Assembly (NCBI GenBank): GCA_900314725.1
Contig: OMWJ01000002.1
Coordinates: 124,001 to 188,000 of the forward strand
Source: an uncultured Bacteroidales bacterium
GTDB taxonomy: Bacteria > Bacteroidota > Bacteroidia > Bacteroidales > P3
Direction: 5' to 3'
DNA: 64,000 bases
The notes under the pieces are model-generated. The model saw only the letters and a program-made list of their open reading frames with translations, did no database searches and was not told where the DNA came from. Shown here piece after piece: positions 1-64,000 of this stretch. Made by a program: the position numbers and the translations under genes. Numbering within the stretch: the stretch's first letter is position 1; every line of letters begins with the position of its first letter.

Positions 1-1372
1 CATCTTCAGGATTTAGTGGTACCATAAAGATAGCAAAAGCAGGACAATGTCTTGCACAGTTTCCGCAATCTTTTCCATCTTTACTTACGATACAATTTTC
101 TTTTACCCAATGGGCTGTTCCTATTTTTATGGATGTTTTTTCTTCCGGTGTTATCTTTTGAATTGCTCCTGTAGGACAAACATCACTACACATAGAACAT
201 TCAACTCTACATGCCCCTTTTTCAAAACTCATCTCAGGTTGCATAAGATGAAGTAAATCAGAACTTGGTCGTAGGACATTGTTAGGACATTTGCTGACAC
301 AAAGTTGGCAACCTGTACAACGCTGTTGAAAGTTTTTAACACTCAATGCTCCCGGTGGAACAATAGGATTTGTTCTTTTAAAAGCTTTTTTATCTTCTAT
401 GACAGCAAGACCCCCATCTACTTTCTTTTTCTGCTGTGCTATAGCCACAGAAGTAGTAAGAATTGCAGCAGAAGTAAGAAAAGCACGCTTTGAAACATCA
501 ACATCTTTTTTGTTTTCTTCCCTGCTTTGATGTGAATTTTTCTTTTTCAAGAAAGAATATTTGATTGCATCTTTTGGACAAGAAGCCATACAGTTGCCAC
601 AAACAACACAACGAGAATAATCCACTATATTTTCTTTTCCATTAATACACTCTGCCTTACAATTTCTTGTACATTTATCACATTTTATACATTTGCTTTC
701 GTCAATATTTATTTTTAGTAAAGAAAATCTTGAAACAAAACTCAAAAAAGTTCCGACAGGGCAGATACTATTGCAGTATAAACGACCTCTTTTCCAAGCT
801 ATTAAACCTATAACTACAAAAGACAGAATAGCAATAACAAAGGTTGCCATGCTCTTGATAAACACTTCTTGAGGATAAAAGGTGTATGAGTTCATTCTTT
901 CCGAAAAGTATGCAAGTATATTATTGAAAAATAGATATATAGGAGAGAATAGATTTTGGACTATCCTGCCAAATGAAGAATAAGGAGCAAGCAAAGCTAC
1001 AAAAGAAGCAAGCCCGAAACACATGGCAGCAACAAACAAAACAAAAATTCCATATCTAACAAACTTTATTTCCTTATGAAAAGAGAAGCGGTTCTTCTTT
1101 CTCATACTATGAACTTTAGAGAAAACATCCTGCATTATGCCTAAAGGACAGATAACAGAACAGTAAATCCTTCCAAAGACGAAGGTTAAAACCAATAACA
1201 CTGTAACTATCACAAAATTAAGCGATAACACAGCAGGAAGAAATTGGATTTTAGCAAGAAAAGAGAAGTATTTATGCATTACTCCCGTAAAATCCAAAAA
1301 CAAAAGCGTAATAAGAACAAACATAACCAAGGCTAATACTGTCCTTATTCGGCGAAGTAAAAATTTTGTCAT
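1..1372 (-). CDS. NapH/NapG-like 4Fe-4S membrane ferredoxin protein (C-terminus cut by window edge)
   Basis: Open from ATG at 1372 to the window edge, about 457 residues, with no stop. The N-terminal half has four or so membrane helices with two CxxxCP-type motifs (YCSVICP near residue 75, YCNSICP near 195), as in the NapH/CcoG membrane ferredoxin family. A ferredoxin pair (CIKCDKCTRNC, CVVCGNCMASCP) follows at about 215-255. A KRAFLTSAA stretch near 280 resembles the start of a NapG-type ferredoxin, and three more Cys clusters come after it (CTGCQLCVSKCP, CSMCSDVCP, CGNCARHCP). The protein probably moves electrons between the quinone pool and a periplasmic or membrane reductase; the partner is unknown. 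It looks like NapH and NapG joined in one chain. A TATCTTTG -10-like box lies 32 bases upstream of the start. Confidence 0.85.
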   Translation of the reverse strand, partial: MTKFLLRRIRTVLALVMFVLITLLFLDFTGVMHKYFSFLAKIQFLPAVLSLNFVIVTVLLVLTFVFGRIYCSVICPLGIMQDVFSKVHSMRKKNRFSFHKEIKFVRYGIFVLFVAAMCFGLASFVALLAPYSSFGRIVQNLFSPIYLFFNNILAYFSERMNSYTFYPQEVFIKSMATFVIAILSFVVIGLIAWKRGRLYCNSICPVGTFLSFVSRFSLLKINIDESKCIKCDKCTRNCKAECINGKENIVDYSRCVVCGNCMASCPKDAIKYSFLKKKNSHQSREENKKDVDVSKRAFLTSAAILTTSVAIAQQKKKVDGGLAVIEDKKAFKRTNPIVPPGALSVKNFQQRCTGCQLCVSKCPNNVLRPSSDLLHLMQPEMSFEKGACRVECSMCSDVCPTGAIQKITPEEKTSIKIGTAHWVKENCIVSKDGKDCGNCARHCPAFAIFMVPLNPED

Positions 1373-1403
1373 AACATATAAAGCATTAAAATTGTTCAGG
1401 TTG

Positions 1404-1411
1404 CAAAGATA
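1404..1411 (-). promoter_or_regulatory. Bacteroidetes -7 box of the ferredoxin gene
   Basis: Reads TATCTTTG on the minus strand, a match to TAnnTTTG, 32 bases before the ATG at 1372. No clear upstream TTTG is seen. It lies just beyond the repeat array at 1425-1528. Confidence 0.6.
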
Positions 1412-1424
1412 TAAATATTTTTTG

Positions 1425-1528
1425 AAAAAAGAGTTGATGTTTACAAAAAAAGATCAACTCTTTTGCACCAAAAGAGTTGATCTTTTTTCAAAAAGACTTG
1501 ATGTTTTTTTCTAAAGACTTAGTCTTTT
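1425..1528. repeat. A/T-spaced GASTTRRT word array 1, with perfect hairpin terminator
   Basis: Contains five copies of the word family GA(G/C)TTRRT or its complement at about 1431, 1453, 1475, 1496 and 1516, set in A and T runs. Words two and three form a perfect 19-bp inverted repeat, 1447-1465 with 1471-1489, loop GCACC, A-rich on one side and T-rich on the other, so it can terminate transcription in either direction. It lies directly after the end of the minus-strand DUF4831 gene. The same words recur at five other places in the window. Confidence 0.8.
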
Positions 1529-1529
1529 T

Positions 1530-2657
1530 TTACCAAATCTTTTTCAATAGACCTGAACATTGGTCAAACTCTACTTGTTTGTTACCATTGATAAGGGTGG
1601 TTACAAAACCATATTGAGCCAAATCTAATTTTTTGTTGGCAAGGGTTTCGTTGGCATATTCCACAAAGACCTCTACCTGTTCTGGAACGGAGTAATAAAT
1701 ACCTACGCCTTGTTTTTCAGTGGCTTTCTTGAAGTCTTTGGAGTTAGCTTGTTCAGTTACCAAAGATGAGATGTTTTTTGTTGTGTTCAAGGAGTGTATT
1801 CTTGCAACAACTTTCATATCATCATTTTTGGCAGAAAGAGAAGATACTCCACGCTCTTTTGAGAATTTGAACACAGGAACTAATAAATCTTCCTCAATGA
1901 AAATAGGTTTTTGTGGAATGATTGAGAAAGTATATTCTTCTTCTGTAACGGTTTCAACACCTGTAAACAAAGCCACATAGCCATTGATTATTTCATCCAA
2001 CTGTTTATACATATAATCAACAGTAGTGTTAAGGTATGTACCCTCAACCTCGCCTGAGATAATCTTAATCTGCTGTTCTCTCAAGCGTTTTATCTCTGCA
2101 ACAGCTTGCTGAGCAGTTAAGAAAGGATGTTTATTCAATATTCCTTGATTTAAAAGTTGTTTTTCAAAGATAGGATTCACCTCTGTTTTTTCAGCCTTCA
2201 GGTCATCTTTTACAGGCATTGGAAATCTTTTGTCATCAGGAAAACTTGGCACAATTGGTTTTTCTTTTTTATCTGAAGATGTCTTGGTTATGCTTCTTAG
2301 TATTCCTGTCTCTGAGATATCAACGCTGAAGCCATCGCTGTAAGAAAGAAAATATTGGTGTTCTGGATTTGCGACACCTTTTGGAGTAACGCAAACAGAT
2401 TTTATTCTATAAGACTCTCCTCCTTTTACGCTTGCATTATCTATTCCCAAGAGATAAGCGGATTCACTATAAATTCCTTTTGTTCTTACGGTTTTTTCAA
2501 CTTTAACCTTGAAAACCAACTCTGTTTGTGCTACAGAATAAAATACTCCGTTTTGAGAAGTTTGTGTTTCTGACAAAGGATAAGATCTGTAATTTTGTGC
2601 CATTAGAGAACATGACAACAATAAAGATAATCCTATTAATAATCTTACTCTTTTCAT
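1530..2657 (-). CDS. DUF4831 family secreted protein
   Basis: 375 residues beginning with a signal peptide that ends in LMAQ (about residue 21), so it is exported. The sequence from about 45 to 70, with VFKVKVEKT followed by a YLLGID segment, matches my memory of the DUF4831 family of Bacteroidetes, whose function is not known. It starts 12 bases after the stop of the WG-repeat gene and is probably co-transcribed with it. The stop is followed at once by the repeat array that should terminate the transcript. No catalytic motif was recognised. Confidence 0.75.
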   Translation of the reverse strand: MKRVRLLIGLSLLLSCSLMAQNYRSYPLSETQTSQNGVFYSVAQTELVFKVKVEKTVRTKGIYSESAYLLGIDNASVKGGESYRIKSVCVTPKGVANPEHQYFLSYSDGFSVDISETGILRSITKTSSDKKEKPIVPSFPDDKRFPMPVKDDLKAEKTEVNPIFEKQLLNQGILNKHPFLTAQQAVAEIKRLREQQIKIISGEVEGTYLNTTVDYMYKQLDEIINGYVALFTGVETVTEEEYTFSIIPQKPIFIEEDLLVPVFKFSKERGVSSLSAKNDDMKVVARIHSLNTTKNISSLVTEQANSKDFKKATEKQGVGIYYSVPEQVEVFVEYANETLANKKLDLAQYGFVTTLINGNKQVEFDQCSGLLKKIW

Positions 2658-2669
2658 ATATCTAAAAAT

Positions 2670-4397
2670 TTATTGTTTATTGTTAATTGTTATCACTCCA
2701 TATTTACCATCCATTCGCAAGATAACGTATGATTTGTCTCTTGCAACAGCCATATTTAACATAAGCATAGCCATATCCATGGATGTCTTTTTGTCTTTTA
2801 TCAGTGTGTGTATTTCGTTAAAGTTCTTATCTATCACCAACATTTGTTTGTTTTTTATGACTAATGCCTGTCCATTTACAAAGTTTGAGACTCTGTCATA
2901 GTGTTTGTCTGTCAAAGGTTTTTGGGTTTTAGCATCAATGTAAGTCCAACCCTCTTTGTCTTTAACAGTCAGGATTCCATCTTTTTCTGTTCCTATGTCC
3001 AAAAACTTTGTGCGAAGTTCTTTTCCTTCTGCATACAATCTGGTCGTTTCCTTTTTGTAGGTGTATTCTATGTATTTGTCAAAGGCAAACAACTTTTTTA
3101 CCTTAGGAAAAGAGATTTTCTCGGCTTTATCGTTAAGAAGTATGGAATTGTTCTTTCCTGCATAGAATACAACGTAGGTTCTCTTATCTGAAATCTTTAC
3201 TTTTTCGTATTCAAAAGGCACTGTTATTTCTCCTTTAAGATTCATTGCGCCCCATTTCTTTCCATTTCTTAGTATGATATTATCTTCTACCATTCCCAAA
3301 GCTTCATAATATTTAGGAGGAATAAGCCAGCCGTCTCTTGAAGACATCACTCCATAACTCAAAAATGAGTCTGCTACAAATATAACATTATCATCGCTGT
3401 AGGATATAAAGCCTGAAATATTTCCTTCGTAGTGTGCTATCAGCTGATTCTTCTTGTTCAATATAAAAGAAACACCCTCATTCATTGCAACAAAAAAAGT
3501 ATCAGTACCAACATTTGCTATCTGAACCTGATCGTATGCTGTTGGCACATAAAGAACATAGTCTGCACCTATTATTCCTCTCTTTCCGTCTTCAGTAATA
3601 TTAAAATAAGACGGATAAAGCGTAGGTTCTATAACTTGATACAAAGGCTGGAATAATATCTCTCCGTTTTCATCAAACAAAGCTTGTTTTCCTGTAGGCA
3701 AATAGGCTTTTATGTAGAATTTATCTCCCTTGTTTATCAATTGAACATCATCAAAATAGGCATGAGACTTCATTTCTCCTTTTGAATTAAGAAATCCCCA
3801 TACTCGCAAACCATCTCTAACGCCTATATAAGCATATAACCTGTCTTCAATAACAGGTTGTATCTGCAAGTATTTTGCTTCTGTAAGCGGATTACCCAAT
3901 GCGTCCATCAAACCGTATGCTCCATTTGTACGATAAATTGCAGTGTTACCTACTTTTGAAAGAATTTCTATGTTGTCTTCGACTATGGATTTACCATCTT
4001 TTCCTAATAATATAAACTTCTCCCCATTATAAACCAAAGCAGAGCCATTGGAAAATACATTCAAAGGAGATTTATCTGAACGATTATAATTTACTTCCAA
4101 CAAGTATTGAGGTTCGGCTATCAGGTTACCGTTTATATCTGCAAAACCTACCCTACCATTCTGAATAAACGCCACTATATTATCACCGAAGTTGTCTATC
4201 TGTTCGTATTTACAAGGAATAACTATCTCATTACCTTTTATTATTCCCCACAATCCATTTTCTTTTACCGCAAAATACTCGTTATCCAATGCTTTGAGCG
4301 AGTCATATTTAAAATCAGTGCTAAGTTTGTACATACTTTGACCATGTAGCGTACAAAAAAAGCATAATGCTACACATAAAAAGTTAAATTGCTTCAT
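2670..4397 (-). CDS. Secreted WG-repeat protein
   Basis: 575 residues with a signal peptide ending LHGQ (about residue 20). The body is a chain of WG-type beta repeats. Examples are ENGLWGIIKGNEIVIPCKYE near 46, GRVGFADINGNLIAEPQY near 80 and KKWGAMNLKGEITVPFEYE near 380. WG repeats are common in secreted Bacteroidetes proteins and are thought to be structural or binding units; no enzyme domain is visible. It heads a two-gene minus-strand operon with the DUF4831 gene and is divergent from the kinase/FHA operon, sharing a 429-base intergenic region with it. A TAATTTTG box lies 37 bases before the start. Confidence 0.85.
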   Translation of the reverse strand: MKQFNFLCVALCFFCTLHGQSMYKLSTDFKYDSLKALDNEYFAVKENGLWGIIKGNEIVIPCKYEQIDNFGDNIVAFIQNGRVGFADINGNLIAEPQYLLEVNYNRSDKSPLNVFSNGSALVYNGEKFILLGKDGKSIVEDNIEILSKVGNTAIYRTNGAYGLMDALGNPLTEAKYLQIQPVIEDRLYAYIGVRDGLRVWGFLNSKGEMKSHAYFDDVQLINKGDKFYIKAYLPTGKQALFDENGEILFQPLYQVIEPTLYPSYFNITEDGKRGIIGADYVLYVPTAYDQVQIANVGTDTFFVAMNEGVSFILNKKNQLIAHYEGNISGFISYSDDNVIFVADSFLSYGVMSSRDGWLIPPKYYEALGMVEDNIILRNGKKWGAMNLKGEITVPFEYEKVKISDKRTYVVFYAGKNNSILLNDKAEKISFPKVKKLFAFDKYIEYTYKKETTRLYAEGKELRTKFLDIGTEKDGILTVKDKEGWTYIDAKTQKPLTDKHYDRVSNFVNGQALVIKNKQMLVIDKNFNEIHTLIKDKKTSMDMAMLMLNMAVARDKSYVILRMDGKYGVITINNKQ

Positions 4398-4826
4398 ATT
4401 TCTTTTGTTTTATTTGTTTGCGAATCTAAAGTTGCAAAATTACAATAAATTATTATTTATACCGCTTTTTTGATACAAAAATGTTTGTTTTACATCTGTC
4501 CAAGCTTATTTAAATTCTACTTCTTCTTATTTTCATTTTTCTACCAAACGGATAATTAATGTAAAAAACAGTCTGTTTTTATTACTCAAAAACTAAAATC
4601 AGTAAAATTTAAAGTTCGCTTAGCAAAAAAAGAACGCAAATCTTATAGCAAATAAGTTTAGTTTTCTTAAAATAAGATAAAATACATAAATCATATATCT
4701 TTAATTTTAAGAATATTACAGTTTTAATTTGTATTTTTATTACAATTTATTTGCTTTTTTATTTATTTTTTATGTAATTTGCAGGCAGTTTTTTATTTCC
4801 ACGAATAACCTTAAAAAAATAACAAT
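4398..4826. promoter_or_regulatory. Divergent promoter region between WG-repeat gene and kinase operon
   Basis: 429 bases, extremely AT-rich, no gene seen. On the minus strand TAATTTTG (4435-4442) fits the -7 consensus for the WG-repeat gene. On the plus strand TTTG at 4750-4753 is followed 21 bases later by TAATTTG (4775-4781), a one-base-short version of the consensus, 45 bases before the zinc-ribbon gene. No repeat or operator dyad was recognised. Confidence 0.5.
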
Positions 4827-5564
4827 ATGAGATGTAAAAATTGTGGCTGGGAAAATCCAGATACAGAAACAAGATGTGCAAAATGCAATTCTACCTTATC
4901 CAATTCCCCTTCAAATTTAAAACAGACAGAAAGGCAAGCTCCTGCTATGCAAAGCGAAAGTTTGAATTTGAAATCAACGGTTAGAGAAGTTCAAAACAAT
5001 AATGGAAGTCCTATAAACAGCATTCCACAAGAGAACAAGCCTAAACAGTGTCATAAATGCGGTTATCCTCTTGCAGAAAATATGGACGAATGCCCAATGT
5101 GTGGCAGTTATCAAAACAAAAAAGAAGAAGTAACTCCTAAACAAGTAAATATTTCTTTAAAAACTTGCCCTTCTTGTGGTAATAATGTAGAGTTTTCTGC
5201 TTTGTTTTGTTCAAAATGTGGTCATAAATTTCAGACAAGAAATGCAACAGTCAATAATTGGATGAGCCCTAACAAAGGTGCCTTCTGCACCCTTAAACCT
5301 ATCGCTTGGGAAAACGAGGCAAAAGAATATAATCCTATAACTTATTCTGGAGACAAGATAGTGTTGAACCGTGCAAATACCGATACCAACAACAATTCCA
5401 TAACTTCAAAAGAACAAGCCATACTGTCTTTTGAAAATGATGAATGGTGTATTGAAAATGCCAGCGAAATGAAAACTACATTCATCCAAGTTAATAGAAA
5501 AACTAAACTAAAAGACGGAGATGTTATAGTTTTAGGAAATAGATTGTTTGAATTTAAGGGATAG
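4827..5564 (+). CDS. Zinc-ribbon protein with C-terminal FHA-like domain
   Basis: 245 residues, no signal peptide, so cytoplasmic. Three double-Cys zinc ribbons are visible: CKNCGWEN with CAKC at 3-20, CHKCGYP with CPMCG at about 74-92, and CPSCGNN with CSKCGH at about 114-132. The last 85 residues look like a degenerate FHA domain: a conserved ITSKEQAIL segment stands where FHA proteins have the SxxHA phosphothreonine-binding motif, followed by the terminal strand pattern LKDGDVIVLGNRLFEF. FHA domains bind phosphothreonine, so it may be a substrate or adaptor of the kinase encoded 5 bases downstream. First gene of a seven-gene operon. The FHA call is moderately sure, the adaptor role is inferred. 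Confidence 0.75.
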   Translation: MRCKNCGWENPDTETRCAKCNSTLSNSPSNLKQTERQAPAMQSESLNLKSTVREVQNNNGSPINSIPQENKPKQCHKCGYPLAENMDECPMCGSYQNKKEEVTPKQVNISLKTCPSCGNNVEFSALFCSKCGHKFQTRNATVNNWMSPNKGAFCTLKPIAWENEAKEYNPITYSGDKIVLNRANTDTNNNSITSKEQAILSFENDEWCIENASEMKTTFIQVNRKTKLKDGDVIVLGNRLFEFKG

Positions 5565-5569
5565 AAGAA

Positions 5570-6955
5570 ATGTTTAGTCCTCTGGTAGAGCGTTGTAATC
5601 TCACGCCCAAAGATATTATCAATGGGACTTACCGAGTAGAGAAACTACTTGGTGAAGGTACTTTTGGATTAGTCTATAAAGTAAGACATATTTCAGAAGG
5701 AAAAGATTACGCCTTGAAACTTTTGAAACTATGGATGGTGAGTTCAGAGGAGAGATTGGTATTGCAGAAGCGTTTTGACAGAGAATATGAAACAGGAAGA
5801 ATACATTCAAATTATCTTGTCCATTCTGTTGATAAAGGAATCTTGAAAGGCAATCCTTATATCGTTATGGAGTTCTGTTCTAACGGCGATTTAGAGAATG
5901 CTGTAATGGAAAACAAAGTTGATTTGGCTTATGCTGGAGACTGTATCCTCAGAGGATTAGGAGATTTACATTCTCAAGGCAAAGTTCATAGAGATTTAAA
6001 ACCTGCTAATGTACTAATAAAAGACAATGGCGAGGTTGTTCTTACTGATTTCGGTATTGCAGGCGACCAAAACAACCGTCTAACTCAAAGAGGTATCTTT
6101 GGAACTCCTAAGGAACTGTTTGGAACTTACGCTTATATGCCTCCTGAACAACTTCATCCAAAAGGGAATAATGCAACTGTACTACCGACAACAGACATCT
6201 TTTCTTTTGGAGTTATGATGTATGAGTTAATATGCGGATTTCTGCCCTTTGGAAACTTAGACTCAGAAGCCGATTTAGTAACCTATACAACAAGAGCTAA
6301 GAACGGAACATGGGATAAATCAAGGCTTCTAAACAAAAAAGAAGGGAAAGAATGGGAAAGACTTATTGTTGGTTGTTTAGAGCCAGATTTTAAAAAGCGT
6401 CTTCAAAATTCTGCAGACTGTATCAAACTTCTGCCTTTAAGTAAAAGAGAGTATAATCTTCCCAAAACTAAACATCATCTTTCTCAATCAAATATTTCAC
6501 TTGGTAGTTTTGCTTCTACTCCTACACTAAGAATAATGCAAGGTGAAGAGTACGGTAGGACTTATAACTTAAGCGAATTTCTCAAATTCTCTAAAATCAT
6601 TACTATTGGCAGAGAAGATACACATATATATAATATGATTAGTGTTAAGGAAACAGAGTCTTTTTTTATTTCCCGTTGCCATTGCTGTATTGAATATAAT
6701 TCAGCAACAAATAAATGGTTAATCAGAGATGGACAATGGAGAATAAGTTGTCCTATTGGATTAAAAAAAGCTGCTACTAATCCTTGTTCTATTTGTAGAG
6801 AACAGAATTGTGATAGGTCTTTCAAGTTTCAATGGAAGAACTCAACAAATGGAACATACGTAAATTCAACAGAAGTTTCTTCAACTGGAATGGTCATGAA
6901 TAATGGTGATATTATTTCTATTGGAGATGTAAAAATAAGAATAGAAGGAATATAA
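5570..6955 (+). CDS. Soluble Ser/Thr protein kinase with C-terminal FHA domain
   Basis: 461 residues. The kinase domain (about 20-295) has every key residue: glycine loop GEGTFGLVYK at 28-37, catalytic-site lysine K50, HRDLKPAN at 140-147, DFG at 160-162, and an APE-like MPPEQL. An FHA domain follows (about 325-461), with TIGRED, an SRCHCCIEY segment equivalent to SxxHA, and STNGTYVN before the final NGDIISIGD strand. An unusual insert with four cysteines (CPIG...CSICREQNC, about 402-420) sits inside the FHA domain and could bind zinc. No membrane segment, so it should act in the cytoplasm on Thr residues that FHA partners in the operon can read. Five bases separate it from the zinc-ribbon gene. 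Confidence 0.92.
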   Translation: MFSPLVERCNLTPKDIINGTYRVEKLLGEGTFGLVYKVRHISEGKDYALKLLKLWMVSSEERLVLQKRFDREYETGRIHSNYLVHSVDKGILKGNPYIVMEFCSNGDLENAVMENKVDLAYAGDCILRGLGDLHSQGKVHRDLKPANVLIKDNGEVVLTDFGIAGDQNNRLTQRGIFGTPKELFGTYAYMPPEQLHPKGNNATVLPTTDIFSFGVMMYELICGFLPFGNLDSEADLVTYTTRAKNGTWDKSRLLNKKEGKEWERLIVGCLEPDFKKRLQNSADCIKLLPLSKREYNLPKTKHHLSQSNISLGSFASTPTLRIMQGEEYGRTYNLSEFLKFSKIITIGREDTHIYNMISVKETESFFISRCHCCIEYNSATNKWLIRDGQWRISCPIGLKKAATNPCSICREQNCDRSFKFQWKNSTNGTYVNSTEVSSTGMVMNNGDIISIGDVKIRIEGI

Positions 6956-6985
6956 ATTAGATTAATAATAAAAAAAATAAAGTAT

Positions 6986-8524
6986 ATGGGACAAACTACA
7001 GCTTATAAGAAATCAGTTGCCGCAACAGTCGGTGCTGGAATGAAATCAGTCTTCGGTGGAAGCGGAAGAAGATATTACATACTTGAACATAAAATATCAT
7101 CAAAGTATCACCGTGCAGGAGAATCTCAAAAGATAATTGTTGATCAAATAGAGTTAGGACGAGACAGTCAATGTACAGTACGCTTTGACGAAAGTTTTAC
7201 AACAGTATCTCGCCGACATGCAGCAATCATTAGAGATGGTGATAATTGGAAACTTGTTCAATTGTCAAAAACAAACTCAACTTATCTTAACGGAAGTAAA
7301 GTTCAAACTGAATGGTACTTGCAAAATGGTGATGAAATCCAACTTTCTACTAATGGACCTAAACTTGGATTCATTGTTCCTCAAGGCGAGAAAAGTTTAG
7401 TTAAGAGTATTGGTCTTACAAACAGACTTAGTTTGTTCCGCCAACAAGCTTTGAAACCATATAAGAATGCTTTGGCCATTCTTTCTTGTGTTCTTTTGTT
7501 AGCTATTGCTGGAAGTGTATTTTGGATTACACATCTAAGTAGTGAATTAGATAAAGCCTTGGCTAAAGTTGAAAGTGCTATAAAGAACAACAAGGAATTA
7601 TCAGGCACAATAGATGATTTAAGAAAACAAGATTCAATCACTCAAGCACAAATTAAGAAAGGTGGAGGTAGAGGTTATGGAGGTGCAGCTGTTCCTGGCA
7701 ATCTCCAAGCTATGGTTTCCTCTGTTTCACCTTCAGTTTATTTTATTGTTACAACTGTGTATTTCCAAGTTGAAGGAGAAGAAGCTCAAAAACTTTCTTC
7801 ATCTTCTGGTACCGGATTCTTATTAGATGACGGCAGATTTGTAACAGCAAGACACTGTGTTGAGCCTTGGCTATTCCCTCCTTTGGAACCAAGTATTATG
7901 GCAGAAACTTATCCTTCACAATGTAAGATATGGTCTGTTATTCATGCTTATGGTCCAACTCCAACTGATGATTTTACTCTTCGTAGTTCAGATTTTAAAA
8001 TAGATAGAAGTAAAGACCTTGTTAAAGACTTTGCTGTTGGAGAGAATGGAGAAAGTCTAAGATGGAGAATTGCATCTATGATAACAACAAACAAAGGAGA
8101 AACTCTTGGTAACAAAGAATCAGGAGGCACAGATTGGGCTTATGCTCGCACAAGTAAAAAAGGAAAGATAAGTGCCAATGCCTCTCTATCTGCTAACCTA
8201 AAAGCAGGAACTGAAGTTTATGTTTTGGGATTTCCTGCTGGCTTAGGTGTTAATGACAGTAAAACAAAGAGAATAGAACCTATATTTAATAAGATGTCTG
8301 TTGCACGTTCTGGATTAAATGACGAAAACTGCATAATGGTTTCTCAAGGAGTTGCTCATGGTAATTCAGGAGGTCCTGTCTTTGTTGTTAGCGGTGGTAA
8401 AATTCAAGCTGTAGCAATTGTCTCTCGTTTGGAAGGTAGGACGCAACAATATGGAAACAACGGTGCTATTATCCAACAACAGCAACAATATGATCAATTA
8501 GTTCCAATTAATAACCTAAGATAA
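6986..8524 (+). CDS. FHA domain - membrane helix - trypsin-like serine protease
   Basis: 512 residues. The N-terminal FHA domain (about 48-130) has LGRDSQCTV, SRRHAAI and NSTYLNGSKV. One membrane helix lies at about 162-183, followed by a coiled coil (about 185-220) and a Gly-rich linker. The rest is a chymotrypsin-fold protease (about 240-512) with a plausible triad: H290 in TARHC, D383 in GGTDWAYAR, and S461 in GNSGGPV. With the FHA side cytoplasmic, the protease would face the periplasm, so phosphothreonine binding inside could control cleavage outside. The next gene starts within the TAATG overlap of its stop. No published protein with this exact arrangement comes to mind. Confidence 0.9.
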   Translation: MGQTTAYKKSVAATVGAGMKSVFGGSGRRYYILEHKISSKYHRAGESQKIIVDQIELGRDSQCTVRFDESFTTVSRRHAAIIRDGDNWKLVQLSKTNSTYLNGSKVQTEWYLQNGDEIQLSTNGPKLGFIVPQGEKSLVKSIGLTNRLSLFRQQALKPYKNALAILSCVLLLAIAGSVFWITHLSSELDKALAKVESAIKNNKELSGTIDDLRKQDSITQAQIKKGGGRGYGGAAVPGNLQAMVSSVSPSVYFIVTTVYFQVEGEEAQKLSSSSGTGFLLDDGRFVTARHCVEPWLFPPLEPSIMAETYPSQCKIWSVIHAYGPTPTDDFTLRSSDFKIDRSKDLVKDFAVGENGESLRWRIASMITTNKGETLGNKESGGTDWAYARTSKKGKISANASLSANLKAGTEVYVLGFPAGLGVNDSKTKRIEPIFNKMSVARSGLNDENCIMVSQGVAHGNSGGPVFVVSGGKIQAVAIVSRLEGRTQQYGNNGAIIQQQQQYDQLVPINNLR

Positions 8525-9366
8525 TGAAAAGAGTATTCATATTAATAAGTTTAGTATGCATTAGTTTTGCAATTAAGGCTCAATTTCTTAATTCGCCATC
8601 ATTGCAACTAATTGAAAAAGCTATACAAAAAGGAGTTTTTTGTGTAGAGAAAGGATATCAGTTACAGGATTCCAATCTTAACGTTTTTGGAAGAGAGAAC
8701 AAAGATGAGTTTAATATATTTTATTCTTTAGGAATAAAAACAAACAAAGGTTATCTTTTCTCTCATCAGGCAGTATATCCGTGGTTATTTGATAAAGACT
8801 TTGACGAATATAAAGATTCATACACTCCTATTCCTTTAAAGTCAAAATTCAAATACAATTCTTTTGAAGTAAAACCTTTGAATGATGTTTCAGTTCTAAC
8901 AGAAGACAGTCTTACATATTTATTATCTGACGGAGGAAACACATTGGAATGTTTTGACATCGGTGATATTGCTCCTAATACTCAAGGCTGGCTTTCTTGG
9001 ATATATGTAAATGACTCTTCTCTTTCTTTTGTTACACGTACAAAAAAAATAGACAGTGTCAATAATGAAACATTGGAAGAACCACAAAACACTCTTAAAT
9101 CTCCAGGAAAACTTATCGGAGGAGTATTTGTTGTTCCTGTTTGTGAAATAGGAGTAATTAAACTTCAGTTGTGTGGAGTTGTAGTACAAAAAGAGGACAA
9201 TTGGATTCTGACTTTTCCTTTCTATAAACCGAAGGAAAAAGTTTCCAACCTACCTTCAAACCTAACTCCTATAAAGACAAAGACAGAAAAACCTAAGGAA
9301 CAACTCAACAAAAACTATAAAAAAGGTAAAAGCAAAAAAAATACAGATAAAAAGAACAAAAACTAA
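8524..9366 (+). CDS. Secreted degenerate protease-like protein (probable pseudoprotease)
   Basis: 280 residues with a signal peptide ending IKAQ (about residue 20), so periplasmic or secreted, and a Lys-rich tail (about 240-280). It looks like a dead copy of the protease encoded just upstream. F-S-H-Q-A-V-Y-P-W-L-F (79-89) lines up with T-A-R-H-C-V-E-P-W-L-F, putting Q82 at the catalytic His. SWIY (158-161) lines up with DWAY, putting S158 at the Asp. The GKLIGGVFVV stretch (195-204) lines up with GNSGGPVFVV, putting L197 at the Ser. All three triad residues would be lost. The alignment was made by eye. It may hold or regulate the active protease. Start codon overlaps the preceding stop by one base. 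Confidence 0.7.
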   Translation: MKRVFILISLVCISFAIKAQFLNSPSLQLIEKAIQKGVFCVEKGYQLQDSNLNVFGRENKDEFNIFYSLGIKTNKGYLFSHQAVYPWLFDKDFDEYKDSYTPIPLKSKFKYNSFEVKPLNDVSVLTEDSLTYLLSDGGNTLECFDIGDIAPNTQGWLSWIYVNDSSLSFVTRTKKIDSVNNETLEEPQNTLKSPGKLIGGVFVVPVCEIGVIKLQLCGVVVQKEDNWILTFPFYKPKEKVSNLPSNLTPIKTKTEKPKEQLNKNYKKGKSKKNTDKKNKN

Positions 9367-9372
9367 ATAACA

Positions 9373-10713
9373 ATGAGTAAGAATATAACATTTCGTTTGG
9401 CAGCATACACTAAAGCAGCAGGAAAGTTTGATCCAAATGCTCCAAACAAAGGCAATGAAGATAATTTTTACTTGGATGATGACGTTTCAGACGAAAACCT
9501 GAGCCATTATGAAACAGATGTAGTTACCAATCTTTCTTCTTTAGGAATGGTTATGGCTGTTGCAGATGGTATGGGAGGAATGAATGCTGGAGAAGTTGCT
9601 TCTGAAATAGCCATTGAAACAGTAAAAGATTTCTTCGGAATAGGTCGTGTTACATCACTTATTGCTTCTAATCACGAAAGCAGAAAGAAATACTTGGAAC
9701 AAGTAATTATTGAAGCTGATAATAAAATCAAAATACAAGCATCTCAAAATTCTGAGCAAAGAGGAATGGGAAGCACACTGATAATCGCTTGGATTGTTGG
9801 CAATGAACTTACTCTTTCTTGGTTAGGTGATAGCAGATGTTACAGATATAATGATATTAACGGTTTAGAACTGCTTTCAAAAGATCATTCTTACGTACAA
9901 GAATTGGCGGATAAAGGAGTTATAACCTACGAACAAACATTTATTCATCCACAAAACAATATTGTTACAAGAAGTCTTGGAGACGAAAGCAAGAAGGCTA
10001 AGCCTGATACAAGATTGTTTAGTCTTTACAAAGGAGATATTATCCTTATGTGTAGTGATGGGCTTTCTGGTGTTCTGTTTGATAGGGAATTCTACTTGGA
10101 AAACAATCTTCTATCTACATATAATATAGAAGATATAATAAAAAACAACAAATCTTCTCTTCAAGCATGCAGAGAAGCATTGTTTGATGCTGCAGAAAAA
10201 AGTGATTGGTACGATAATGTCACTGTTATTCTTTGTGAAATTACAGACGGACTTCCTCTTGCTCCTAAAAAAGTAAAAACACAACAAGAAAACACAGATA
10301 ATTTCACCGAGGCTCCAAAGGCAAGCAGCAAGAAAAGTTGGAAAAAGCCTTTGATTATTATACTTGCTTGTTGTATTATCTGTGTTGTTGCAGCAATATG
10401 TACAATTCGCTATTTAAATAACAACAAACAGGCAGAAAAATCCTCACAAACTCCTACACAAATACAAACTCCAAAAACAACTCCTACCGAAAAAGTAGAA
10501 GACAAGGAAGATTCTCAAGCTGCTAAACAAGAGCCTGCAAAAGCAAAGAAACCTGCTAAACCTAAAAAGCCCGAAACTCCAACTACAAATCAAGACAACA
10601 GCAACAAGCAGAAAGAAACTAAGCCCCAAAACGAAGAAGGTAATAAAGGAGGATTGACTCCTGTCCCTAATAATAACAACACACAAGAACAAAAACCAAG
10701 TGGAGGAAAATAA
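9373..10713 (+). CDS. PP2C-family Ser/Thr phosphatase with C-terminal membrane anchor
   Basis: 446 residues. The PP2C domain (about 1-290) shows the metal-binding motifs GNEDNFYL near 27, VADGMGGMNAGE near 62, GMGSTLI with WLGDSRCYRY near 135-155, CSDGLSGVL near 220 and DNVTVI near 278. A membrane helix follows at about 325-347. The last 95 residues, rich in Lys, Pro, Gln and Thr, would be in the periplasm and may touch the cell wall. It should reverse the two kinases of the operon. Phosphatase and kinase side by side are typical of bacterial Hanks-kinase signalling. Six bases after the pseudoprotease gene, one base before the second kinase. Confidence 0.93.
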   Translation: MSKNITFRLAAYTKAAGKFDPNAPNKGNEDNFYLDDDVSDENLSHYETDVVTNLSSLGMVMAVADGMGGMNAGEVASEIAIETVKDFFGIGRVTSLIASNHESRKKYLEQVIIEADNKIKIQASQNSEQRGMGSTLIIAWIVGNELTLSWLGDSRCYRYNDINGLELLSKDHSYVQELADKGVITYEQTFIHPQNNIVTRSLGDESKKAKPDTRLFSLYKGDIILMCSDGLSGVLFDREFYLENNLLSTYNIEDIIKNNKSSLQACREALFDAAEKSDWYDNVTVILCEITDGLPLAPKKVKTQQENTDNFTEAPKASSKKSWKKPLIIILACCIICVVAAICTIRYLNNNKQAEKSSQTPTQIQTPKTTPTEKVEDKEDSQAAKQEPAKAKKPAKPKKPETPTTNQDNSNKQKETKPQNEEGNKGGLTPVPNNNNTQEQKPSGGK

Positions 10714-10714
10714 A

Positions 10715-12064
10715 ATGACTGAATTAAACATAGGAACTATAATACAAGAAAGATATAAGCTTCTACAACATATCGGAAGTGGAAGTTTTGGAGAAGTATG
10801 GTTAGCAGAAGATACTATACTTAACATAAATATTGCAATAAAATTCTACGTTGCCTTGGATGAAAGAGGACAAAAAGAGTTCATAGACGAATATAAGAAC
10901 TCATTTAGTCTTAACCATAGCAATATATTGACAGCTAAACATTATGCAATTTGGGAAAAACGACCTTATCTTATTATGGAATACTGTCCAGAAGGTTCTG
11001 CAAACAAATTGTGCAACAATACTGATGAACATACTATCTGGAAATTTATTCATGATGTTGCTGCTGGCTTAAACTATCTTCACAAGAATGACATCATACA
11101 TCAGGACATCAAACCAGACAATGTGCTTATCAACCCTAATGGTGATTTTGTTATAACAGATTTTGGAATTTCCCATAAAGTACGTTCAACCATGAGAAAA
11201 CAATCTGGAAGAATTGAGAATAGTGGATCTATTGCTTACATGGGACCAGAACGTTTTCAAAAGGATGTTATGCTGATTAATGCAAGCGATATTTGGTCTT
11301 TAGGTGCATCTATCTATGAATTAGCAACAGGAGAGTTGCCTTTCAACGGCTTAGGAGGAGGAATGATGCTTTCAGGTGCTGAAATTCCCGACTTACCGGA
11401 AAAGTTTTCAGCGGATTTAAACAAAATCATGCAACTATGCCTAAGCAAAGAACCATGGGAAAGACCGTTGGCTGCTAACTTAGAGAAGATGGCAACACGA
11501 AAACTCAACGGTGAGAGTTTGGAACCTTCCCCTCCTACTCAAATCATCAATCAAAACGACAATAACAACCAAAGTTTTGAACCTGTAAACGAAACAAAGA
11601 AAAAGTCCAACTTACCTAAGATAATAATAGGTATTCTCGTTGCTGTTATTATTGCTGGTGGTGCTATCGGATTTTCCGTTTATAAATCTTTTCAAACCAA
11701 GAAGTCTATCATAAAGGACTACCGCAAGGTTGTAACAGAGTGCAAAGTATCTATAGAAGCGGGAGATATTGGTAATACAAATTCATTGTTAGCCGCAAAA
11801 GACCAAATTCTTGAGGTAAAGAAGTTGGAAGACCAATATGCAAACGAATATGAAGAATGCAATGAGTATAAAAATCTAAAACAAGCTCTTGATCAAAAAT
11901 GCACAGAAGCAGCTAACTCATGGAGAGATGCTGCAGAAAAACAATATTTCAACCTACATGATGTAGAGAATGCAAAAGAGTACTATTCACTTGCTTTACA
12001 ATTAAGTAATGAAAGAAGTGAAAAGCTTGACAAAATAAAAGAGTTCTCAAGCATCGGTCAATAA
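10715..12064 (+). CDS. Membrane-anchored Ser/Thr protein kinase
   Basis: 449 residues from ATG 10715. A GTG at 10700 would also be in frame, but GGAGGA at 10702-10707 and the position just after the phosphatase stop favour the ATG. Kinase domain about 10-270: GSGSFGEV at 21-28, K43, HQDIKPDN at 129-136, DFG at 149-151, and MGPERF as the APE region. The usual HRD is HQD, a change that marks a non-RD kinase that does not need activation-loop phosphorylation in well-studied families. One membrane helix lies at about 302-322, then a charged helical region of about 120 residues with TPR-like spacing that would be periplasmic. The layout resembles PknB-type sensors but lacks PASTA domains. Confidence 0.92.
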   Translation: MTELNIGTIIQERYKLLQHIGSGSFGEVWLAEDTILNINIAIKFYVALDERGQKEFIDEYKNSFSLNHSNILTAKHYAIWEKRPYLIMEYCPEGSANKLCNNTDEHTIWKFIHDVAAGLNYLHKNDIIHQDIKPDNVLINPNGDFVITDFGISHKVRSTMRKQSGRIENSGSIAYMGPERFQKDVMLINASDIWSLGASIYELATGELPFNGLGGGMMLSGAEIPDLPEKFSADLNKIMQLCLSKEPWERPLAANLEKMATRKLNGESLEPSPPTQIINQNDNNNQSFEPVNETKKKSNLPKIIIGILVAVIIAGGAIGFSVYKSFQTKKSIIKDYRKVVTECKVSIEAGDIGNTNSLLAAKDQILEVKKLEDQYANEYEECNEYKNLKQALDQKCTEAANSWRDAAEKQYFNLHDVENAKEYYSLALQLSNERSEKLDKIKEFSSIGQ

Positions 12065-12113
12065 TTCATTTGGAAAGTATTAAGTTTTAAAAGGAAAATA
12101 AAAAAATGACAAT

Positions 12114-13517
12114 ATGAAACGAATATTATTGATTTTATTATCGGTTATATGCTGTTATACTTTTACCCTATCACAAAACTTAGCTCCTAAATCAAACAAA
12201 GTCAGCTGCTATTCAAAAAATAGGTCTAAAGGTATATCGCTATATAATCAGGGAAAATGTGCAGAAGCTAAAAAATGGTTCAATGTGGCTAAGGATTGTC
12301 CCGACAAACCTCAAAAAAACGACATTGCAACTTGGATTAGCAAATGTAACAACTGCAACAAAAAAACAGTAAAAAATCCTAACAATCCAACAAAACCTAC
12401 AAGACCGGTCAATAAAGAGAGTGAATGGGCTAAGAAATCATATATGAACATAACCAATCTTGATTTCGGAAGCACTGATGGTGAAGGAAATTTGGAAATA
12501 GAATTTGGAGAAAATCTTTATTCTGACTTAAAATATCTTGCTACACGAATAGAGTATGACGGTTTAGCAGATGTAGAAAAAAATGCTACCATATACGTTG
12601 CCATTTATGACCCTGATGGAAATTTACTAACAGGAACATCTTCTCCTACTGGTTACACCTACTCTGTAGATGTTACCGTTGAAGCAGGATATTATAATAG
12701 TGTAACCATTCCTGGCTGGGGAAATAATTACGGAACAGTATATAAGAGCGGTACTTACCAAATGAGAGTCTTTTCAAGTTATGGTAATGAGTTATATCGT
12801 AGAAACATTTACATCCGTCCTGCTGTTGTAGTTGAAAAGCCTACTGAAACAACAGGTTCTTTTGGTTTCTATGGCACTTCTCGCTCCTATTCCAATAGTG
12901 CAACAGGCTTGAAGTATTTACGAGATGACGTAAGTGAAAAAGGAGGATTTCGTACAGGAGCTATTTCTGTTAATGGCAAAGGTGTTATCATCAGGGGAAA
13001 CAACGGCTATGCCTATACAGGAATATCAACCAATCTTGCCGATAAAATCAAGAGTTTGAACAAAGACAATTCAAAAATTGAAGATGTATTCTTCTCTCCT
13101 AATGGTGAATACTATGGGGTTGTTTATGATTCTTATGGCTATTTCGCTCATACTCTGCAAAGTATGTTAGATAAACTAAAGGAATACAACAATAATCAAG
13201 AACATATCACATCTGTTTCGGTTAATAATAATGGAGATTTCATCATCATAACAGACAAACATCTTTATGCAAGCAACACAAATGACTACAATGCTATGAT
13301 AGCTGCAAAAGATAAATATGGATATATCTATTCCGCTTGCACAACTGAAGAAGGAGTTATATTCTGTTGTGAAAGAGGTGTGTATTATTCCAATATTCCG
13401 ACTATATTAGAGAATAAACTAAAATCTCTTTCGTGGAAACCGAAAATAATCAAATTCACCGATTACGGTACCTTCATAGTAACAGATGGAGAAAACACCT
13501 ACACCTATCAAATGTAA
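12114..13517 (+). CDS. Secreted beta-rich protein, last gene of the kinase operon
   Basis: 467 residues with a signal peptide ending TLSQ (about residue 21). A short Cys-rich, TPR-like helical part follows (about 25-85, with cysteines near 31, 48, 59, 76 and 79). A middle beta domain lies at about 105-240. The C-terminal half (about 255-467) repeats strand-turn-strand units such as GAISVNGKGVIIRG and DVFFSPNGEYYGVVY, similar to WG or propeller repeats. No enzyme motif was recognised. Being last in an operon of kinases and proteases, and itself periplasmic, it is a candidate target or sensor. It starts 49 bases after the second kinase and is followed by a repeat array with a strong terminator hairpin. 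Confidence 0.7.
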   Translation: MKRILLILLSVICCYTFTLSQNLAPKSNKVSCYSKNRSKGISLYNQGKCAEAKKWFNVAKDCPDKPQKNDIATWISKCNNCNKKTVKNPNNPTKPTRPVNKESEWAKKSYMNITNLDFGSTDGEGNLEIEFGENLYSDLKYLATRIEYDGLADVEKNATIYVAIYDPDGNLLTGTSSPTGYTYSVDVTVEAGYYNSVTIPGWGNNYGTVYKSGTYQMRVFSSYGNELYRRNIYIRPAVVVEKPTETTGSFGFYGTSRSYSNSATGLKYLRDDVSEKGGFRTGAISVNGKGVIIRGNNGYAYTGISTNLADKIKSLNKDNSKIEDVFFSPNGEYYGVVYDSYGYFAHTLQSMLDKLKEYNNNQEHITSVSVNNNGDFIIITDKHLYASNTNDYNAMIAAKDKYGYIYSACTTEEGVIFCCERGVYYSNIPTILENKLKSLSWKPKIIKFTDYGTFIVTDGENTYTYQM

Positions 13518-13524
13518 TCAACCA

Positions 13525-13636
13525 TAAAAAAAAGAGTTGATTTTAGAAAAAAAAGAGTTGGTTTTCAGCCGCGAAAACCAACTCTTTTGGGTGTAAAGAC
13601 TTAGTCTTTTTTTTCTAAAACCAACTCTTTTTTTTA
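13525..13636. repeat. GASTTRRT word array 2 with terminator hairpin
   Basis: Five words in A/T runs, beginning 8 bases after the kinase operon ends. A perfect 16-bp hairpin (13551-13566 with 13573-13588, loop AGCCGC) pairs GAGTTGGT with ACCAACTC. A GACTTAGTC odd palindrome near 13598 and another ACCAACTC near 13619 follow. Very probably the operon terminator. Confidence 0.8.
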
Positions 13637-14068
13637 GGGAGTTTATAAAAATTCTCCAAACACTTATTAACTTTTCTCTGTTAATAAAAAAATGAAGCTA
13701 TTTGTTAAAAAATATAAATCCACAACTTTAAAAACATTTGATATACATAGATTTATGCGTAAAAAAACAAAATACTCAAAAATGTAAAAAAAATTCTAAA
13801 ATATTTTTTTATTTAAAAAAAATGTTGTATGGGAATTTTTGATAAAAACAAAGAAAATTTTGCTACTATAAATATAAGAAAATCAAACTATATAAATTCA
13901 TTTTTCTAACTCTACGCATAGTCGTAAAATTCAATATTACGACTTTCGCTTACAAAAAAAATATTAATCTACCAAGAAAAAAAAATTTTTTTTTAATTTT
14001 ATTTTATTATACCTTTGTAATCGTAAAAAAATACAGCTAAAGAACGGTTGTTTTTAGAAAAAGAATAT
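13637..14068. promoter_or_regulatory. AT-rich dnaA upstream region
   Basis: About 430 bases without a gene, close to all A and T. TACCTTTG at 14010-14017 is an exact Bacteroidetes -7 box for dnaA. A perfect 8-base inverted repeat, AGTCGTAA (13920-13927) with TTACGACT (13937-13944), lies 66 bases upstream of it and could be an operator or a hairpin. One weak DnaA-box-like word (ATCCACA near 13718) is present. That is not enough to call a replication origin. Confidence 0.6.
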
Positions 14069-15493
14069 ATGAAAGACAATTATTACAAGGAAGTTTGGGC
14101 TAAATGCTTAGATATAATAAAGGATAATATTGATAAGGATGCTTTTGATACTTGGTTTAAACCCTTACAAGCAATCTCTTTGAAGGATGATACTCTAACT
14201 ATTAAAGTACCAAGTGTCTTTTTCTACGAATGGATTGAAGCAAACTTCATCAAAATACTTAGGGCTGCTGTTCGCAAGGTGATAGGCCCTAATGCAAGAC
14301 TTCTTTATACTGCTCAATTGGACGGTAACAATGAACCCACTTTTCCTTCTAATAATAAAGATGTAACAGTTAATCCGCCAAAAAGAGTTCCTATGGTCGT
14401 TGAAAGAAATAATCATAATGATACTATAAATCCTTTTGTCATACCAGGAATACAACCGCTTCATATAGATTCTCAACTGAATGAGAATTATAGTTTTGAC
14501 AATTTTATTGAAGGAAGTTGTAACCAATTAGCAAGAAGTGCTGGCTATGCAGTTGCTCAAAATCCTGGAAAAACAGCTTTCAATCCTTTCTTTATTTACT
14601 CTAATGTCGGATTAGGAAAAACCCATCTCGCTCATGCAATAGGTTTGGAGACAAAACGCTTACATCCTGAAAAAACAGTTCTATATGTAAGTGCAGATCA
14701 ATTCTTCCAACAATTTGCAGACGCAGTAAAACACGGCACAGTAAATAACTTCCTACAGTTTTATCAAATGGCGATAGATGTTCTAATAATTGATGACATC
14801 CAATTTATGAAACGCGAAAGCGTACAAAACATCTTTTTCCAAATATTCAATGGCTTACATCAAGCAGGCAAACAAATCATTGTTACATCCGATAAGGCTC
14901 CGTCTGAAATCGTGGGCTTGGAACAAAGAATTTTGTCCCGTTTAAAATGGGGTTTGAATGCGGAGTTACAAGTTCCGGATTTGGATACAAGAATAAAGAT
15001 AATCAAGAAAAAACTCTTTAATGAGGGAGGTATAACTATGCCTGAGGAAGTTATAGAGTACCTTGCTTACAGTGTAAATACATCTATTAGAGAATTAGAA
15101 GGGGCTTTGATTTCCTTAGTAGCACAATCCTCTCTGTCAAGACAAGAAATCACCATAGATTTAGCTCGTCAGATAGTTGATAGGTTTGTTAAGAGCAACA
15201 CAAGAGAAATAACTGTGGAATATATTCAGAAAGTTGTTTGTGGTTACTTTAATATTTCAGTAGAGACAATGCTTTCCAAGAGCAGGAAAGTCAATGTTGT
15301 AACTGCAAGGCATATTTCCATGTATCTTTCTCGCAAACTGACAAAAGAACCATTGGTTTCCATAGGTCAGAAATGCGGAAAAAAAGACCACGCAACAGTT
15401 CTTCATGCCTGCAAAGTTGTATCTAACATAATGGATGTTGACAAATCATTCAAAAAAGACCTTGAATTGCTTGAGAAAAAGATAAAAGATTAA
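14069..15493 (+). CDS. dnaA: Chromosomal replication initiator protein DnaA
   Basis: 474 residues from ATG 14069; a TTG at 14048 is in frame, but the ATG gives the normal N-terminus. It binds DnaA boxes, melts the origin and loads helicase. Domain I is at about 1-80, then a short linker, the AAA+ domain with Walker A GLGKTH at 181-186 and Walker B VLIIDDIQF near 239, a LSRLKWGL sensor region near 290, and the C-terminal DNA-binding helix-turn-helix with the signature KKDHATVLHACK near 435. Full length for the family. A bidirectional terminator follows. Its own promoter (14010-14017) is strong by sequence. Confidence 0.98.
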   Translation: MKDNYYKEVWAKCLDIIKDNIDKDAFDTWFKPLQAISLKDDTLTIKVPSVFFYEWIEANFIKILRAAVRKVIGPNARLLYTAQLDGNNEPTFPSNNKDVTVNPPKRVPMVVERNNHNDTINPFVIPGIQPLHIDSQLNENYSFDNFIEGSCNQLARSAGYAVAQNPGKTAFNPFFIYSNVGLGKTHLAHAIGLETKRLHPEKTVLYVSADQFFQQFADAVKHGTVNNFLQFYQMAIDVLIIDDIQFMKRESVQNIFFQIFNGLHQAGKQIIVTSDKAPSEIVGLEQRILSRLKWGLNAELQVPDLDTRIKIIKKKLFNEGGITMPEEVIEYLAYSVNTSIRELEGALISLVAQSSLSRQEITIDLARQIVDRFVKSNTREITVEYIQKVVCGYFNISVETMLSKSRKVNVVTARHISMYLSRKLTKEPLVSIGQKCGKKDHATVLHACKVVSNIMDVDKSFKKDLELLEKKIKD

Positions 15494-15524
15494 TCGTTTT
15501 TTAAATATTAAATTATTGTTTACA

Positions 15525-15558
15525 AAAAAGGACATCCGATTTCTCAGATGTCCTTTGC
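15525..15558. terminator. Bidirectional terminator between dnaA and the LuxR gene
   Basis: AGGACATC (15529-15536) and GATGTCCT (15547-15554) form an 8-bp stem with a 10-base loop. A run of A precedes it and TTT follows, serving dnaA on the plus strand and the regulator gene on the minus strand. Confidence 0.75.
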
Positions 15559-15573
15559 TATTTTCCAAACTAC

Positions 15574-16512
15574 TTATAGTTTTACTTCCTTTATATCCAC
15601 GAGATTATTAACTATTGCATATATAGTCAAACCACTTGGGGAATGAATGTCAAGTTTTTTTGCTATATTTCTTCTATGTGTGGTAACAGTATTAATAGAA
15701 ATAAACAATTTGTCAGCTATTTCCTTATTGGTTAATCCTTTTACGACACAAACGATTATTTCTTTTTCTCTGTCAGTCAAAGATGTAGAGAACTCTTCTT
15801 CGTTTTCTTCGTGAATAACAGCACTCTTGGATAGTTTCTCTTCTATTTTCTTTATCTCTGGCACGAATATTTTTCTTTCCAATTCACAATGAGTTGCCAA
15901 ATCTTCCTCAAAAAGAAAAATATCATACAATACGGAATTCATCATATTGTTTGCATTGTTAGAATCAGAGTATTTGATTATAATGTTTTTGAGTTCGGTA
16001 AGTTTTAGTTCCAATGGAGAATGGTGAAGTACGGACATTTCCAAAAGGACTTGTTTTGTTTTCTTTCCTATCAACAAACCATCCACGTAAGGAAAGACAT
16101 CTTTGTTCTCTCTTTCCATGTGGCGTCTGAGTTCCTCAACATATTCGTCATAAAACTTGATAATCAAAAAAGAAATATCATTATTGGAAGAAAAACCCAA
16201 TGCTTCTATAAGTTTTCTTCTTATAAATGGTAAGAGAAAGTCTATATAATAAGAATGAGCATTACGTAAATAAGTACAAAGAGTTTTTATTGATATTCTA
16301 TAAGAGGAAGTATTGTTCAAAACATCATCTTTTCTGAAGTTGATAACAGCCAAAAAAGTCTCACAATCCACATCATTTTCCCTGCAAACCTCCTCTATTG
16401 TCTTGTCTCCGAAACCTAAAGGAAGAGAAAAGCGGGATATGACCTGCAATAGTCTGTAGTCTGAGCAGATAATGTCGTATAATCTATTCTCTTTTATATA
16501 TCTGTCTCTCAT
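15574..16512 (-). CDS. Hemerythrin-like domain protein with LuxR-type DNA-binding domain
   Basis: 312 residues. The N-terminal 60 resemble the ScdA/Ric N-terminal domain (a GFGDKTIEEVC segment near 33). A four-helix hemerythrin-like region follows with a histidine ladder: AHSYY near 90, RRHMERE near 135, LHHSPLE near 163 and THCELE near 213, which is the HxxxE pattern of di-iron sites. The C-terminus (about 243-305) is a LuxR/FixJ helix-turn-helix with LTDREKEI, GLTNKEIADKLFISINTV and THRRNI. It may sense oxygen, nitric oxide or iron state and regulate transcription. It starts 9 bases after pyrI, so it is probably in the pyrBI operon. The sensor role is inferred. Confidence 0.8.
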   Translation of the reverse strand: MRDRYIKENRLYDIICSDYRLLQVISRFSLPLGFGDKTIEEVCRENDVDCETFLAVINFRKDDVLNNTSSYRISIKTLCTYLRNAHSYYIDFLLPFIRRKLIEALGFSSNNDISFLIIKFYDEYVEELRRHMERENKDVFPYVDGLLIGKKTKQVLLEMSVLHHSPLELKLTELKNIIIKYSDSNNANNMMNSVLYDIFLFEEDLATHCELERKIFVPEIKKIEEKLSKSAVIHEENEEEFSTSLTDREKEIIVCVVKGLTNKEIADKLFISINTVTTHRRNIAKKLDIHSPSGLTIYAIVNNLVDIKEVKL

Positions 16513-16521
16513 GATTAAAGA

Positions 16522-16980
16522 TTACTCCTTTATTTCTATGTTTGTCATTGTTTTTTCACAATAATGACATTGAATAGTCAATGGATCTGTACTAACAACG
16601 TTGAATATTGTGTCCATTTCTTCAACATTTGTAATACAATTAGGGTTGATACATTTAACTATCTTGTGGATTTCCTTTGGTATTTCAAGGTTACGTTTTT
16701 CAACAACGGCGTAATCCTTTATTGTTATCAAGGTTGCCGTTGGTGCAATGATAGCTAATTTGTCCAATTCTTCAGCAGCAAAATACTTGTTAGTTGCTTT
16801 TATGATACCTTTTCTTCCATATTTTTTACTCTCAAGATTAGTTCCTATTAGGATTTCATCACTCATTGCATCCAATCCTAATAATCTTACAACAGAGAAA
16901 ACTTTATCAGCTGGAATATGGTCTATCACTGTTCCGTTCTCTATCTTTTTTACTATAAGTTCTTTATTATTTGTTGTCAT
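16522..16980 (-). CDS. pyrI: Aspartate carbamoyltransferase regulatory chain
   Basis: 152 residues, the normal size. The N-terminal part binds CTP or ATP (NGTVIDHIPADK near 15). The C-terminal zinc site has four cysteines in the pattern CxxxxC...CxxC (CINPNC near 109 and CHYC near 138), which holds the regulatory chain to PyrB. Together they form the feedback-inhibited holoenzyme that commits carbamoyl phosphate and aspartate to pyrimidine synthesis. It lies 57 bases after pyrB, in the same direction. Confidence 0.97.
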   Translation of the reverse strand: MTTNNKELIVKKIENGTVIDHIPADKVFSVVRLLGLDAMSDEILIGTNLESKKYGRKGIIKATNKYFAAEELDKLAIIAPTATLITIKDYAVVEKRNLEIPKEIHKIVKCINPNCITNVEEMDTIFNVVSTDPLTIQCHYCEKTMTNIEIKE

Positions 16981-17037
16981 CTTTTTATCCTTTTTTAATA
17001 AATGTTTAACATTTTAAGTTCTTTGCAGTCTTTTCAA

Positions 17038-17967
17038 TTATTTAATTTTGTCTGCATAACCCAAAATTGAAGCAATAAGAGCTTGACGAACAAACATACC
17101 ATTCTTTGCTTGTTGAAAATAATAAGCATATTTTGTTTTATCAACATCCATTGCTATCTCATTAACTCTTGGAAGTGGATGTAGGACTTTCATATTCTCC
17201 TTGCAGCCTTCCAAAACAGAAGCATCAAGGATATATGAGTTCTTTACCTTTTCATATTCCAAAACATCTGGGAAACGTTCTTTTTGAATTCTTGTCATAT
17301 AAATAATATCTGCAAAAGGAATAACGTCTTCCAGCTTTCTATATTCGTGATATTTCAAGCCAGCATTTGTTGCATACATCTTAACATTATCTGGCATTGC
17401 CAAAGATTCAGGAGAAACAAAGTGGAATTCTGCTTTGAAGTTACTCATTGCTTGAACTAATGAATGAACTGTTCGTCCATACTTCAAATCTCCAACCATT
17501 GCTATTTGAAGATTCTCCAAAGTACCTTGTGTTTTCCTGATTGAATACAAATCTAACATACATTGTGTAGGGTGTTGATTTGCTCCATCGCCTGCATTAA
17601 TTACAGGTACGGGACTAACTTCACTTGCCCAACGAGAAGCACCGTCTCTTGGATGACGCATAACAATAATATCAGCGTAAGAAGATACCATCATAATAGT
17701 ATCATGAAGACTTTCTCCCTTTTGAAGCGAAGTTGCGGTTGGATTAGAGAAGCCTATAACTCTCGCTCCCAAACGATTTGCCGCTGTTTCAAAACTAAGA
17801 CGAGTTCTTGTTGAAGGTTCAAAGAATAAAGAACCGACAACTTTATCAGATAAAACAGGCTGATTTGGATTTTTTTCAAACTTTTCAGCCAAATCCAATA
17901 CAGCTAAGTAATCCTCTTTTGTATAATCTGTAATGGATATTAGATTTTTGTTTTTAAGATTAACCAT
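17038..17967 (-). CDS. pyrB: Aspartate carbamoyltransferase catalytic chain
   Basis: 309 residues, full length. It joins carbamoyl phosphate and L-aspartate to give N-carbamoyl-aspartate. Visible family motifs are the carbamoyl-phosphate loop FEPSTRTRLSFE (about 49-60), HPTQCMLDL (about 132), and LHPLPR with NEI (about 265). First gene of a pyrB-pyrI-LuxR unit. About 50 bases upstream lies a hairpin with a U-rich tail on the minus strand, downstream of the only good -7 box, which suggests transcription attenuation. Confidence 0.98.
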   Translation of the reverse strand: MVNLKNKNLISITDYTKEDYLAVLDLAEKFEKNPNQPVLSDKVVGSLFFEPSTRTRLSFETAANRLGARVIGFSNPTATSLQKGESLHDTIMMVSSYADIIVMRHPRDGASRWASEVSPVPVINAGDGANQHPTQCMLDLYSIRKTQGTLENLQIAMVGDLKYGRTVHSLVQAMSNFKAEFHFVSPESLAMPDNVKMYATNAGLKYHEYRKLEDVIPFADIIYMTRIQKERFPDVLEYEKVKNSYILDASVLEGCKENMKVLHPLPRVNEIAMDVDKTKYAYYFQQAKNGMFVRQALIASILGYADKIK

Positions 17968-18007
17968 AATTATAAATTTATTTGTCTTTTTGTTCTTACT
18001 TATAGAT

Positions 18008-18047
18008 AAAAAATAAGGTGAATAAAGGAAACTTCCTCAATCACCTC
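18008..18047 (-). terminator. Hairpin with U-tract in the pyrB leader (possible attenuator)
   Basis: On the minus strand AGGTGA (18046-18041) pairs with TCACCT (18021-18016), with an inner AGGAA/TTCCT pair, followed by TATTTTTT. It lies between the pyrB ATG and the TATTTTTG promoter box at 18111-18118. It could terminate leader transcripts, or simply be the MATE gene terminator. Confidence 0.55.
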
Positions 18048-18110
18048 AGCAACTAAAACACTTAGTTAGTTTATCTAATAATATATTTTTGTCTTCTTGC
18101 ATATTGATTG

Positions 18111-18118
18111 CAAAAATA
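18111..18118 (-). promoter_or_regulatory. -7 box of pyrBI
   Basis: TATTTTTG on the minus strand fits TAnnTTTG. It is 143 bases before the pyrB start, which leaves a long leader holding the hairpin above. Confidence 0.55.
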
Positions 18119-18140
18119 GTACTTTTTTTTATAATGTGTG

Positions 18141-19481
18141 TTATTTTTTTTTGCTTTTTTTGTTCTGTAATAAAATTTTTGTGTTTGCCTTCCTATAAAT
18201 CAGACAATATATGATAATTGTCAATAACCAAGTAACAGGAGCAGAAATCCAAATACCAAGAATTTGAAGACTTGTCTTTGATAAATACCATGCCAAAGGA
18301 AACCTTACAAGAACAAGTGTCAAGAAACTTATCACCATAGTAATATTTGCGTAACCTAAACCTCTATAATAAGCCGTAAAACACATCATCACACCAAACA
18401 AAACCCAGAATAATCCATCAATAACTATGTATTCCTTTCCTATTCTTATAACCTCGCTATCTGAAGTGAATAAAGCCATAAGAGAACTTGGAAAACAAAC
18501 AAAAACCAACAAAGTTGCCAATCCTACTAAAAAGATTATTTTCACAGAAGCCTTCAATCCTTTTCTGCATCTGTCGTATTGTTTTGCTCCATAGTTGGTT
18601 CCTACAAAAGAAGTGAGACTTTGCGTGATATTAAGTACTAAAAGCAAAGCTATACTTTCTATTCTTACAGCTGCAGAGTAGCCTGCTATGGCATTTGTTG
18701 AAAATGTTGTAACCAAAAATAGCAATAACACTTGCGTAAGAGAAACTATACTTTGTTGAATTCCTGTTGGAAGACCTAAATGAATAATTTCTTTAAGAAT
18801 ACTAAGTTCCTGTTTAAACTCTATTCTTTTGAACTCTCTGATATGCTTCCTATAAAACAAGGCTATACTTAGGAAAGATAAAAATTGAGAAATAAAACTT
18901 GCCCATGCGCTACCTACCACTCCCCAATGAAACTTAACTATAAAAAGATAGGAAAGAAAAACGTTGATTATGTTTGCTGGTATTAGAAAATACAGACCTG
19001 TTACACTATCTCCCAAACCTCTAAGTATGGATATAACAGAGTGAAATACAACACTGAAAAACATACCAAACATATAGATTTGGAAATATGTCTTTGCGAA
19101 ATAATGGACTTGCGGAGTCATATCAAAGAAAGAAAATATATTATCTGCAAAGACTATGGACAAACCGCAGACAATTATACCCAAAAATATAAAAAACAGA
19201 TAAAAGGTTGTAATAATTTGAGGTAGTTTATTATAATCTTTTGCTCCAAAATAATGAGAAACAAGAACACTTCCTCCATTCCCTATTCCCAAAATCAAAC
19301 TTGTGATAAAAAACACAACAGGATAAACACTACCAACAGCCGCCAATTCCTCAATGGAGCAGAAATTACCAACAAAAGCACTATTTACCAACGAGTACAT
19401 CTGCTGAAAAAGATTACCAAGCACTATTGGTATTGAAAATATGAATATACTTTTTGATATGTTTCCCTTTGTAAAATCCAC
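18141..19481 (-). CDS. MATE family multidrug/metabolite exporter
   Basis: 446 residues with about twelve hydrophobic helices and the two-fold repeated layout of the MATE family. The N-terminus (PIVLGNLFQQMYSLVNSAFV near 16-35) and the repeat of this pattern near 235 (LGLPTGIQQSIVSLTQVLL) are typical. MATE proteins export cationic drugs or metabolites in exchange for sodium or protons; the substrate here cannot be told. Its stop is 173 bases before pyrB, and its start faces repeat array 3. Confidence 0.95.
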   Translation of the reverse strand: MDFTKGNISKSIFIFSIPIVLGNLFQQMYSLVNSAFVGNFCSIEELAAVGSVYPVVFFITSLILGIGNGGSVLVSHYFGAKDYNKLPQIITTFYLFFIFLGIIVCGLSIVFADNIFSFFDMTPQVHYFAKTYFQIYMFGMFFSVVFHSVISILRGLGDSVTGLYFLIPANIINVFLSYLFIVKFHWGVVGSAWASFISQFLSFLSIALFYRKHIREFKRIEFKQELSILKEIIHLGLPTGIQQSIVSLTQVLLLFLVTTFSTNAIAGYSAAVRIESIALLLVLNITQSLTSFVGTNYGAKQYDRCRKGLKASVKIIFLVGLATLLVFVCFPSSLMALFTSDSEVIRIGKEYIVIDGLFWVLFGVMMCFTAYYRGLGYANITMVISFLTLVLVRFPLAWYLSKTSLQILGIWISAPVTWLLTIIIYCLIYRKANTKILLQNKKSKKK

Positions 19482-19499
19482 TTGTTTAAAGTTAGTTTA

Positions 19500-19602
19500 A
19501 AAAGTCTTGATCTTTTTTTCTTAAGTCTTGATGTTTATACTAAAAAGACTTGATCTTTTTTTCTCAAATCCAACTCTTTTTTCATCAAATCTTTTTCTTT
19601 TA
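19500..19602. repeat. GASTTRRT word array 3
   Basis: Four or five words in A/T runs: GTCTTGAT twice, GACTTGAT, CCAACTC, and a decayed ATCAAATC. It lies between the end of the alpha/beta hydrolase gene and the start of the MATE gene, both on the minus strand. No long perfect hairpin is formed here, and the first words differ by one base from the usual form. Confidence 0.7.
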
Positions 19603-19634
19603 CATCATATTCAAAAACAATAAGTTACAAAACA

Positions 19635-20438
19635 CTATAAATAACATCTTTCAACAAAAGAGAGAAAACGATTTTCAATAATCTTTTCTTCCTCTATAAA
19701 AGACATATGCCCACAATCCAATATCATCACCTCACTATTTCTTGGCAAACATGCCTGAGGTAGCATAACAGACAAATCTGCCCGTATATCTTGTCTTCCT
19801 ATAACAAATAACACAGGAACTTTTGTTTGTTCCAAGACAAAATTCCTGTCTTTCCTTATTATCATTCCCATTTGAGCAGCAACAATCCCTTCTTTCTTTG
19901 TAGAAGCAGAGAGTTCTTTCAACCATTTTATTTCTTCAGAATATTTTTCAACATTCTTTTCTGCAAAAAGGTTAGGAATAAAATCAACAATGAAATTCAG
20001 TTTGTTTTCATTTATAATTTTACAAGCCCATTTTCTGTTCTCTTTACCCTTAGGATTATCTTCGCAGGCTGTGGAATGAAGCAAGCAAAAACCTTTTATA
20101 TAATTTGGATACTGTTCAGCAAAACTTAGTGTTATCATTCCTCCCATACTATGTCCAATCATTACGCAATCCTTTATCCTAAGTTCATCTAAAACCTGCT
20201 TTATCATATCTGCCTGCAATTCCATAGAAGAAACCTCTGCAACAACTTCACTTTCTCCATGACCAATCAAATCTATAGCCACAAGAACTATATCCTCATC
20301 TTTATATGCTTTAAAAAACTTATCCCAAACTTGCAGACTGTTCATGTATCCGTGCAGTAGCACCAAGGTTTTCTCTCCCCTGCCCTCTACTCTGTAGTTT
20401 ATTGTCTTTCCCTTAAATTTTAGGGTGTTGTATAACAT
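19635..20438 (-). CDS. Alpha/beta hydrolase
   Basis: 267 residues from ATG 20438. A longer in-frame ATG at 20516 is rejected because a good promoter (20471-20500) lies between the two starts. Family motifs are the oxyanion strand LVLLHGYMNS (about 24-33), the nucleophile elbow GHSMGG (about 93-98), an acid candidate in GRQDIRADL (about 213) and the final histidine in CGHMSF (about 243). No membrane or signal segment. It resembles MenH/BioH-type small esterases, but the substrate is not evident. Confidence 0.9.
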   Translation of the reverse strand: MLYNTLKFKGKTINYRVEGRGEKTLVLLHGYMNSLQVWDKFFKAYKDEDIVLVAIDLIGHGESEVVAEVSSMELQADMIKQVLDELRIKDCVMIGHSMGGMITLSFAEQYPNYIKGFCLLHSTACEDNPKGKENRKWACKIINENKLNFIVDFIPNLFAEKNVEKYSEEIKWLKELSASTKKEGIVAAQMGMIIRKDRNFVLEQTKVPVLFVIGRQDIRADLSVMLPQACLPRNSEVMILDCGHMSFIEEEKIIENRFLSFVERCYL

Positions 20439-20470
20439 AGGTTTTATAAGTATTTGTCCGAAATTTTTTA

Positions 20471-20500
20471 CAAAAGTATAAAAAAAATAGCATCTACAAA
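20471..20500 (-). promoter_or_regulatory. Promoter of the alpha/beta hydrolase gene
   Basis: Minus-strand TTTG (20500-20497), an 18-base spacer, then TACTTTTG (20478-20471). Both boxes and the spacing fit the Bacteroidetes consensus. It fixes the start of the gene at 20438. Confidence 0.75.
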
Positions 20501-20555
20501 AAAATCCACAATGCAATTTTTAGTGTTTTACTTTTCTTAAACAAAAAAAATATCT

Positions 20556-20563
20556 TACCTTTG
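20556..20563 (+). promoter_or_regulatory. -7 box of pyrG
   Basis: TACCTTTG, identical to the dnaA box, 32 bases before the pyrG ATG. Confidence 0.65.
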
Positions 20564-20571
20564 CAACTTAA

Positions 20572-22200
<1,629 letters not shown>

Positions 22201-22222
22201 GTTTCATAGAAATTTACAATCT

Positions 22223-22711
22223 ATGGCTGATAAAGAAATTAACAAAACAAGTATTCTTTTTGTTTGCTTAGGAAATATTTGTCGCTCACCCGCTGCTCAA
22301 GAGGTAATGCAACAGATTATCATCTTTCACAAAAGAGTAGATGATTTCATTATAGATTCTTGTGGTATTGGTGCTTGGCATATTGGAAACTTGCCTGACA
22401 AAAGAATGAGAATGCTTGGCAAAAAGAGAGGTTATAATTTCACTCACTTAGCAAGACAACTTACAAAAGAAGATTTCTCAAAATTTGACTTCATCTTGGG
22501 AATGGATGATGAGATTATAACCATATTATATAACAAAGCCAAGACAAAAGAAGAAAAGGATAAGATAATACCTTTAGGACAGTACATCACAAAGTTTGAT
22601 AAACAGAGTGAGATACCTGATCCTTATTATGGAAATGAAGAAGATTTTGTGTTTGCTTTGGATTTGTTAGAAGACGCTTGTGAAGAGTTTTATGATAAAG
22701 TATTAAAGTAA
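22223..22711 (+). CDS. Low-molecular-weight protein-tyrosine phosphatase
   Basis: 162 residues. The P-loop CLGNICRS (C15 to R21 is CX5R) opens the protein, and the general-acid aspartate lies in IPDPYYG near 132, both diagnostic of the family. It removes phosphate from tyrosine residues of proteins or small phosphoesters. Co-directional and close to pyrG. A terminator hairpin follows. Confidence 0.95.
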   Translation: MADKEINKTSILFVCLGNICRSPAAQEVMQQIIIFHKRVDDFIIDSCGIGAWHIGNLPDKRMRMLGKKRGYNFTHLARQLTKEDFSKFDFILGMDDEIITILYNKAKTKEEKDKIIPLGQYITKFDKQSEIPDPYYGNEEDFVFALDLLEDACEEFYDKVLK

Positions 22712-22742
22712 GAACAGAATACCCAACCTAATAAAAACAAAA

Positions 22743-22786
22743 AAGGTGATTAGAGAAACAAAATCTAATCACCTTATCTTTTTGTT
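22743..22786. terminator. Terminator after the phosphatase gene
   Basis: AAGGTGATTAGA (22743-22754 region) pairs with TCTAATCACCTT (22764-22775), 12 bp with a 9-base loop, followed by a T-rich tract. It also precedes the folD end on the minus strand, so it can act on both sides. Confidence 0.8.
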
Positions 22787-22795
22787 CAAGTTTTT

Positions 22796-23689
22796 TTACT
22801 TATATATTTCTTTTTTGTATGCTTTAAGGGTATTTGTTAGCAAGGAAACTATTGTCATTGGACCTACACCACCTGGAACAGGAGTTATGTAAGAACATTT
22901 TTTCTTCACATTCTCAAAATCTACATCTCCAGTAACATAATATCCTTTTTCACTATCATCTTTTATTCTGTGAATACCTACATCTATAACCACAGCACCT
23001 TCTTTTACCATATCTTCAGTAACAAATGCAGGCTTACCTATTGCTGCTATGATTATATCTGCTTGAGCGCATATCTCTTTTAGTCCTTTTGTTTTGGAAT
23101 GACACAAAGTTACGGTTGCGTCCATGCCTTTTCTTGACATTAGAACCGCCATTGGTGTTCCCACAATATCGCTTCTTCCCAACACAACGCAAGACTTTCC
23201 TGCTGTTTCTATGTTTGCTCTCTCTAAAAGAGTAACTATTCCACAAGGAGTAGCAGGTAGATAGCTTGGTAGAGAAAGCAACATTCTTCCAGCATTAATA
23301 GGATGAAATCCATCTACATCTTTTTTAGGATCTATATGAGCGATTACTTTCTTTTCATCTATATGCTTAGGCAAAGGCATTTGAACTATGTATCCATCAA
23401 CTTCGTCATCATTGTTCAAAAAGTCTATTGTTTGCAAAAGTTCTTCCTCTGTTATTGTAGCAGGAAAACGATAGACAGACGAAGTGAAACCTACTTCTTG
23501 GCTTTGCTTCTCTTTGCTCTTTACATAAGAAAGACTTGCTCCGTCTTCTCCTACTAAAACAGCCACAAGATGAGGTGGTCTCTGTCCATGATCAAGAATA
23601 TCCGCTACTTCTTTTTTTATTTCTTCCTTTATTGTTGATGCTATAGTCTTACCATCAATAAGGATAGGTTCTTTTCTTTGCTCTTGCAT
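22796..23689 (-). CDS. folD: Methylene-tetrahydrofolate dehydrogenase / methenyl-tetrahydrofolate cyclohydrolase
   Basis: 297 residues, full length. It interconverts 5,10-methylene- and 10-formyl-tetrahydrofolate with NADP. The family signatures are [13 protein letters not shown] (near 54, with the catalytic Lys), [12 protein letters not shown] (near 170, nucleotide binding), and [10 protein letters not shown] (near 270). It starts 30 bases after ffh in the same direction. Confidence 0.97.
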
Positions 23690-23719
23690 AGTTGATTAAG
23701 ATTATTAAAGTTATATTGT

Positions 23720-25054
23720 TTATCTTCTTTTTCTAAGGTTTCGCATTGCTGCCATTTTATTCATTTTTCCAGAAGAAACACTTTGCATCATTTTTCTGGT
23801 TTGGTCAAATTGTTTCAACAAACGATTGACATCTTCTATCTTAGTTCCACTTCCGCGTGCTATACGTTGTTTTCTGGAAACATCTATTATGTTTGGATGT
23901 TCTCTTTCCTGAGGTGTCATACTACCAATTATGGCTTCTATGCCCTTGAAAGCGTCTTCTTTTATATCAACATCTTTCATCATCTTGCCAACTCCTGGTA
24001 TCATACCCATAATATCTTTCAGGTTACCCATTTTCTTTATCTGTTGGATTTGAGAAAGAAAATCATTGAAATCAAAAGTATTGCTGTGTATCTTCTTTGA
24101 TAGCTTTCTTGCCTCTTGTTCATCGTATTGTTCTTGGGCCTTTTCTACTAAGGAAACAATATCACCCATTCCCAATATACGATTAGCCATTCTATCTGGA
24201 TGAAATACATCTAAGGCATCTAACTTTTCACCTATTGAGATAAATTTGATAGGTTTTGTAACAACATGTCTAATTGTTAAAGCAGCACCACCACGAGTAT
24301 CACCATCAAGTTTTGTTAATACAACGCCATCATAGTTTAATCTATCATGGAAAGCCTTAGCAGTATTAACAGCATCTTGTCCTGTCATGGAATCAACAAC
24401 AAATAGAGTCTCTGTAGGATTAACGGCTTGTTTGATATTTGATATTTCATCCATCATTTGTTCATCTACAGCCAAACGACCTGCAGTATCAATGATTACA
24501 ACATTGATATTGTTCTGTTTTGCTTGTTGGATACCCTTCAAAGCCAAATCTACAGGGTTGTTATTCCCTTCTTCTGTAAAAACTTGTACGTCTATTTGTT
24601 CACAAAGAACTTGTAATTGATTAATAGCAGCAGGTCTATAAACATCACCTGCAACAACAAGTACTTTTTTATTCTTTTTATTTTTAAGATAAGAGGCTAA
24701 TTTTGCAGAAAATGTTGTCTTACCGCTACCTTGAAGACCAGCTATAAGCACAATAGCTGGTTGTCCTTTGATGTTTATTTCCTCTGTAGTCTCTCCCATC
24801 AAAGTTACCAACTCGTCATGTACCATTTTAACCATCATTTGTCCTGGTTCTACGCTTGTAAGTACATTTTGTCCGAGTGCTTTTTGCTTAACTTTATCAC
24901 AAAATTCTTTAGCTATGGAATAACTAACGTCAGCATCTATCAAAGCCTTGCGAATCTCCTTCATACTTTCGGAGACATTAATCTCTGTTATCTTTCCTTT
25001 TCCTTTTATTATCTTAAAGGCTCTGTCAAGTTTCTCTGATAAGTTTTCAAACAT
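23720..25054 (-). CDS. ffh: Signal recognition particle protein Ffh
   Basis: 444 residues. It binds signal peptides of nascent inner-membrane proteins and 4.5S RNA, and docks with FtsY. N domain about 1-85. The GTPase domain has GLQGSGKTTF (near 108), DTAGR (near 190) and TKLDGDTRGG (near 247). The M domain from about 300 ends in a basic MRNLRKRR tail and carries the RNA-binding SRKQRIARGSG stretch (near 395). Own promoter at 25085-25114. No 4.5S RNA gene was recognised nearby. Confidence 0.98.
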   Translation of the reverse strand: MFENLSEKLDRAFKIIKGKGKITEINVSESMKEIRKALIDADVSYSIAKEFCDKVKQKALGQNVLTSVEPGQMMVKMVHDELVTLMGETTEEINIKGQPAIVLIAGLQGSGKTTFSAKLASYLKNKKNKKVLVVAGDVYRPAAINQLQVLCEQIDVQVFTEEGNNNPVDLALKGIQQAKQNNINVVIIDTAGRLAVDEQMMDEISNIKQAVNPTETLFVVDSMTGQDAVNTAKAFHDRLNYDGVVLTKLDGDTRGGAALTIRHVVTKPIKFISIGEKLDALDVFHPDRMANRILGMGDIVSLVEKAQEQYDEQEARKLSKKIHSNTFDFNDFLSQIQQIKKMGNLKDIMGMIPGVGKMMKDVDIKEDAFKGIEAIIGSMTPQEREHPNIIDVSRKQRIARGSGTKIEDVNRLLKQFDQTRKMMQSVSSGKMNKMAAMRNLRKRR

Positions 25055-25084
25055 CTTCTTTTCTCTCTATTTAATTTCAGAGTG

Positions 25085-25114
25085 CAAAAATACAAAGTTT
25101 CTTTAAAAACACAA
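25085..25114 (-). promoter_or_regulatory. Promoter of ffh
   Basis: Minus strand: TTG (25114-25112), a 19-base spacer, TATTTTTG (25092-25085). Good match in both boxes and spacing, 31 bases before the ffh ATG. Confidence 0.75.
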
Positions 25115-25260
25115 TGTTTTTTCTTCATTAAGATTATTATTCTTTTTGTTTTCAAGAAATAATCTTTCAGCCTTACCAAACGAAGAAAGAAGAAATAAAA
25201 ATCTTGACAGACAAAAAACAATCTTTCTGTTCCAAGGCGTAGGCATAATAAAATATTTTG

Positions 25261-25268
25261 TAATTTTG
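25261..25268 (+). promoter_or_regulatory. -7 box of the cca gene
   Basis: TAATTTTG, followed by CAAAATC, 55 bases before the ATG at 25324. No clear -33 TTTG at the right distance. Confidence 0.55.
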
Positions 25269-25323
25269 CAAAATCAAAACAAGGCACTTTAAGCATGGTT
25301 CAATAAAGCTCAACTATCAAACG

Positions 25324-26748
25324 ATGAATTTAAAAGCACATATAGATAACGATATTTTTCATTTAATAGGTAATGTTGCTGATACTATGAATATAGATGC
25401 TTACGTTGTAGGCGGCTATGTAAGAGACATAATCCTAAAACGTCCAAGCACAGATATAGATATTGTTTGCATAGGAAGTGGAATTGAACTTGCAAAACAA
25501 GTAGCTCAAACTCTACCTCAAAAAAAGAAAGTGTCAATCTTTAAGTCCTTTGGCACAGCAATGATACATTATTATTCTTTAGGCAAGGATTGGCAGATAG
25601 AGTTTGTAGGAGCAAGAAAGGAGAGTTACAGACGCGACAGCAGAAAGCCGATTGTGGAAAATGGAACTCTACAAGATGACCAAAACCGCAGAGATTTCAC
25701 CATCAATGCTATGGCTATTTCTATTAATGAGCAGACTTTTGGTGAATTACTTGACCCTTTCGATGGCATATACGATATAAACAGACAAATAATCCGCACT
25801 CCTTTAGACCCAGACATAACTTTTTCTGATGATCCCCTAAGAATGTTGCGTTGTATTCGCTTTGCCACTCAGTTGAACTTCTCTATTTTACCTGAAACCT
25901 TTGAGGCCATAAAAAGAAACTGCGAAAGGATAAAAATAATCTCACAAGAGAGAATAACCGAAGAACTAAACAAAATGCTAATGTCAAGACATCCTTCTTT
26001 AAGTTTTCAACTCTTGGACAGAAGTGGTCTTTTGAAAATAATCTTTCCTGAATTTGTTGCATTAAAAGGAGTAGAAAGTGTTGGAGAAAAGTCTCATAAA
26101 GATAATTTTCTTCACACTCTGCAAGTCTTAGACAACGTTGCAAAGCAAAGCGACAAACTTTTCTTGCGCTGGGCTGCCGTTTTACATGATATTGCCAAAC
26201 CTTTGTGCAAGCATTATGACGAAAAAACGGGTTATTCTTTTCATGGTCATGAGGTAAAAGGCTCTTATATGGTTGAAAAAATCTTTCGCCGTATGCATTT
26301 GCCTCTTAACGAAAACATGAAATATGTTCAAAAACTCGTATTTCTTCATCTTCGTCCGATAGCATTAGTAGAGCAAGTAACAGATAGTGCTGTAAGGCGT
26401 TGTTTGTTTGAAGCAGGAGATGATATTGAAGACCTTCTAATCCTATGTCAAAGTGATATTACAAGCAAAAACATTCTTAAGAAACAACGTTATCTTAGTA
26501 ATCTCCGCTTAGTCCAAAAAAAGATGAAAGAAATTGAAGAAAAGGACAGAATACGTAACTTCAAAGTTCCTGTAAGCGGAGAAGAAATAATGGAAATGTA
26601 TAATCTTACCCCATGTAAGACCGTTGGCATTCTCAAAGACGCCATAAAAGATGCTATATTAGACGGAAACATTGCCAACGACAGAGAGGAAGCCTTAAAA
26701 TTCTTGGATTCTGAAGCAAAAAAATTAGGCTTAAAGAAAAAAGAATAA
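25324..26748 (+). CDS. cca: CCA tRNA nucleotidyltransferase with HD domain
   Basis: 474 residues. Class II nucleotidyltransferase head with VVGGYVRDIIL and the two aspartates of STDIDIV (about 29-48), the RRDFTINAMA motif (about 122) and a DPLRMLRCIRFA block (about 172). The C-terminal part has an HD phosphohydrolase motif (AVLHDIAKP, about 278). It adds or repairs the CCA end of tRNAs. Poly(A) polymerases of the same superfamily look similar, but Bacteroidetes proteins of this length are usually CCA enzymes. Confidence 0.88.
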   Translation: MNLKAHIDNDIFHLIGNVADTMNIDAYVVGGYVRDIILKRPSTDIDIVCIGSGIELAKQVAQTLPQKKKVSIFKSFGTAMIHYYSLGKDWQIEFVGARKESYRRDSRKPIVENGTLQDDQNRRDFTINAMAISINEQTFGELLDPFDGIYDINRQIIRTPLDPDITFSDDPLRMLRCIRFATQLNFSILPETFEAIKRNCERIKIISQERITEELNKMLMSRHPSLSFQLLDRSGLLKIIFPEFVALKGVESVGEKSHKDNFLHTLQVLDNVAKQSDKLFLRWAAVLHDIAKPLCKHYDEKTGYSFHGHEVKGSYMVEKIFRRMHLPLNENMKYVQKLVFLHLRPIALVEQVTDSAVRRCLFEAGDDIEDLLILCQSDITSKNILKKQRYLSNLRLVQKKMKEIEEKDRIRNFKVPVSGEEIMEMYNLTPCKTVGILKDAIKDAILDGNIANDREEALKFLDSEAKKLGLKKKE

Positions 26749-26779
26749 AGATATTTAATGCATATTCTAATAAATTTTG

Positions 26780-26848
26780 TAATTTTGCACGTCAATAACA
26801 GACATTATTATAACATTATTAACTATAAAAACGAAGCCGACGTTCGGC
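26780..26848 (+). promoter_or_regulatory. purQ promoter and leader hairpin
   Basis: TAATTTTG at 26780-26787 is the -7 box. The leader contains GCCGA CGT TCGGC (26836-26848), a 5-bp GC-rich hairpin only 10 bases before the ATG, in otherwise AT-rich DNA. It could affect translation of purQ. Confidence 0.5.
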
Positions 26849-26857
26849 AGTAAAGAT

Positions 26858-27550
26858 ATGAAATTTGGAGTAGTTGTTTTTCCAGGGTCAAACTGCGACC
26901 ACGATATGATATACGTCCTAAGAAACATTGAAGGACAAGAAGTTGTACCTCTATGGCACAAAGAAAGAGACCTACAAGGCTGTGATATGATTGTATTACC
27001 AGGAGGTTTCTCATACGGAGATTATTTGCGTAGTGGAGCAATAGCTTCTCTTTCTCCTATAATGTCAGAAATTATCAAGTTTGCAAACAAGGGCGGTTAT
27101 CTTCTTGGCGTCTGCAACGGTTTTCAAATACTTTGTGAAAGCAGACTTCTTGACGGTACTCTTTTACATAATAATAATCAAAAATTTATTTGTAAAAACC
27201 AATACATTACTCCTCAAACAAACAGCACTATTTTCACTAAAGAGGCAAAAGTAGGATCTCCTTTAAACATTCCTATTGCTCATGGTGAGGGAAGGTACTT
27301 TGCTTACGAAGATGTGTTGAAGAAGATGAACGACAACGAACAAATACTATTCCGTTACTGCAATGAGAAAGGCGAGATAAAGGAAGAATGCAATCCAAAC
27401 GGAAGTGTTGAAAACATAGCCGGAATAACCAACAAGACAAAGAACGTCTTTGGAATGATGCCTCACCCTGAGAGATGTTCAGACTTGGAACTTGGAAACA
27501 CAGACGGAAAAATCTTGTTTGACAGCATAATAAAGAATTTTGTAAAATAA
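26858..27550 (+). CDS. purQ: Phosphoribosylformylglycinamidine synthase glutaminase subunit PurQ
   Basis: 230 residues. It provides ammonia from glutamine for FGAM formation in purine synthesis. The class I glutaminase motifs are clear: FPGSNCDHD near the start, LPGGFSYGDYLR (about 48), the nucleophile cysteine in GVCNGFQIL (about 87), and the HPE triad part in MMPHPERCSD (about 207). This is the stand-alone subunit type, needing PurL and PurS. Neither is in this window. A GC-rich hairpin precedes the start. Confidence 0.95.
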   Translation: MKFGVVVFPGSNCDHDMIYVLRNIEGQEVVPLWHKERDLQGCDMIVLPGGFSYGDYLRSGAIASLSPIMSEIIKFANKGGYLLGVCNGFQILCESRLLDGTLLHNNNQKFICKNQYITPQTNSTIFTKEAKVGSPLNIPIAHGEGRYFAYEDVLKKMNDNEQILFRYCNEKGEIKEECNPNGSVENIAGITNKTKNVFGMMPHPERCSDLELGNTDGKILFDSIIKNFVK

Positions 27551-27586
27551 ACTTATTGTTTTATTATAGAGTTTTTTGTACATCTT

Positions 27587-27630
27587 AGGTTGGTTAAAGA
27601 TTTTTTATACATCTTAATCAACCTTATTTT
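27587..27630 (+). terminator. Possible terminator after purQ
   Basis: AGGTTGGTTAAAGAT (27587-27601) pairs, with a mismatch and a one-base bulge, with ATCTTAATCAACCT (27611-27624), followed by TATTTT. It sits 18 bases before rnhB, so it may also be part of the rnhB leader. Confidence 0.5.
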
Positions 27631-27648
27631 ATTCACCAACAAAGAACA

Positions 27649-28245
27649 ATGTTAAAACAGTATTACAAGAGTATTGACACCATTGAATGCGGTTGCGATG
27701 AAGCCGGAAGAGGTTGCTTAGCTGGGAGCGTCTTTGCTGCTGCTGTAATCTTACCTAATGATTTTAAGAACGATATACTAAACGATTCCAAACAACTCAC
27801 TGACAAAAAACGAAGGGAACTAAGAGATGTTATTGAAAAAAGTGCGATTGCTTTTGCTGTTTGTGAGGTTAGCAACACCGAGATAGACGAAACCAACATC
27901 CTTGCAGCAAGCATAGAGGCAATGAACAGAGCAGTAAAAAGTTTGAAGACAAAACCTGAATTTTTGCTCATTGATGGCAACAGATTCCGTACTGACTTGG
28001 ATATTCCCTATAAAACAATAGTAAAAGGGGATGCAACTTATATGTCCATTGCTGCTGCATCTATTCTTGCTAAGACGTATAGAGATGACGCCATGATTGC
28101 TTTGCACAAGATTTATCCTCAATATAATTGGAAACAAAACAAAGGCTACCCAACAAAAGCACATCGTCAAGCGATAAAAGACTATGGGATAAGTCCTTAT
28201 CATCGTAAAACATTTAACCTACTTGAAGAGCCTACACTGTTTTAA
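27649..28245 (+). CDS. rnhB: Ribonuclease HII
   Basis: 198 residues. It cuts the RNA strand of RNA-DNA hybrids, including single misincorporated ribonucleotides. Motifs are [11 protein letters not shown] near 14 (catalytic Asp-Glu), LLIDGNRF near 105 (second Asp), [14 protein letters not shown] near 124 and a [10 protein letters not shown] end near 165. Full length. Followed by repeat array 4, which forms its terminator. Confidence 0.97.
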
Positions 28246-28251
28246 AGACTT

Positions 28252-28341
28252 CGTAAAAAAAGAGTTGGATTTAAGAAAAAAAGACTTGATGTTTAGAGTA
28301 AAAAGACTTGGTTTTAAAAAATTAAAACCAAGTCTTTTTTT
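28252..28341. repeat. GASTTRRT word array 4 with bidirectional terminator
   Basis: Four words between convergent genes. The last two form a perfect 17-bp hairpin, 28301-28317 with 28322-28338, loop AAAA, made from GACTTGGT and ACCAAGTC and ending in a T run. It can end both rnhB and the minus-strand TPP-enzyme gene. Confidence 0.85.
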
Positions 28342-28343
28342 AC

Positions 28344-30137
28344 TTAGAGTTTCTTTATTTTATTTATCAGTTTATCTCCTACTGTATTTTTCAAGGTCTG
28401 CTTTATTGTATTGGTTATCTTTTCTTTATCCGTAGGCTGCTCTATATGTTTTATCAGATACAGAGCTTCATTCTCTTCTTCTGAATTGGTAAAGACTTCA
28501 AAAAATAATGGCTTATCCCCTATTCTGTTATTCAAGAACTTAGGATATGCTATGGAAAACTCTTCCTTATTGCTTGCAGACAAATATTCAAAGCCCAAAT
28601 CCTCCGTAAAATGTTTCATCAACAAAGGAGACTGCTTACCATTATGACCTTTTGCAGCAATAAAATCATCAGTCTTTTCTCCAAATCTCGCTCCCGGGTG
28701 ATTATAGTTTTTAAACTCTTGTCCTAATCCATTATTGATAAGCATTATCCTAAGATTACTTCCCAAATGCCTATTAGCCAAGACATTCAAATCATAAAAT
28801 GTAGCCAAATCACCAAATACTCCAAAATATAATCTGTCTTTATTTACCAAAGATGTACCTATCATGGAAGACAGACAACCATCTATTCCAAAACCTCCAA
28901 CATTGGAAAAAACATTTACTGATTTTGGCAAATCAAACAGATTCCAAGCACGCAGGGAATTAAGTATTCCCAAATGCAAGACAGAATTTTGCGGTATTTT
29001 GTCTGCTAAAACTTGTGCTATATAAATATTAGAAAAAGGCAAGTCAGGTATAAGAGAAAGCAGTCTGTTTTTTTCAGCCATACATTCCTCATAGAAACTG
29101 TTTGCTGGGAGGTTTTGTGAAGATAAATCAGTATTTGAACTGTATCTCTCAAAGAATTCTTGTTCAGTCATTTCAAAAACAAAAGAAAGTTTTTTGAAAG
29201 TATCTCTCATCTCTCCATCTGGATTAACTCGCCACACCTGTTTTGTATTTTTCATCAAACGCATGGTGTAATAATCTCCGCTAACCTCCCCTATGTGTAT
29301 GATTACATCAAAGCTTGGTTCGTTATGATGAACCTCTTGCGAACCTTTAATAGAGTAATTTAAAGCATTCTTTCCGTGATAATTACTTGTATGATCAACA
29401 AAGACTATAGCATTATTGGATATAGCAAAATTCTCTAATGCAAAACTCTCTTCGCTTGTCCATTTTTTATGAGAACCCACAAAGACTCCTATCTTTCCCT
29501 GCGGAAGTTGTGGTAAATCTTTAGTTAAATTTGTTATCCTACTTATTTTTCTTACTTTAGGAAGTTCTTTAACAGAATAATCCAAAGAGTATTTTGTTTC
29601 TAAATTAATATGTATAGGTCCTCCTCCTCTACGGAAAAGTTCTTCAAGAACATCATTTAGTTTTATTTCTACAAACCATCTGTCTGATTCATTATTTATA
29701 GAAGAGATATTCACTGACTTAAGGACTACATCACTTGGAGGATTGTTTCTGTTGATAACCTGTGCGATAAGATGTCCTATATTATGAAAATCTTGTGCAG
29801 AAGTGCAAGCAATAAGAGGTAGTTTTCTGTAATAGGCTTCTGTCAATGCAGGCAAATAATTACGAGAAGCAGTAGCTCCGGTGCAGGAAAGAAGAACGGG
29901 TTCTGAACTTTCTTCACATAATCCCACAGCCATATATCCTGCACTGCGTTCATCAACACATGAGTACATTTCAAAAAAACTATCCTGCTGAATACTGCTT
30001 ACAAAGGTTACATTTGTTGCACCTGGAGAAGCAACAACCTTTCTTATATTGTATTTTTTCAACAAAGCAATCAGCAAAAGTATATTCTGTTCTGAAGTAT
30101 AATAAAGTCGGGAGCCGACCTCAGTTAAATGTTCCAT
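28344..30137 (-). CDS. MenD-like thiamine-diphosphate-dependent enzyme
   Basis: 597 residues with the three-domain TPP enzyme fold. The N-terminal domain shows SPGATNVTF (about 37-45), where MenD has SPGSRN, and the catalytic glutamate in CVDERSAGYMAVG (about 61-73). The C-terminal cofactor site shows a FGDLATFYDLN stretch (about 453-463) and an INNG (about 479-482), the GD...N motif. It resembles MenD, but the substrate motif differs, and no other menaquinone gene is near, so another 2-oxoacid decarboxylase or carboligase is possible. Promoter box TATATTTG at 30167-30160. It ends beside repeat array 4. Confidence 0.7.
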   Translation of the reverse strand: MEHLTEVGSRLYYTSEQNILLLIALLKKYNIRKVVASPGATNVTFVSSIQQDSFFEMYSCVDERSAGYMAVGLCEESSEPVLLSCTGATASRNYLPALTEAYYRKLPLIACTSAQDFHNIGHLIAQVINRNNPPSDVVLKSVNISSINNESDRWFVEIKLNDVLEELFRRGGGPIHINLETKYSLDYSVKELPKVRKISRITNLTKDLPQLPQGKIGVFVGSHKKWTSEESFALENFAISNNAIVFVDHTSNYHGKNALNYSIKGSQEVHHNEPSFDVIIHIGEVSGDYYTMRLMKNTKQVWRVNPDGEMRDTFKKLSFVFEMTEQEFFERYSSNTDLSSQNLPANSFYEECMAEKNRLLSLIPDLPFSNIYIAQVLADKIPQNSVLHLGILNSLRAWNLFDLPKSVNVFSNVGGFGIDGCLSSMIGTSLVNKDRLYFGVFGDLATFYDLNVLANRHLGSNLRIMLINNGLGQEFKNYNHPGARFGEKTDDFIAAKGHNGKQSPLLMKHFTEDLGFEYLSASNKEEFSIAYPKFLNNRIGDKPLFFEVFTNSEEENEALYLIKHIEQPTDKEKITNTIKQTLKNTVGDKLINKIKKL

Positions 30138-30270
30138 AATATCTTGAATTAAAACTTTGCAAATATATAAAAGAATTCTGAATTAAAAGAAAAGTAAATT
30201 AAGAAAAATAGGACAAACTACCCTCTAATGAGTATTTTTGGAGAAAAGATTATATTTCACTGCTTTTATA

Positions 30271-30300
30271 TTTGTATGTATAAAAAAAGTAATAATTTTG
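30271..30300 (+). promoter_or_regulatory. Promoter of the cobalamin-riboswitch transcript
   Basis: TTTG (30271-30274), an 18-base spacer, TAATTTTG (30293-30300). The riboswitch begins about 7 bases later. Confidence 0.75.
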
Positions 30301-30306
30301 CAGCAT

Positions 30307-30489
30307 CAAATTTTTGGTTCTTTATTAGTGAGATTAATAGGGAATTGGGTGAAAAGCCCAAACTATACCCGTAGCTGTAAGTTTCTATAACAAAAGACGT
30401 TGTTGATACTCTTATAGTCATTGTTCTTAAATAAGAATGAGAAGACTTTCAACAGCAGAAACAAGTCAGAAGACCTGCCAAACAATTTG
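30307..30489 (+). ncRNA. Cobalamin (AdoCbl-type) riboswitch
   Basis: The outer stem P1 pairs CAAATTTTTGG (30307-30317) with CCAAACAATTTG (30478-30489). The core has a GGGAATTGGGTGAAAAGCCC-like segment near 30340-30359 and an ACCCGTAGCTGTAAG-like segment near 30367. The B12 box AAGTCAGAAGACCTGCC (30463-30479) is canonical. A downstream dyad, AACTTTC (about 30500) with GAAAGTT (about 30527), is a candidate expression platform. It should turn the 1498-residue secreted protein gene down when B12 is plentiful. Confidence 0.93.
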
Positions 30490-30649
30490 ACAAAATCGTA
30501 ACTTTCGGGTACTAAAGGAACGATAAGAAAGTTGAATTAAAAAAGTATTATGGCTGATACCTCTTAGTTCATCTTCTTTATTCTTTTACAAAGAAATTTT
30601 ACGATATGTTTTATTATTAATTAACAAAATTAAAAAAACGTTAAAAGAA

Positions 30650-33600
30650 ATGAAAAAACGTATTGTGAATTTGATAGTATTACTACTATCATTCGTGAGT
30701 ATAAACCTTTATGCTCAAACGCTGAGTTCCACAGCTCCAAATGGAACATTTACATCTGAAGATATAGACTATTGGATAGGCGAAGGAGAAAACGAAATCG
30801 GAATTATTTTCGTCTATAACAATGAAAGCCTTTCTCCAGATTATTTTGTTCTTGGCTATCGTTGGAATGGTAACAACATTACCTTAGAAGATGCCTTGAC
30901 TGAGATAGCCTTTACTGACTCTCGTTTTGATATGGATGCAACTCTTGGTTGGTTAAGCGACTTCGCTTTTGACTATGATGAAGATGGTGCTTATGAATAT
31001 TCTGCATACACCAACGATTCATACGGATATTTCAACTTAAGAGATAACTGCACAAGCACTCCTACTGGAATGGGCAGTTATTATCTTACAGGAAATAGTT
31101 GGATAAGCATAGAATACAAAACTAATGAAGACAGTTGGGAAGATTGCTTTGCTCAAACAGGAACATATACTGCTATTCCTGCTCCTAATGATGAACCATT
31201 ACCTTGTTTGCTTCCAAGTAACCTTCATGTAGATTTCGTTACAGAAAACTCTGCCATAATATATCTTGGCACTCTACCTGCAAACTACACTCTTTATCTT
31301 AAAGCACAAGGAGAAACTTCTTTCACTTCTTATAGTATCACAAATGAAGTAACCTACACTATGGAAAATCTTCTATCTGGAACAGATTATGAATGCTATA
31401 TTATAAAGGATTGTGGAGAAGGAAGCCTTTCAGAAGAAAGCGAACATCTTACTTTTACAACTCTGACAAGTCAAGCAAATGATTGTGATATAGTTTCTCT
31501 ACCATATACAGAAGATTTTGATTCATACGGAACAACAGGTGGAGGTGTTTATCCTTATCCTTCATGCTGGACAAAGATAACAACAGGAAATATCCCTAAT
31601 ATAAATACTACAAAACATTCTGGTGTTGGTGGTTTATATTTACAAGCAGCACCAAACACACAAGTTGTAGCCGTTATGCCAAAGATTGCAGATAATATTA
31701 ATTTAAATACTCTTTCTTTAACTTTCTGGGGAAAAAGAGGCTCTGCAGGAAATAGAATAACAGTAGGAGTAATGACTGACAAAGACGATGCAACAACCTT
31801 TGACACATTATTTGCTGTTAGTCCTTCTTCTAATGCTTGGGCTGAATACACATTAGATTTCTCTCAATACACAGGCACTGCTAAATATATTGCTTTTATA
31901 TGTAATGGCAGCAGATACTATATTGATGATGTGGTATTAGACGGCAATTCTTCCACTGTTGAACCTACAAATCCTTCAATGACAGATGAGAACATTGTTG
32001 CTTGGGCTAAGGGTGTAGAAGTTGTCAGAGCTAATACGGTAACAACAGGCAATTATTACGATGCTATTGGTCAGGCAAACACTACAAATTATGTTTCTAT
32101 TCAAGGAGGTTTGGCAGTTGCAACATTTGACAGACCTATTAATAATGCTGAAGGTGATGACTTTGTTGTTTTTGGTAATAACACAAGCAATGGACAAGCA
32201 TACGTTGAAGTTTCTTCAAATGGAACAGACTTCTTTAGATTTGACAGCAAAACATCTATTCTTGCTACAGGATTAGGCACTGCATACGATCTTGACAACT
32301 TATCTGACAACGCCAACTTAGACAAGAACAACATTCGTTTAGTTCGCCTTGTTGATGATTCTACTGCTGGATTCCTTCTTGCAGGTATAGGCGTCTATAA
32401 TGGAGGAGAACAATATCAAATTGCAGATTTTGAAAATATGCTTTCCACCCCTAATACTTATGAAATAGTAACAAGTTCAACACCTGGTGCTACCCTTATA
32501 GGAACAGATGATTATGGTATGAATATGTATTCTAAGGATTATGCTAATGGAGGTCTTGTATTTAATGGTTTAGGATTGTACGGAGGTTCATTCTCTATTG
32601 GTTGGGGACCTTCTAACCTTACTACAAATTCTGGTTATTATGCTTCTTCTGCTTCAGCTGCTTTGGAAGGAGCAGGCAATGGCTATCTACAAGGATATTT
32701 TTCTGATTTTGCCGGAACAACAGAACATTTAACTGTTGTAAGAGATAATAACACAACATTCTCTCCTAAAGGAACATATGTTTGTCAAAGTGCTGCTTCT
32801 TTTTCTGATGCACAGACTTTAACAACAAATGATAATAATCCAGGTTGGATGAAAATAGTAGCAACAGGTTACAATGCTGACGGAAGCATAGTTGGTAGTT
32901 CTTTTGTTTATTTGGTAGATAATGCTGCAAATGGTGTTGGAAACGTAAAAGAATGGCGTTGGTTAGATATGTCTTCTTTTGGAGAAGTTGCAAAAGTAAA
33001 ATTCACAATGGAATCTAATTATGCTAACAATTATGGTCTGTTGATTTCTTCTTATTTCTGTATAGATAACTTTGTTTATATGGAAGGAAGTACAATAGAA
33101 GAGCCAGAACCAGAATGTCCTGTTGTAACAAATCTTCAAGTTATGGAATCATGGACTGAAGAAAATCAAGCAAGTATAATGTGGAATAGCGACAATACGG
33201 AATTCTATATTTATTATAAAGAACAAAGTGCAACAGATTTTGATTCAGTCTTGGTAAGTGGAAATCTTTTCTACACAATAGAAGGTCTTACTGCTAACAC
33301 AACATACGAATGCTACGTAAGAACAAAATGCTCTGAAACAAATCTTTCTAATGCTTCTGAAGTAATTACCTTTACAACTCTTGCTTCTTCTTTACCAGAC
33401 GCTCCATCAATGACTGATGAAAACATTGTTGCTTGGGCTAAAGGTGTAGAAATAAAAAGAGCATTCAATGCAACAGCAGGAAACTATTACGATGCTATTG
33501 GTCAAGCAAATACTACTGATTATGTTGCAATACTTAATGGTTATGCAAAGGCAAGTTTTGACCGTCCTATAACAAACCAAGAAGGAGCAGACTTTGTTGT

Positions 33601-35146
33601 ATTTGCTCATAACGACAATGAAAACGGAAGAGCCTTTGTTGAAGTTTCTTCTAATGGTAGCGACTTCTTCAGATTTGCAGAAAAAACATCTGTTCAAACT
33701 CTTGGCTACGGCACTGCATACGATTTAGATGATTTGGACGATAACGCAAACTTAGACAAGAACAACATTCGTTTAGTTCGTCTTGTTGATGATAATATCG
33801 GTGTATTCAATCTTGCTGGTATAGGTATCTACCATGGTGGAGAACAATATCTAATTGCAGACTTTGAAGAAGGAACATTCCTTACTGCTGCTAACACTTA
33901 CGAAATAGTAGCTTTAAACAACTACACTCGCACAGAAGAAGATGAAGACACAGAAATGACTTATTATTACAAAGATCACGTTTCTGCTGGACTTAACTTC
34001 CCTGGCATTGGATATGATTTAAGCGGTTGGTTTATGACTGCTGGTTTTGGTGCAAGCAATGGTACAAGTTCTGCTATAAGTGGTAATGGCGGAGAATATG
34101 TGGATGCTAACTATTATGTATCTTCTGCCATGGCAGGTGTTGAAGGTGCTGGATATACTTATATGCAATCATACGATGCAGGAGTTTTTGGACCTCAACA
34201 ACAAAATGAAATAAAAACAACTGACAATACTACTTTCTTCCCTCAAGGAGTTTATGTTTCTCACTCTAATGCATCTTATACTTATACAGGTCAAACAAAT
34301 GACTACGAACCAGGCTATCACAAAGTAATAGCAACAGGATACGATGCTCAAGGAACAGTTCTTGGTTCTGTTTATGTTTATCTTACAGAAAACGGAAACG
34401 CTTACAAAGACTGGAAATGGTTAGATCTTTCTTCTTTAGGTGAGGTTGCAAAAGTAAAATTTGCTCTTGAATCAAACTATGCAAATAGTTATGGTTTGCT
34501 TATTCCTTCTTATTTCTGCGTAGATAACTTTGTTTATCGTGCTGGAAATGAAATAGAAGAACCTTGCACTCCTACTGCTTCAACTATTGATGTATCATTA
34601 TGCGAAGGAGATTCTTACAACTTTGATTCTGAACACTCATACTCAGAAGAAGGAACATATGAAATAACTCTTACAAATGCAGCTGGTTGTGATAGCACTA
34701 TTACATTAAACATCGCTATTATGCCAACATATAATGAGGAAATCACTCTTGAAATCTCAAGCAGCGATCTTCCTTATCAATTTGGTGAGCAAGTATTGAC
34801 AGAATTAGGAACATACACAGAAACCTTTACTTCAATAAACGGTTGTGATAGTGTTGTAACCTTGACTTTAGTAATTCCTAACGGAATAAACGAAGTTGAA
34901 AACAATTATTCTGTTTCTCTTTATCCTAACCCAACTTCAGAAAATGTAACATTAAGTGTCAAAGGCTTGAATAAAGAGGCAACAATCATTGTTACTGACC
35001 AACAAGGCAGAGTAATCTCTACTTCAATCCTTACATCAGGACAAGAGAACTCAGTAATCAACACCGACAATCTTGCGTCTGGAGTATATTACGTAAGAAT
35101 ACAGACTGCTAACTCTGTAAGAACAGAAAAACTAATCAAGAAATAA
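30650..35146 (+). CDS. Giant T9SS-secreted protein with tandem DUF4465-type modules, B12-regulated
   Basis: 1498 residues with a signal peptide ending LYAQ (about residue 23). In order: a beta domain (25-175), an FN3-like domain (178-270), a jelly-roll domain (about 275-430), module A (440-585) plus a DUF4465-like domain (590-805), another FN3 (815-910), a second copy of module A (918-1065) plus DUF4465 (1070-1300), two short SxxxCEGDSY-type repeats, and a T9SS type A sorting domain (YPNPTSENV to the final LIKK, about 1425-1498). The C-terminal domain sends it through the type IX system to the cell surface. DUF4465 proteins occur in Bacteroidetes corrinoid-uptake loci (from memory the BtuH family binds B12). 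With the B12 riboswitch, surface B12 capture is the likely role. Confidence 0.85.
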   Translation: MKKRIVNLIVLLLSFVSINLYAQTLSSTAPNGTFTSEDIDYWIGEGENEIGIIFVYNNESLSPDYFVLGYRWNGNNITLEDALTEIAFTDSRFDMDATLGWLSDFAFDYDEDGAYEYSAYTNDSYGYFNLRDNCTSTPTGMGSYYLTGNSWISIEYKTNEDSWEDCFAQTGTYTAIPAPNDEPLPCLLPSNLHVDFVTENSAIIYLGTLPANYTLYLKAQGETSFTSYSITNEVTYTMENLLSGTDYECYIIKDCGEGSLSEESEHLTFTTLTSQANDCDIVSLPYTEDFDSYGTTGGGVYPYPSCWTKITTGNIPNINTTKHSGVGGLYLQAAPNTQVVAVMPKIADNINLNTLSLTFWGKRGSAGNRITVGVMTDKDDATTFDTLFAVSPSSNAWAEYTLDFSQYTGTAKYIAFICNGSRYYIDDVVLDGNSSTVEPTNPSMTDENIVAWAKGVEVVRANTVTTGNYYDAIGQANTTNYVSIQGGLAVATFDRPINNAEGDDFVVFGNNTSNGQAYVEVSSNGTDFFRFDSKTSILATGLGTAYDLDNLSDNANLDKNNIRLVRLVDDSTAGFLLAGIGVYNGGEQYQIADFENMLSTPNTYEIVTSSTPGATLIGTDDYGMNMYSKDYANGGLVFNGLGLYGGSFSIGWGPSNLTTNSGYYASSASAALEGAGNGYLQGYFSDFAGTTEHLTVVRDNNTTFSPKGTYVCQSAASFSDAQTLTTNDNNPGWMKIVATGYNADGSIVGSSFVYLVDNAANGVGNVKEWRWLDMSSFGEVAKVKFTMESNYANNYGLLISSYFCIDNFVYMEGSTIEEPEPECPVVTNLQVMESWTEENQASIMWNSDNTEFYIYYKEQSATDFDSVLVSGNLFYTIEGLTANTTYECYVRTKCSETNLSNASEVITFTTLASSLPDAPSMTDENIVAWAKGVEIKRAFNATAGNYYDAIGQANTTDYVAILNGYAKASFDRPITNQEGADFVVFAHNDNENGRAFVEVSSNGSDFFRFAEKTSVQTLGYGTAYDLDDLDDNANLDKNNIRLVRLVDDNIGVFNLAGIGIYHGGEQYLIADFEEGTFLTAANTYEIVALNNYTRTEEDEDTEMTYYYKDHVSAGLNFPGIGYDLSGWFMTAGFGASNGTSSAISGNGGEYVDANYYVSSAMAGVEGAGYTYMQSYDAGVFGPQQQNEIKTTDNTTFFPQGVYVSHSNASYTYTGQTNDYEPGYHKVIATGYDAQGTVLGSVYVYLTENGNAYKDWKWLDLSSLGEVAKVKFALESNYANSYGLLIPSYFCVDNFVYRAGNEIEEPCTPTASTIDVSLCEGDSYNFDSEHSYSEEGTYEITLTNAAGCDSTITLNIAIMPTYNEEITLEISSSDLPYQFGEQVLTELGTYTETFTSINGCDSVVTLTLVIPNGINEVENNYSVSLYPNPTSENVTLSVKGLNKEATIIVTDQQGRVISTSILTSGQENSVINTDNLASGVYYVRIQTANSVRTEKLIKK

Positions 35147-35166
35147 TCTTATTTTAATAAACTACT

Positions 35167-35201
35167 AAGAGACATACCTCTTCAGGTATGTCTCTTTTTT
35201 T
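35167..35201 (+). terminator. Terminator of the B12-regulated gene
   Basis: A perfect 13-bp stem, AAGAGACATACCT (35167-35179) with AGGTATGTCTCTT (35184-35196), loop CTTC, then a run of T. Located 20 bases after the stop. Confidence 0.92.
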
Positions 35202-35264
35202 CAATCATAAGGCATAGGACTTTGATACAAATGTATGAAAATCCTCCATTTTTATTTTTGATTT

Positions 35265-38200
35265 TTACATCAAATTACCGATGACATCTATCATCTCTTT
35301 GTATCCATTCACTTCATGGTAGCGAACTTTGCTCGTTGAAACGCTGTTGAAAAGTTTCTTGGCACAATCAATCTTTGCTCTTTCTATGTCCCTCAGTTGC
35401 ATAGAATCCATGCTTCCCTTGGTCTCTGCGATAAAGAATATGTGTTTCACGTCCATTTTGTCATTGAAAGCGATAGCCCAGTCTGGAGCATAGTTACCCA
35501 CAGGAGTCGGAATCTGGAACGTGCGAGGTAGTTTTGCATAGACACAAACCTCATTTGCAGCATCAAGGTCTTCTGCAAACTTTCGTTCTCCCTTGCTGTC
35601 AGTAAACACATAGTCCAGGATATGCTTTTTGGCAGGATAGGCTTTGTCAACGCTCTGACGGCTCTTTTCCTGCGTAAAAATATCCGTTTCGTAGGTCTGT
35701 TCCGTACGATTATAACAGATATGCTCCACTATCATCGTGGCTTTCTGCTCTTTGATGAGTTTTATCACGTTGCGGATAAACTCCTCTGGATTGTTCTTGA
35801 ACAGATATAGTTTTGCCGTAGAAATGCCTTCTAGGATACGAACCACCGTTCTTCTTGTAAGTGTTGCACCTTTGGCAATATCGCCAACGAGGTCATAGGG
35901 GACATCGCTTTTAGAAACCTCCCTCATGGTTTGTGTACTGGTGTGCTGGGCATCGGTAAAATCAGGGTCATCCGCTCCTTGTTCGCCTGTTGTTACCACA
36001 TACTTCAGTTCGGTAACACGCAGATTCTTGTTGATAGAAGCCACCGCTTTTTGTATCAACTCCTCACTACTATAGTGAACAGTATAGACGTATCTATGGT
36101 TGATTTCTTTCCACAGAGCCTTGAACTCTTTCTTCTCGGCATTGTCGTTCAGGTGGTCGTTCACCACTTCGGCCTTGTCGTTGGCATCTTCCACCATATC
36201 CACCAAGGCGGTGGGGTCGAAGATGCTTTGTATCAATTTGTGCACCTGCTCTTTTATGGGTTGGAGCTTCTTGCTCATCGGGGCAAGTGTGCCGTTCTCC
36301 AAGTCGGTATGGTATGCTTGTTGTATGTTACCTTTCTCGTCTATATAGTCGTTGTCGAACAGGTAACTAACGATACCGACTGCCTCCTGTTCCGAAATAG
36401 TGTGCAGTCCGCCCTCCACCTTGATGGTGATGTCTTTGAAGTATTCCACGGTGGCCTGTGTCGGACGCTCACGGAGGGTTTCCTTGGTTTCCTTTTGCAG
36501 AGCATCAACAAAGGAGCTGTAGTTCTCGTTGGCAATGACGGTCAGTTTGTTGGTGTCGTGGACGGCATCGCCCAGTCGCTCTTTGTCCATGCGGTTACCA
36601 TCTCTGTCTACACAGATACGCAATCCTCGTCCAACCTCCTGCCGTTTGGCAGTAGCACTGTTGGCGTGACGCAGGGTACATATCTGGAACACATTCGGAT
36701 TATCCCATCCCTCACGCAGAGCGGAGTGGGAGAAGATGAACCGTGTCGGTTCGTCAAAACTCAGCAGACGCTCCTTGTTTTTAAGAATCAAGTCGTAAGC
36801 CGTTATATCAGATGAGAAGTCTTCGCCACGTTTCACAGTGCTGTTGATAACACGACCATTCCTATCTATAGAGAAGTAGCCATTATGCACCTGTTCAACG
36901 TTGAATCTTTTCAGATACCGCTGATAGTCGTCCTCAAAGAGCAATATGTTCTCGTTCAGGTAGCGGTTGTACTCCTGCTCAAACATCGTCCAAAGCGGAC
37001 CTTTCACAACCTCTCCCTGTTCGTCGTAGCCCTTGTAGTTTGCCACCTCATCAATAAAGAACAACGAAAGCGTCTTGATGCCCTGCTGGAACAGCTGACG
37101 CTCTTTCTCAAAGTGGCTTTTTATCGTTTCACGTATCTGCACCTGCTGAATGGTCTTCTCCGACACATCACCCATCACCTCACCAGCCTTTATCTGTTTA
37201 CCGTTGCGGAAAAAGACCGTATTTGTTAGTGGGTTGATGTCGGTGATGACAAACTCCTTGTAGGCAGGCAGCCCAGAGGCATCTAAGAGCGAGTCGCCCT
37301 GCGAGAACTTCATGGTCTGGCGGCGAGCCTGACTGGCCCCTTGCACCTCAATCTCCAGTTTTACCTCTGGTGCCTTATTCTTCGAGAGCACAATGCTATC
37401 AAAATAGATATATGCCTGAGCACCCATCAGGTTCTGGAGTGTTATGCCCTTCACCTGAATTTTCTTCACCAGCCGCTGACAGTAGGCATCGTAGGCATCA
37501 AGTGCATAGATGCAGTTATGCGAGGTCTTGTGTGTGGCCGAATAGTTCAGTACGAACAGCGGTTTGAAGTTCTTCAAGGCTCGCTGGGTGGCTGCACCTT
37601 CCATTTTCTGTGGCTCGTCCATGATGATAATCGGGCGGTTAGCAGCTATCACATCTATAGGCCGACGGCTTTGAAAGTCGTCTCGCGTGGAGTACATGAT
37701 CAAGCTTACCTTGTTCTTCGCATCCTCCTTAAAGTCGCGTGCGAAAGCCTGCGTATTGATAATCATCACATTGATGCTGGCATCACTGCTAAAGGAGTCT
37801 ATCTGTGTCAAGTTGCTGCTGTTATAGATAAAGTAGCGGGCTTTCTTGCCATACTGCTCCATGAAGTGCTCTTCCAACATCGTGAAGCTTTTATACACGC
37901 CCTCACGAATGGCAATGCTGGGCACCACCACGATGAACTTAGACCAGCCGTAACGCTTATTCAACTCAAACATCGTCTTGATATAGACGTAGGTTTTACC
38001 CGTACCCGTCTCCATCTCAATGTCTAAGGAACAAGCCCCCAAGCCGTCTGGCAAACTGAGTTTCGTTGACTTCGGTATGTTGCCGATGGCTTGCTGCTGC
38101 TGAATATTGGCAAGCAATTGATGACCTTGCAACTCCACATCGTTGTTGCGCCATCCTACATATTCCTCTTCAAACGTAATCTGTCCCTTACGTTTACCCA

Positions 38201-38309
38201 AGTCGCGGCGATACTGTGCATTTGTCTTCGATGGCTGTCCTGCAAACACATTCACCGTCTGCTCCACAGCCTCTGTCTGGTATTGTTGTATCTTAAACTT
38301 AAACTTCAT
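35265..38309 (-). CDS. Type III restriction enzyme Res subunit
   Basis: 1014 residues. Helicase superfamily 2 motor: METGTGKTYVYIK (about 100), the Walker B variant DEPQ (about 231), a SATH motif (near 257) and the motif VI EVGRGLRICVDR (about 560). The C-terminal PD-(D/E)xK nuclease is visible in YAPDWAIAF (about 938) and IAETKG (about 960). It translocates along DNA and cuts when two unmethylated sites meet, needing the Mod subunit encoded 13 bases upstream. It ends a five-gene, GC-rich island. Codon use and GC content are unlike the flanking genes, a sign of transfer. Confidence 0.95.
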   Translation of the reverse strand: MKFKFKIQQYQTEAVEQTVNVFAGQPSKTNAQYRRDLGKRKGQITFEEEYVGWRNNDVELQGHQLLANIQQQQAIGNIPKSTKLSLPDGLGACSLDIEMETGTGKTYVYIKTMFELNKRYGWSKFIVVVPSIAIREGVYKSFTMLEEHFMEQYGKKARYFIYNSSNLTQIDSFSSDASINVMIINTQAFARDFKEDAKNKVSLIMYSTRDDFQSRRPIDVIAANRPIIIMDEPQKMEGAATQRALKNFKPLFVLNYSATHKTSHNCIYALDAYDAYCQRLVKKIQVKGITLQNLMGAQAYIYFDSIVLSKNKAPEVKLEIEVQGASQARRQTMKFSQGDSLLDASGLPAYKEFVITDINPLTNTVFFRNGKQIKAGEVMGDVSEKTIQQVQIRETIKSHFEKERQLFQQGIKTLSLFFIDEVANYKGYDEQGEVVKGPLWTMFEQEYNRYLNENILLFEDDYQRYLKRFNVEQVHNGYFSIDRNGRVINSTVKRGEDFSSDITAYDLILKNKERLLSFDEPTRFIFSHSALREGWDNPNVFQICTLRHANSATAKRQEVGRGLRICVDRDGNRMDKERLGDAVHDTNKLTVIANENYSSFVDALQKETKETLRERPTQATVEYFKDITIKVEGGLHTISEQEAVGIVSYLFDNDYIDEKGNIQQAYHTDLENGTLAPMSKKLQPIKEQVHKLIQSIFDPTALVDMVEDANDKAEVVNDHLNDNAEKKEFKALWKEINHRYVYTVHYSSEELIQKAVASINKNLRVTELKYVVTTGEQGADDPDFTDAQHTSTQTMREVSKSDVPYDLVGDIAKGATLTRRTVVRILEGISTAKLYLFKNNPEEFIRNVIKLIKEQKATMIVEHICYNRTEQTYETDIFTQEKSRQSVDKAYPAKKHILDYVFTDSKGERKFAEDLDAANEVCVYAKLPRTFQIPTPVGNYAPDWAIAFNDKMDVKHIFFIAETKGSMDSMQLRDIERAKIDCAKKLFNSVSTSKVRYHEVNGYKEMIDVIGNLM

Positions 38310-38322
38310 ACATCTGCTTCGT

Positions 38323-40206
38323 TTAGAGGATTCTGCGGATGGTATCCTTACTATAGTGATTGAATATCTGCTCGAAGTTGTCTGCTACGTTATCGTTGGC
38401 GAGGCTCTTGTCACGCATCACGAAGTAGTAAGGTTGCTGTTTGGCTATCTCCGTGATGGTGGTTTCGTTTACAGCCTCATCGAAGCAAGCCATCAAGTAA
38501 CCATCGCTTACGTTCCAAACCGTCTTGCCGGCAATCTGCGTTTGCTCTATTTTAGCAGACAGTTCAATGCCGAGATCTATCATTGTCTGGAACAGCAGGT
38601 CTTCTTCTGTTCGGTCTGGCTTGATGTTGTCCTCAAAGAGTTTCTGTTCATTAAACTCCTCTGGCGTGTAATACACATCCTCCATGTTTGAAGAGTCGAG
38701 TTTCAGGACTCTGAAACCTATATCAAGGTCTTGTGTGGTCAGCGGACTTTCTTCCTTAATTTTCTTACCTGCACGACGAATACGTTCTTTACCGATTTCA
38801 CAGATGTTCTTATAGCCGGCCTTATATGCTTCACTCTTCTCGTCAGTTGCTTCAGGTAGCTGCACCATAATGAACTTGCGATTTCCTCCATCTTCTGCAT
38901 TAAGTTGCATCACAGCATGGGCTGTAGTAGCAGAACCTGAAAAGAAGTCGAGAATAATTGTCTCTTTGGCATCCGCCAATATCGTTAAATCTTTCACTAA
39001 CCGTGTTGGCTTTGAAAAATCAAAAATTGCTCTTTCAACATTGAACAATGATTTAATTTCTTCAGTACCTCTGGCATTAATATACTCATCCCTAAACAAT
39101 GTGGTAAACTGTTTTATTTTGGGAGTATTATCTCTTATCTTCTCATATACTATATATGTACCATTATCTCTCATCTCAAAAATTGCATTATGCTCCTTTA
39201 ATAATGCAAACATTTTCTCTTTACCAAGCCTCCATCTCCCCTCACTTCCATCATTTCTAATTGGATAAACATCTTCTCCATTGGGACCAGGGATAGGATA
39301 ATACATTGAAGGGGAATCTTCTCTTCTTGATCCAGCCCCCCATTTATTTAGCTCTCTACCTTTTGCATATTTTCCATACTCATCTTCCAATTTGAATTCA
39401 AATGATTCTCCTTCAATACCACCGAATTCTATATTATCATAATTACGAGCATAACATAAAACATAATCATTTACTTCTCTTATGTTCTTTGATTTTGAGC
39501 CACCTTTAATTGCTTCCCTTGTTATTGTTGCAATCTTATTGGACTCCCCAAAAACTTCATTGCACATGTTTTCAAGATTTTTCAACTCGCAATCATCAAT
39601 CGAAATAAATATCACTCCATCCTCACTCAACAAATCCTTTGCCACTTTCAAACGTGGATAAATCATATTGAGCCAATCGGTGTGGAAACGTCCATTGCTT
39701 TCTGTATTTGTGACAAGCTGATGGCCATCTTCATCATATTGTCCACTATTGTGAACATACTCCTGCTTATCTTGGTCGAAATTATCATTATACACAAAGT
39801 CATTGCCCGTATTGTAAGGCGGGTCAATGTAAATCATCTTCACCTTGCCAAGATAGTTCTCACGCAGCAACTTTAACACTTGCAGGTTATCGCCCTCGAT
39901 ATAGAGGTTCTGCGTGTTGTCGAAGTCAACACTCTCTTCACGACAAGGGCGAAGAGTATCTGTGGTTGGTGCATTAGCCAAACGAATGGCATTGCGCTTA
40001 TCAGGCCATGTGAACTGATAGCGTTCCTCCGGACCTTCAACAATATCCTTAGACAACTCTTGTCTGAGTTGGTCAAAATCAATTGCCACTTCCGGCTTCC
40101 CTTCATCGTTCAGCCGTTCTGTTAAGCAGTTGGGAAATAACTCCCCAATCCGCTTTATGTTCTCATCCACGATGTTCGTGGTCTGCATGTTCAATTTCTC
40201 TATCAT
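38323..40206 (-). CDS. Type III DNA methyltransferase Mod subunit (mosaic)
   Basis: 627 residues. N6-adenine methyltransferase of the beta order: DPPYNTGNDF (about 128) comes before the AdoMet-binding FSGSATTAHA (about 420). The target-recognition region between them (about 190-415) corresponds to 38960-39640, which is clearly more AT-rich than the DNA on both sides, as if it were exchanged by recombination. It sets the specificity of the Res enzyme and protects host DNA. An in-frame ATG six codons later could also be the start. The gene sits between the ORF6N gene (6 bases) and res. Confidence 0.95.
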   Translation of the reverse strand: MIEKLNMQTTNIVDENIKRIGELFPNCLTERLNDEGKPEVAIDFDQLRQELSKDIVEGPEERYQFTWPDKRNAIRLANAPTTDTLRPCREESVDFDNTQNLYIEGDNLQVLKLLRENYLGKVKMIYIDPPYNTGNDFVYNDNFDQDKQEYVHNSGQYDEDGHQLVTNTESNGRFHTDWLNMIYPRLKVAKDLLSEDGVIFISIDDCELKNLENMCNEVFGESNKIATITREAIKGGSKSKNIREVNDYVLCYARNYDNIEFGGIEGESFEFKLEDEYGKYAKGRELNKWGAGSRREDSPSMYYPIPGPNGEDVYPIRNDGSEGRWRLGKEKMFALLKEHNAIFEMRDNGTYIVYEKIRDNTPKIKQFTTLFRDEYINARGTEEIKSLFNVERAIFDFSKPTRLVKDLTILADAKETIILDFFSGSATTAHAVMQLNAEDGGNRKFIMVQLPEATDEKSEAYKAGYKNICEIGKERIRRAGKKIKEESPLTTQDLDIGFRVLKLDSSNMEDVYYTPEEFNEQKLFEDNIKPDRTEEDLLFQTMIDLGIELSAKIEQTQIAGKTVWNVSDGYLMACFDEAVNETTITEIAKQQPYYFVMRDKSLANDNVADNFEQIFNHYSKDTIRRIL

Positions 40207-40212
40207 GTTAGT

Positions 40213-40821
40213 TTACTGATTATTGTTTTTCTTAACCCGTTTTACGGTATGCTTTATTTTCCCTATCAAGAAGTTGAGTTCGAGCGTTGACTCCGTTTCC
40301 GACGTTTCCAAATCAGGCATGACAATATCGGAAAGCACTTCGCCGAAATGCTGCATCTTTGCGTTTTGCAGTTTCTTGTCGGTTTCCTTGTGCAATTCCT
40401 TGAGTTCACGCTTCAGTGACCTTACCTTTGCAAAGGTCTCAATAATGGCTAATGTTGCATCTGTCGCAATATCACTTTTCAAAATAGTAGCCAACATATA
40501 AAGACCTTTCTCAGAGAAAGCCTTAGGCATGACAGTAGAATGTTTCAGCGAATCAAACCGGTGGAAATTTTCCACCAGTTCGCGCTTCTCTTCTGCGTTC
40601 AGTTCAAAATAATAGTCAGTCGGGAATTTCTTTGGGTTGTTCTTGACAGCTTTATTAATGTCTCTTGTGGCAACACCATAAATGGCAGCCACATCCCTAT
40701 CTATAAGGACTGGTGTCTCACGTATGACGACAATACTATTGTTTACTTCGGCAATGAGTGAGGACTGTAGATTACCAGACTTTGCCAAAGTTTTTTCGTT
40801 TGGTTCTTTTTGCTTTTCCAT
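40213..40821 (-). CDS. ORF6N domain protein
   Basis: 202 residues. The N-terminal 100 match the ORF6N domain: IVVIRETPVLIDRDVAAIYG near 30, then a NPKKFPTDYYFEL stretch near 68 and an AFSEKGLYMLATILKS stretch near 103. The C-terminal part is a charged helix (about 130-165). ORF6N domains are predicted to bind DNA and are common in phage antirepressors and mobile elements. Here the gene lies inside the type III restriction operon, between the DUF4391 and mod genes, so it may regulate or travel with that operon. Confidence 0.9.
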   Translation of the reverse strand: MEKQKEPNEKTLAKSGNLQSSLIAEVNNSIVVIRETPVLIDRDVAAIYGVATRDINKAVKNNPKKFPTDYYFELNAEEKRELVENFHRFDSLKHSTVMPKAFSEKGLYMLATILKSDIATDATLAIIETFAKVRSLKRELKELHKETDKKLQNAKMQHFGEVLSDIVMPDLETSETESTLELNFLIGKIKHTVKRVKKNNNQ

Positions 40822-40822
40822 A

Positions 40823-41431
40823 TTATAGTTGTTCTTTTAGTTTCAGTATCTGTTGATGCAGTTCGTATTTCTTGTGAGTCTGCTTCTCTGTACGGCACTG
40901 CTTTTCTAATGATTCTATCTGGCGAAGCAATTTTTCCCGCTGCTCACGTTGAATAATCTGCTCCTCAATGCTTTCTTCTACCTGAGCATCCAAACCACCT
41001 ATGGTCGCTACGATATTATTCCAGACATCATCAAGCGACAAGCCTTGCAGGTGGATAGCGGCTTCGTCTGTCGGCATCCAATCAGACTTTTGCAGTCGGG
41101 TATGGAAGATGCAGAATTGTGTCTGCTCTTCATATTGCATGGCAAAGACCATTTTCTGTGGTATAAGCTTTTGAAGCATGAGGATATTCTTCAAATCATA
41201 ATCCTTTCGCTTCAATGCCACTTGCAGCACATAGAACCCTCCTATTTCTTTCCCTTTCGCTAAGGCTGGAACAGTTGCCGAAGATACCCTTGCCACCAAT
41301 ACCATACGGCTGATGTCCGCATCGAAACGGTCACGCTCAGCCGCTCTGAGATTGAACTTCTCAAAGACAGCCTTCTTAAAAAGCGGCTTGTTGATGGCGG
41401 TAGCAGGTGGTAACTTAAACATAAGCTTCAT
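40823..41431 (-). CDS. DUF4391 domain protein
   Basis: 202 residues from ATG 41431. That start overlaps the helicase stop as ATGA; an upstream in-frame ATG at 41449 is possible but less likely. The fold and the segment ISRMVLVARVSSATV (about 38) with FYVLQVALK (about 66) match the DUF4391 family, which is often found next to helicases and methyltransferases in restriction-like loci. A Gln/Glu-rich coiled coil closes the protein (about 155-202). The biochemical role is unknown. Confidence 0.8.
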   Translation of the reverse strand: MKLMFKLPPATAINKPLFKKAVFEKFNLRAAERDRFDADISRMVLVARVSSATVPALAKGKEIGGFYVLQVALKRKDYDLKNILMLQKLIPQKMVFAMQYEEQTQFCIFHTRLQKSDWMPTDEAAIHLQGLSLDDVWNNIVATIGGLDAQVEESIEEQIIQREQREKLLRQIESLEKQCRTEKQTHKKYELHQQILKLKEQL

Positions 41432-43851
41432 TTGATTACAAGGAAACAAATCAGTTCAAAATCATCAAGCCCTGTGATGCGTTCCTCAAAGAGTTCGCCC
41501 ATATAGCCATCAAGGAAACTGTCAATGTCGACCTCTTCCTTCTTGGTGACAATAGACTCTATCGCCTTGCCAAGCAGTTCGGAGTATTTGCCCATACGCA
41601 GACCGTCGCGTGTTTCTTTGTTGAAGGCACTGCATAGTTTGACATCTGGCTTAGTCATAGGCTTGCAGAGCATACGCATCTTATCTAACAAGTCTTTCGG
41701 GTGTAGATGGTCTACAATCACTTCGCCATCATCACGGATATATACCATATAGAAGGGATGCAACTGGTTCTTGTGGCCTATGTTCACGCCCGCTGTACGG
41801 TTCTTCAAAACGAAAACCGTCCCTGATGGTGCCTGGTCTGAAGCATGTACAACGGCATGAAGCCCGAAAGGTGTATGTTCCACGTCATGATTGGAATTCA
41901 TATATTCCAGCAAGTCAAGACGGAACTCATTCAGTCCTAAGTCCATGATGCTGACACCAGTACTCATTTCCTCCAAATCAACAACATCTTCTTTCAGTCG
42001 TTCCAACTGCTGCTTGCGGTACTCCAAATCATCTTTCTCTTCTGGTGAAAGAAGGTTGTCATCACCTGTGGCAGTCATCACCGTTACCTTCATGCGGCTC
42101 TCCACACGTCCTTTCAGATTGATGTACTCGTCGAGCGTCATGTCAGGCCAATAGTTGACCAACTGAATCTGTGCATTCTTAGATCCGATGCGGTCTATTC
42201 TTCCAAAACGCTGGATGATACGCACCGGGTTCCAGTGAATGTCGTAGTTCAGCAGGTAGTCGCAATCCTGCAAGTTCTGTCCTTCGCTGATACAGTCGGT
42301 GGCAATTAATACATCAATTTCTTCCTTCAAATGTGGATAGACAACTTCACACTCCTTAGATATAGGCGAGAAGAGAGTCAGCACTTTGTTGAAGTCCAGT
42401 TTCTCTCGTAACTTTAAGGTGCTTCGTGCTTCCACATCACCAGTAACAAGAGCAACATTCAAGCCATATTCCGTCTTAATCTTCTCTGCCAAGCAGTCAT
42501 AAAGATATAAGGCTGTATCTGAGAAAGCTGTAAAGATAAGCACCTTTTTGTTATTCCCATTGATAGGATGGGCAAACTTGTCTTTCAAATCACAGATGAG
42601 TTGTTGCAGTTTGCTGTCATGTTCAGGCGTAATGCTCTGGAGCATGAGAAGCAGCTGACGGATGATTTCAAGGTCGTCCTTGATTTCCTTCTGCCATGAT
42701 ATATAATCCATATCTTCCAAGAGGATGCGGTTCTTCTTTTTACCGATGGTAAAGTCTTGTTCGTCCTCATCGCCATCAACGCTTTCATAATCATCTACCG
42801 ACACACATCTCTCACCATCCTGGAAACGAGCGATAGTGTCAAGTGTTTCCTGCATGTAGCCACAAATACGAGTCAAGGTCAGCCTAAAACTGTTGACCGA
42901 TGACTCAAGACGTTTCAACAGTTGCATATTCATCAGTCGCTGAATACCTTGCTCACGCTCCTCTATGCTCAGACGGTGACCTGTAGTACTTTCCTCTCCC
43001 TTGTATTTATAGAGTTTGCTTGGCAGGATGAATGCAGACGGAGCATAGATAGCCAGATGCAACATCTGCAGTTGCTCAAATATCTCGTTATAGCTGATAG
43101 CTGTATTAAAATCCGTTAGATGAGGCTGACGAGAAATAGGTTTCAGCCGCTTTGGGAAGGTGCCAATATCTGTCATGTCATAATACTGCTGGATATGCTT
43201 ACGACTACGGGCTATTGTGACTGCATCTAATAACTTGAAAAAATCAAAGTTAAGCATACGCAACAGGTTTTCGGTTGTACGCTCTTCTGGTGTAAAGTTT
43301 GCCCACCTATTATATGCTGTCTGTGCTTGACGGAAGATGTCATCAATGCCACGGTTAGTAGGCAGCAACTTATCAAAGGTTTCGGATTCGCCTTCATATG
43401 CCAGCTGTAACTGGTTCTTTAAATCGTTGAAACGGTTATTGACTGGTGTAGCTGAAAGCATCAACACTTTAGTCTTAACGCCATTGCGGATGACCTTGTT
43501 CATTAATCGCAGATAGCGATTCTCCTTTGGGTTATCACCATTTTCGTCTGTTGAGACTTTACCACCATTGCGGAAGTTGTGGCTTTCGTCTATAACCACA
43601 AGGTCATAGTTGCCCCAATTTACACGTTCCAAATCAATATCATTGCTGCAACCATGCTCACGACTTAGGTCTGTATGATAAAGCACATCATAATTGAGAC
43701 GGTCTTTGGCCAACGGATTATTGACATAGTTCTGACGATAAGTATTCCAATTCTCAAACAGTTTTTTCGGACAAAGCACTAAGACGGTACGGTTACGGCT
43801 CTCAAAATACTTGATGACACTCAGGGCGGTGAAAGTCTTTCCCAAACCCAC
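41428..43851 (-). CDS. SNF2-type helicase, C-terminal fragment of a frameshifted gene
   Basis: 807 residues from the first ATG, beginning in the middle of the Walker A motif (GLGKTFTALS). The open frame in fact runs upstream without a start to about 43946, adding the normal lead-in IWNKLYNFQRDAALALINKL and ILADSV. Other motifs are DESHNFRNGG (about 80), SATPVNNR (about 122), TDCISEGQNLQDCDYLLNYD (about 485) and RFGRIDRIG (about 515). It was a DNA-translocating ATPase of the Swi2/Snf2 group. Without the N-terminal part it cannot start at a normal site, so the gene is probably broken unless the frameshift is a sequencing error. Confidence 0.88.
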   Translation of the reverse strand: MGLGKTFTALSVIKYFESRNRTVLVLCPKKLFENWNTYRQNYVNNPLAKDRLNYDVLYHTDLSREHGCSNDIDLERVNWGNYDLVVIDESHNFRNGGKVSTDENGDNPKENRYLRLMNKVIRNGVKTKVLMLSATPVNNRFNDLKNQLQLAYEGESETFDKLLPTNRGIDDIFRQAQTAYNRWANFTPEERTTENLLRMLNFDFFKLLDAVTIARSRKHIQQYYDMTDIGTFPKRLKPISRQPHLTDFNTAISYNEIFEQLQMLHLAIYAPSAFILPSKLYKYKGEESTTGHRLSIEEREQGIQRLMNMQLLKRLESSVNSFRLTLTRICGYMQETLDTIARFQDGERCVSVDDYESVDGDEDEQDFTIGKKKNRILLEDMDYISWQKEIKDDLEIIRQLLLMLQSITPEHDSKLQQLICDLKDKFAHPINGNNKKVLIFTAFSDTALYLYDCLAEKIKTEYGLNVALVTGDVEARSTLKLREKLDFNKVLTLFSPISKECEVVYPHLKEEIDVLIATDCISEGQNLQDCDYLLNYDIHWNPVRIIQRFGRIDRIGSKNAQIQLVNYWPDMTLDEYINLKGRVESRMKVTVMTATGDDNLLSPEEKDDLEYRKQQLERLKEDVVDLEEMSTGVSIMDLGLNEFRLDLLEYMNSNHDVEHTPFGLHAVVHASDQAPSGTVFVLKNRTAGVNIGHKNQLHPFYMVYIRDDGEVIVDHLHPKDLLDKMRMLCKPMTKPDVKLCSAFNKETRDGLRMGKYSELLGKAIESIVTKKEEVDIDSFLDGYMGELFEERITGLDDFELICFLVIK

Positions 43852-43901
43852 ACTATCTGCAAGGATACAGCCATTGTACTTCTCCAGTTTGTTGATGAGA
43901 G

Positions 43902-44654
43902 CTAAGGCTGCATCACGCTGAAAGTTATAGAGTTTATTCCAGATGCAGAATTCTTGAAGCCTGTTGCCTCTTTGGGTAGTTCGTCTTCGCTGATGTCTTC
44001 CAGAAACTCATTGAAGATGTTGTAGAGTGCTACGAAATATAAGAACTCTGGTGCGTTCTCTTTGTAGGCATTGCTGATGCTATCAATGACCTCTTCAGTC
44101 ACCACTTGCAGACGACTGCTGTCGTTCCACAATTGGTTAAAAAGGTCTATGTAAGCCTTGGAAAAAGGTGTTTCTGCCTTCTGGATCATAGTGTAGGCAT
44201 TGTTACCCTTTTCACATCCGAGATCAACTGTGGTAAAACCGTTGATGGGCGAATAGTTGGTGTCATCAAGGTTGATAAAACCCATCATTTGCTCGTTAGT
44301 CTTGTTTGACTTGAAACAAGCCTTCTGTCTTATCCATTCAGCACATTCGCGGGCAATAGCTTTTTGAGTAAGTTCGTTGCGGAGCTTAACTTCAAACTCT
44401 GAACCGTAAAGTGTCCGTTCACGGTCTAACCTTGGTATGTAGAACTCACGTTGCTGCTTTGGAGTCTTTTCAGTAGTGAAAGTAGGCGAGGTAAAGATGA
44501 AACGTAGTTCTTTGATGTCTTTCAACGTTTCTTTGAGTTCTTGAAAAGCATAGATGGAAAAGCAAGATGCCGCTATTGACAGTCGGCTTTTTGACTGCAT
44601 CTGCTGTATCAAATCATCACGCAACGTTTTACCTACATTATTAATCAGTTCCAT
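43902..44654 (-). CDS. N-terminal fragment of the frameshifted SNF2-type helicase
   Basis: 250 residues. It starts normally at 44654 and carries a phospholipase D-like region (about 1-175), as found ahead of the motor in this helicase group. After FKNSA at about 235-239 the frame is lost. In the next frame the protein goes on with IWNKLYNFQRD and into the Walker A motif of the downstream piece. One base is missing near 43945. The spot is not a long homopolymer. Together the two parts make one gene of about 1075 residues, first of the restriction operon. Confidence 0.85.
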   Translation of the reverse strand: MELINNVGKTLRDDLIQQMQSKSRLSIAASCFSIYAFQELKETLKDIKELRFIFTSPTFTTEKTPKQQREFYIPRLDRERTLYGSEFEVKLRNELTQKAIARECAEWIRQKACFKSNKTNEQMMGFINLDDTNYSPINGFTTVDLGCEKGNNAYTMIQKAETPFSKAYIDLFNQLWNDSSRLQVVTEEVIDSISNAYKENAPEFLYFVALYNIFNEFLEDISEDELPKEATGFKNSASGINSITFSVMQP

Positions 44655-44802
44655 CTAACAAGTTTTAATTCTAATAAAGCTGCTGTGTTGTCAATGCTAT
44701 TCTTTCCTCACTACTGAAAGAACAACAATCACTATGCATTTGCAAAGTTATAAATTTTTTCCAAAACTAAGTCAGTTTACTCTAAATATCTTTCATTTTC
44801 CT

Positions 44803-44889
44803 AAAAAAACACTAAGTCTTTAGGGTAAAAAGAGTTAATGTTTTTTATTTAGATCTTGATGTTTTTGGTGGAAAGAGTTAATTTTTTTA
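44803..44889. repeat. GASTTRRT word array 5
   Basis: Four words in A/T runs: ACTAAGTC, GAGTTAAT, a GATCTTGAT variant and GAGTTAAT. Unlike the other arrays it stands between divergent genes, next to the edge of the restriction island, and has no perfect hairpin. It may mark the old end of a gene lost when the island came in. Confidence 0.65.
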
Positions 44890-44900
44890 TATCTTTGATT

Positions 44901-44999
44901 ATGAGGAATAAAGCACAAACGAACAAGGGATTTACCTATAGGGGAATACGTTGTTCGTTCGCCAAAAAAAAACAGAAGTTTGTAGAAAAGTGTAACTAA
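44901..44999 (+). CDS. Possible 32-residue basic peptide or gene remnant
   Basis: ATG 44901 to TAA 44997-44999, preceded 4 bases earlier by TATCTTTG. The peptide is Lys/Arg/Cys rich (KKKQKF near the end). The same DNA holds a 9-bp inverted repeat (44918-44926 with 44951-44959). No family was recognised, and the short distance from the promoter makes translation doubtful; it may be chance. Confidence 0.2.
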   Translation: MRNKAQTNKGFTYRGIRCSFAKKKQKFVEKCN

Positions 45000-45069
45000 G
45001 TCCTTTGCCTTTGATTTTGATACTTTAAAATAATTTTATATCTTTGCAAAGTATAATTAAGAGAAGGAT

Positions 45070-46182
45070 ATGAATATACTTATCAACGCAACAAATTTGG
45101 TTTTAGGAGGTGGTTTGCAGGTAGCAGACGCCTTGTGTAGAGAGCTGAAAAATTTAGACTCAGAGCATAGGTTCTTTGTTGTACTTTCAAAAGAGTTGAA
45201 TACAACAAAAGAAGCGATAAAGGATTACTTTAATGTAAAGACTTATACATATAATATTCAGAATAGTATAAAAACTTTATTATTTGGTAGAGACGAATAC
45301 TTAGACAACTTGGTAGAAAAAGAAAATATTGATTTTGTGCTTACCATTTTCGGTCCTTCTCGTTGGAATCCAAAGGTGAAACATCTGAGCGGTTTTGCTA
45401 TGTCTCAACTGATTATGAAAGATTCGCCATTTTTTACTACTTGTTCGTTGAAAAACAAGTTATATTGGAAGTATATTTTCACCCTTTCGCGAAAAATATT
45501 TTTCAAAAGAAGCACCAAACTTTTTTGGAGTGAAAACTCCTATATTTCAAATCAAGTAAAACTTTTGTTTAAAGGTGCAAAATGCTATACTGTAACAAAT
45601 TACTACAACTCAGTTTTTGATAATCCAAGCCTTTGGAAAGAGAAAACTCTGCCAGAATTCAACGGCTTGACTCTTTTATGTATCTCTTCTTACTACCCTT
45701 TCAAGAACTTAGAGATAGCAATTGAAGTTTCTAAATATCTAAAAGAAAAGTACACAGGTTTCAATTTTAGATTTGTATTCACATGCAAAAGAGAGAATTT
45801 CCCAAACGTGGAGGGTATGGAAGAATCTATAGTTTTCCTTGATAGAGTTGATATAAGTGAGTGTCCTTCTTTATATTATCAAAGTGATTTTGTTTTTATG
45901 CCATCATTTATGGAATGCTTCACTGCAGTATATCCCGAAAGTTTCAAGATGAGAAAGCCTTTGCTTACAAGCAATCTGCCTTTTGCAAAAGGATTATGTG
46001 GAGATGCTGCCGAATATTTCTCACCTACTGACGCAAAAGATATAGCTGAAAAAATTTACTCTTTGTATAATAATCCTGAACGTCAGCAAGAACTTATAGA
46101 AAAAGGAGAAAAACAACTTCTAAACTATAACAACACACCTCAAAGACTAAGAAAACTGATAAAAATAATGGAGGAAAACTAA
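45070..46182 (+). CDS. Glycosyltransferase, GT4-like
   Basis: 370 residues with the GT-B fold. It opens with MNILINATNLVLGGGLQ, the typical GT4 start with a Gly-rich donor loop. The C-terminal half shows LCISSYYPFKNL (about 200), DFVFMPSFMECFTAVYPESF (about 275-294, the ExxxxxxxE motif region) and LLTSNLPFAKGLCGDAA (about 300). It should move a sugar from a nucleotide donor to a glycan acceptor, probably for surface polysaccharide. Acceptor unknown. It stands alone with its own promoter (45016-45046). Confidence 0.88.
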   Translation: MNILINATNLVLGGGLQVADALCRELKNLDSEHRFFVVLSKELNTTKEAIKDYFNVKTYTYNIQNSIKTLLFGRDEYLDNLVEKENIDFVLTIFGPSRWNPKVKHLSGFAMSQLIMKDSPFFTTCSLKNKLYWKYIFTLSRKIFFKRSTKLFWSENSYISNQVKLLFKGAKCYTVTNYYNSVFDNPSLWKEKTLPEFNGLTLLCISSYYPFKNLEIAIEVSKYLKEKYTGFNFRFVFTCKRENFPNVEGMEESIVFLDRVDISECPSLYYQSDFVFMPSFMECFTAVYPESFKMRKPLLTSNLPFAKGLCGDAAEYFSPTDAKDIAEKIYSLYNNPERQQELIEKGEKQLLNYNNTPQRLRKLIKIMEEN

Positions 46183-46201
46183 AGATAATAGAAACAAGGC
46201 A

Positions 46202-48055
46202 CTATCGTTTGCTAATGTCTCGGTAAAGAGTTTGAAGTATGGCTTGACCTTTTTTGGTTTGTGATTTTGTTTGTTGATGCTTGTCGCTTACGACTTTGTT
46301 AGCGTTGCAATCAAACTGAGTGTAGCCATTTGTATCCATAAAACAAAATCCATTATTATAGACAAACAAAGCATAATCCTTAGTATATGGATTAAAGATA
46401 TTGCGTGAATAGACAAAGTCCTTAGAATCTATATTCATCTGTCTTAGAAGAGTTGCAGGAATATCTGTCTGATTAACAAAACGTGTGATTTCCAAATGCT
46501 TCTCTACTGCTCCTCCAAGCCAAAGCATAGGAATATTGTAGCGTTTTCTGTCTCCTTCATTCGTTCCTTTTGGATATTTGTAACCATGATCAGCAACCAC
46601 TATAACAAGAGTATTTTTCCATTGCGGAGTTGTTTTTAGTTTGCTGATAAAATCAAACAAACAACTGTCAGTGTAAGCAATGCTATTGACGTAAGGGTCT
46701 TTGAATCTATGCATATTCACATCAAAAGGCTCATGAGAAGAAAGTGTAAGGAAGGTCTTAAAGAATTTTTTATCAGGAGTCTGTTTTTTTATATCTTTAA
46801 ATAGATAATCAAATGTTATTTCATCATTTACACCCCATTTACTCAACTTTTGCTTTATAGGAAAATCACTATCAGAAACTATATCTTGATAACCTGAAGA
46901 AATAAAGTAAGAACGCATATTTGCAAAGTTAATATCACCGCCATAAAGCATTGATGTAGAGTATCCTTTATAGGAAAGCACTCTTGCAAGTGTTGGCAAG
47001 GAGCGAGTCTTGTTAGGGTATTTAATTATGGATGTAGTAGGTTGAGCCAAAAAACCTGTAAGTACAGAAACTATTCCCCTATCCGTCCGCATAGCATTAG
47101 CGTAACAGTTGGAAAAGACAATACCCTCTTTTGCAAGTTGGTTCAATCCTGGTGTTATCTCCTTATTATCTATGATAGAGTTCTCCCCTCCTACTCCACT
47201 GACTGCATTTGCAGAAAGACTTTCCCAAAGAATAATCACGATATTAGGGTTCTGTGTGTTGAGAACGTTTATTGTAGTGTCTTTTTCCACATAATACAAG
47301 TCATCAAACAAAGTCTTACACTCCTCAGTGTCCATATATATGTATTCTTTTGAAAAGTCTTCTCTTTTAGTCATTGAATACATAAGAGAAAAAGTTGGAT
47401 TGATAGCAGAAAGGTTTAGCAATTGGTTTTGAGAATAATAAACCATACCTACATTTGCAGTTGCTGTGGAAACACCTCCACGAGTAAAGACAAAAAAGAC
47501 AGGCAACAGGATAATAAGAACAAGAGCATTGACTACCTTTGCTTTAATCTTCTGAAATACTATTTCAATATTGGAGAAAATTTTATTGTTGAGGAATAAT
47601 AATAGTAGTAGATAAGGTACAAGGATAAGCACAAAACGTACAACATCAAAGAAGGTAACAGAATTGGTAGCGTCTTTGGTATCATTAAGATAGAATAACA
47701 GCGTAGCATCCAAGTGAAATCCCCAATAAGAGAACAACACACAATCTACGGCGAAGATTATGGAAATCAAAACTCCTAAAACAATATTATAAATCCTCAG
47801 AATCTTGTTTATAGGCAAAGTCTTCAATCCATTAACAAGGCTTATTATTATAGGAATAAAGCAAAAATAAGCCGAAGTGCAAAAATCTAACTTTAATCCG
47901 TGCCATATTACTTGCAGAAAATCTAAAAAAGAAGTACCCTTTTCATAGTTAAGACAAAGGAATATAGGCTTTTGGATTACAAACATAAGTATCCAAAAAC
48001 CATATTCTTTAACTATCAGAAAAAGATTTTGAATTAAGGGATTATTCTTTATCAT
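46202..48055 (-). CDS. LTA synthase / sulfatase-family membrane phosphotransferase
   Basis: 617 residues. Five membrane helices at the N-terminus (about 10-190) are followed by a periplasmic alkaline-phosphatase-fold domain. The metal-binding segment NIVIILWESLSANAVSG is near 260 and the probable nucleophile threonine is in MRTDRGIV (about 323). VVADHGY (about 500) supplies further metal ligands. The family moves phosphoglycerol or phosphoethanolamine groups onto lipids or glycans. In Bacteroidetes the acceptor is often lipid A or a glycan; it cannot be told here. It ends 19 bases from the glycosyltransferase gene, convergent. Confidence 0.9.
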   Translation of the reverse strand: MIKNNPLIQNLFLIVKEYGFWILMFVIQKPIFLCLNYEKGTSFLDFLQVIWHGLKLDFCTSAYFCFIPIIISLVNGLKTLPINKILRIYNIVLGVLISIIFAVDCVLFSYWGFHLDATLLFYLNDTKDATNSVTFFDVVRFVLILVPYLLLLLFLNNKIFSNIEIVFQKIKAKVVNALVLIILLPVFFVFTRGGVSTATANVGMVYYSQNQLLNLSAINPTFSLMYSMTKREDFSKEYIYMDTEECKTLFDDLYYVEKDTTINVLNTQNPNIVIILWESLSANAVSGVGGENSIIDNKEITPGLNQLAKEGIVFSNCYANAMRTDRGIVSVLTGFLAQPTTSIIKYPNKTRSLPTLARVLSYKGYSTSMLYGGDINFANMRSYFISSGYQDIVSDSDFPIKQKLSKWGVNDEITFDYLFKDIKKQTPDKKFFKTFLTLSSHEPFDVNMHRFKDPYVNSIAYTDSCLFDFISKLKTTPQWKNTLVIVVADHGYKYPKGTNEGDRKRYNIPMLWLGGAVEKHLEITRFVNQTDIPATLLRQMNIDSKDFVYSRNIFNPYTKDYALFVYNNGFCFMDTNGYTQFDCNANKVVSDKHQQTKSQTKKGQAILQTLYRDISKR

Positions 48056-48063
48056 TAGTATTC

Positions 48064-50238
48064 TTATTCTTTATCATCTTTTTTTAAAGATGCATTTTTC
48101 TCTGTATTTTGTTGACTGTTGTTATTAAAAGATACAAGTCCCCTATTCTGCAACATATATATTTTGTTTGGTTCTTTTCCTCTGAACAACATATATTGTT
48201 TGTCTGCATCATCCATTCCTCCTTGAGCAAGAATATATGTTGCAAACCTCTTGGAAACTTTTGAATTGAATATATCGCCTGTTTCTTTCCAAGCCTGAAA
48301 AGCATCAGCGTCCAACATTTCTGACCAAATATAGCAATAATAACCTGCCGAATAGCCTCCACCAAAAATATGCGTGAAATAAGTAGAACGATAACGAGAA
48401 GGAATTTGCGGAATGTTTCCTATTTCTTTCATAATATTAGCCTCAAAAATCTGAATATTTATGGTGTCTAAAGAAGATATTGAGTGCATTTTCAAGTCTA
48501 AATAAGCAGCAACAAGAAGTTCTGTAAACATAAATCCTTGATTAAACGTTTCTGCCATTTGAATCTTATTCACCAAATCCATAGGTATAACATTACCTTT
48601 TGAGTCTTTAGCATAGGTTTTCAAAACCTGTGGATGCATACACCAATGTTCTGCCAACTGAGAAGCGCATTCCACAAAATCAGTCGGAACATTAAAAGAA
48701 GCAGTTGAAGGATATGTTCCATCAGACAAGAAAGCATTGGTTGCATGTCCCATCTCGTGAAAGACAGTCTTGGCTTCATCGGCTGTAAGTGTTGTACGTT
48801 CTTTCTGCTTTGCAAAGTTAAAACATACAGTTACTAGAGGATTTACGTTCTTATATCCTTTTTGGGATTTTTCTTTGTATTGTTCTTGATAAGTATCGCA
48901 CCACGCTCCAGATGATTTTCCTGCTCTTGTGTATGGATCAAAATAAAGTATTCCCACATATTCTCCTTGTTTGTTGGTAACTTTATAAACATCTATATCA
49001 TCTGCGTATGTCTGAATATTGTCAAGTTTTTCAAACTTCAAGCCATATAAACGAGTGATGTTATTGAAACAACCTTTCTTTACGTTTTCTATCTCAAAAT
49101 ATGGACGAGTTTGTTCTTCATCGAAGTCATAACGAAGTTTCTTTAGCTTTTCAGCATAATAATACATATCCCAGCCTTCTAACTTAGCCCCTTTTTCATC
49201 TTTTGACAAAAGAGATTGAAAACTCTTCGCATCTTCTTTAGCTGCTGCAATAGCATATTGAAGGCAATCTTTTAGCAAAGTATCTGCCTTGCCTACTGTT
49301 TTAGCCATTCTTTCTTCCAATTGCCAATCAGCAAAAGATTTATAACCTAATATTTCTGCAAATTTTGCTCTAAGAGATAGTATTTGCTCTGTTATTTTAT
49401 TATTGTCGTATTGATTAGAATTGTTACATCTGTTTATACGAGCAAGAAAAATCTCCTTTCTAAGTTGTCTGTTATCACAATAAGTTAAGAAAGGTAAGCA
49501 CGAAGCATTATCCAAAGTAAATACCCATTTGTTTTTTTCTCCCATCTTGTTGGCTGATGATCTTGCATTCTCAATAAGCCAATCAGGTAATCCTTGCAAA
49601 TCCTTCTCATTACTTACAACCAACTTATAGTTTTTGGTCTCAGCCAAAACATTCTTATTATATTTATCTACAAGCGTAGTCAGTTGCTCATTGACTTTCT
49701 TTAACTCTTCTTTCTTTTCCTTAGTCAATAGAGCTCCTCTTCTTATGAAAGAATCATAAGTATTTTTTAACAAGTGCAGTTGCTCATTATTGAGTTTTTC
49801 TTTTGAACGGTTATCCCATACTGTCTTAATTCTATTGAACAACTGTTCGTTCATCTTTATCTCATCTTCGTGCGAAGAAATCATTGGAGAAAGTTTTTCT
49901 TGCAAAGCTTGAAGTTCATCATTAGTGTTGCTCAATGTAATGTTATTAAACACAGAAACGACTCTTCTAAGTAGTTTGCCACTATAATCCAAAGCCTCTA
50001 TTGTATTCTCAAAATTAGCTTTCTCTTTATTGTTTATTATTTCTTGAATTTCTTTATTGTGTATTTCTATTGCCTTTTTTATAGCTGGTTCATAATCCGA
50101 AATCTTTATTTCATCAAAAGGTACTGTCTGATACTCTGTTTCCCATTCTTTTAACAAAGGATTTGTTTCTTTGTCTTTCATACTGCATGAATACATAAAA
50201 ACTGCTGATAACATCAATACAAAAACTATTTTTCTCAT
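48064..50238 (-). CDS. dcp: M3 family oligopeptidase / peptidyl-dipeptidase lipoprotein
   Basis: 724 residues. A lipoprotein signal with the Cys at SCSMKD (about residue 18) places it in the envelope. The metal site is VFHEMGHATNAF (about 494-505), HExxH with the family pattern, and a second Glu lies further on (near 523). The length and the SGAWCDTYQ and GYSAGYYCYIW segments fit peptidyl-dipeptidase Dcp, which removes dipeptides from the C-terminus of peptides. It precedes the LTA-synthase-like gene by 8 bases. Confidence 0.9.
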   Translation of the reverse strand: MRKIVFVLMLSAVFMYSCSMKDKETNPLLKEWETEYQTVPFDEIKISDYEPAIKKAIEIHNKEIQEIINNKEKANFENTIEALDYSGKLLRRVVSVFNNITLSNTNDELQALQEKLSPMISSHEDEIKMNEQLFNRIKTVWDNRSKEKLNNEQLHLLKNTYDSFIRRGALLTKEKKEELKKVNEQLTTLVDKYNKNVLAETKNYKLVVSNEKDLQGLPDWLIENARSSANKMGEKNKWVFTLDNASCLPFLTYCDNRQLRKEIFLARINRCNNSNQYDNNKITEQILSLRAKFAEILGYKSFADWQLEERMAKTVGKADTLLKDCLQYAIAAAKEDAKSFQSLLSKDEKGAKLEGWDMYYYAEKLKKLRYDFDEEQTRPYFEIENVKKGCFNNITRLYGLKFEKLDNIQTYADDIDVYKVTNKQGEYVGILYFDPYTRAGKSSGAWCDTYQEQYKEKSQKGYKNVNPLVTVCFNFAKQKERTTLTADEAKTVFHEMGHATNAFLSDGTYPSTASFNVPTDFVECASQLAEHWCMHPQVLKTYAKDSKGNVIPMDLVNKIQMAETFNQGFMFTELLVAAYLDLKMHSISSLDTINIQIFEANIMKEIGNIPQIPSRYRSTYFTHIFGGGYSAGYYCYIWSEMLDADAFQAWKETGDIFNSKVSKRFATYILAQGGMDDADKQYMLFRGKEPNKIYMLQNRGLVSFNNNSQQNTEKNASLKKDDKE

Positions 50239-50381
50239 ATCTATTGGTAATTTGTTGGGTTTCTAATTATATTTTTTAACGCAAAGAGTTTTGTTTTATT
50301 GTTTTTCATTCAAACAATGGAGGGTTTATTCTCTCAAATAAAAAAAATACAATATTTATTATGTATTACAATATTTTTTTA

Positions 50382-50389
50382 TAATTTTG
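50382..50389 (+). promoter_or_regulatory. -7 box of the T9SS-type cluster
   Basis: TAATTTTG, 18 bases before ATG 50408. It overlaps an in-frame GTG at 50387, so that GTG cannot be the start. Confidence 0.65.
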
Positions 50390-50407
50390 TGCAAAAATAT
50401 TTTTGAC

Positions 50408-51100
50408 ATGAAAAGACTATTATTTGTTGCTATTGTTTTGGTATTAGGCTTAAGTTCTTGCAGAAGCCTAAAAGAAGATACATTTCGTTCGGATTATCAA
50501 AACACGGAATTACTTCCACGATTGACTTGCTGGATAGATCAACCTTCTTTTGAAAATGCTTATGGTGCAAATTCATACGCTGTAAAAGCAAGTAATGATT
50601 TATCTCATCCATACGGATTAACAGAAACTCCATACGGCAAAGGTGTTTATGAAGTAAATGAAGACACTAAGTTATATACAGCAGAAAAAAGAATACAAGA
50701 TGCTTCTGATATATTTGTATATGATGTTAATGAAAATATAACAGACCCTACTACAGAAAGAATGGGAAACATTGTTCTTAGAGCAGGTGCAATATATTGC
50801 AAAAACAACTATAAATGGTCTTGGCTTAGTGGATTTACTCTTGGAATATTCAACGCTTTTGGAATGCCAATGGCTACAAATACTACAGAATTAGAAGTTA
50901 TTGTTGAAATATATGACAAAAGAGACAACCTTGTAGCTAAGTTTAACGAAAGAGGTTATGCTAAAGTTCCTATGGCTGCTTATCATGGATATTATGAATT
51001 TCAAAGACGCGCAGGAGATTTAGCTCTTCAGGACGGATTAATGAAGATAAAAGAAATGATAGCGAGAGATTACCAAATGATTAACGCAAAACTTAAATAA
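50408..51100 (+). CDS. Hypothetical lipoprotein upstream of porP-like gene
   Basis: 230 residues from ATG 50408. A lipobox LSSC at about residue 18 marks an envelope lipoprotein. The rest is mixed alpha/beta with a FTLGIFNAFGMPM stretch (about 137) and no motif I recognise. It is the first gene of a cluster with a PorP/SprF-like barrel and a PorE-like protein, so it may serve the same gliding or type IX secretion machinery; that link rests on position alone. Confidence 0.7.
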   Translation: MKRLLFVAIVLVLGLSSCRSLKEDTFRSDYQNTELLPRLTCWIDQPSFENAYGANSYAVKASNDLSHPYGLTETPYGKGVYEVNEDTKLYTAEKRIQDASDIFVYDVNENITDPTTERMGNIVLRAGAIYCKNNYKWSWLSGFTLGIFNAFGMPMATNTTELEVIVEIYDKRDNLVAKFNERGYAKVPMAAYHGYYEFQRRAGDLALQDGLMKIKEMIARDYQMINAKLK

Positions 51101-51128
51101 ACAAATTAGCATAAAGTGGATTACAAAA

Positions 51129-52130
51129 GTGAAAAAACAAGTAGGAATATTCTGTGTTACTCTTCTTTTGTTTGTCTGGGCAACAAAAGCACAAGATATT
51201 CATTTTTCTTCACTAAACTTTAATCCAATGTTTTCCAATCCTTCAATGACAGGCTTTATGAATTCCAAGTTAAGAGTTTCTTCTATCTTTCGTAATCAAT
51301 GGCAATCGGTTTCCAAAGGTTACAATACTTTCTTGGCTTCATTGGAATTTCAACCCTATCTATCAATAAATAACAAAAGAGGTTTTGGTGTAGGCTTTTG
51401 TTTTGTTAATGATGTAGCTGGAGAATTATCATACGGAGAAAAAGACATATCTCTTAATATAGCTTATTTCTTCGCAATAAATAGAGAAAAATCTGCTTTT
51501 GTTTCTGTGGGTGCTTCTGTCGGTAGAAAAAATTGGGGTTATGATTTGTCTAATGCAAGTTTCAATCGCACAGGAACGTATGATGATAATATAACTTTTG
51601 ATGAATTGCACACTTGGGATTTTTCTTTGGGAACAAGTCTGCAATATAATATCACCGAGAAAAAACAACTGAATATAGGTTTTGCTCTTTTCAACATCAA
51701 CGAAAGTAAGTTAGGATATTTTGAAACTTCAGATAAAAACACTAAAATCAACAGAAGATACTCTACTAACATATCCTATCTCCATGATGTTTCGGATAGA
51801 ATATCTATTCGCCCACAGATTTTATACAACAATCAACATAAATATAATGAATTAGTTTATGGTACTGATTTTGTATTTGATTTGACCGGAGGAATATTTA
51901 ACCAACAGTTTTTTTCTGTTGGTTTGTTTGCAAGAAACGTAGAGGCTATTATTATTTCACCTAAGTATAAGTTTAATAATTTTCTTGCCGGAATATCATA
52001 CGATGTCAATATCTCTGGTTTAAGTAAGGTTTCTCATACTTACGGAGCAATAGAATTTTGGCTGTCTTACGCTTTCAGTCCTTATAATGTAAAATATAAA
52101 AACAACAAAATACCATGTCCAATCTTTTAA
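51129..52130 (+). CDS. PorP/SprF family type IX secretion membrane protein
   Basis: 333 residues starting at GTG 51129, which is directly followed by a signal peptide ending TKAQ (about 22); no ATG is near. The first part of the mature protein (DIHFSSLNFNPMFSNPSMTGF) is the typical start of PorP/SprF outer-membrane proteins, followed by beta-barrel strands ending with Tyr/Phe. These proteins attach secreted T9SS cargo at the surface. It overlaps the next gene by 16 bases, so expression is coupled. Confidence 0.92.
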   Translation: MKKQVGIFCVTLLLFVWATKAQDIHFSSLNFNPMFSNPSMTGFMNSKLRVSSIFRNQWQSVSKGYNTFLASLEFQPYLSINNKRGFGVGFCFVNDVAGELSYGEKDISLNIAYFFAINREKSAFVSVGASVGRKNWGYDLSNASFNRTGTYDDNITFDELHTWDFSLGTSLQYNITEKKQLNIGFALFNINESKLGYFETSDKNTKINRRYSTNISYLHDVSDRISIRPQILYNNQHKYNELVYGTDFVFDLTGGIFNQQFFSVGLFARNVEAIIISPKYKFNNFLAGISYDVNISGLSKVSHTYGAIEFWLSYAFSPYNVKYKNNKIPCPIF

Positions 52131-54088
52131 AACAAATATTATTAATTATTCTTGGGGTTTTCACCTTATCTTTGTCAAGTCCCAACCTTTTAGCACAAGA
52201 GAAATATGCTAAAGAATACGAAAGACAAGGCGATAAAGCAATGAAAGAAGGAGAATATTCCCAGGCTTTGGAATATTATATGTTGGGTAGAAGATTTTTA
52301 AAACAGAACCTGACTCTCATCTATAAATGTGGTGAGTCTTGTTTAGCAATGAAAGACTATGACAAAGCGGAATATTGGTATCAAAAGGTGTTAATAGAGA
52401 ACGACACCGTGAATATTAACCACGCCTTCCCTTATCTTTATCTTCATTTAGCTCAGAGTTCTATATACAATGGCAACATTATCCAAGCTCAAAGCTTTTT
52501 AAACACATGTCTGATAGATTGTGATGATATAAAAATAAGAAAAGAATGCAAACGAGAGTTGGAAAGAATAGATTGGATAATTGATAATGACAAACCGAAA
52601 CAATACATCATAACTAATTTAGGAAACAATATAAACAATGAAACCTCCCAATTAGGTTCATTTGTTTTGAGAGATAGTATAATCATCTTCACTTCTACAG
52701 AATACAAGAAAAAAATAAGTAAAGGAGATACTTTCTTCACGGATATTTATAATCAGATATTCTTCTCCTTTGTTGATGCTGACTACTACACACCTGCAAA
52801 GAAATTAGAATGGGGTAAAATCAACCAAAAAAAGACCAATTGTTCTGATTTGTTCTTTGACTCTATAAGTTCAACAGCATACTTTACTTATTCAAAAATC
52901 AAAAACAACAAGAAAACAAGCGTGATATACTATTCTACATATAGCAACGGAGAATGGTCTAAACCTAAAATATTTAAACCTGTTTATGATAAGAACTCCT
53001 CATCGTGTCATCCTGTGATTGCAAGAAACAATGGCGAGTGTTTTATGTTCTTTACTTCTGACAGAGAAGGCGGATATGGCAATATGGATATTTGGTCTTT
53101 GGATTTAAATAATAAGGATGCAACACCTACGAACTTAGGATCTACTATCAATACATCTGGCAACGAAATAACTCCATTTTATTTTGAGGATGAAGAAGAG
53201 TTATATTTTGCTTCTGATACTCATAAAGGATTTGGAGGTTTTGACATCTTTCGTTCTGTAGGTTGGAAAAACAGATGGACCTCTGTTGAAAATCTTCTTC
53301 AACCTATTAATTCTTCATACAATGATATATATCCTTTTGTTGTAGATTCAGATATAGAAGGTTATTTTACATCTAACCGTCCTACAATAAACAACAAAGA
53401 AAACAAAACCTGCTGCAATGACATCTATCGTTTCAACAGCGAAGAACCTGAAACACCAACAATGACAACAATAGTCAAGAAAGAAGGCTTCAATCCTGCT
53501 TTTGACTTACCTGTAGCTTTGTATTTTCATAATGATTCTCCTGATGCTGGCAGTGAGTTACCAACAACTGAATTATCTTATATTGATTGCTATAAACAAT
53601 ATAATTCTCTTAGCAATCAATATAAGGCTGCAAGAACAAAAGGCTTGGATGATTCTCTTGCAAATATTGAAATTGCAAAAGTGGAAAGCTTTTTTAATGA
53701 TAAGATAAAACAAGGATACGACAAACTTAATAAAGCTTTAGAATATATACAAGAAAAACTTGAACAAGGAGAGAATATCAGCATTCAAATAAGAGGTTAT
53801 AGCTCCTCATTGTTTGAAACAGGTTACAACTACAATCTTGCTGAAAGACGTATTGTCTCTGTAGAAAACTATATAAACACTTGGAACAATGGAGCTTTGA
53901 AACCATATACCCAATCCATTGCTACTGATGGCAAACCACGTTTAGAAACCATACATCTTGCAATAGGAAAACTTGAGGCTACTTCTCCTAATCCTGAATC
54001 CATAGAAGAAAAAAGACAAAGCGTATATCTTCCTTCTTCTATGGAGGAAAGAAGAATAGAAATCAAAGTAATTCAAGTAAGAAACTAA
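52115..54088 (+). CDS. PorE-like protein: TPR, beta-propeller and OmpA-like domain
   Basis: 657 residues with a signal peptide ending LLAQ (about 28). TPR repeats (about 30-150) with paired KYAKEYERQGDKAMKEGEY-type helices, a PD40/TolB-like beta-propeller (about 165-445) with FTSDREGGYGNMDIW and FASDTHKGFGGFDIF, and a C-terminal OmpA-like domain (about 520-657) with IRGYSSS and LAERRIVSVENYI. This order matches PorE of the type IX system, which anchors the secretion complex to peptidoglycan through its OmpA domain. It pairs with the PorP-like gene that overlaps it. Confidence 0.85.
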   Translation: MSNLLKQILLIILGVFTLSLSSPNLLAQEKYAKEYERQGDKAMKEGEYSQALEYYMLGRRFLKQNLTLIYKCGESCLAMKDYDKAEYWYQKVLIENDTVNINHAFPYLYLHLAQSSIYNGNIIQAQSFLNTCLIDCDDIKIRKECKRELERIDWIIDNDKPKQYIITNLGNNINNETSQLGSFVLRDSIIIFTSTEYKKKISKGDTFFTDIYNQIFFSFVDADYYTPAKKLEWGKINQKKTNCSDLFFDSISSTAYFTYSKIKNNKKTSVIYYSTYSNGEWSKPKIFKPVYDKNSSSCHPVIARNNGECFMFFTSDREGGYGNMDIWSLDLNNKDATPTNLGSTINTSGNEITPFYFEDEEELYFASDTHKGFGGFDIFRSVGWKNRWTSVENLLQPINSSYNDIYPFVVDSDIEGYFTSNRPTINNKENKTCCNDIYRFNSEEPETPTMTTIVKKEGFNPAFDLPVALYFHNDSPDAGSELPTTELSYIDCYKQYNSLSNQYKAARTKGLDDSLANIEIAKVESFFNDKIKQGYDKLNKALEYIQEKLEQGENISIQIRGYSSSLFETGYNYNLAERRIVSVENYINTWNNGALKPYTQSIATDGKPRLETIHLAIGKLEATSPNPESIEEKRQSVYLPSSMEERRIEIKVIQVRN

Positions 54089-54182
54089 ATTAATTGGATT
54101 TATATTCATAAAAGTGCAATAAAAGAAACATTATTACGTTAATAATAATTAAATTATAAACTTTTAAAATTAAAATAAGATA

Positions 54183-55394
54183 ATGGAAAAAATAAAAATG
54201 ACAACTCCTCTTGTGGAGATGGACGGTGATGAAATGACCCGTATTCTATGGAAGATGATAAAAGATGAACTTATACTACCTTTCGTAGATTTAAAAACAG
54301 AATACTATGACCTTGGTCTTGTAAAAAGAGATGAGACTAATGACCAAATAACAAAAGACGCTGCAGAAGCAAACAAAAAGTATGGTGTTGCAGTAAAATG
54401 TGCTACCATTACTCCAAATGCAAAACGTATGGACGAATACAAACTACACGAAATGTGGAAATCTCCTAACGGAACTATTCGTTCTATACTTGACGGAACT
54501 GTTTTCCGTACTCCTATAACAATTCCTTCTATTCACCCTGTTGTAAAGAATTGGGAACAACCAATTACTATTGCTCGTCATGCTTATGGTGATGTTTACA
54601 AATCAGTGGAAATAAGAGTACAAGAAGAAGGAACAGCAAAACTTGTCTTTGAAGGCAAAAGCGGAAAGAAAGAAGAAGTTGTTATACAGGAATTCAAGGG
54701 TGCTGGAGTTTTGCAAGGAATGCACAACTTGGATAAATCCATCCGTTCATTTGCTCATTCTTGTTTCAAATTCGCTATTGATACAAAACAAGATCTTTGG
54801 TTCTCAACAAAAGACACTATTTCTAAGAAATACGATGCTCAATTCCGTGAAATATTTGAAGAAATATACAACAAAGAATACAAAGCAGAATTTGAAAAAC
54901 TTGGCATAGAATACTTCTATACCTTGATTGACGACGCTGTAGCAAGAGTTATCAGAAGCAAAGGTGGATTTATTTGGGCTTGTAAGAACTATGACGGAGA
55001 CGTTATGAGTGATATGGTTTCTACTGCTTTTGGTTCTTTGGCTATGATGACAAGTGTTTTGGTTTCTCCTGACGGAAACTATGAATACGAAGCTGCTCAC
55101 GGAACAGTAACTCGCCACTATTACAAATATCTTCAAGGTGAAGAAACATCTACTAATCCAATGGCTACAATCTTTGCTTGGAGCGGTGCTTTAAGAAAAA
55201 GAGGTGAAAAAGACGGAATCAAAGAATTGATGAACTTTGCTGACCAATTGGAAGGTGCTTGCTTTGATACATTAAACGAAGGTATTGCTACAAAAGACCT
55301 TGTAAATCTTATGGAAGGAATAACTCCAAAGGCTGTTAATTCAAAAGACTTTATTGGAGCTATTCGTGAAAGATTAGAAAAAAGATTAGCTTAA
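54183..55394 (+). CDS. icd: NADP-dependent isocitrate dehydrogenase
   Basis: 403 residues of the eukaryotic-like homodimeric class. It turns isocitrate and NADP into 2-oxoglutarate, CO2 and NADPH. Motifs include [14 protein letters not shown] near the start, [19 protein letters not shown] (about 98), the substrate-binding [10 protein letters not shown] (about 248), and [19 protein letters not shown] (about 265-283), the metal-binding aspartates. Nineteen bases separate it from ilvE. NADPH and 2-oxoglutarate from it feed amino-acid synthesis, which fits the pairing. Confidence 0.97.
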
Positions 55395-55413
55395 TTTATA
55401 AACAAAATACATC

Positions 55414-56427
55414 ATGGAAAATATAGATTGGGGTAGCCTTGGATTTGGTTACTATAAAACAGATTACAATGTTCGTTGTTATTATCGCAACGGCAAATGG
55501 GGTGAATTAGAAGTTTCTTCTTCAGAGGAGATAACTATGCACATGGCTGCAACTGTTTTGCACTATGGACAGGCTGCTTTTGAAGGAATGAAAGCTTTTC
55601 GCGGAGTTGATGGAAGAGTAAGAATGTTCCGTCCTTACGAAAATGCAAGACGTATGATATCTTCTGCTAAGGGTATTCTTATGGCTGAACCTCCAGAGGA
55701 ATTATTTGTAGAAGCTTGCAAAAAAGTTGTTAAACTTAACGAAAGATTTATCCCACCTTACGGAAGCGGTGCATCATTGTATCTTAGACCAATACTTGTT
55801 GGAACAGGAGCTCAAGTTGGTGTTCATCCAGCAAAAGAATACTTGTTTATGGTTTTTGCTTGTCCTGTAGGTCCTTACTTCAAGGCAGGCTTTAAGCCAG
55901 TTAAATTCCAAATAGTAAAAGACTATGACCGTGCTGCTCCATTTGGCACAGGTAAATACAAAGTTGGTGGTAACTATGCTGCTTCTTTGGTTAGTGGAGA
56001 AAGAGCTGCTAAGGAAGGATACTCAAACTGTATCTATCTAAACGCTGCTACTCACGAATTTATTGATGAGGCTGGTGCTGCAAACTTCTTTGGAATCAAG
56101 AACAACACATATTGCACTCCTGCAAGTTCTTCTATTCTTCCTTCTATCACAAATATGTCTTTATGCCAAATAGCAGAAGACCTTGGAATGAAAGTAGAAA
56201 GAAGACCTATTCCTGTTGAAGAGTTATCAGAATTTGAAGAGGTTGCTGCTTGTGGTACTGCTGCTGTTATATCTCCTATAAACGAAATAGTAGATAGAGA
56301 GTCTGGCAAGAAATACACTTGGGACGATGAACCAGGTCCTGTTTGTAAAAAACTTTATGAAACTCTTAAAGGAATACAAGAAGGAAAAGTGGAAGACACT
56401 CACAATTGGAACGTGTTTATTGACTAA
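55414..56427 (+). CDS. ilvE: Branched-chain amino acid aminotransferase
   Basis: 337 residues, class IV PLP enzyme. It moves amino groups between branched-chain amino acids and 2-oxoglutarate. The PLP lysine is in GTGKYKVGGNYA (about 183), and the helix HYGQAAFEGMKAFRG (about 50) and the EAGAANFFG strand (about 216) are typical. Directly downstream of icd. A terminator follows at 56454-56490. Confidence 0.96.
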   Translation: MENIDWGSLGFGYYKTDYNVRCYYRNGKWGELEVSSSEEITMHMAATVLHYGQAAFEGMKAFRGVDGRVRMFRPYENARRMISSAKGILMAEPPEELFVEACKKVVKLNERFIPPYGSGASLYLRPILVGTGAQVGVHPAKEYLFMVFACPVGPYFKAGFKPVKFQIVKDYDRAAPFGTGKYKVGGNYAASLVSGERAAKEGYSNCIYLNAATHEFIDEAGAANFFGIKNNTYCTPASSSILPSITNMSLCQIAEDLGMKVERRPIPVEELSEFEEVAACGTAAVISPINEIVDRESGKKYTWDDEPGPVCKKLYETLKGIQEGKVEDTHNWNVFID

Positions 56428-56453
56428 GGTTCATCCTTATTTAATATATTACC

Positions 56454-56490
56454 AAAAGAGTATGCTTGAAAGAGCATACTCTTTTTTTTA
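56454..56490 (+). terminator. Terminator of the icd-ilvE unit
   Basis: AAAAGAGTATGCT (56454-56466) pairs with AGCATACTCTTTT (56473-56485), 13 bp, loop TGAAAG, then a T run. Separate from the repeat array that begins 8 bases later. Confidence 0.9.
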
Positions 56491-56497
56491 CTATTAC

Positions 56498-56632
56498 AAA
56501 AAAAGACTTAGTCTTCTCAAAAAAACATCAACTCTTTTATAGCAAAACATCAAGTCTTTGGGGTCAAACATCAAGTCTTTTTTTCTCAAAACCAAGTCTT
56601 TTTTCAAAAATATCAACTCTTTTTTTTATAAA
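56498..56632. repeat. GASTTRRT word array 6 (richest)
   Basis: Six words in 135 bases, between convergent ilvE and the EEP-family gene: GACTTAGTC, ATCAACTC, ATCAAGTC twice, ACCAAGTC, ATCAACTC. After the first, all are in the complement orientation, spaced roughly 20-25 bases apart by A and T runs. Transcription from the minus strand would give several U-rich ends. Confidence 0.8.
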
Positions 56633-56669
56633 GAAGTCTATAAAAATTGCACCTAAGTATTACCTTATA

Positions 56670-57554
56670 TCAATCGCTGTATCTTATTTTTGCAAAGATA
56701 GGATAATGGTCAGAGAATGTACGTTGTATGTATGGTCTCTGCTCTTTTGTCTTTTTGTCTTTGTTTTCAGTCCAATAAGTATCAGTAAGAACGGCATACT
56801 TTCTAACATTAAAATGCTTGCTAACAAATATATAATCTATTCTTCTTTGACTCTTTCTTTCAGGATCAAAAGCCATATATGTACCATTTTCAGAAAACTT
56901 ATCCTCAGCTGTTATATATGAGTCAAACATCAAACCACTCTCCTTAAATATCTTATAACTTATTGAAGTATCTTCGGAATTAAAATCACCCGTAAGTATA
57001 AAAGGCTTATTGTTTGCGATTTCTTTTATTTTTTCCACTACAAGGAAAGCACTTTTCTGCTTAGATTGTTCGCCTCTGTGGTCTAAATGCAGGTTAAAGA
57101 AGTAAAACTCAAAGCCATTGTCTTTATCCTTTAACTTAGCCCAAGAACAAATTCTTACCTTACTCGCATCCCAGCCCACAATAGGCTTATCGGGTTGAGA
57201 ATTTAGCCAGAAATTGCCTTTATCTAAAAGTTTATACTTAGTCTTATTATAAAATATTGCTGAATGCTCACCTTTTTTCTTTCCATCGTCTCTACCTACT
57301 CCCACATGTGCATATTCTCTTAACCATTCGTCCATTTGCTTCAACTGCTTATCAGAAGCTTCTTGAGTCCCAAAAACATCTGGTTCAAGAAAAAGTATCT
57401 GCTGGCAGAGTTTTTCTCCTCTTACTTCCCAAATATCACCGCATTTTTTATCAGAATGCATAACACATCTGATATTATAAGACCCTACAAACAAATCTTG
57501 TGCATTGCTAACAAACAGAAAGCACACAAATACAATAAAAACTATCTTCTTCAT
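56670..57554 (-). CDS. Secreted endonuclease/exonuclease/phosphatase family protein
   Basis: 294 residues with a signal peptide ending VSNAQ (about 19). The EEP-fold motifs are SYNIRC (about 25), the metal-binding QEASDKQ (about 64), LHLDHRGEQ (about 156), LTGDFNSED (about 185) and the catalytic SDHYPI near the end. It hydrolyses phosphodiester or phosphomonoester bonds outside the cytoplasm, on DNA, sugar phosphates or lipids; the substrate is unknown. Third of a three-gene minus-strand run after the GtrB-like and gmhA genes. Confidence 0.9.
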   Translation of the reverse strand: MKKIVFIVFVCFLFVSNAQDLFVGSYNIRCVMHSDKKCGDIWEVRGEKLCQQILFLEPDVFGTQEASDKQLKQMDEWLREYAHVGVGRDDGKKKGEHSAIFYNKTKYKLLDKGNFWLNSQPDKPIVGWDASKVRICSWAKLKDKDNGFEFYFFNLHLDHRGEQSKQKSAFLVVEKIKEIANNKPFILTGDFNSEDTSISYKIFKESGLMFDSYITAEDKFSENGTYMAFDPERKSQRRIDYIFVSKHFNVRKYAVLTDTYWTENKDKKTKEQRPYIQRTFSDHYPIFAKIRYSD

Positions 57555-57580
57555 TGTTTAAATGAGTATTTTTAATTCTA

Positions 57581-58156
57581 TTATTCTTTTGGGAACAGAG
57601 TTTTTTCAACCATTTCACAAATAATATGACCTATCATTATATGTGATTCTTGTATTCGTGGAGTATCTTTAGAGGGTACAGCAAGAAGAACATCACTTTT
57701 GTCTGCCATTTTTCCTCCTCCTATTCCGGTAAAAGCTATTGTGTGCATACCTTTTCGTTTCGCAACTTCAAAAGCTTTTAGTACGTTAGAAGAATTACCT
57801 GAAGTAGAAATTCCAACAAGTATATCTCCTTCACCTCCTTCTGCCTCAAGAATACGAGCAAAAATATCTTCATAAGAATAGTCATTGGCTACAGCAGTCA
57901 GATAAGAAGTATTTACATGCAAAGCCTCTGCGTACAAAGGTTTTCTGTCATAGTAAAAGCGTCCTGAAAGTTCAGCAGCAAGATGTTGGGCATCTGCCGC
58001 AGAACCACCATTACCACAAAACAGAACTTTCTTACCATTTTTGTAGGCTTCAACTATAAGATTTATCGCTTGCTGTATCTTACCAACAAATTCGGTACTG
58101 TTTAATATATCTTGTTTTACCTCTATGGAATCTTGTATTGCTTGTTGTATTCTCAT
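57581..58156 (-). CDS. gmhA: Sedoheptulose 7-phosphate isomerase
   Basis: 191 residues with the SIS sugar-isomerase fold. FCGNGGSAADAQHLAAELSG (about 46-65) is the GmhA signature, with GISTSGNSSNVLKA (about 112) and a final SHIMIGHIICEMVE helix (about 170). It makes D-glycero-D-manno-heptose 7-phosphate, the first step to the heptose of lipopolysaccharide or other surface glycans. It starts 16 bases after the GtrB-like gene. Confidence 0.93.
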   Translation of the reverse strand: MRIQQAIQDSIEVKQDILNSTEFVGKIQQAINLIVEAYKNGKKVLFCGNGGSAADAQHLAAELSGRFYYDRKPLYAEALHVNTSYLTAVANDYSYEDIFARILEAEGGEGDILVGISTSGNSSNVLKAFEVAKRKGMHTIAFTGIGGGKMADKSDVLLAVPSKDTPRIQESHIMIGHIICEMVEKTLFPKE

Positions 58157-58172
58157 TATTCTGAAGATTTTT

Positions 58173-59135
58173 TTAGAAATTATGTTCTTTTTCTATAGAA
58201 TAACTGTTGCGTGTGGTGGAGTTTCTTCCGACAAGTTCAGCCAAGAAACCTACAAGGAACAACTGCACACCTATAATAAGCATAACCAAAGAAATGTAGA
58301 AATAAGGACTATCAGTTACAAGGCGAGTTTCAGCCCAAAGACCTTGATGTAAAGCCCAAAGTTTTTGAATGCCAAGCACGGCAGCAGAGATTAGACCAAT
58401 AAAAAACATCAGCGTACCAATAAAACCAAAGAAATGCATAGGCTGTTTTGAAAAGCGTGAAACGAACATTATAGACATTAAGTCCAAATAACCGTTTATG
58501 AACCTATCCATTCCAAATTTGCTTTTACCAAACTGACGCTTTCTATGATGAACAACTTTTTCTCCTATCTTGGTAAAGCCTGCCCATTTTGCAATAACAG
58601 GAATATATCTGTGCATTTCGCCATAAACCTCTATGTTTTTCACGACATCTTTTTTGTAGGCTTTCAATCCGCAATTAAAGTCGTGTAGCTTTATACCAGA
58701 AAGCCAACGTGTTGTTGCATTAAAGAACTTGGAAGGTAGATTCTTCATAAGTTTGGAATCATATCTTTTCCTCTTCCAGCCTGAAACCAAATCATAGCCC
58801 TCTTTAGTTATCATATTATACAAATCAGGTATCTCATCAGGAGAGTCCTGCAAGTCTGCATCCATGGTTATCACCACATCACCCTGAGCATGTTCAAAAC
58901 CCACATTCAAGGCTGCACTCTTACCGTAGTTTCTGCGGAATTTTATTCCTTTGATATTGTTGTCTATTGTTGAAAGTCTCTCTATCTCTTGCCAAGATTT
59001 ATCCTTGCTACCATCATCTATCATTATTATTTCGTAGGTATAAGAATGCTCCTGCATAACCTTGCCAATCCATTCTGTCAATGGCTGAAGTGATTCTTCT
59101 TCGTTTAAAAGTGATATTATTATTGATATATCCAT
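58173..59135 (-). CDS. GtrB/DPM1-like polyprenol-phosphate glycosyltransferase
   Basis: 320 residues. The GT2 catalytic domain (about 1-225) begins ISIIISLLNEEESLQPL and has the DDGSKDKS motif (about 41) and the donor site MDADLQDSP (about 92). Two membrane helices follow (about 235-260 and 275-300). This layout is that of enzymes which put glucose or another sugar on undecaprenyl phosphate. It heads the minus-strand run with gmhA and the EEP gene. Confidence 0.92.
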   Translation of the reverse strand: MDISIIISLLNEEESLQPLTEWIGKVMQEHSYTYEIIMIDDGSKDKSWQEIERLSTIDNNIKGIKFRRNYGKSAALNVGFEHAQGDVVITMDADLQDSPDEIPDLYNMITKEGYDLVSGWKRKRYDSKLMKNLPSKFFNATTRWLSGIKLHDFNCGLKAYKKDVVKNIEVYGEMHRYIPVIAKWAGFTKIGEKVVHHRKRQFGKSKFGMDRFINGYLDLMSIMFVSRFSKQPMHFFGFIGTLMFFIGLISAAVLGIQKLWALHQGLWAETRLVTDSPYFYISLVMLIIGVQLFLVGFLAELVGRNSTTRNSYSIEKEHNF

Positions 59136-59251
59136 ACTTAGTTTATTTGCAAATATTATAATGTTTAACGTTTTTTAATTGTAATTATTTTATTAGTGTG
59201 CTATTTTAAAGATAAATTGCATTTTTGGTTCTGTCTTCAATAAAAAAATAC

Positions 59252-59259
59252 TAACTTTG
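59252..59259 (+). promoter_or_regulatory. -7 box of thiD
   Basis: TAACTTTG, 29 bases before the thiD ATG at 59289. thiD therefore starts its own transcript, upstream of the riboswitch. Confidence 0.6.
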
Positions 59260-59288
59260 CAGAATGATAATTAAAGACATTTTGGGCT

Positions 59289-60122
59289 ATGAAGAATAAA
59301 CCTTTTGCAACTATGACCATTGCCGGCAGTGATTCTTGCGGTGGAGCAGGAATACAGGCTGATATTAAAACCATGAGTGCCTTAGGCTGTTATGCTACTT
59401 CGTGTATTACTGCCATAACTGCACAAAACACTATGGAAGTAACCGATATTATGGCTACAAATCCCAATACGCTTTCTGCTCAAATAAAATGCGTTTTAAA
59501 AGACTTTGACATTCTTGCTACCAAGGTCGGAATGATATACACTTCTGAAAATGTTCTCGCAATAAAACTTTCTCTCAAAGAAATGAACTACAAAGGCTAT
59601 CTCATTATTGACCCTGTTCTGATAGCAACATCAGGAAGCAAATTAGCAAAGTCTGACTTTCTTCACACCCTGACTACAGAACTACTACCTATGGCAGACA
59701 TCATAACTCCAAATATTTATGAAGCAGAAACAATATGCGGTTTCAAAATCAACAACAAAGAAGATATGATTATTGCTGCCAAGACTATACATGACAATTT
59801 TAATGTAAAAAGTGTTCTCATCAAAGGCGGACATCTTACAGGAGAAAATATGACAGATATTTATCTAAGCAGTAAAGGGGAAGTAAAAGAATACACTCTT
59901 ACTAAGTTAGACTCCAACAACACGCACGGTACAGGCTGCACGCTTTCTTCGGCTATATGTTCTTTTCTTGCCTTAGGCTTTGATATGAATCAAGCCATAG
60001 AAAAAGCAAAATATTATGTTTATTGTGCAATAAAAGAAGCGTCTAACATAGACTTAGGTCATGGGCATGGAAGCCTTAATCACTTCTTTGCTCCACAAAA
60101 ACTGTACAAAAACTTTCAATAA
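59289..60122 (+). CDS. thiD: Hydroxymethylpyrimidine / phosphomethylpyrimidine kinase
   Basis: 277 residues of the ribokinase fold. It phosphorylates HMP and then HMP-phosphate for thiamine synthesis. Motifs are TIAGSDSCGGAGIQADIKT (about 11-29), VLIATSG (about 112), ITPNIYEAE (about 139), and NTHGTGCTLSSAI (about 213, the anion hole and catalytic Asp region). No ThiE fusion. The TPP riboswitch lies after this gene, not before. Confidence 0.96.
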   Translation: MKNKPFATMTIAGSDSCGGAGIQADIKTMSALGCYATSCITAITAQNTMEVTDIMATNPNTLSAQIKCVLKDFDILATKVGMIYTSENVLAIKLSLKEMNYKGYLIIDPVLIATSGSKLAKSDFLHTLTTELLPMADIITPNIYEAETICGFKINNKEDMIIAAKTIHDNFNVKSVLIKGGHLTGENMTDIYLSSKGEVKEYTLTKLDSNNTHGTGCTLSSAICSFLALGFDMNQAIEKAKYYVYCAIKEASNIDLGHGHGSLNHFFAPQKLYKNFQ

Positions 60123-60137
60123 ATAAAATAATTGTTT

Positions 60138-60145
60138 TATCTTTG
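60138..60145 (+). promoter_or_regulatory. -7 box of the thiSEG operon
   Basis: TATCTTTG, about 10 bases before the TPP riboswitch. Confidence 0.6.
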
Positions 60146-60152
60146 CAGTCTC

Positions 60153-60258
60153 AAGTTATTTTTAGGGGTGCTTGTAAAGAAAGACTACAAGAAAAGAAAA
60201 CAGGCTGAGATTATACCCTCTGACAGGTTCGGTAATGCGAATTTGGATAATAATTTCT
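60153..60258 (+). ncRNA. TPP riboswitch (THI box)
   Basis: The conserved parts are present in order: AGGGGTGCTTG (60164-60174), CAGGCTGAGATTATACCC (60211-60228), CTGACAGGTTCGGTAATGCG and a closing segment ending near 60258. It controls the thiS-thiE-thiG transcript. A hairpin AATGTTA/TAGCATT (near 60279-60300) between riboswitch and thiS may be the switch that hides or frees the start. Confidence 0.93.
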
Positions 60259-60325
60259 CATAGTTGTTTCTTTCATCAATGTTAGACTTTATTAGCATTC
60301 CGCTGATAAAAAAATAAATAACATT

Positions 60326-60529
60326 ATGAAGGTAAAAGTTAATAACAAAGAAAAAATCATACCTGTAGGTTGCACTATTGAAGAGTTAGTGGAAATACTT
60401 GGCATAAAAAAAGGGGAACCCATTGCATTAGCTCTTGGAGAAGAAGTACTACAAAAAGACAATTGGGAAAAGACAGTACTAAAGGAAGGTGATAGGATAA
60501 CTATAATACGTGCAACATGCGGAGGTTGA
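60326..60529 (+). CDS. thiS: Sulfur carrier protein ThiS
   Basis: 67 residues with a beta-grasp sequence ending in GG, the C-terminus that is adenylated and then carries thiocarboxylate for the thiazole ring. Its last 13 bases overlap thiE. First gene of the riboswitch-controlled operon. No thiF or thiH is seen in this window, and the operon ends after thiG. Confidence 0.94.
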   Translation: MKVKVNNKEKIIPVGCTIEELVEILGIKKGEPIALALGEEVLQKDNWEKTVLKEGDRITIIRATCGG

Positions 60530-61677
60530 TAGGTATAACACCTGAGTACGATGTTTTTTGTGAACACCGCAGAATAAGTAATCTTGTTCTTAGTGGTGGG
60601 GTTGAGTATTTTCATATTCGTAAGCCCTATTTCACCGAAGAACAAATGAGAGAGTATCTTCTCAAATTTGATAATCCACGAGTAAAGCAAAGATTGTCTC
60701 TTCACGATTATCATCATTTGGCCTTAGAGTTTGACTTAGGGGGAATACATCTTAACAAACGTAATCCCATCTTAAAAGAAGAGTTCAAAAACAAACGTAT
60801 TTCAGTTTCTTGTCATAGTTTGGAAGAGATAAAAAAATGGAAAGAAAATGCAGATTACTGTTTTCTGTCTCCAATCTTTGACAGCATTAGCAAGCAAGGC
60901 TATACCTCAAAATTCTCTTCTATAGATTTGCAACAAGGTTTCAATAATGGTATTTTGGATAACAAGATTGTTGCCCTTGGAGGCGTAACTTATGATAATA
61001 TAAAAGACTTACAAAACATTGGATTTTCGTCTTTTGCTATGTTAGGAGAACTTTGGCAACTTCCTAAGACCATGTTTATCACTCCAAACAAAGATAGCAA
61101 AAACATAATAAAAGATTGCGAACAGGTTCTGCAACATGGGATAAGATTTATCCAGCTTCGTATGAAAGAGGCTTCAAATGATGAAGTTATAGAAGTTGCA
61201 AATTATCTTCGTCCGCTTTGTAACAGATATTGTGCTTTGCTTACCGTCGATGATAGGATTGATCTCTTGCATACCAATCTTTTTGACGGAGTGCATTTAG
61301 GAAAAAACGACATGCCAATAAAAGAAGCCAAGAAAATAACTTCAAACAGATTTCTTTTAGGTGCTACTTGCAATACCATAGAAGATATACTTCAAGCCAT
61401 AAAACATGGTGCAGATTATTTAGGAATAGGACCTTACAGATTCACAACAACAAAAAAGAACCTCTCTCCTATTCTTGGTTTGGAGGGATATAAAAATATA
61501 ATAGAAAGGCTAAATAAAGAGAACATAAATATTCCTTTCTATGCCATAGGAGGAATAGATATAGAAGATTTAGTTCCTTTGAAACAGACAGGAGTCTATG
61601 GTGTTGCTCTTTCAGGGACAATTACCAACGCTTTAGACAAACAAAAGACCATAAAAACGATAATTAAAACATTTTAA
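60517..61677 (+). CDS. thiE: Two-domain thiamine phosphate synthase (TenI-like domain fused to ThiE)
   Basis: 386 residues, almost double the usual length. The N-terminal half (about 1-185) is a TenI/ThiE-like barrel (VEYFHIRKPYF near 29, a FLSPIFDS near 116, and a FAMLGELW near 173) that lacks several ThiE active-site segments. The C-terminal half (about 186-386) is a full ThiE: FIQLRMKEAS (about 210), LLTVDDRIDLL (about 241), DGVHLGKNDMP (about 257), YLGIGPYRFTTTKK (about 308) and AIGGIDIEDL (about 346). ThiE joins HMP-PP with thiazole phosphate. Bacteroidetes often have both proteins as separate genes; here they are one chain. Overlaps thiS, 5 bases before thiG. Confidence 0.88.
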   Translation: MRRLIGITPEYDVFCEHRRISNLVLSGGVEYFHIRKPYFTEEQMREYLLKFDNPRVKQRLSLHDYHHLALEFDLGGIHLNKRNPILKEEFKNKRISVSCHSLEEIKKWKENADYCFLSPIFDSISKQGYTSKFSSIDLQQGFNNGILDNKIVALGGVTYDNIKDLQNIGFSSFAMLGELWQLPKTMFITPNKDSKNIIKDCEQVLQHGIRFIQLRMKEASNDEVIEVANYLRPLCNRYCALLTVDDRIDLLHTNLFDGVHLGKNDMPIKEAKKITSNRFLLGATCNTIEDILQAIKHGADYLGIGPYRFTTTKKNLSPILGLEGYKNIIERLNKENINIPFYAIGGIDIEDLVPLKQTGVYGVALSGTITNALDKQKTIKTIIKTF

Positions 61678-61682
61678 ATATT

Positions 61683-62480
61683 ATGAATGATTTTCTAAAA
61701 ATAGCAGACAAAGAGTTTTCTTCTCGTCTTATAATAGGAACAGGAAAATTTCCAAGCAACGAAGTAATGCGTCAAAGCATCATTGCAAGTAAATCCGCAA
61801 TGGTAACAACGGCTTTGAAAAGATTAGGCACAGAAGACTCTGCAAGTGAAAATATCTTAGAATACATACCAAAAGAGTGTATGCTGTTGCCGAATACTTC
61901 AGGCGTAAGAGACTCAAAAGAAGCTGTATTTGCTGCAAAAATGAGTAGAGAACTCTACCAAACAAATTGGATTAAGTTAGAAATTCATCCTGATGCGAAA
62001 TATCTTCTGCCTGATGTCAAGGAAACTCTTTTGGCAACAGAAGAATTGGTTAAACTTGGCTTCAATGTTATGCCTTATATTATGCCAGACCCTACAGCAT
62101 GCAAACAGTTAGAAGAACTGGGAGCAGTTGCAGTTATGCCATTAGCCTCTCCAATAGGGACAAATAAAGGAATAAAGTGTAAGGATATGCTTGAAATAAT
62201 CATCAATCAGGCTTCTGTTCCTGTAATTGTAGATGCTGGATTAGGCTCTCCTAAAGATGCTTGCCAAGCTATGGAAATGGGAGCTGATGCATGCATGGTT
62301 AATACCGCTATTGCTATTGCTGGAGACAGCGTTCAAATGGCTAAGGCTTTCGCTTTAGGTATTGATGCTGGAAGAATAGCTTACCTTTCTGGTATTCCTT
62401 CCTTGAGCAACTTTGCAGTAGCAACCTCGCCCCTAACATCTTTTCTTGATGACGAACAAGCAAATGTTGATATGATGTAA
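61683..62480 (+). CDS. thiG: Thiazole synthase ThiG
   Basis: 265 residues, normal size. It forms the thiazole phosphate from deoxyxylulose 5-phosphate, ThiS-thiocarboxylate and dehydroglycine. The Schiff-base Lys lies in NWIKLEIHPDAKYLLPD (about 96-112), with VMPLASPIGTNKG (about 153) and VDAGLGSPKDA (about 184) later on. Last gene of the TPP-regulated operon. The usual neighbour thiH or thiC is absent here. Confidence 0.96.
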   Translation: MNDFLKIADKEFSSRLIIGTGKFPSNEVMRQSIIASKSAMVTTALKRLGTEDSASENILEYIPKECMLLPNTSGVRDSKEAVFAAKMSRELYQTNWIKLEIHPDAKYLLPDVKETLLATEELVKLGFNVMPYIMPDPTACKQLEELGAVAVMPLASPIGTNKGIKCKDMLEIIINQASVPVIVDAGLGSPKDACQAMEMGADACMVNTAIAIAGDSVQMAKAFALGIDAGRIAYLSGIPSLSNFAVATSPLTSFLDDEQANVDMM

Positions 62481-63228
62481 AAAAAAGAAAACGTTGTCAA
62501 ATTAAATACATGTGCTGACACTTGGGAAGATAGTTCTGCCACATCAGAAAATAATCTAAAAAAGCAGTTATTTTCACTAAAAAAAAATGGCTATTTCCAA
62601 ATTACAATCAAAAGTGGCTGTTACAATATTCCATATGTCTGACAAAATATTGACACTACAAGGATAATATCAAAGGTGATAAAAAAAGATACAAAAAACA
62701 GTATATTATGGCGATACGATACAGAAAAAACAATAAGGAAATATATGGATAACGGTGAGATAAAGGAAAAATATTTCGCAAAGATATTGTTGAGCGGAAG
62801 GTTGGATTTGAAGTTTATAGTAAGTAAGGTTGAACATTCTTCTTCTATGACGGCTGCAGACTTTGGAACAGCAACAAAACATCTTGACACGCCGCTCAAA
62901 CGACATCTCTGTAACGGAGAAGTTGCAGCCAACAAACAGCTGCTCAATGCTATGAAAAATACTCCACTCTTTCAGTACAGAAGTTTTGATGTACACGACC
63001 AGCGAGTGGAATATTCTCATACAAAACAACTTCACATAGTTACATAAGAATAAGATTATTTGAAAACAGTAAAACTTTCTAAGACTTTGTGTTCATGTCA
63101 TAATTATGCAAGAAAAAAGGAGTAAAAGAATATGGATATATAGACAAAACAGAATAAACAAATTAAACAACACACAAAATAGAGCAACCATTAACTCACA
63201 AAACAAACAAAAGTTTATGACTAATATA
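62481..63228. other. Long gap between thiG and the TonB receptor
   Basis: About 750 bases. No well-supported gene. Part of it (about 62840-63035) is richer in G and C than the flanks and open in several frames on both strands. A perfect 7-bp inverted repeat, GGCTGCA (62852-62858) with TGCAGCC (62924-62930), spans a 65-base loop. It may be a structured RNA, a decayed gene or an old insertion. The last 100 bases are AT-rich and should hold the receptor promoter. Confidence 0.4.
62676..63047 (+). CDS. Doubtful 123-residue open reading frame
   Basis: ATG to stop in frame, but the composition is unlike neighbours: many His and Thr, few of the common codons, no family resemblance. A long open frame on the opposite strand (62706-63035) covers the same DNA, which suggests that at least one is chance. 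Kept only because the region is otherwise unexplained. Confidence 0.15.
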   Translation: MIKKDTKNSILWRYDTEKTIRKYMDNGEIKEKYFAKILLSGRLDLKFIVSKVEHSSSMTAADFGTATKHLDTPLKRHLCNGEVAANKQLLNAMKNTPLFQYRSFDVHDQRVEYSHTKQLHIVT

Positions 63229-64000
63229 ATGAAACAGATTACTACTTGTACAATAATACTACTGACAATCGCATTTTCATTAAGCTCAAAAGCACAAACA
63301 CTGCGTGGCACAGTAAAAAATGACGTAACAGGAGAAACACTGCCCTTTGCGACTGTTGCAGTAATATCTACGGACAAAAACTCTTTGGAGAATGTTGTAG
63401 CTTCTGCAACTACTGACACATCAGGAAAATTCGAAATAAAAAACATTCCTACTGGTCGTTATAGTATAGAAGCCCGTTTTGTTGGATATGAACCAGAGAG
63501 AATTATAGAAGTACTTATTTCTGGTAAAAAAGAAGTCTTACTGGATTTTAAATTAAAAGAATTGCTAACTCAATTAGAAGGTGTAACAATAAAACCAACT
63601 CTCAACAAATCCCGTGCTTTAAACTCTACGGCAGTAGCAGGAGCAATGCTAATAAGCGTAGAAGAGGCCGAACGTTTTGCTGGAAGTTATGAGGATATTG
63701 GTCGTGTAGTCAAAAGGTATGTAGGGACAACTGGCTCTAATGATAACGCAGGAATATCTACTCATGGCAATTCGCCTATGTCTACAATGTACAGATTAGA
63801 AGGTGTTGAAATACCTGCTCCTTTACACTTTTATGGTACAGGCTCACATGGCACAGGAGAAATTTCTGCTCTAAATGTCAGTTTATTGGCTAACAGCGAT
63901 TACTATACTGCTGCCCCCCCTGCTGAAATGGGAAACACTCTTGGCGGAGTTATGGATCTAAAACTACGTTCTGGCAACCAAAATACATGGGAAAACTCTA
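63229..64000 (+). CDS. TonB-dependent receptor (N-terminal part, cut by window edge)
   Basis: 257 residues visible, no stop before the window end. ATG 63229 directly starts a signal peptide ending SSKAQ (about 23). An earlier in-frame ATG at 63217 is possible, and the frame stays open further upstream to 63106, but those versions bury the signal. A carboxypeptidase-like regulatory domain follows (about 26-105, TLRGTVKNDVTGETLPFATV) and then a plug domain with GNSPMSTMYRLEGVEIPAP (about 182-200) and LGGVMDLKLRSG (about 240-251). Such outer-membrane receptors import iron complexes, glycans, cobalamin or thiamine; the substrate cannot be told here. Confidence 0.92.
   Translation, partial: MKQITTCTIILLTIAFSLSSKAQTLRGTVKNDVTGETLPFATVAVISTDKNSLENVVASATTDTSGKFEIKNIPTGRYSIEARFVGYEPERIIEVLISGKKEVLLDFKLKELLTQLEGVTIKPTLNKSRALNSTAVAGAMLISVEEAERFAGSYEDIGRVVKRYVGTTGSNDNAGISTHGNSPMSTMYRLEGVEIPAPLHFYGTGSHGTGEISALNVSLLANSDYYTAAPPAEMGNTLGGVMDLKLRSGNQNTWENS

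Follow-up and report, generated by a model that had tools for sequence, protein, structure and literature searches.

What might a bacterium do with an operon in which Ser/Thr kinases, phospho-threonine readers and a PP2C phosphatase are encoded next to a protease anchored in the inner membrane? Bacterial Hanks-type kinases, FHA domains and PP2C phosphatases are familiar components, but in most cases their output is either cytoplasmic or not known. The operon considered here lies in a window of 64,000 nucleotides from an uncultured Bacteroidales bacterium (contig OMWJ01000002.1, positions 124,001 to 188,000), and a literature search recovered no published description of such a set, as the original prediction had supposed. 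The reading favoured below, with about even confidence, is that of a self-contained phospho-threonine system controlling proteolysis across the inner membrane, in which control would run from the cytoplasm outwards.

Operon organization and membrane topology

Seven open reading frames, g1 to g7, occupy 4827..13517 of the plus strand, on which all genes described below lie, and are separated by 5, 30, -1, 6, -14 and 49 bases, in agreement with the seven genes joined by overlaps or by gaps of at most 49 bases that had been proposed. The overlap between g5 and g6 hinges on a GTG start at 10700, and the use of the ATG at 10715 would turn it into a gap of +1. A terminator-like stem of 17 pairs at 13551..13588, found on the minus strand and near-palindromic so that it is usable on both strands, follows g7 and marks the probable end of the transcription unit; terminator-like sites overall are not more numerous than in shuffled sequences, and a promoter scan gave no signal above shuffles. 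Pfam supports the domain identities originally assigned, namely zinc ribbons and FHA in g1, kinase and FHA in g2, FHA and Trypsin_2 in g3, PP2C in g5 and kinase in g6. By Pfam the three FHA, two Pkinase and one PP2C_2 domains of the host genome (1.96 Mb) are all located in the operon and none elsewhere. Thus, its readers and writers are without other partners of these families in that genome. Hydropathy reveals a single internal transmembrane segment in each of g3 (residues 163-181), g5 (327-345) and g6 (308-326) and signal-like N-terminal segments in g4 and g7, which raises the number of proteins reaching the periplasm from the predicted four to five (g3, g4, g5, g6 and g7).

Kinases and phosphatase

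The g2 product (5570..6955; 461 residues) is a soluble Ser/Thr kinase (residues 21-279; Pkinase, 2.1e-42) with a C-terminal FHA domain (344-452; 9.6e-11), whose homologues keep the HRD and DFG motifs in 74/74 sequences and display no transmembrane segment in any of 87. In g6 (10700..12064, or from the alternative ATG at 10715; 454 residues) the kinase domain (19-261; Pkinase, 1.2e-45) is followed by the transmembrane segment and by a periplasmic helical region predicted to act as a sensor; the H-x-D and DF(G) motifs are conserved among 96 homologues and the internal transmembrane segment is present in 97 of 107. Against the PASTA kinase model (PknB/Stk1) g6 scores 165 bits, the cut-off being 450, and it contains no PASTA repeats. 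The phosphatase g5 (9373..10713; 446 residues) links a cytoplasmic PP2C domain (PP2C_2, 3.7e-12), through its transmembrane segment, to a periplasmic tail rich in Pro, Lys and Thr. Its metal ligands D65 G66, D229 and D281 are kept in 75/75 homologues, and 81 of 85 retain the internal transmembrane segment.

The trans-membrane FHA-protease and its secreted neighbour

The 512-residue g3 product (6986..8524) places an FHA domain (residues 56-120; 1.1e-15) in the cytoplasm and, beyond the transmembrane segment LAILSCVLLLAIAGSVFWI (7472..7528; hydropathy 2.56) and a coil, a trypsin-like protease (275-488; Trypsin_2, 2.9e-9) in the periplasm. Together with the Pfam match, a His-Asp-Ser triad assigns it to the trypsin-like (S1/Trypsin_2) proteases: His290 (7853..7855), Asp383 (8132..8134) and Ser461 of the GNSGG motif (8366..8368), identified by alignment conservation, are kept in 78, 81 and 80 of 82 homologues, respectively. 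On the other side of the membrane, the residues of the phospho-threonine site, G58, R59, S75, H78, N97 and N102, are invariant in 82/82. The near-invariance of both sites argues that g3 matters on both sides of the membrane. Against the NCBIfam MarP model g3 scores 24.9 bits (cut-off 250).

The neighbouring g4 (8524..9366; 280 residues) encodes a secreted protein whose signal peptide is predicted to end at the conserved A19-Q20. Its AlphaFold model (mean pLDDT 85.3) was compared with the PDB using Foldseek, and all 50 matches listed are chymotrypsin-fold proteases, with modest TM-scores. The positions equivalent to the catalytic His, Asp and Ser are taken by Q82, G155 and I198, all three catalytic residues being replaced, and no column of the g4 alignment has His in more than 7 of 64 sequences. 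Because the fold is trypsin-like but the triad that defines the S1/Trypsin_2 proteases is absent, g4 is identified as a pseudoprotease, as judged from predicted fold and position-matching, which bears out the secreted, dead-looking protease first described. At the sequence level g4 matches no known family, its profile finds no match among PDB sequences, and a comparison of the g3 and g4 profiles (hhalign) returned a probability of 1.4 %.

Triads are broken in four g3 genes, three of which sit in loci without g4 (hypergeometric ~0.03, computed by hand from sequences that are not independent), an association that speaks for the favoured reading. Against it, the broken triads themselves and the lack of g4 in 22 of 90 loci suggest that proteolysis is not always needed. 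Dead triads are compatible with a binding role, and the protease could be placed upstream of the kinases: an envelope ligand would be sensed or cut by the periplasmic trypsin domain and the pseudoprotease, which would signal inwards through the g3 FHA domain to the kinases, in the manner of site-1-type proteases or receptor ectodomains, the output being a cytoplasmic phosphoprotein such as g1. The periplasmic parts of g5 and g6 also fit this arrangement, as would an effector role of g1 through its conserved threonines. However, the full retention of the phosphopeptide-binding residues of g3 argues that g3 itself reads phosphorylation, and an input is already supplied by separate sensor kinases with variable ectodomains, so that inward signalling is considered unlikely, at something above one chance in five.

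Candidate phospho-threonines of g1 and proposed mechanism

The cytoplasmic adaptor g1 (4827..5564; 245 residues) combines zinc ribbons (Zn_Ribbon_1, 4.7e-14; DZR, 1.6e-9) with an FHA domain at about residues 191-237 (2e-4, above its cut-off) and is found in 80 of 89 loci that have g3. Two near-invariant threonines within its variable linkers are described here for the first time. Thr51 (4977..4979), in the linker between the zinc ribbons and in the motif T-[VI]-x-E, is Thr in 70 of 72 homologues, the other two having gaps, and its linker neighbours vary. Thr141 (5247..5249), just ahead of the FHA domain in the motif G-T-[VI]-N-P-W, is Thr in 72/72. Conservation points to both as likely phospho-sites recognized by FHA domains, and they constitute concrete, falsifiable predictions.

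In the favoured outward reading, the membrane kinase g6 would sense an envelope signal via a swappable periplasmic domain and, together with the soluble g2, would phosphorylate conserved threonines, most probably T51 and T141 in presumably disordered linkers of g1. Docking of the g2 and g3 FHA domains on these sites would cluster or reorient g3 and so activate its periplasmic trypsin domain; g4 would serve g3 as a decoy, as a regulatory subunit or in presenting substrates, and the PP2C g5 would reset the circuit. Probable substrates would be proteins of the envelope, with the secreted products of nearby accessory genes (g7-type, BACON, TPR, Sel1 and OMP barrels) as plausible candidates. With a reader built into the trans-membrane protease and the entire detected FHA/Pkinase/PP2C_2 complement in one operon, this is an unusually clean system for phosphorylation control of Gram-negative envelope proteolysis. 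Among its carriers is a cultured, non-pathogenic species, Odoribacter laneus YIT 12061 (locus L039).

Distribution of the cassette

In 80+ loci of Bacteroidales the genes g1-g6 are found again, with their order preserved or rearranged in blocks, a recurrence that is not due to chance; they form a patchily distributed, tightly conserved six-gene set in gut and environmental members of the order. Among 52 well-covered loci (at least 5 kb on both sides) g5 is present in 52, g1, g2 and g6 in 49 each and g4 in 40, with all six linked in 37; across 90 loci the adjacencies include g1-g2 (72), g3-g4 (68) and g4-g5 (64). In an order-wide sample of 393 genomes g3 occurs in 12, and the only genomes with g4 are 10 of these same 12. 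Distances among the cassette genes are correlated, partly reflecting host phylogeny. The original prediction, of a write-read-erase set coupled to an FHA-membrane-protease and a pseudoprotease, staked itself on gene order and on the protease not lying apart from the kinase-phosphatase pair; order is kept in related genomes, the phosphatase accompanies the protease throughout the well-covered loci, and linkage and co-inheritance are both observed.

Some loci add a MotA/ExbB-like protein (mA; MotA_ExbB Pfam match, 8e-12 to 1e-14) and a MotB-like protein (mB) with a single Asp-bearing transmembrane segment and a coiled coil, arranged as mB-mA between g2 and g3 or as mA-mB ahead of g3 in 13-15 loci. 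The pair also adjoins g3 in two genomes outside Bacteroidales, both of which carry the cassette without g4. These features would suit an energised trans-envelope machine, whose assembly, or whose transfer of force to surface proteins, would be under the control of the kinases and the protease, but mA and mB are missing from the operon in most loci, the window included, making such a machine rather improbable. A bolder extension of the favoured reading, to which we give somewhat less than even credence, is that the cassette defines a new class of trans-envelope signalling, in which FHA-read phospho-threonine directly switches an attached outer serine protease with a dedicated pseudoprotease partner, the kinases carry interchangeable surface-sensor domains and the probable ancestral form was coupled to a MotA/MotB-like ion channel.

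Relation to known systems

The kinase-kinase-phosphatase (KKP) module of Pf prophages defends against phages (PMC11341870). Like KKP, the cassette holds two Hanks kinases, one with an FHA domain (here g2), and a PP2C in one operon; this likeness, the patchy distribution and an integrase adjoining 4-5 loci could speak for an anti-phage or abortive-infection module. In KKP, however, the PP2C is followed directly by two kinases, whereas here, in the order g2-g3-g4-g5-g6, the FHA-protease and PP2C lie between the two kinases, and the cold-shock domain of a KKP kinase (PF00313) is absent from g2 and g6 and from the 25 Pfam families most frequent in 80 membrane kinases. KKP is prophage-borne, but plasmids, phages and viral contigs gave no match to the cassette, which adds the zinc-ribbon/FHA adaptor, the trans-membrane FHA-protease, the pseudoprotease and transmembrane segments. 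Of 118 genes in the flanks most serve metabolism or housekeeping, a single DpnII restriction-modification system being among them, and PADLOC matches only generic kinases and proteases; flanks and PADLOC disfavour a defence island, and an anti-phage function is considered very unlikely.

The threonine phosphorylation pathway of type VI secretion (PpkA-PppA-Fha/TagH) likewise unites membrane kinase, PP2C and FHA reader, but the reader of the cassette is fused to a protease. A direct link was rejected, the genome having no VipB and the cassette no adjacent T6SS genes; the TagH-type FHA model scores 25 bits (cut-off 120). Closest in sequence to the g3 FHA are the single-FHA regulators GarA/OdhI/FhaB, which bind phospho-threonine in disordered segments but are soluble, regulate metabolism or the cell wall and are without a protease. 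MarP (Rv3671c) and HtrA/DegS are weakly similar to g3 as membrane-anchored periplasmic trypsin-fold proteases, although MarP and DegS have neither a cytoplasmic FHA nor kinase partners. LapD/LapG provides inside-out control of a periplasmic protease through c-di-GMP and a separate cysteine protease; by description, a cytoplasmic signal controls periplasmic proteolysis there too, in contrast to the phospho-threonine/FHA couple and covalently attached trypsin domain of the cassette. The mA of some relatives matches ZorA/MotA models, the ZorA match being weak, but mB does not match the ZorB model, other Zorya proteins are absent and the window has no ZorA match. A double-FHA-TM-trypsin locus (L016), considered as a common sister system, had no match in 247 further genomes.

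Accessory genes

Variable secreted proteins are added in most loci, and g7 (12114..13517; 467 residues) belongs to this set rather than to the core, although the seven-gene set first proposed included it. Its secretion, as first proposed, is consistent with the signal-like segment, but the beta-rich description gives way to a predicted combination of TPR-like region, Ig/FnIII-like sandwich and propeller-like repeats, based on fold matches of the AlphaFold model (mean pLDDT 82.7). A domain corresponding to residues ~100-235 of g7 forms the C-terminal, periplasmic part of membrane kinases in three loci (L073, L039 and L070), and the domain types common to sensor kinases and neighbouring secreted proteins comprise the g7 sandwich, WG, BACON and Sel1. 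The divergent WG-repeat/DUF4831 pair, once thought a possible member, was rejected as a core part: phmmer finds DUF4831 in the window only and recovers the WG protein from 3 loci, and the genome has other WG loci. WG repeats also occur in the membrane kinase of one relative and in two accessory proteins.

Organization of the operon and topology of its products

The coordinates originally predicted for the seven open reading frames, g1 to g7, all on the + strand, were borne out, and successive genes are separated by 5, 30, -1, 6, -14 and 49 bases. A terminator-like stem of 17 pairs follows g7 (13551-13588), while a 440-base non-coding stretch lies between g1 and the divergent WG-repeat gene. 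Pfam domains comprise a zinc ribbon and FHA in g1, kinase and FHA in g2, FHA and Trypsin_2 in g3, PP2C in g5 and a kinase in g6. By hydropathy, g3, g5 and g6 each have one membrane span, and g4 and g7 carry signal-like segments; this leaves the FHA, kinase and phosphatase domains in the cytoplasm and takes five products to the periplasm, rather than the four counted originally. The FHA domain of g2 (6599-6925) is interrupted by an insertion containing additional cysteines (C394, C406, C409 and neighbours). Only some 10 of the 74 homologues share this insertion, which might bind zinc within the phosphopeptide-reading domain.

Profile searches of the 1.96 Mb host genome, which is 99 % complete, detect exactly three FHA, two Pfam Pkinase and one PP2C_2 domains, all six within the operon. 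Partners from these families elsewhere in the genome are thus excluded, as far as profiles detect them, and the marks read here are therefore probably written by the g2 and g6 kinases.

Active sites and candidate phospho-sites

The HRD and DFG motifs of the g2 kinase are kept in 74/74 family members, H-x-D plus DF(G) is conserved in 96 g6-type kinases, and the PP2C metal ligands are retained in 75/75 members of the g5 family. Similarly, the phosphopeptide-binding residues of the g3 FHA domain (G58, R59, S75, H78, N97 and N102) are invariant in 82/82 proteins, and its protease triad is conserved at H290 (78/82), D383 (81/82) and S461 (80/82). Truly broken triads occur in four g3 proteins (loci L067, L071, L086 and L094). 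g4 is missing from three of these four loci versus 14 of the 77 with an intact triad, a suggestive association (about 0.03, hypergeometric by hand) in small, non-independent numbers.

GarA/OdhI-type switches carry conserved threonines in disordered segments beside kinases and FHA domains. Within otherwise variable linkers of g1, T51 is Thr in 70/72 sequences, with gaps in the other two (motif T-[VI]-x-E), and T141 in 72/72 (motif G-T-[VI]-N-P-W); these are the most likely candidates for the phospho-marks of the system.

g4 has a predicted protease fold lacking the triad

Pfam, PADLOC, NCBIfam and PDB sequences gave no match to g4, and direct g3-g4 profile comparison established no similarity. 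Built with 64 homologues, the AlphaFold model is of good quality (mean pLDDT 85.3), and the 50 PDB matches listed for it belong to chymotrypsin-fold proteases (viral 3C-like, HtrA/Deg, MarP), with a best E of 5e-4 and TM-scores of 0.3-0.56 among them. In the viral library, most of the named fold matches are to trypsin-like peptidases and polyproteins. Matched by eye, the g3 pattern G-T-G-F-L-L-x-D-G-R-F-x-T-A-R-H-x-V-E-P-W is echoed in g4 by Y-S-L-G-I-K-T-N-K-G-Y-L-F-S-H-Q-A-V-Y-P-W. By the same position-matching, the triad His is replaced by the variable Q82, the Asp (of DWA) by G155 (Gly in 60/64) and the Ser by the hydrophobic I198.

Proposed mechanism and related systems

The reading best supported is inside-out control of a periplasmic protease by cytoplasmic phospho-Thr; the components, their active sites, the topology signals and the gene linkage are observed, and the direction of control is inferred. 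The sensor kinase would phosphorylate threonine on g1, onto which the FHA domains of g2 and g3 would dock; docking would activate the g3 protease towards its putative substrates beside the pseudoprotease g4 in a presumed regulatory role, and the g5 PP2C would reset the circuit. Three rival readings follow in descending order of likelihood: the cassette may work outside-in, may serve an energised machine or may act in defence.

Membrane kinases conserve their catalytic half, while their periplasmic ends are highly variable: among 80, FGE-sulfatase-like domains occur in 9 and MORN in 3, together with WG, Sel1, BACON and TPR. Secreted neighbours include BACON (20/95) and OMP barrels (9/95), as well as TPR, Sel1, LRR and WG, and membrane kinases of loci L073, L039 and L070 end in the g7 sandwich domain. 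Since the same domain kinds are common to kinase ends and secreted neighbours, g7 is one case of an exchangeable envelope component.

A MotA/TolQ/ExbB-family channel (mA) and a MotB-like protein (mB) adjoin g3 in 13-15 loci and in both g3-bearing genomes outside the order. That the most distant relatives carry this pair hints at an ancestral trait, which the window's lineage may have lost.

The kinase-kinase-phosphatase module (KKP) is among the nearest published systems; the conflict systems of Kaur et al. and successors are also near, but FHA and trypsin-like domains occur there in other contexts. Full-text searches of open-access papers yielded no description of this gene set, whether directed at FHA together with trypsin, kinase, PP2C, MotA and WG or at Bacteroides kinases and FHA.

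Conservation of the cassette

Among the first 101 relatives, the full FHA-TM-trypsin protein occurs in five genomes: the host, another of its genus and three from other families. In all four others g3 is surrounded by g2, g4, g5 and g1-type genes. A pattern scan over 84,980 species genomes gave 129 confirmed loci. The 80 that were retrieved are almost all from Bacteroidales, including Odoribacter laneus, Palleniella intestinalis and Barnesiella sp. An22, and a single Clostridia-labelled record among the scan loci may be a binning error. Where at least 5 kb flanks g3 on each side (52 loci), g5 is present in 52, g1, g2 and g6 in 49 each and g4 in 40, all six together in 37. The commonest order is g1-g2-g3-g4-g5-g6, the remainder being block shuffles such as g3-g4-g5-g1-g2. 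The original prediction had named two outcomes that would count against it, an unconserved gene order in relatives or a kinase-phosphatase pair mostly separate from the protease; neither was seen in the loci examined.

In unselected samples g3 occurs in 12/393 genomes of the order, spread over 12 genera, and in 2/395 genomes from the rest of the phylum; these two lie outside order and class. Both keep mA-mB-g3-g5, to which locus L101 adds g1, g2 and g6. g4 occurs in 10/393 genomes of the order, and all ten belong to the 12 that have g3. Across loci, pairwise distances within the six families are correlated (r 0.49-0.74; 0/999 permutations reach the observed value), to which common host ancestry contributes.

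Distribution, possible mobility and neighbouring loci

The cassette is absent from most species, and some genomes hold two copies. In a same-genus relative it lies at another site, flanked by purA-like and DnaJ genes (dnaA in the host), and tyrosine integrases adjoin a few loci. Horizontal movement fits this patchiness, given the differing sites, double copies and adjoining integrases, but plasmids, phages and viral contigs returned no match to the cassette. Related tyrosine recombinases lie directly upstream in four loci (L040:6308-7531, L056:516-1715, L057:6318-7517 and L082:2492-3688).

Another architecture on the same theme occurs in genome G044 of the host's family (L016:223-10131), where a single gene run encodes FHA-FHA-TM-trypsin, an FHA protein, PP2C-TM, kinase-FHA-TM, FHA-TM, a small secreted protein and a 1262-aa kinase; a search of another 247 genomes from the order gave no match to its protease. 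A locus of genome G038 (L017:8853-19900) combines at least six FHA-type proteins with a PP2C-TM and seems to be a further phospho-Thr island, one that lacks a g3-type protease.

Elsewhere in the window, inspection by eye of 35265-44654 points to Res- and Mod-like genes of a type III-like restriction-modification set, with an ORF6N-type protein and an SNF2-like helicase adjoined by a PLD-like gene; the operon lies about 21 kb away. A secreted 1498-aa protein (30650-35146) has two similar internal domains and a sorting-signal-like C-terminus as in type IX secretion substrates, and a PorP/SprF-like outer membrane protein is followed by a TPR/OmpA-type protein (51129-54088); this C-terminus and gene pair point to type IX secretion in the host organism.
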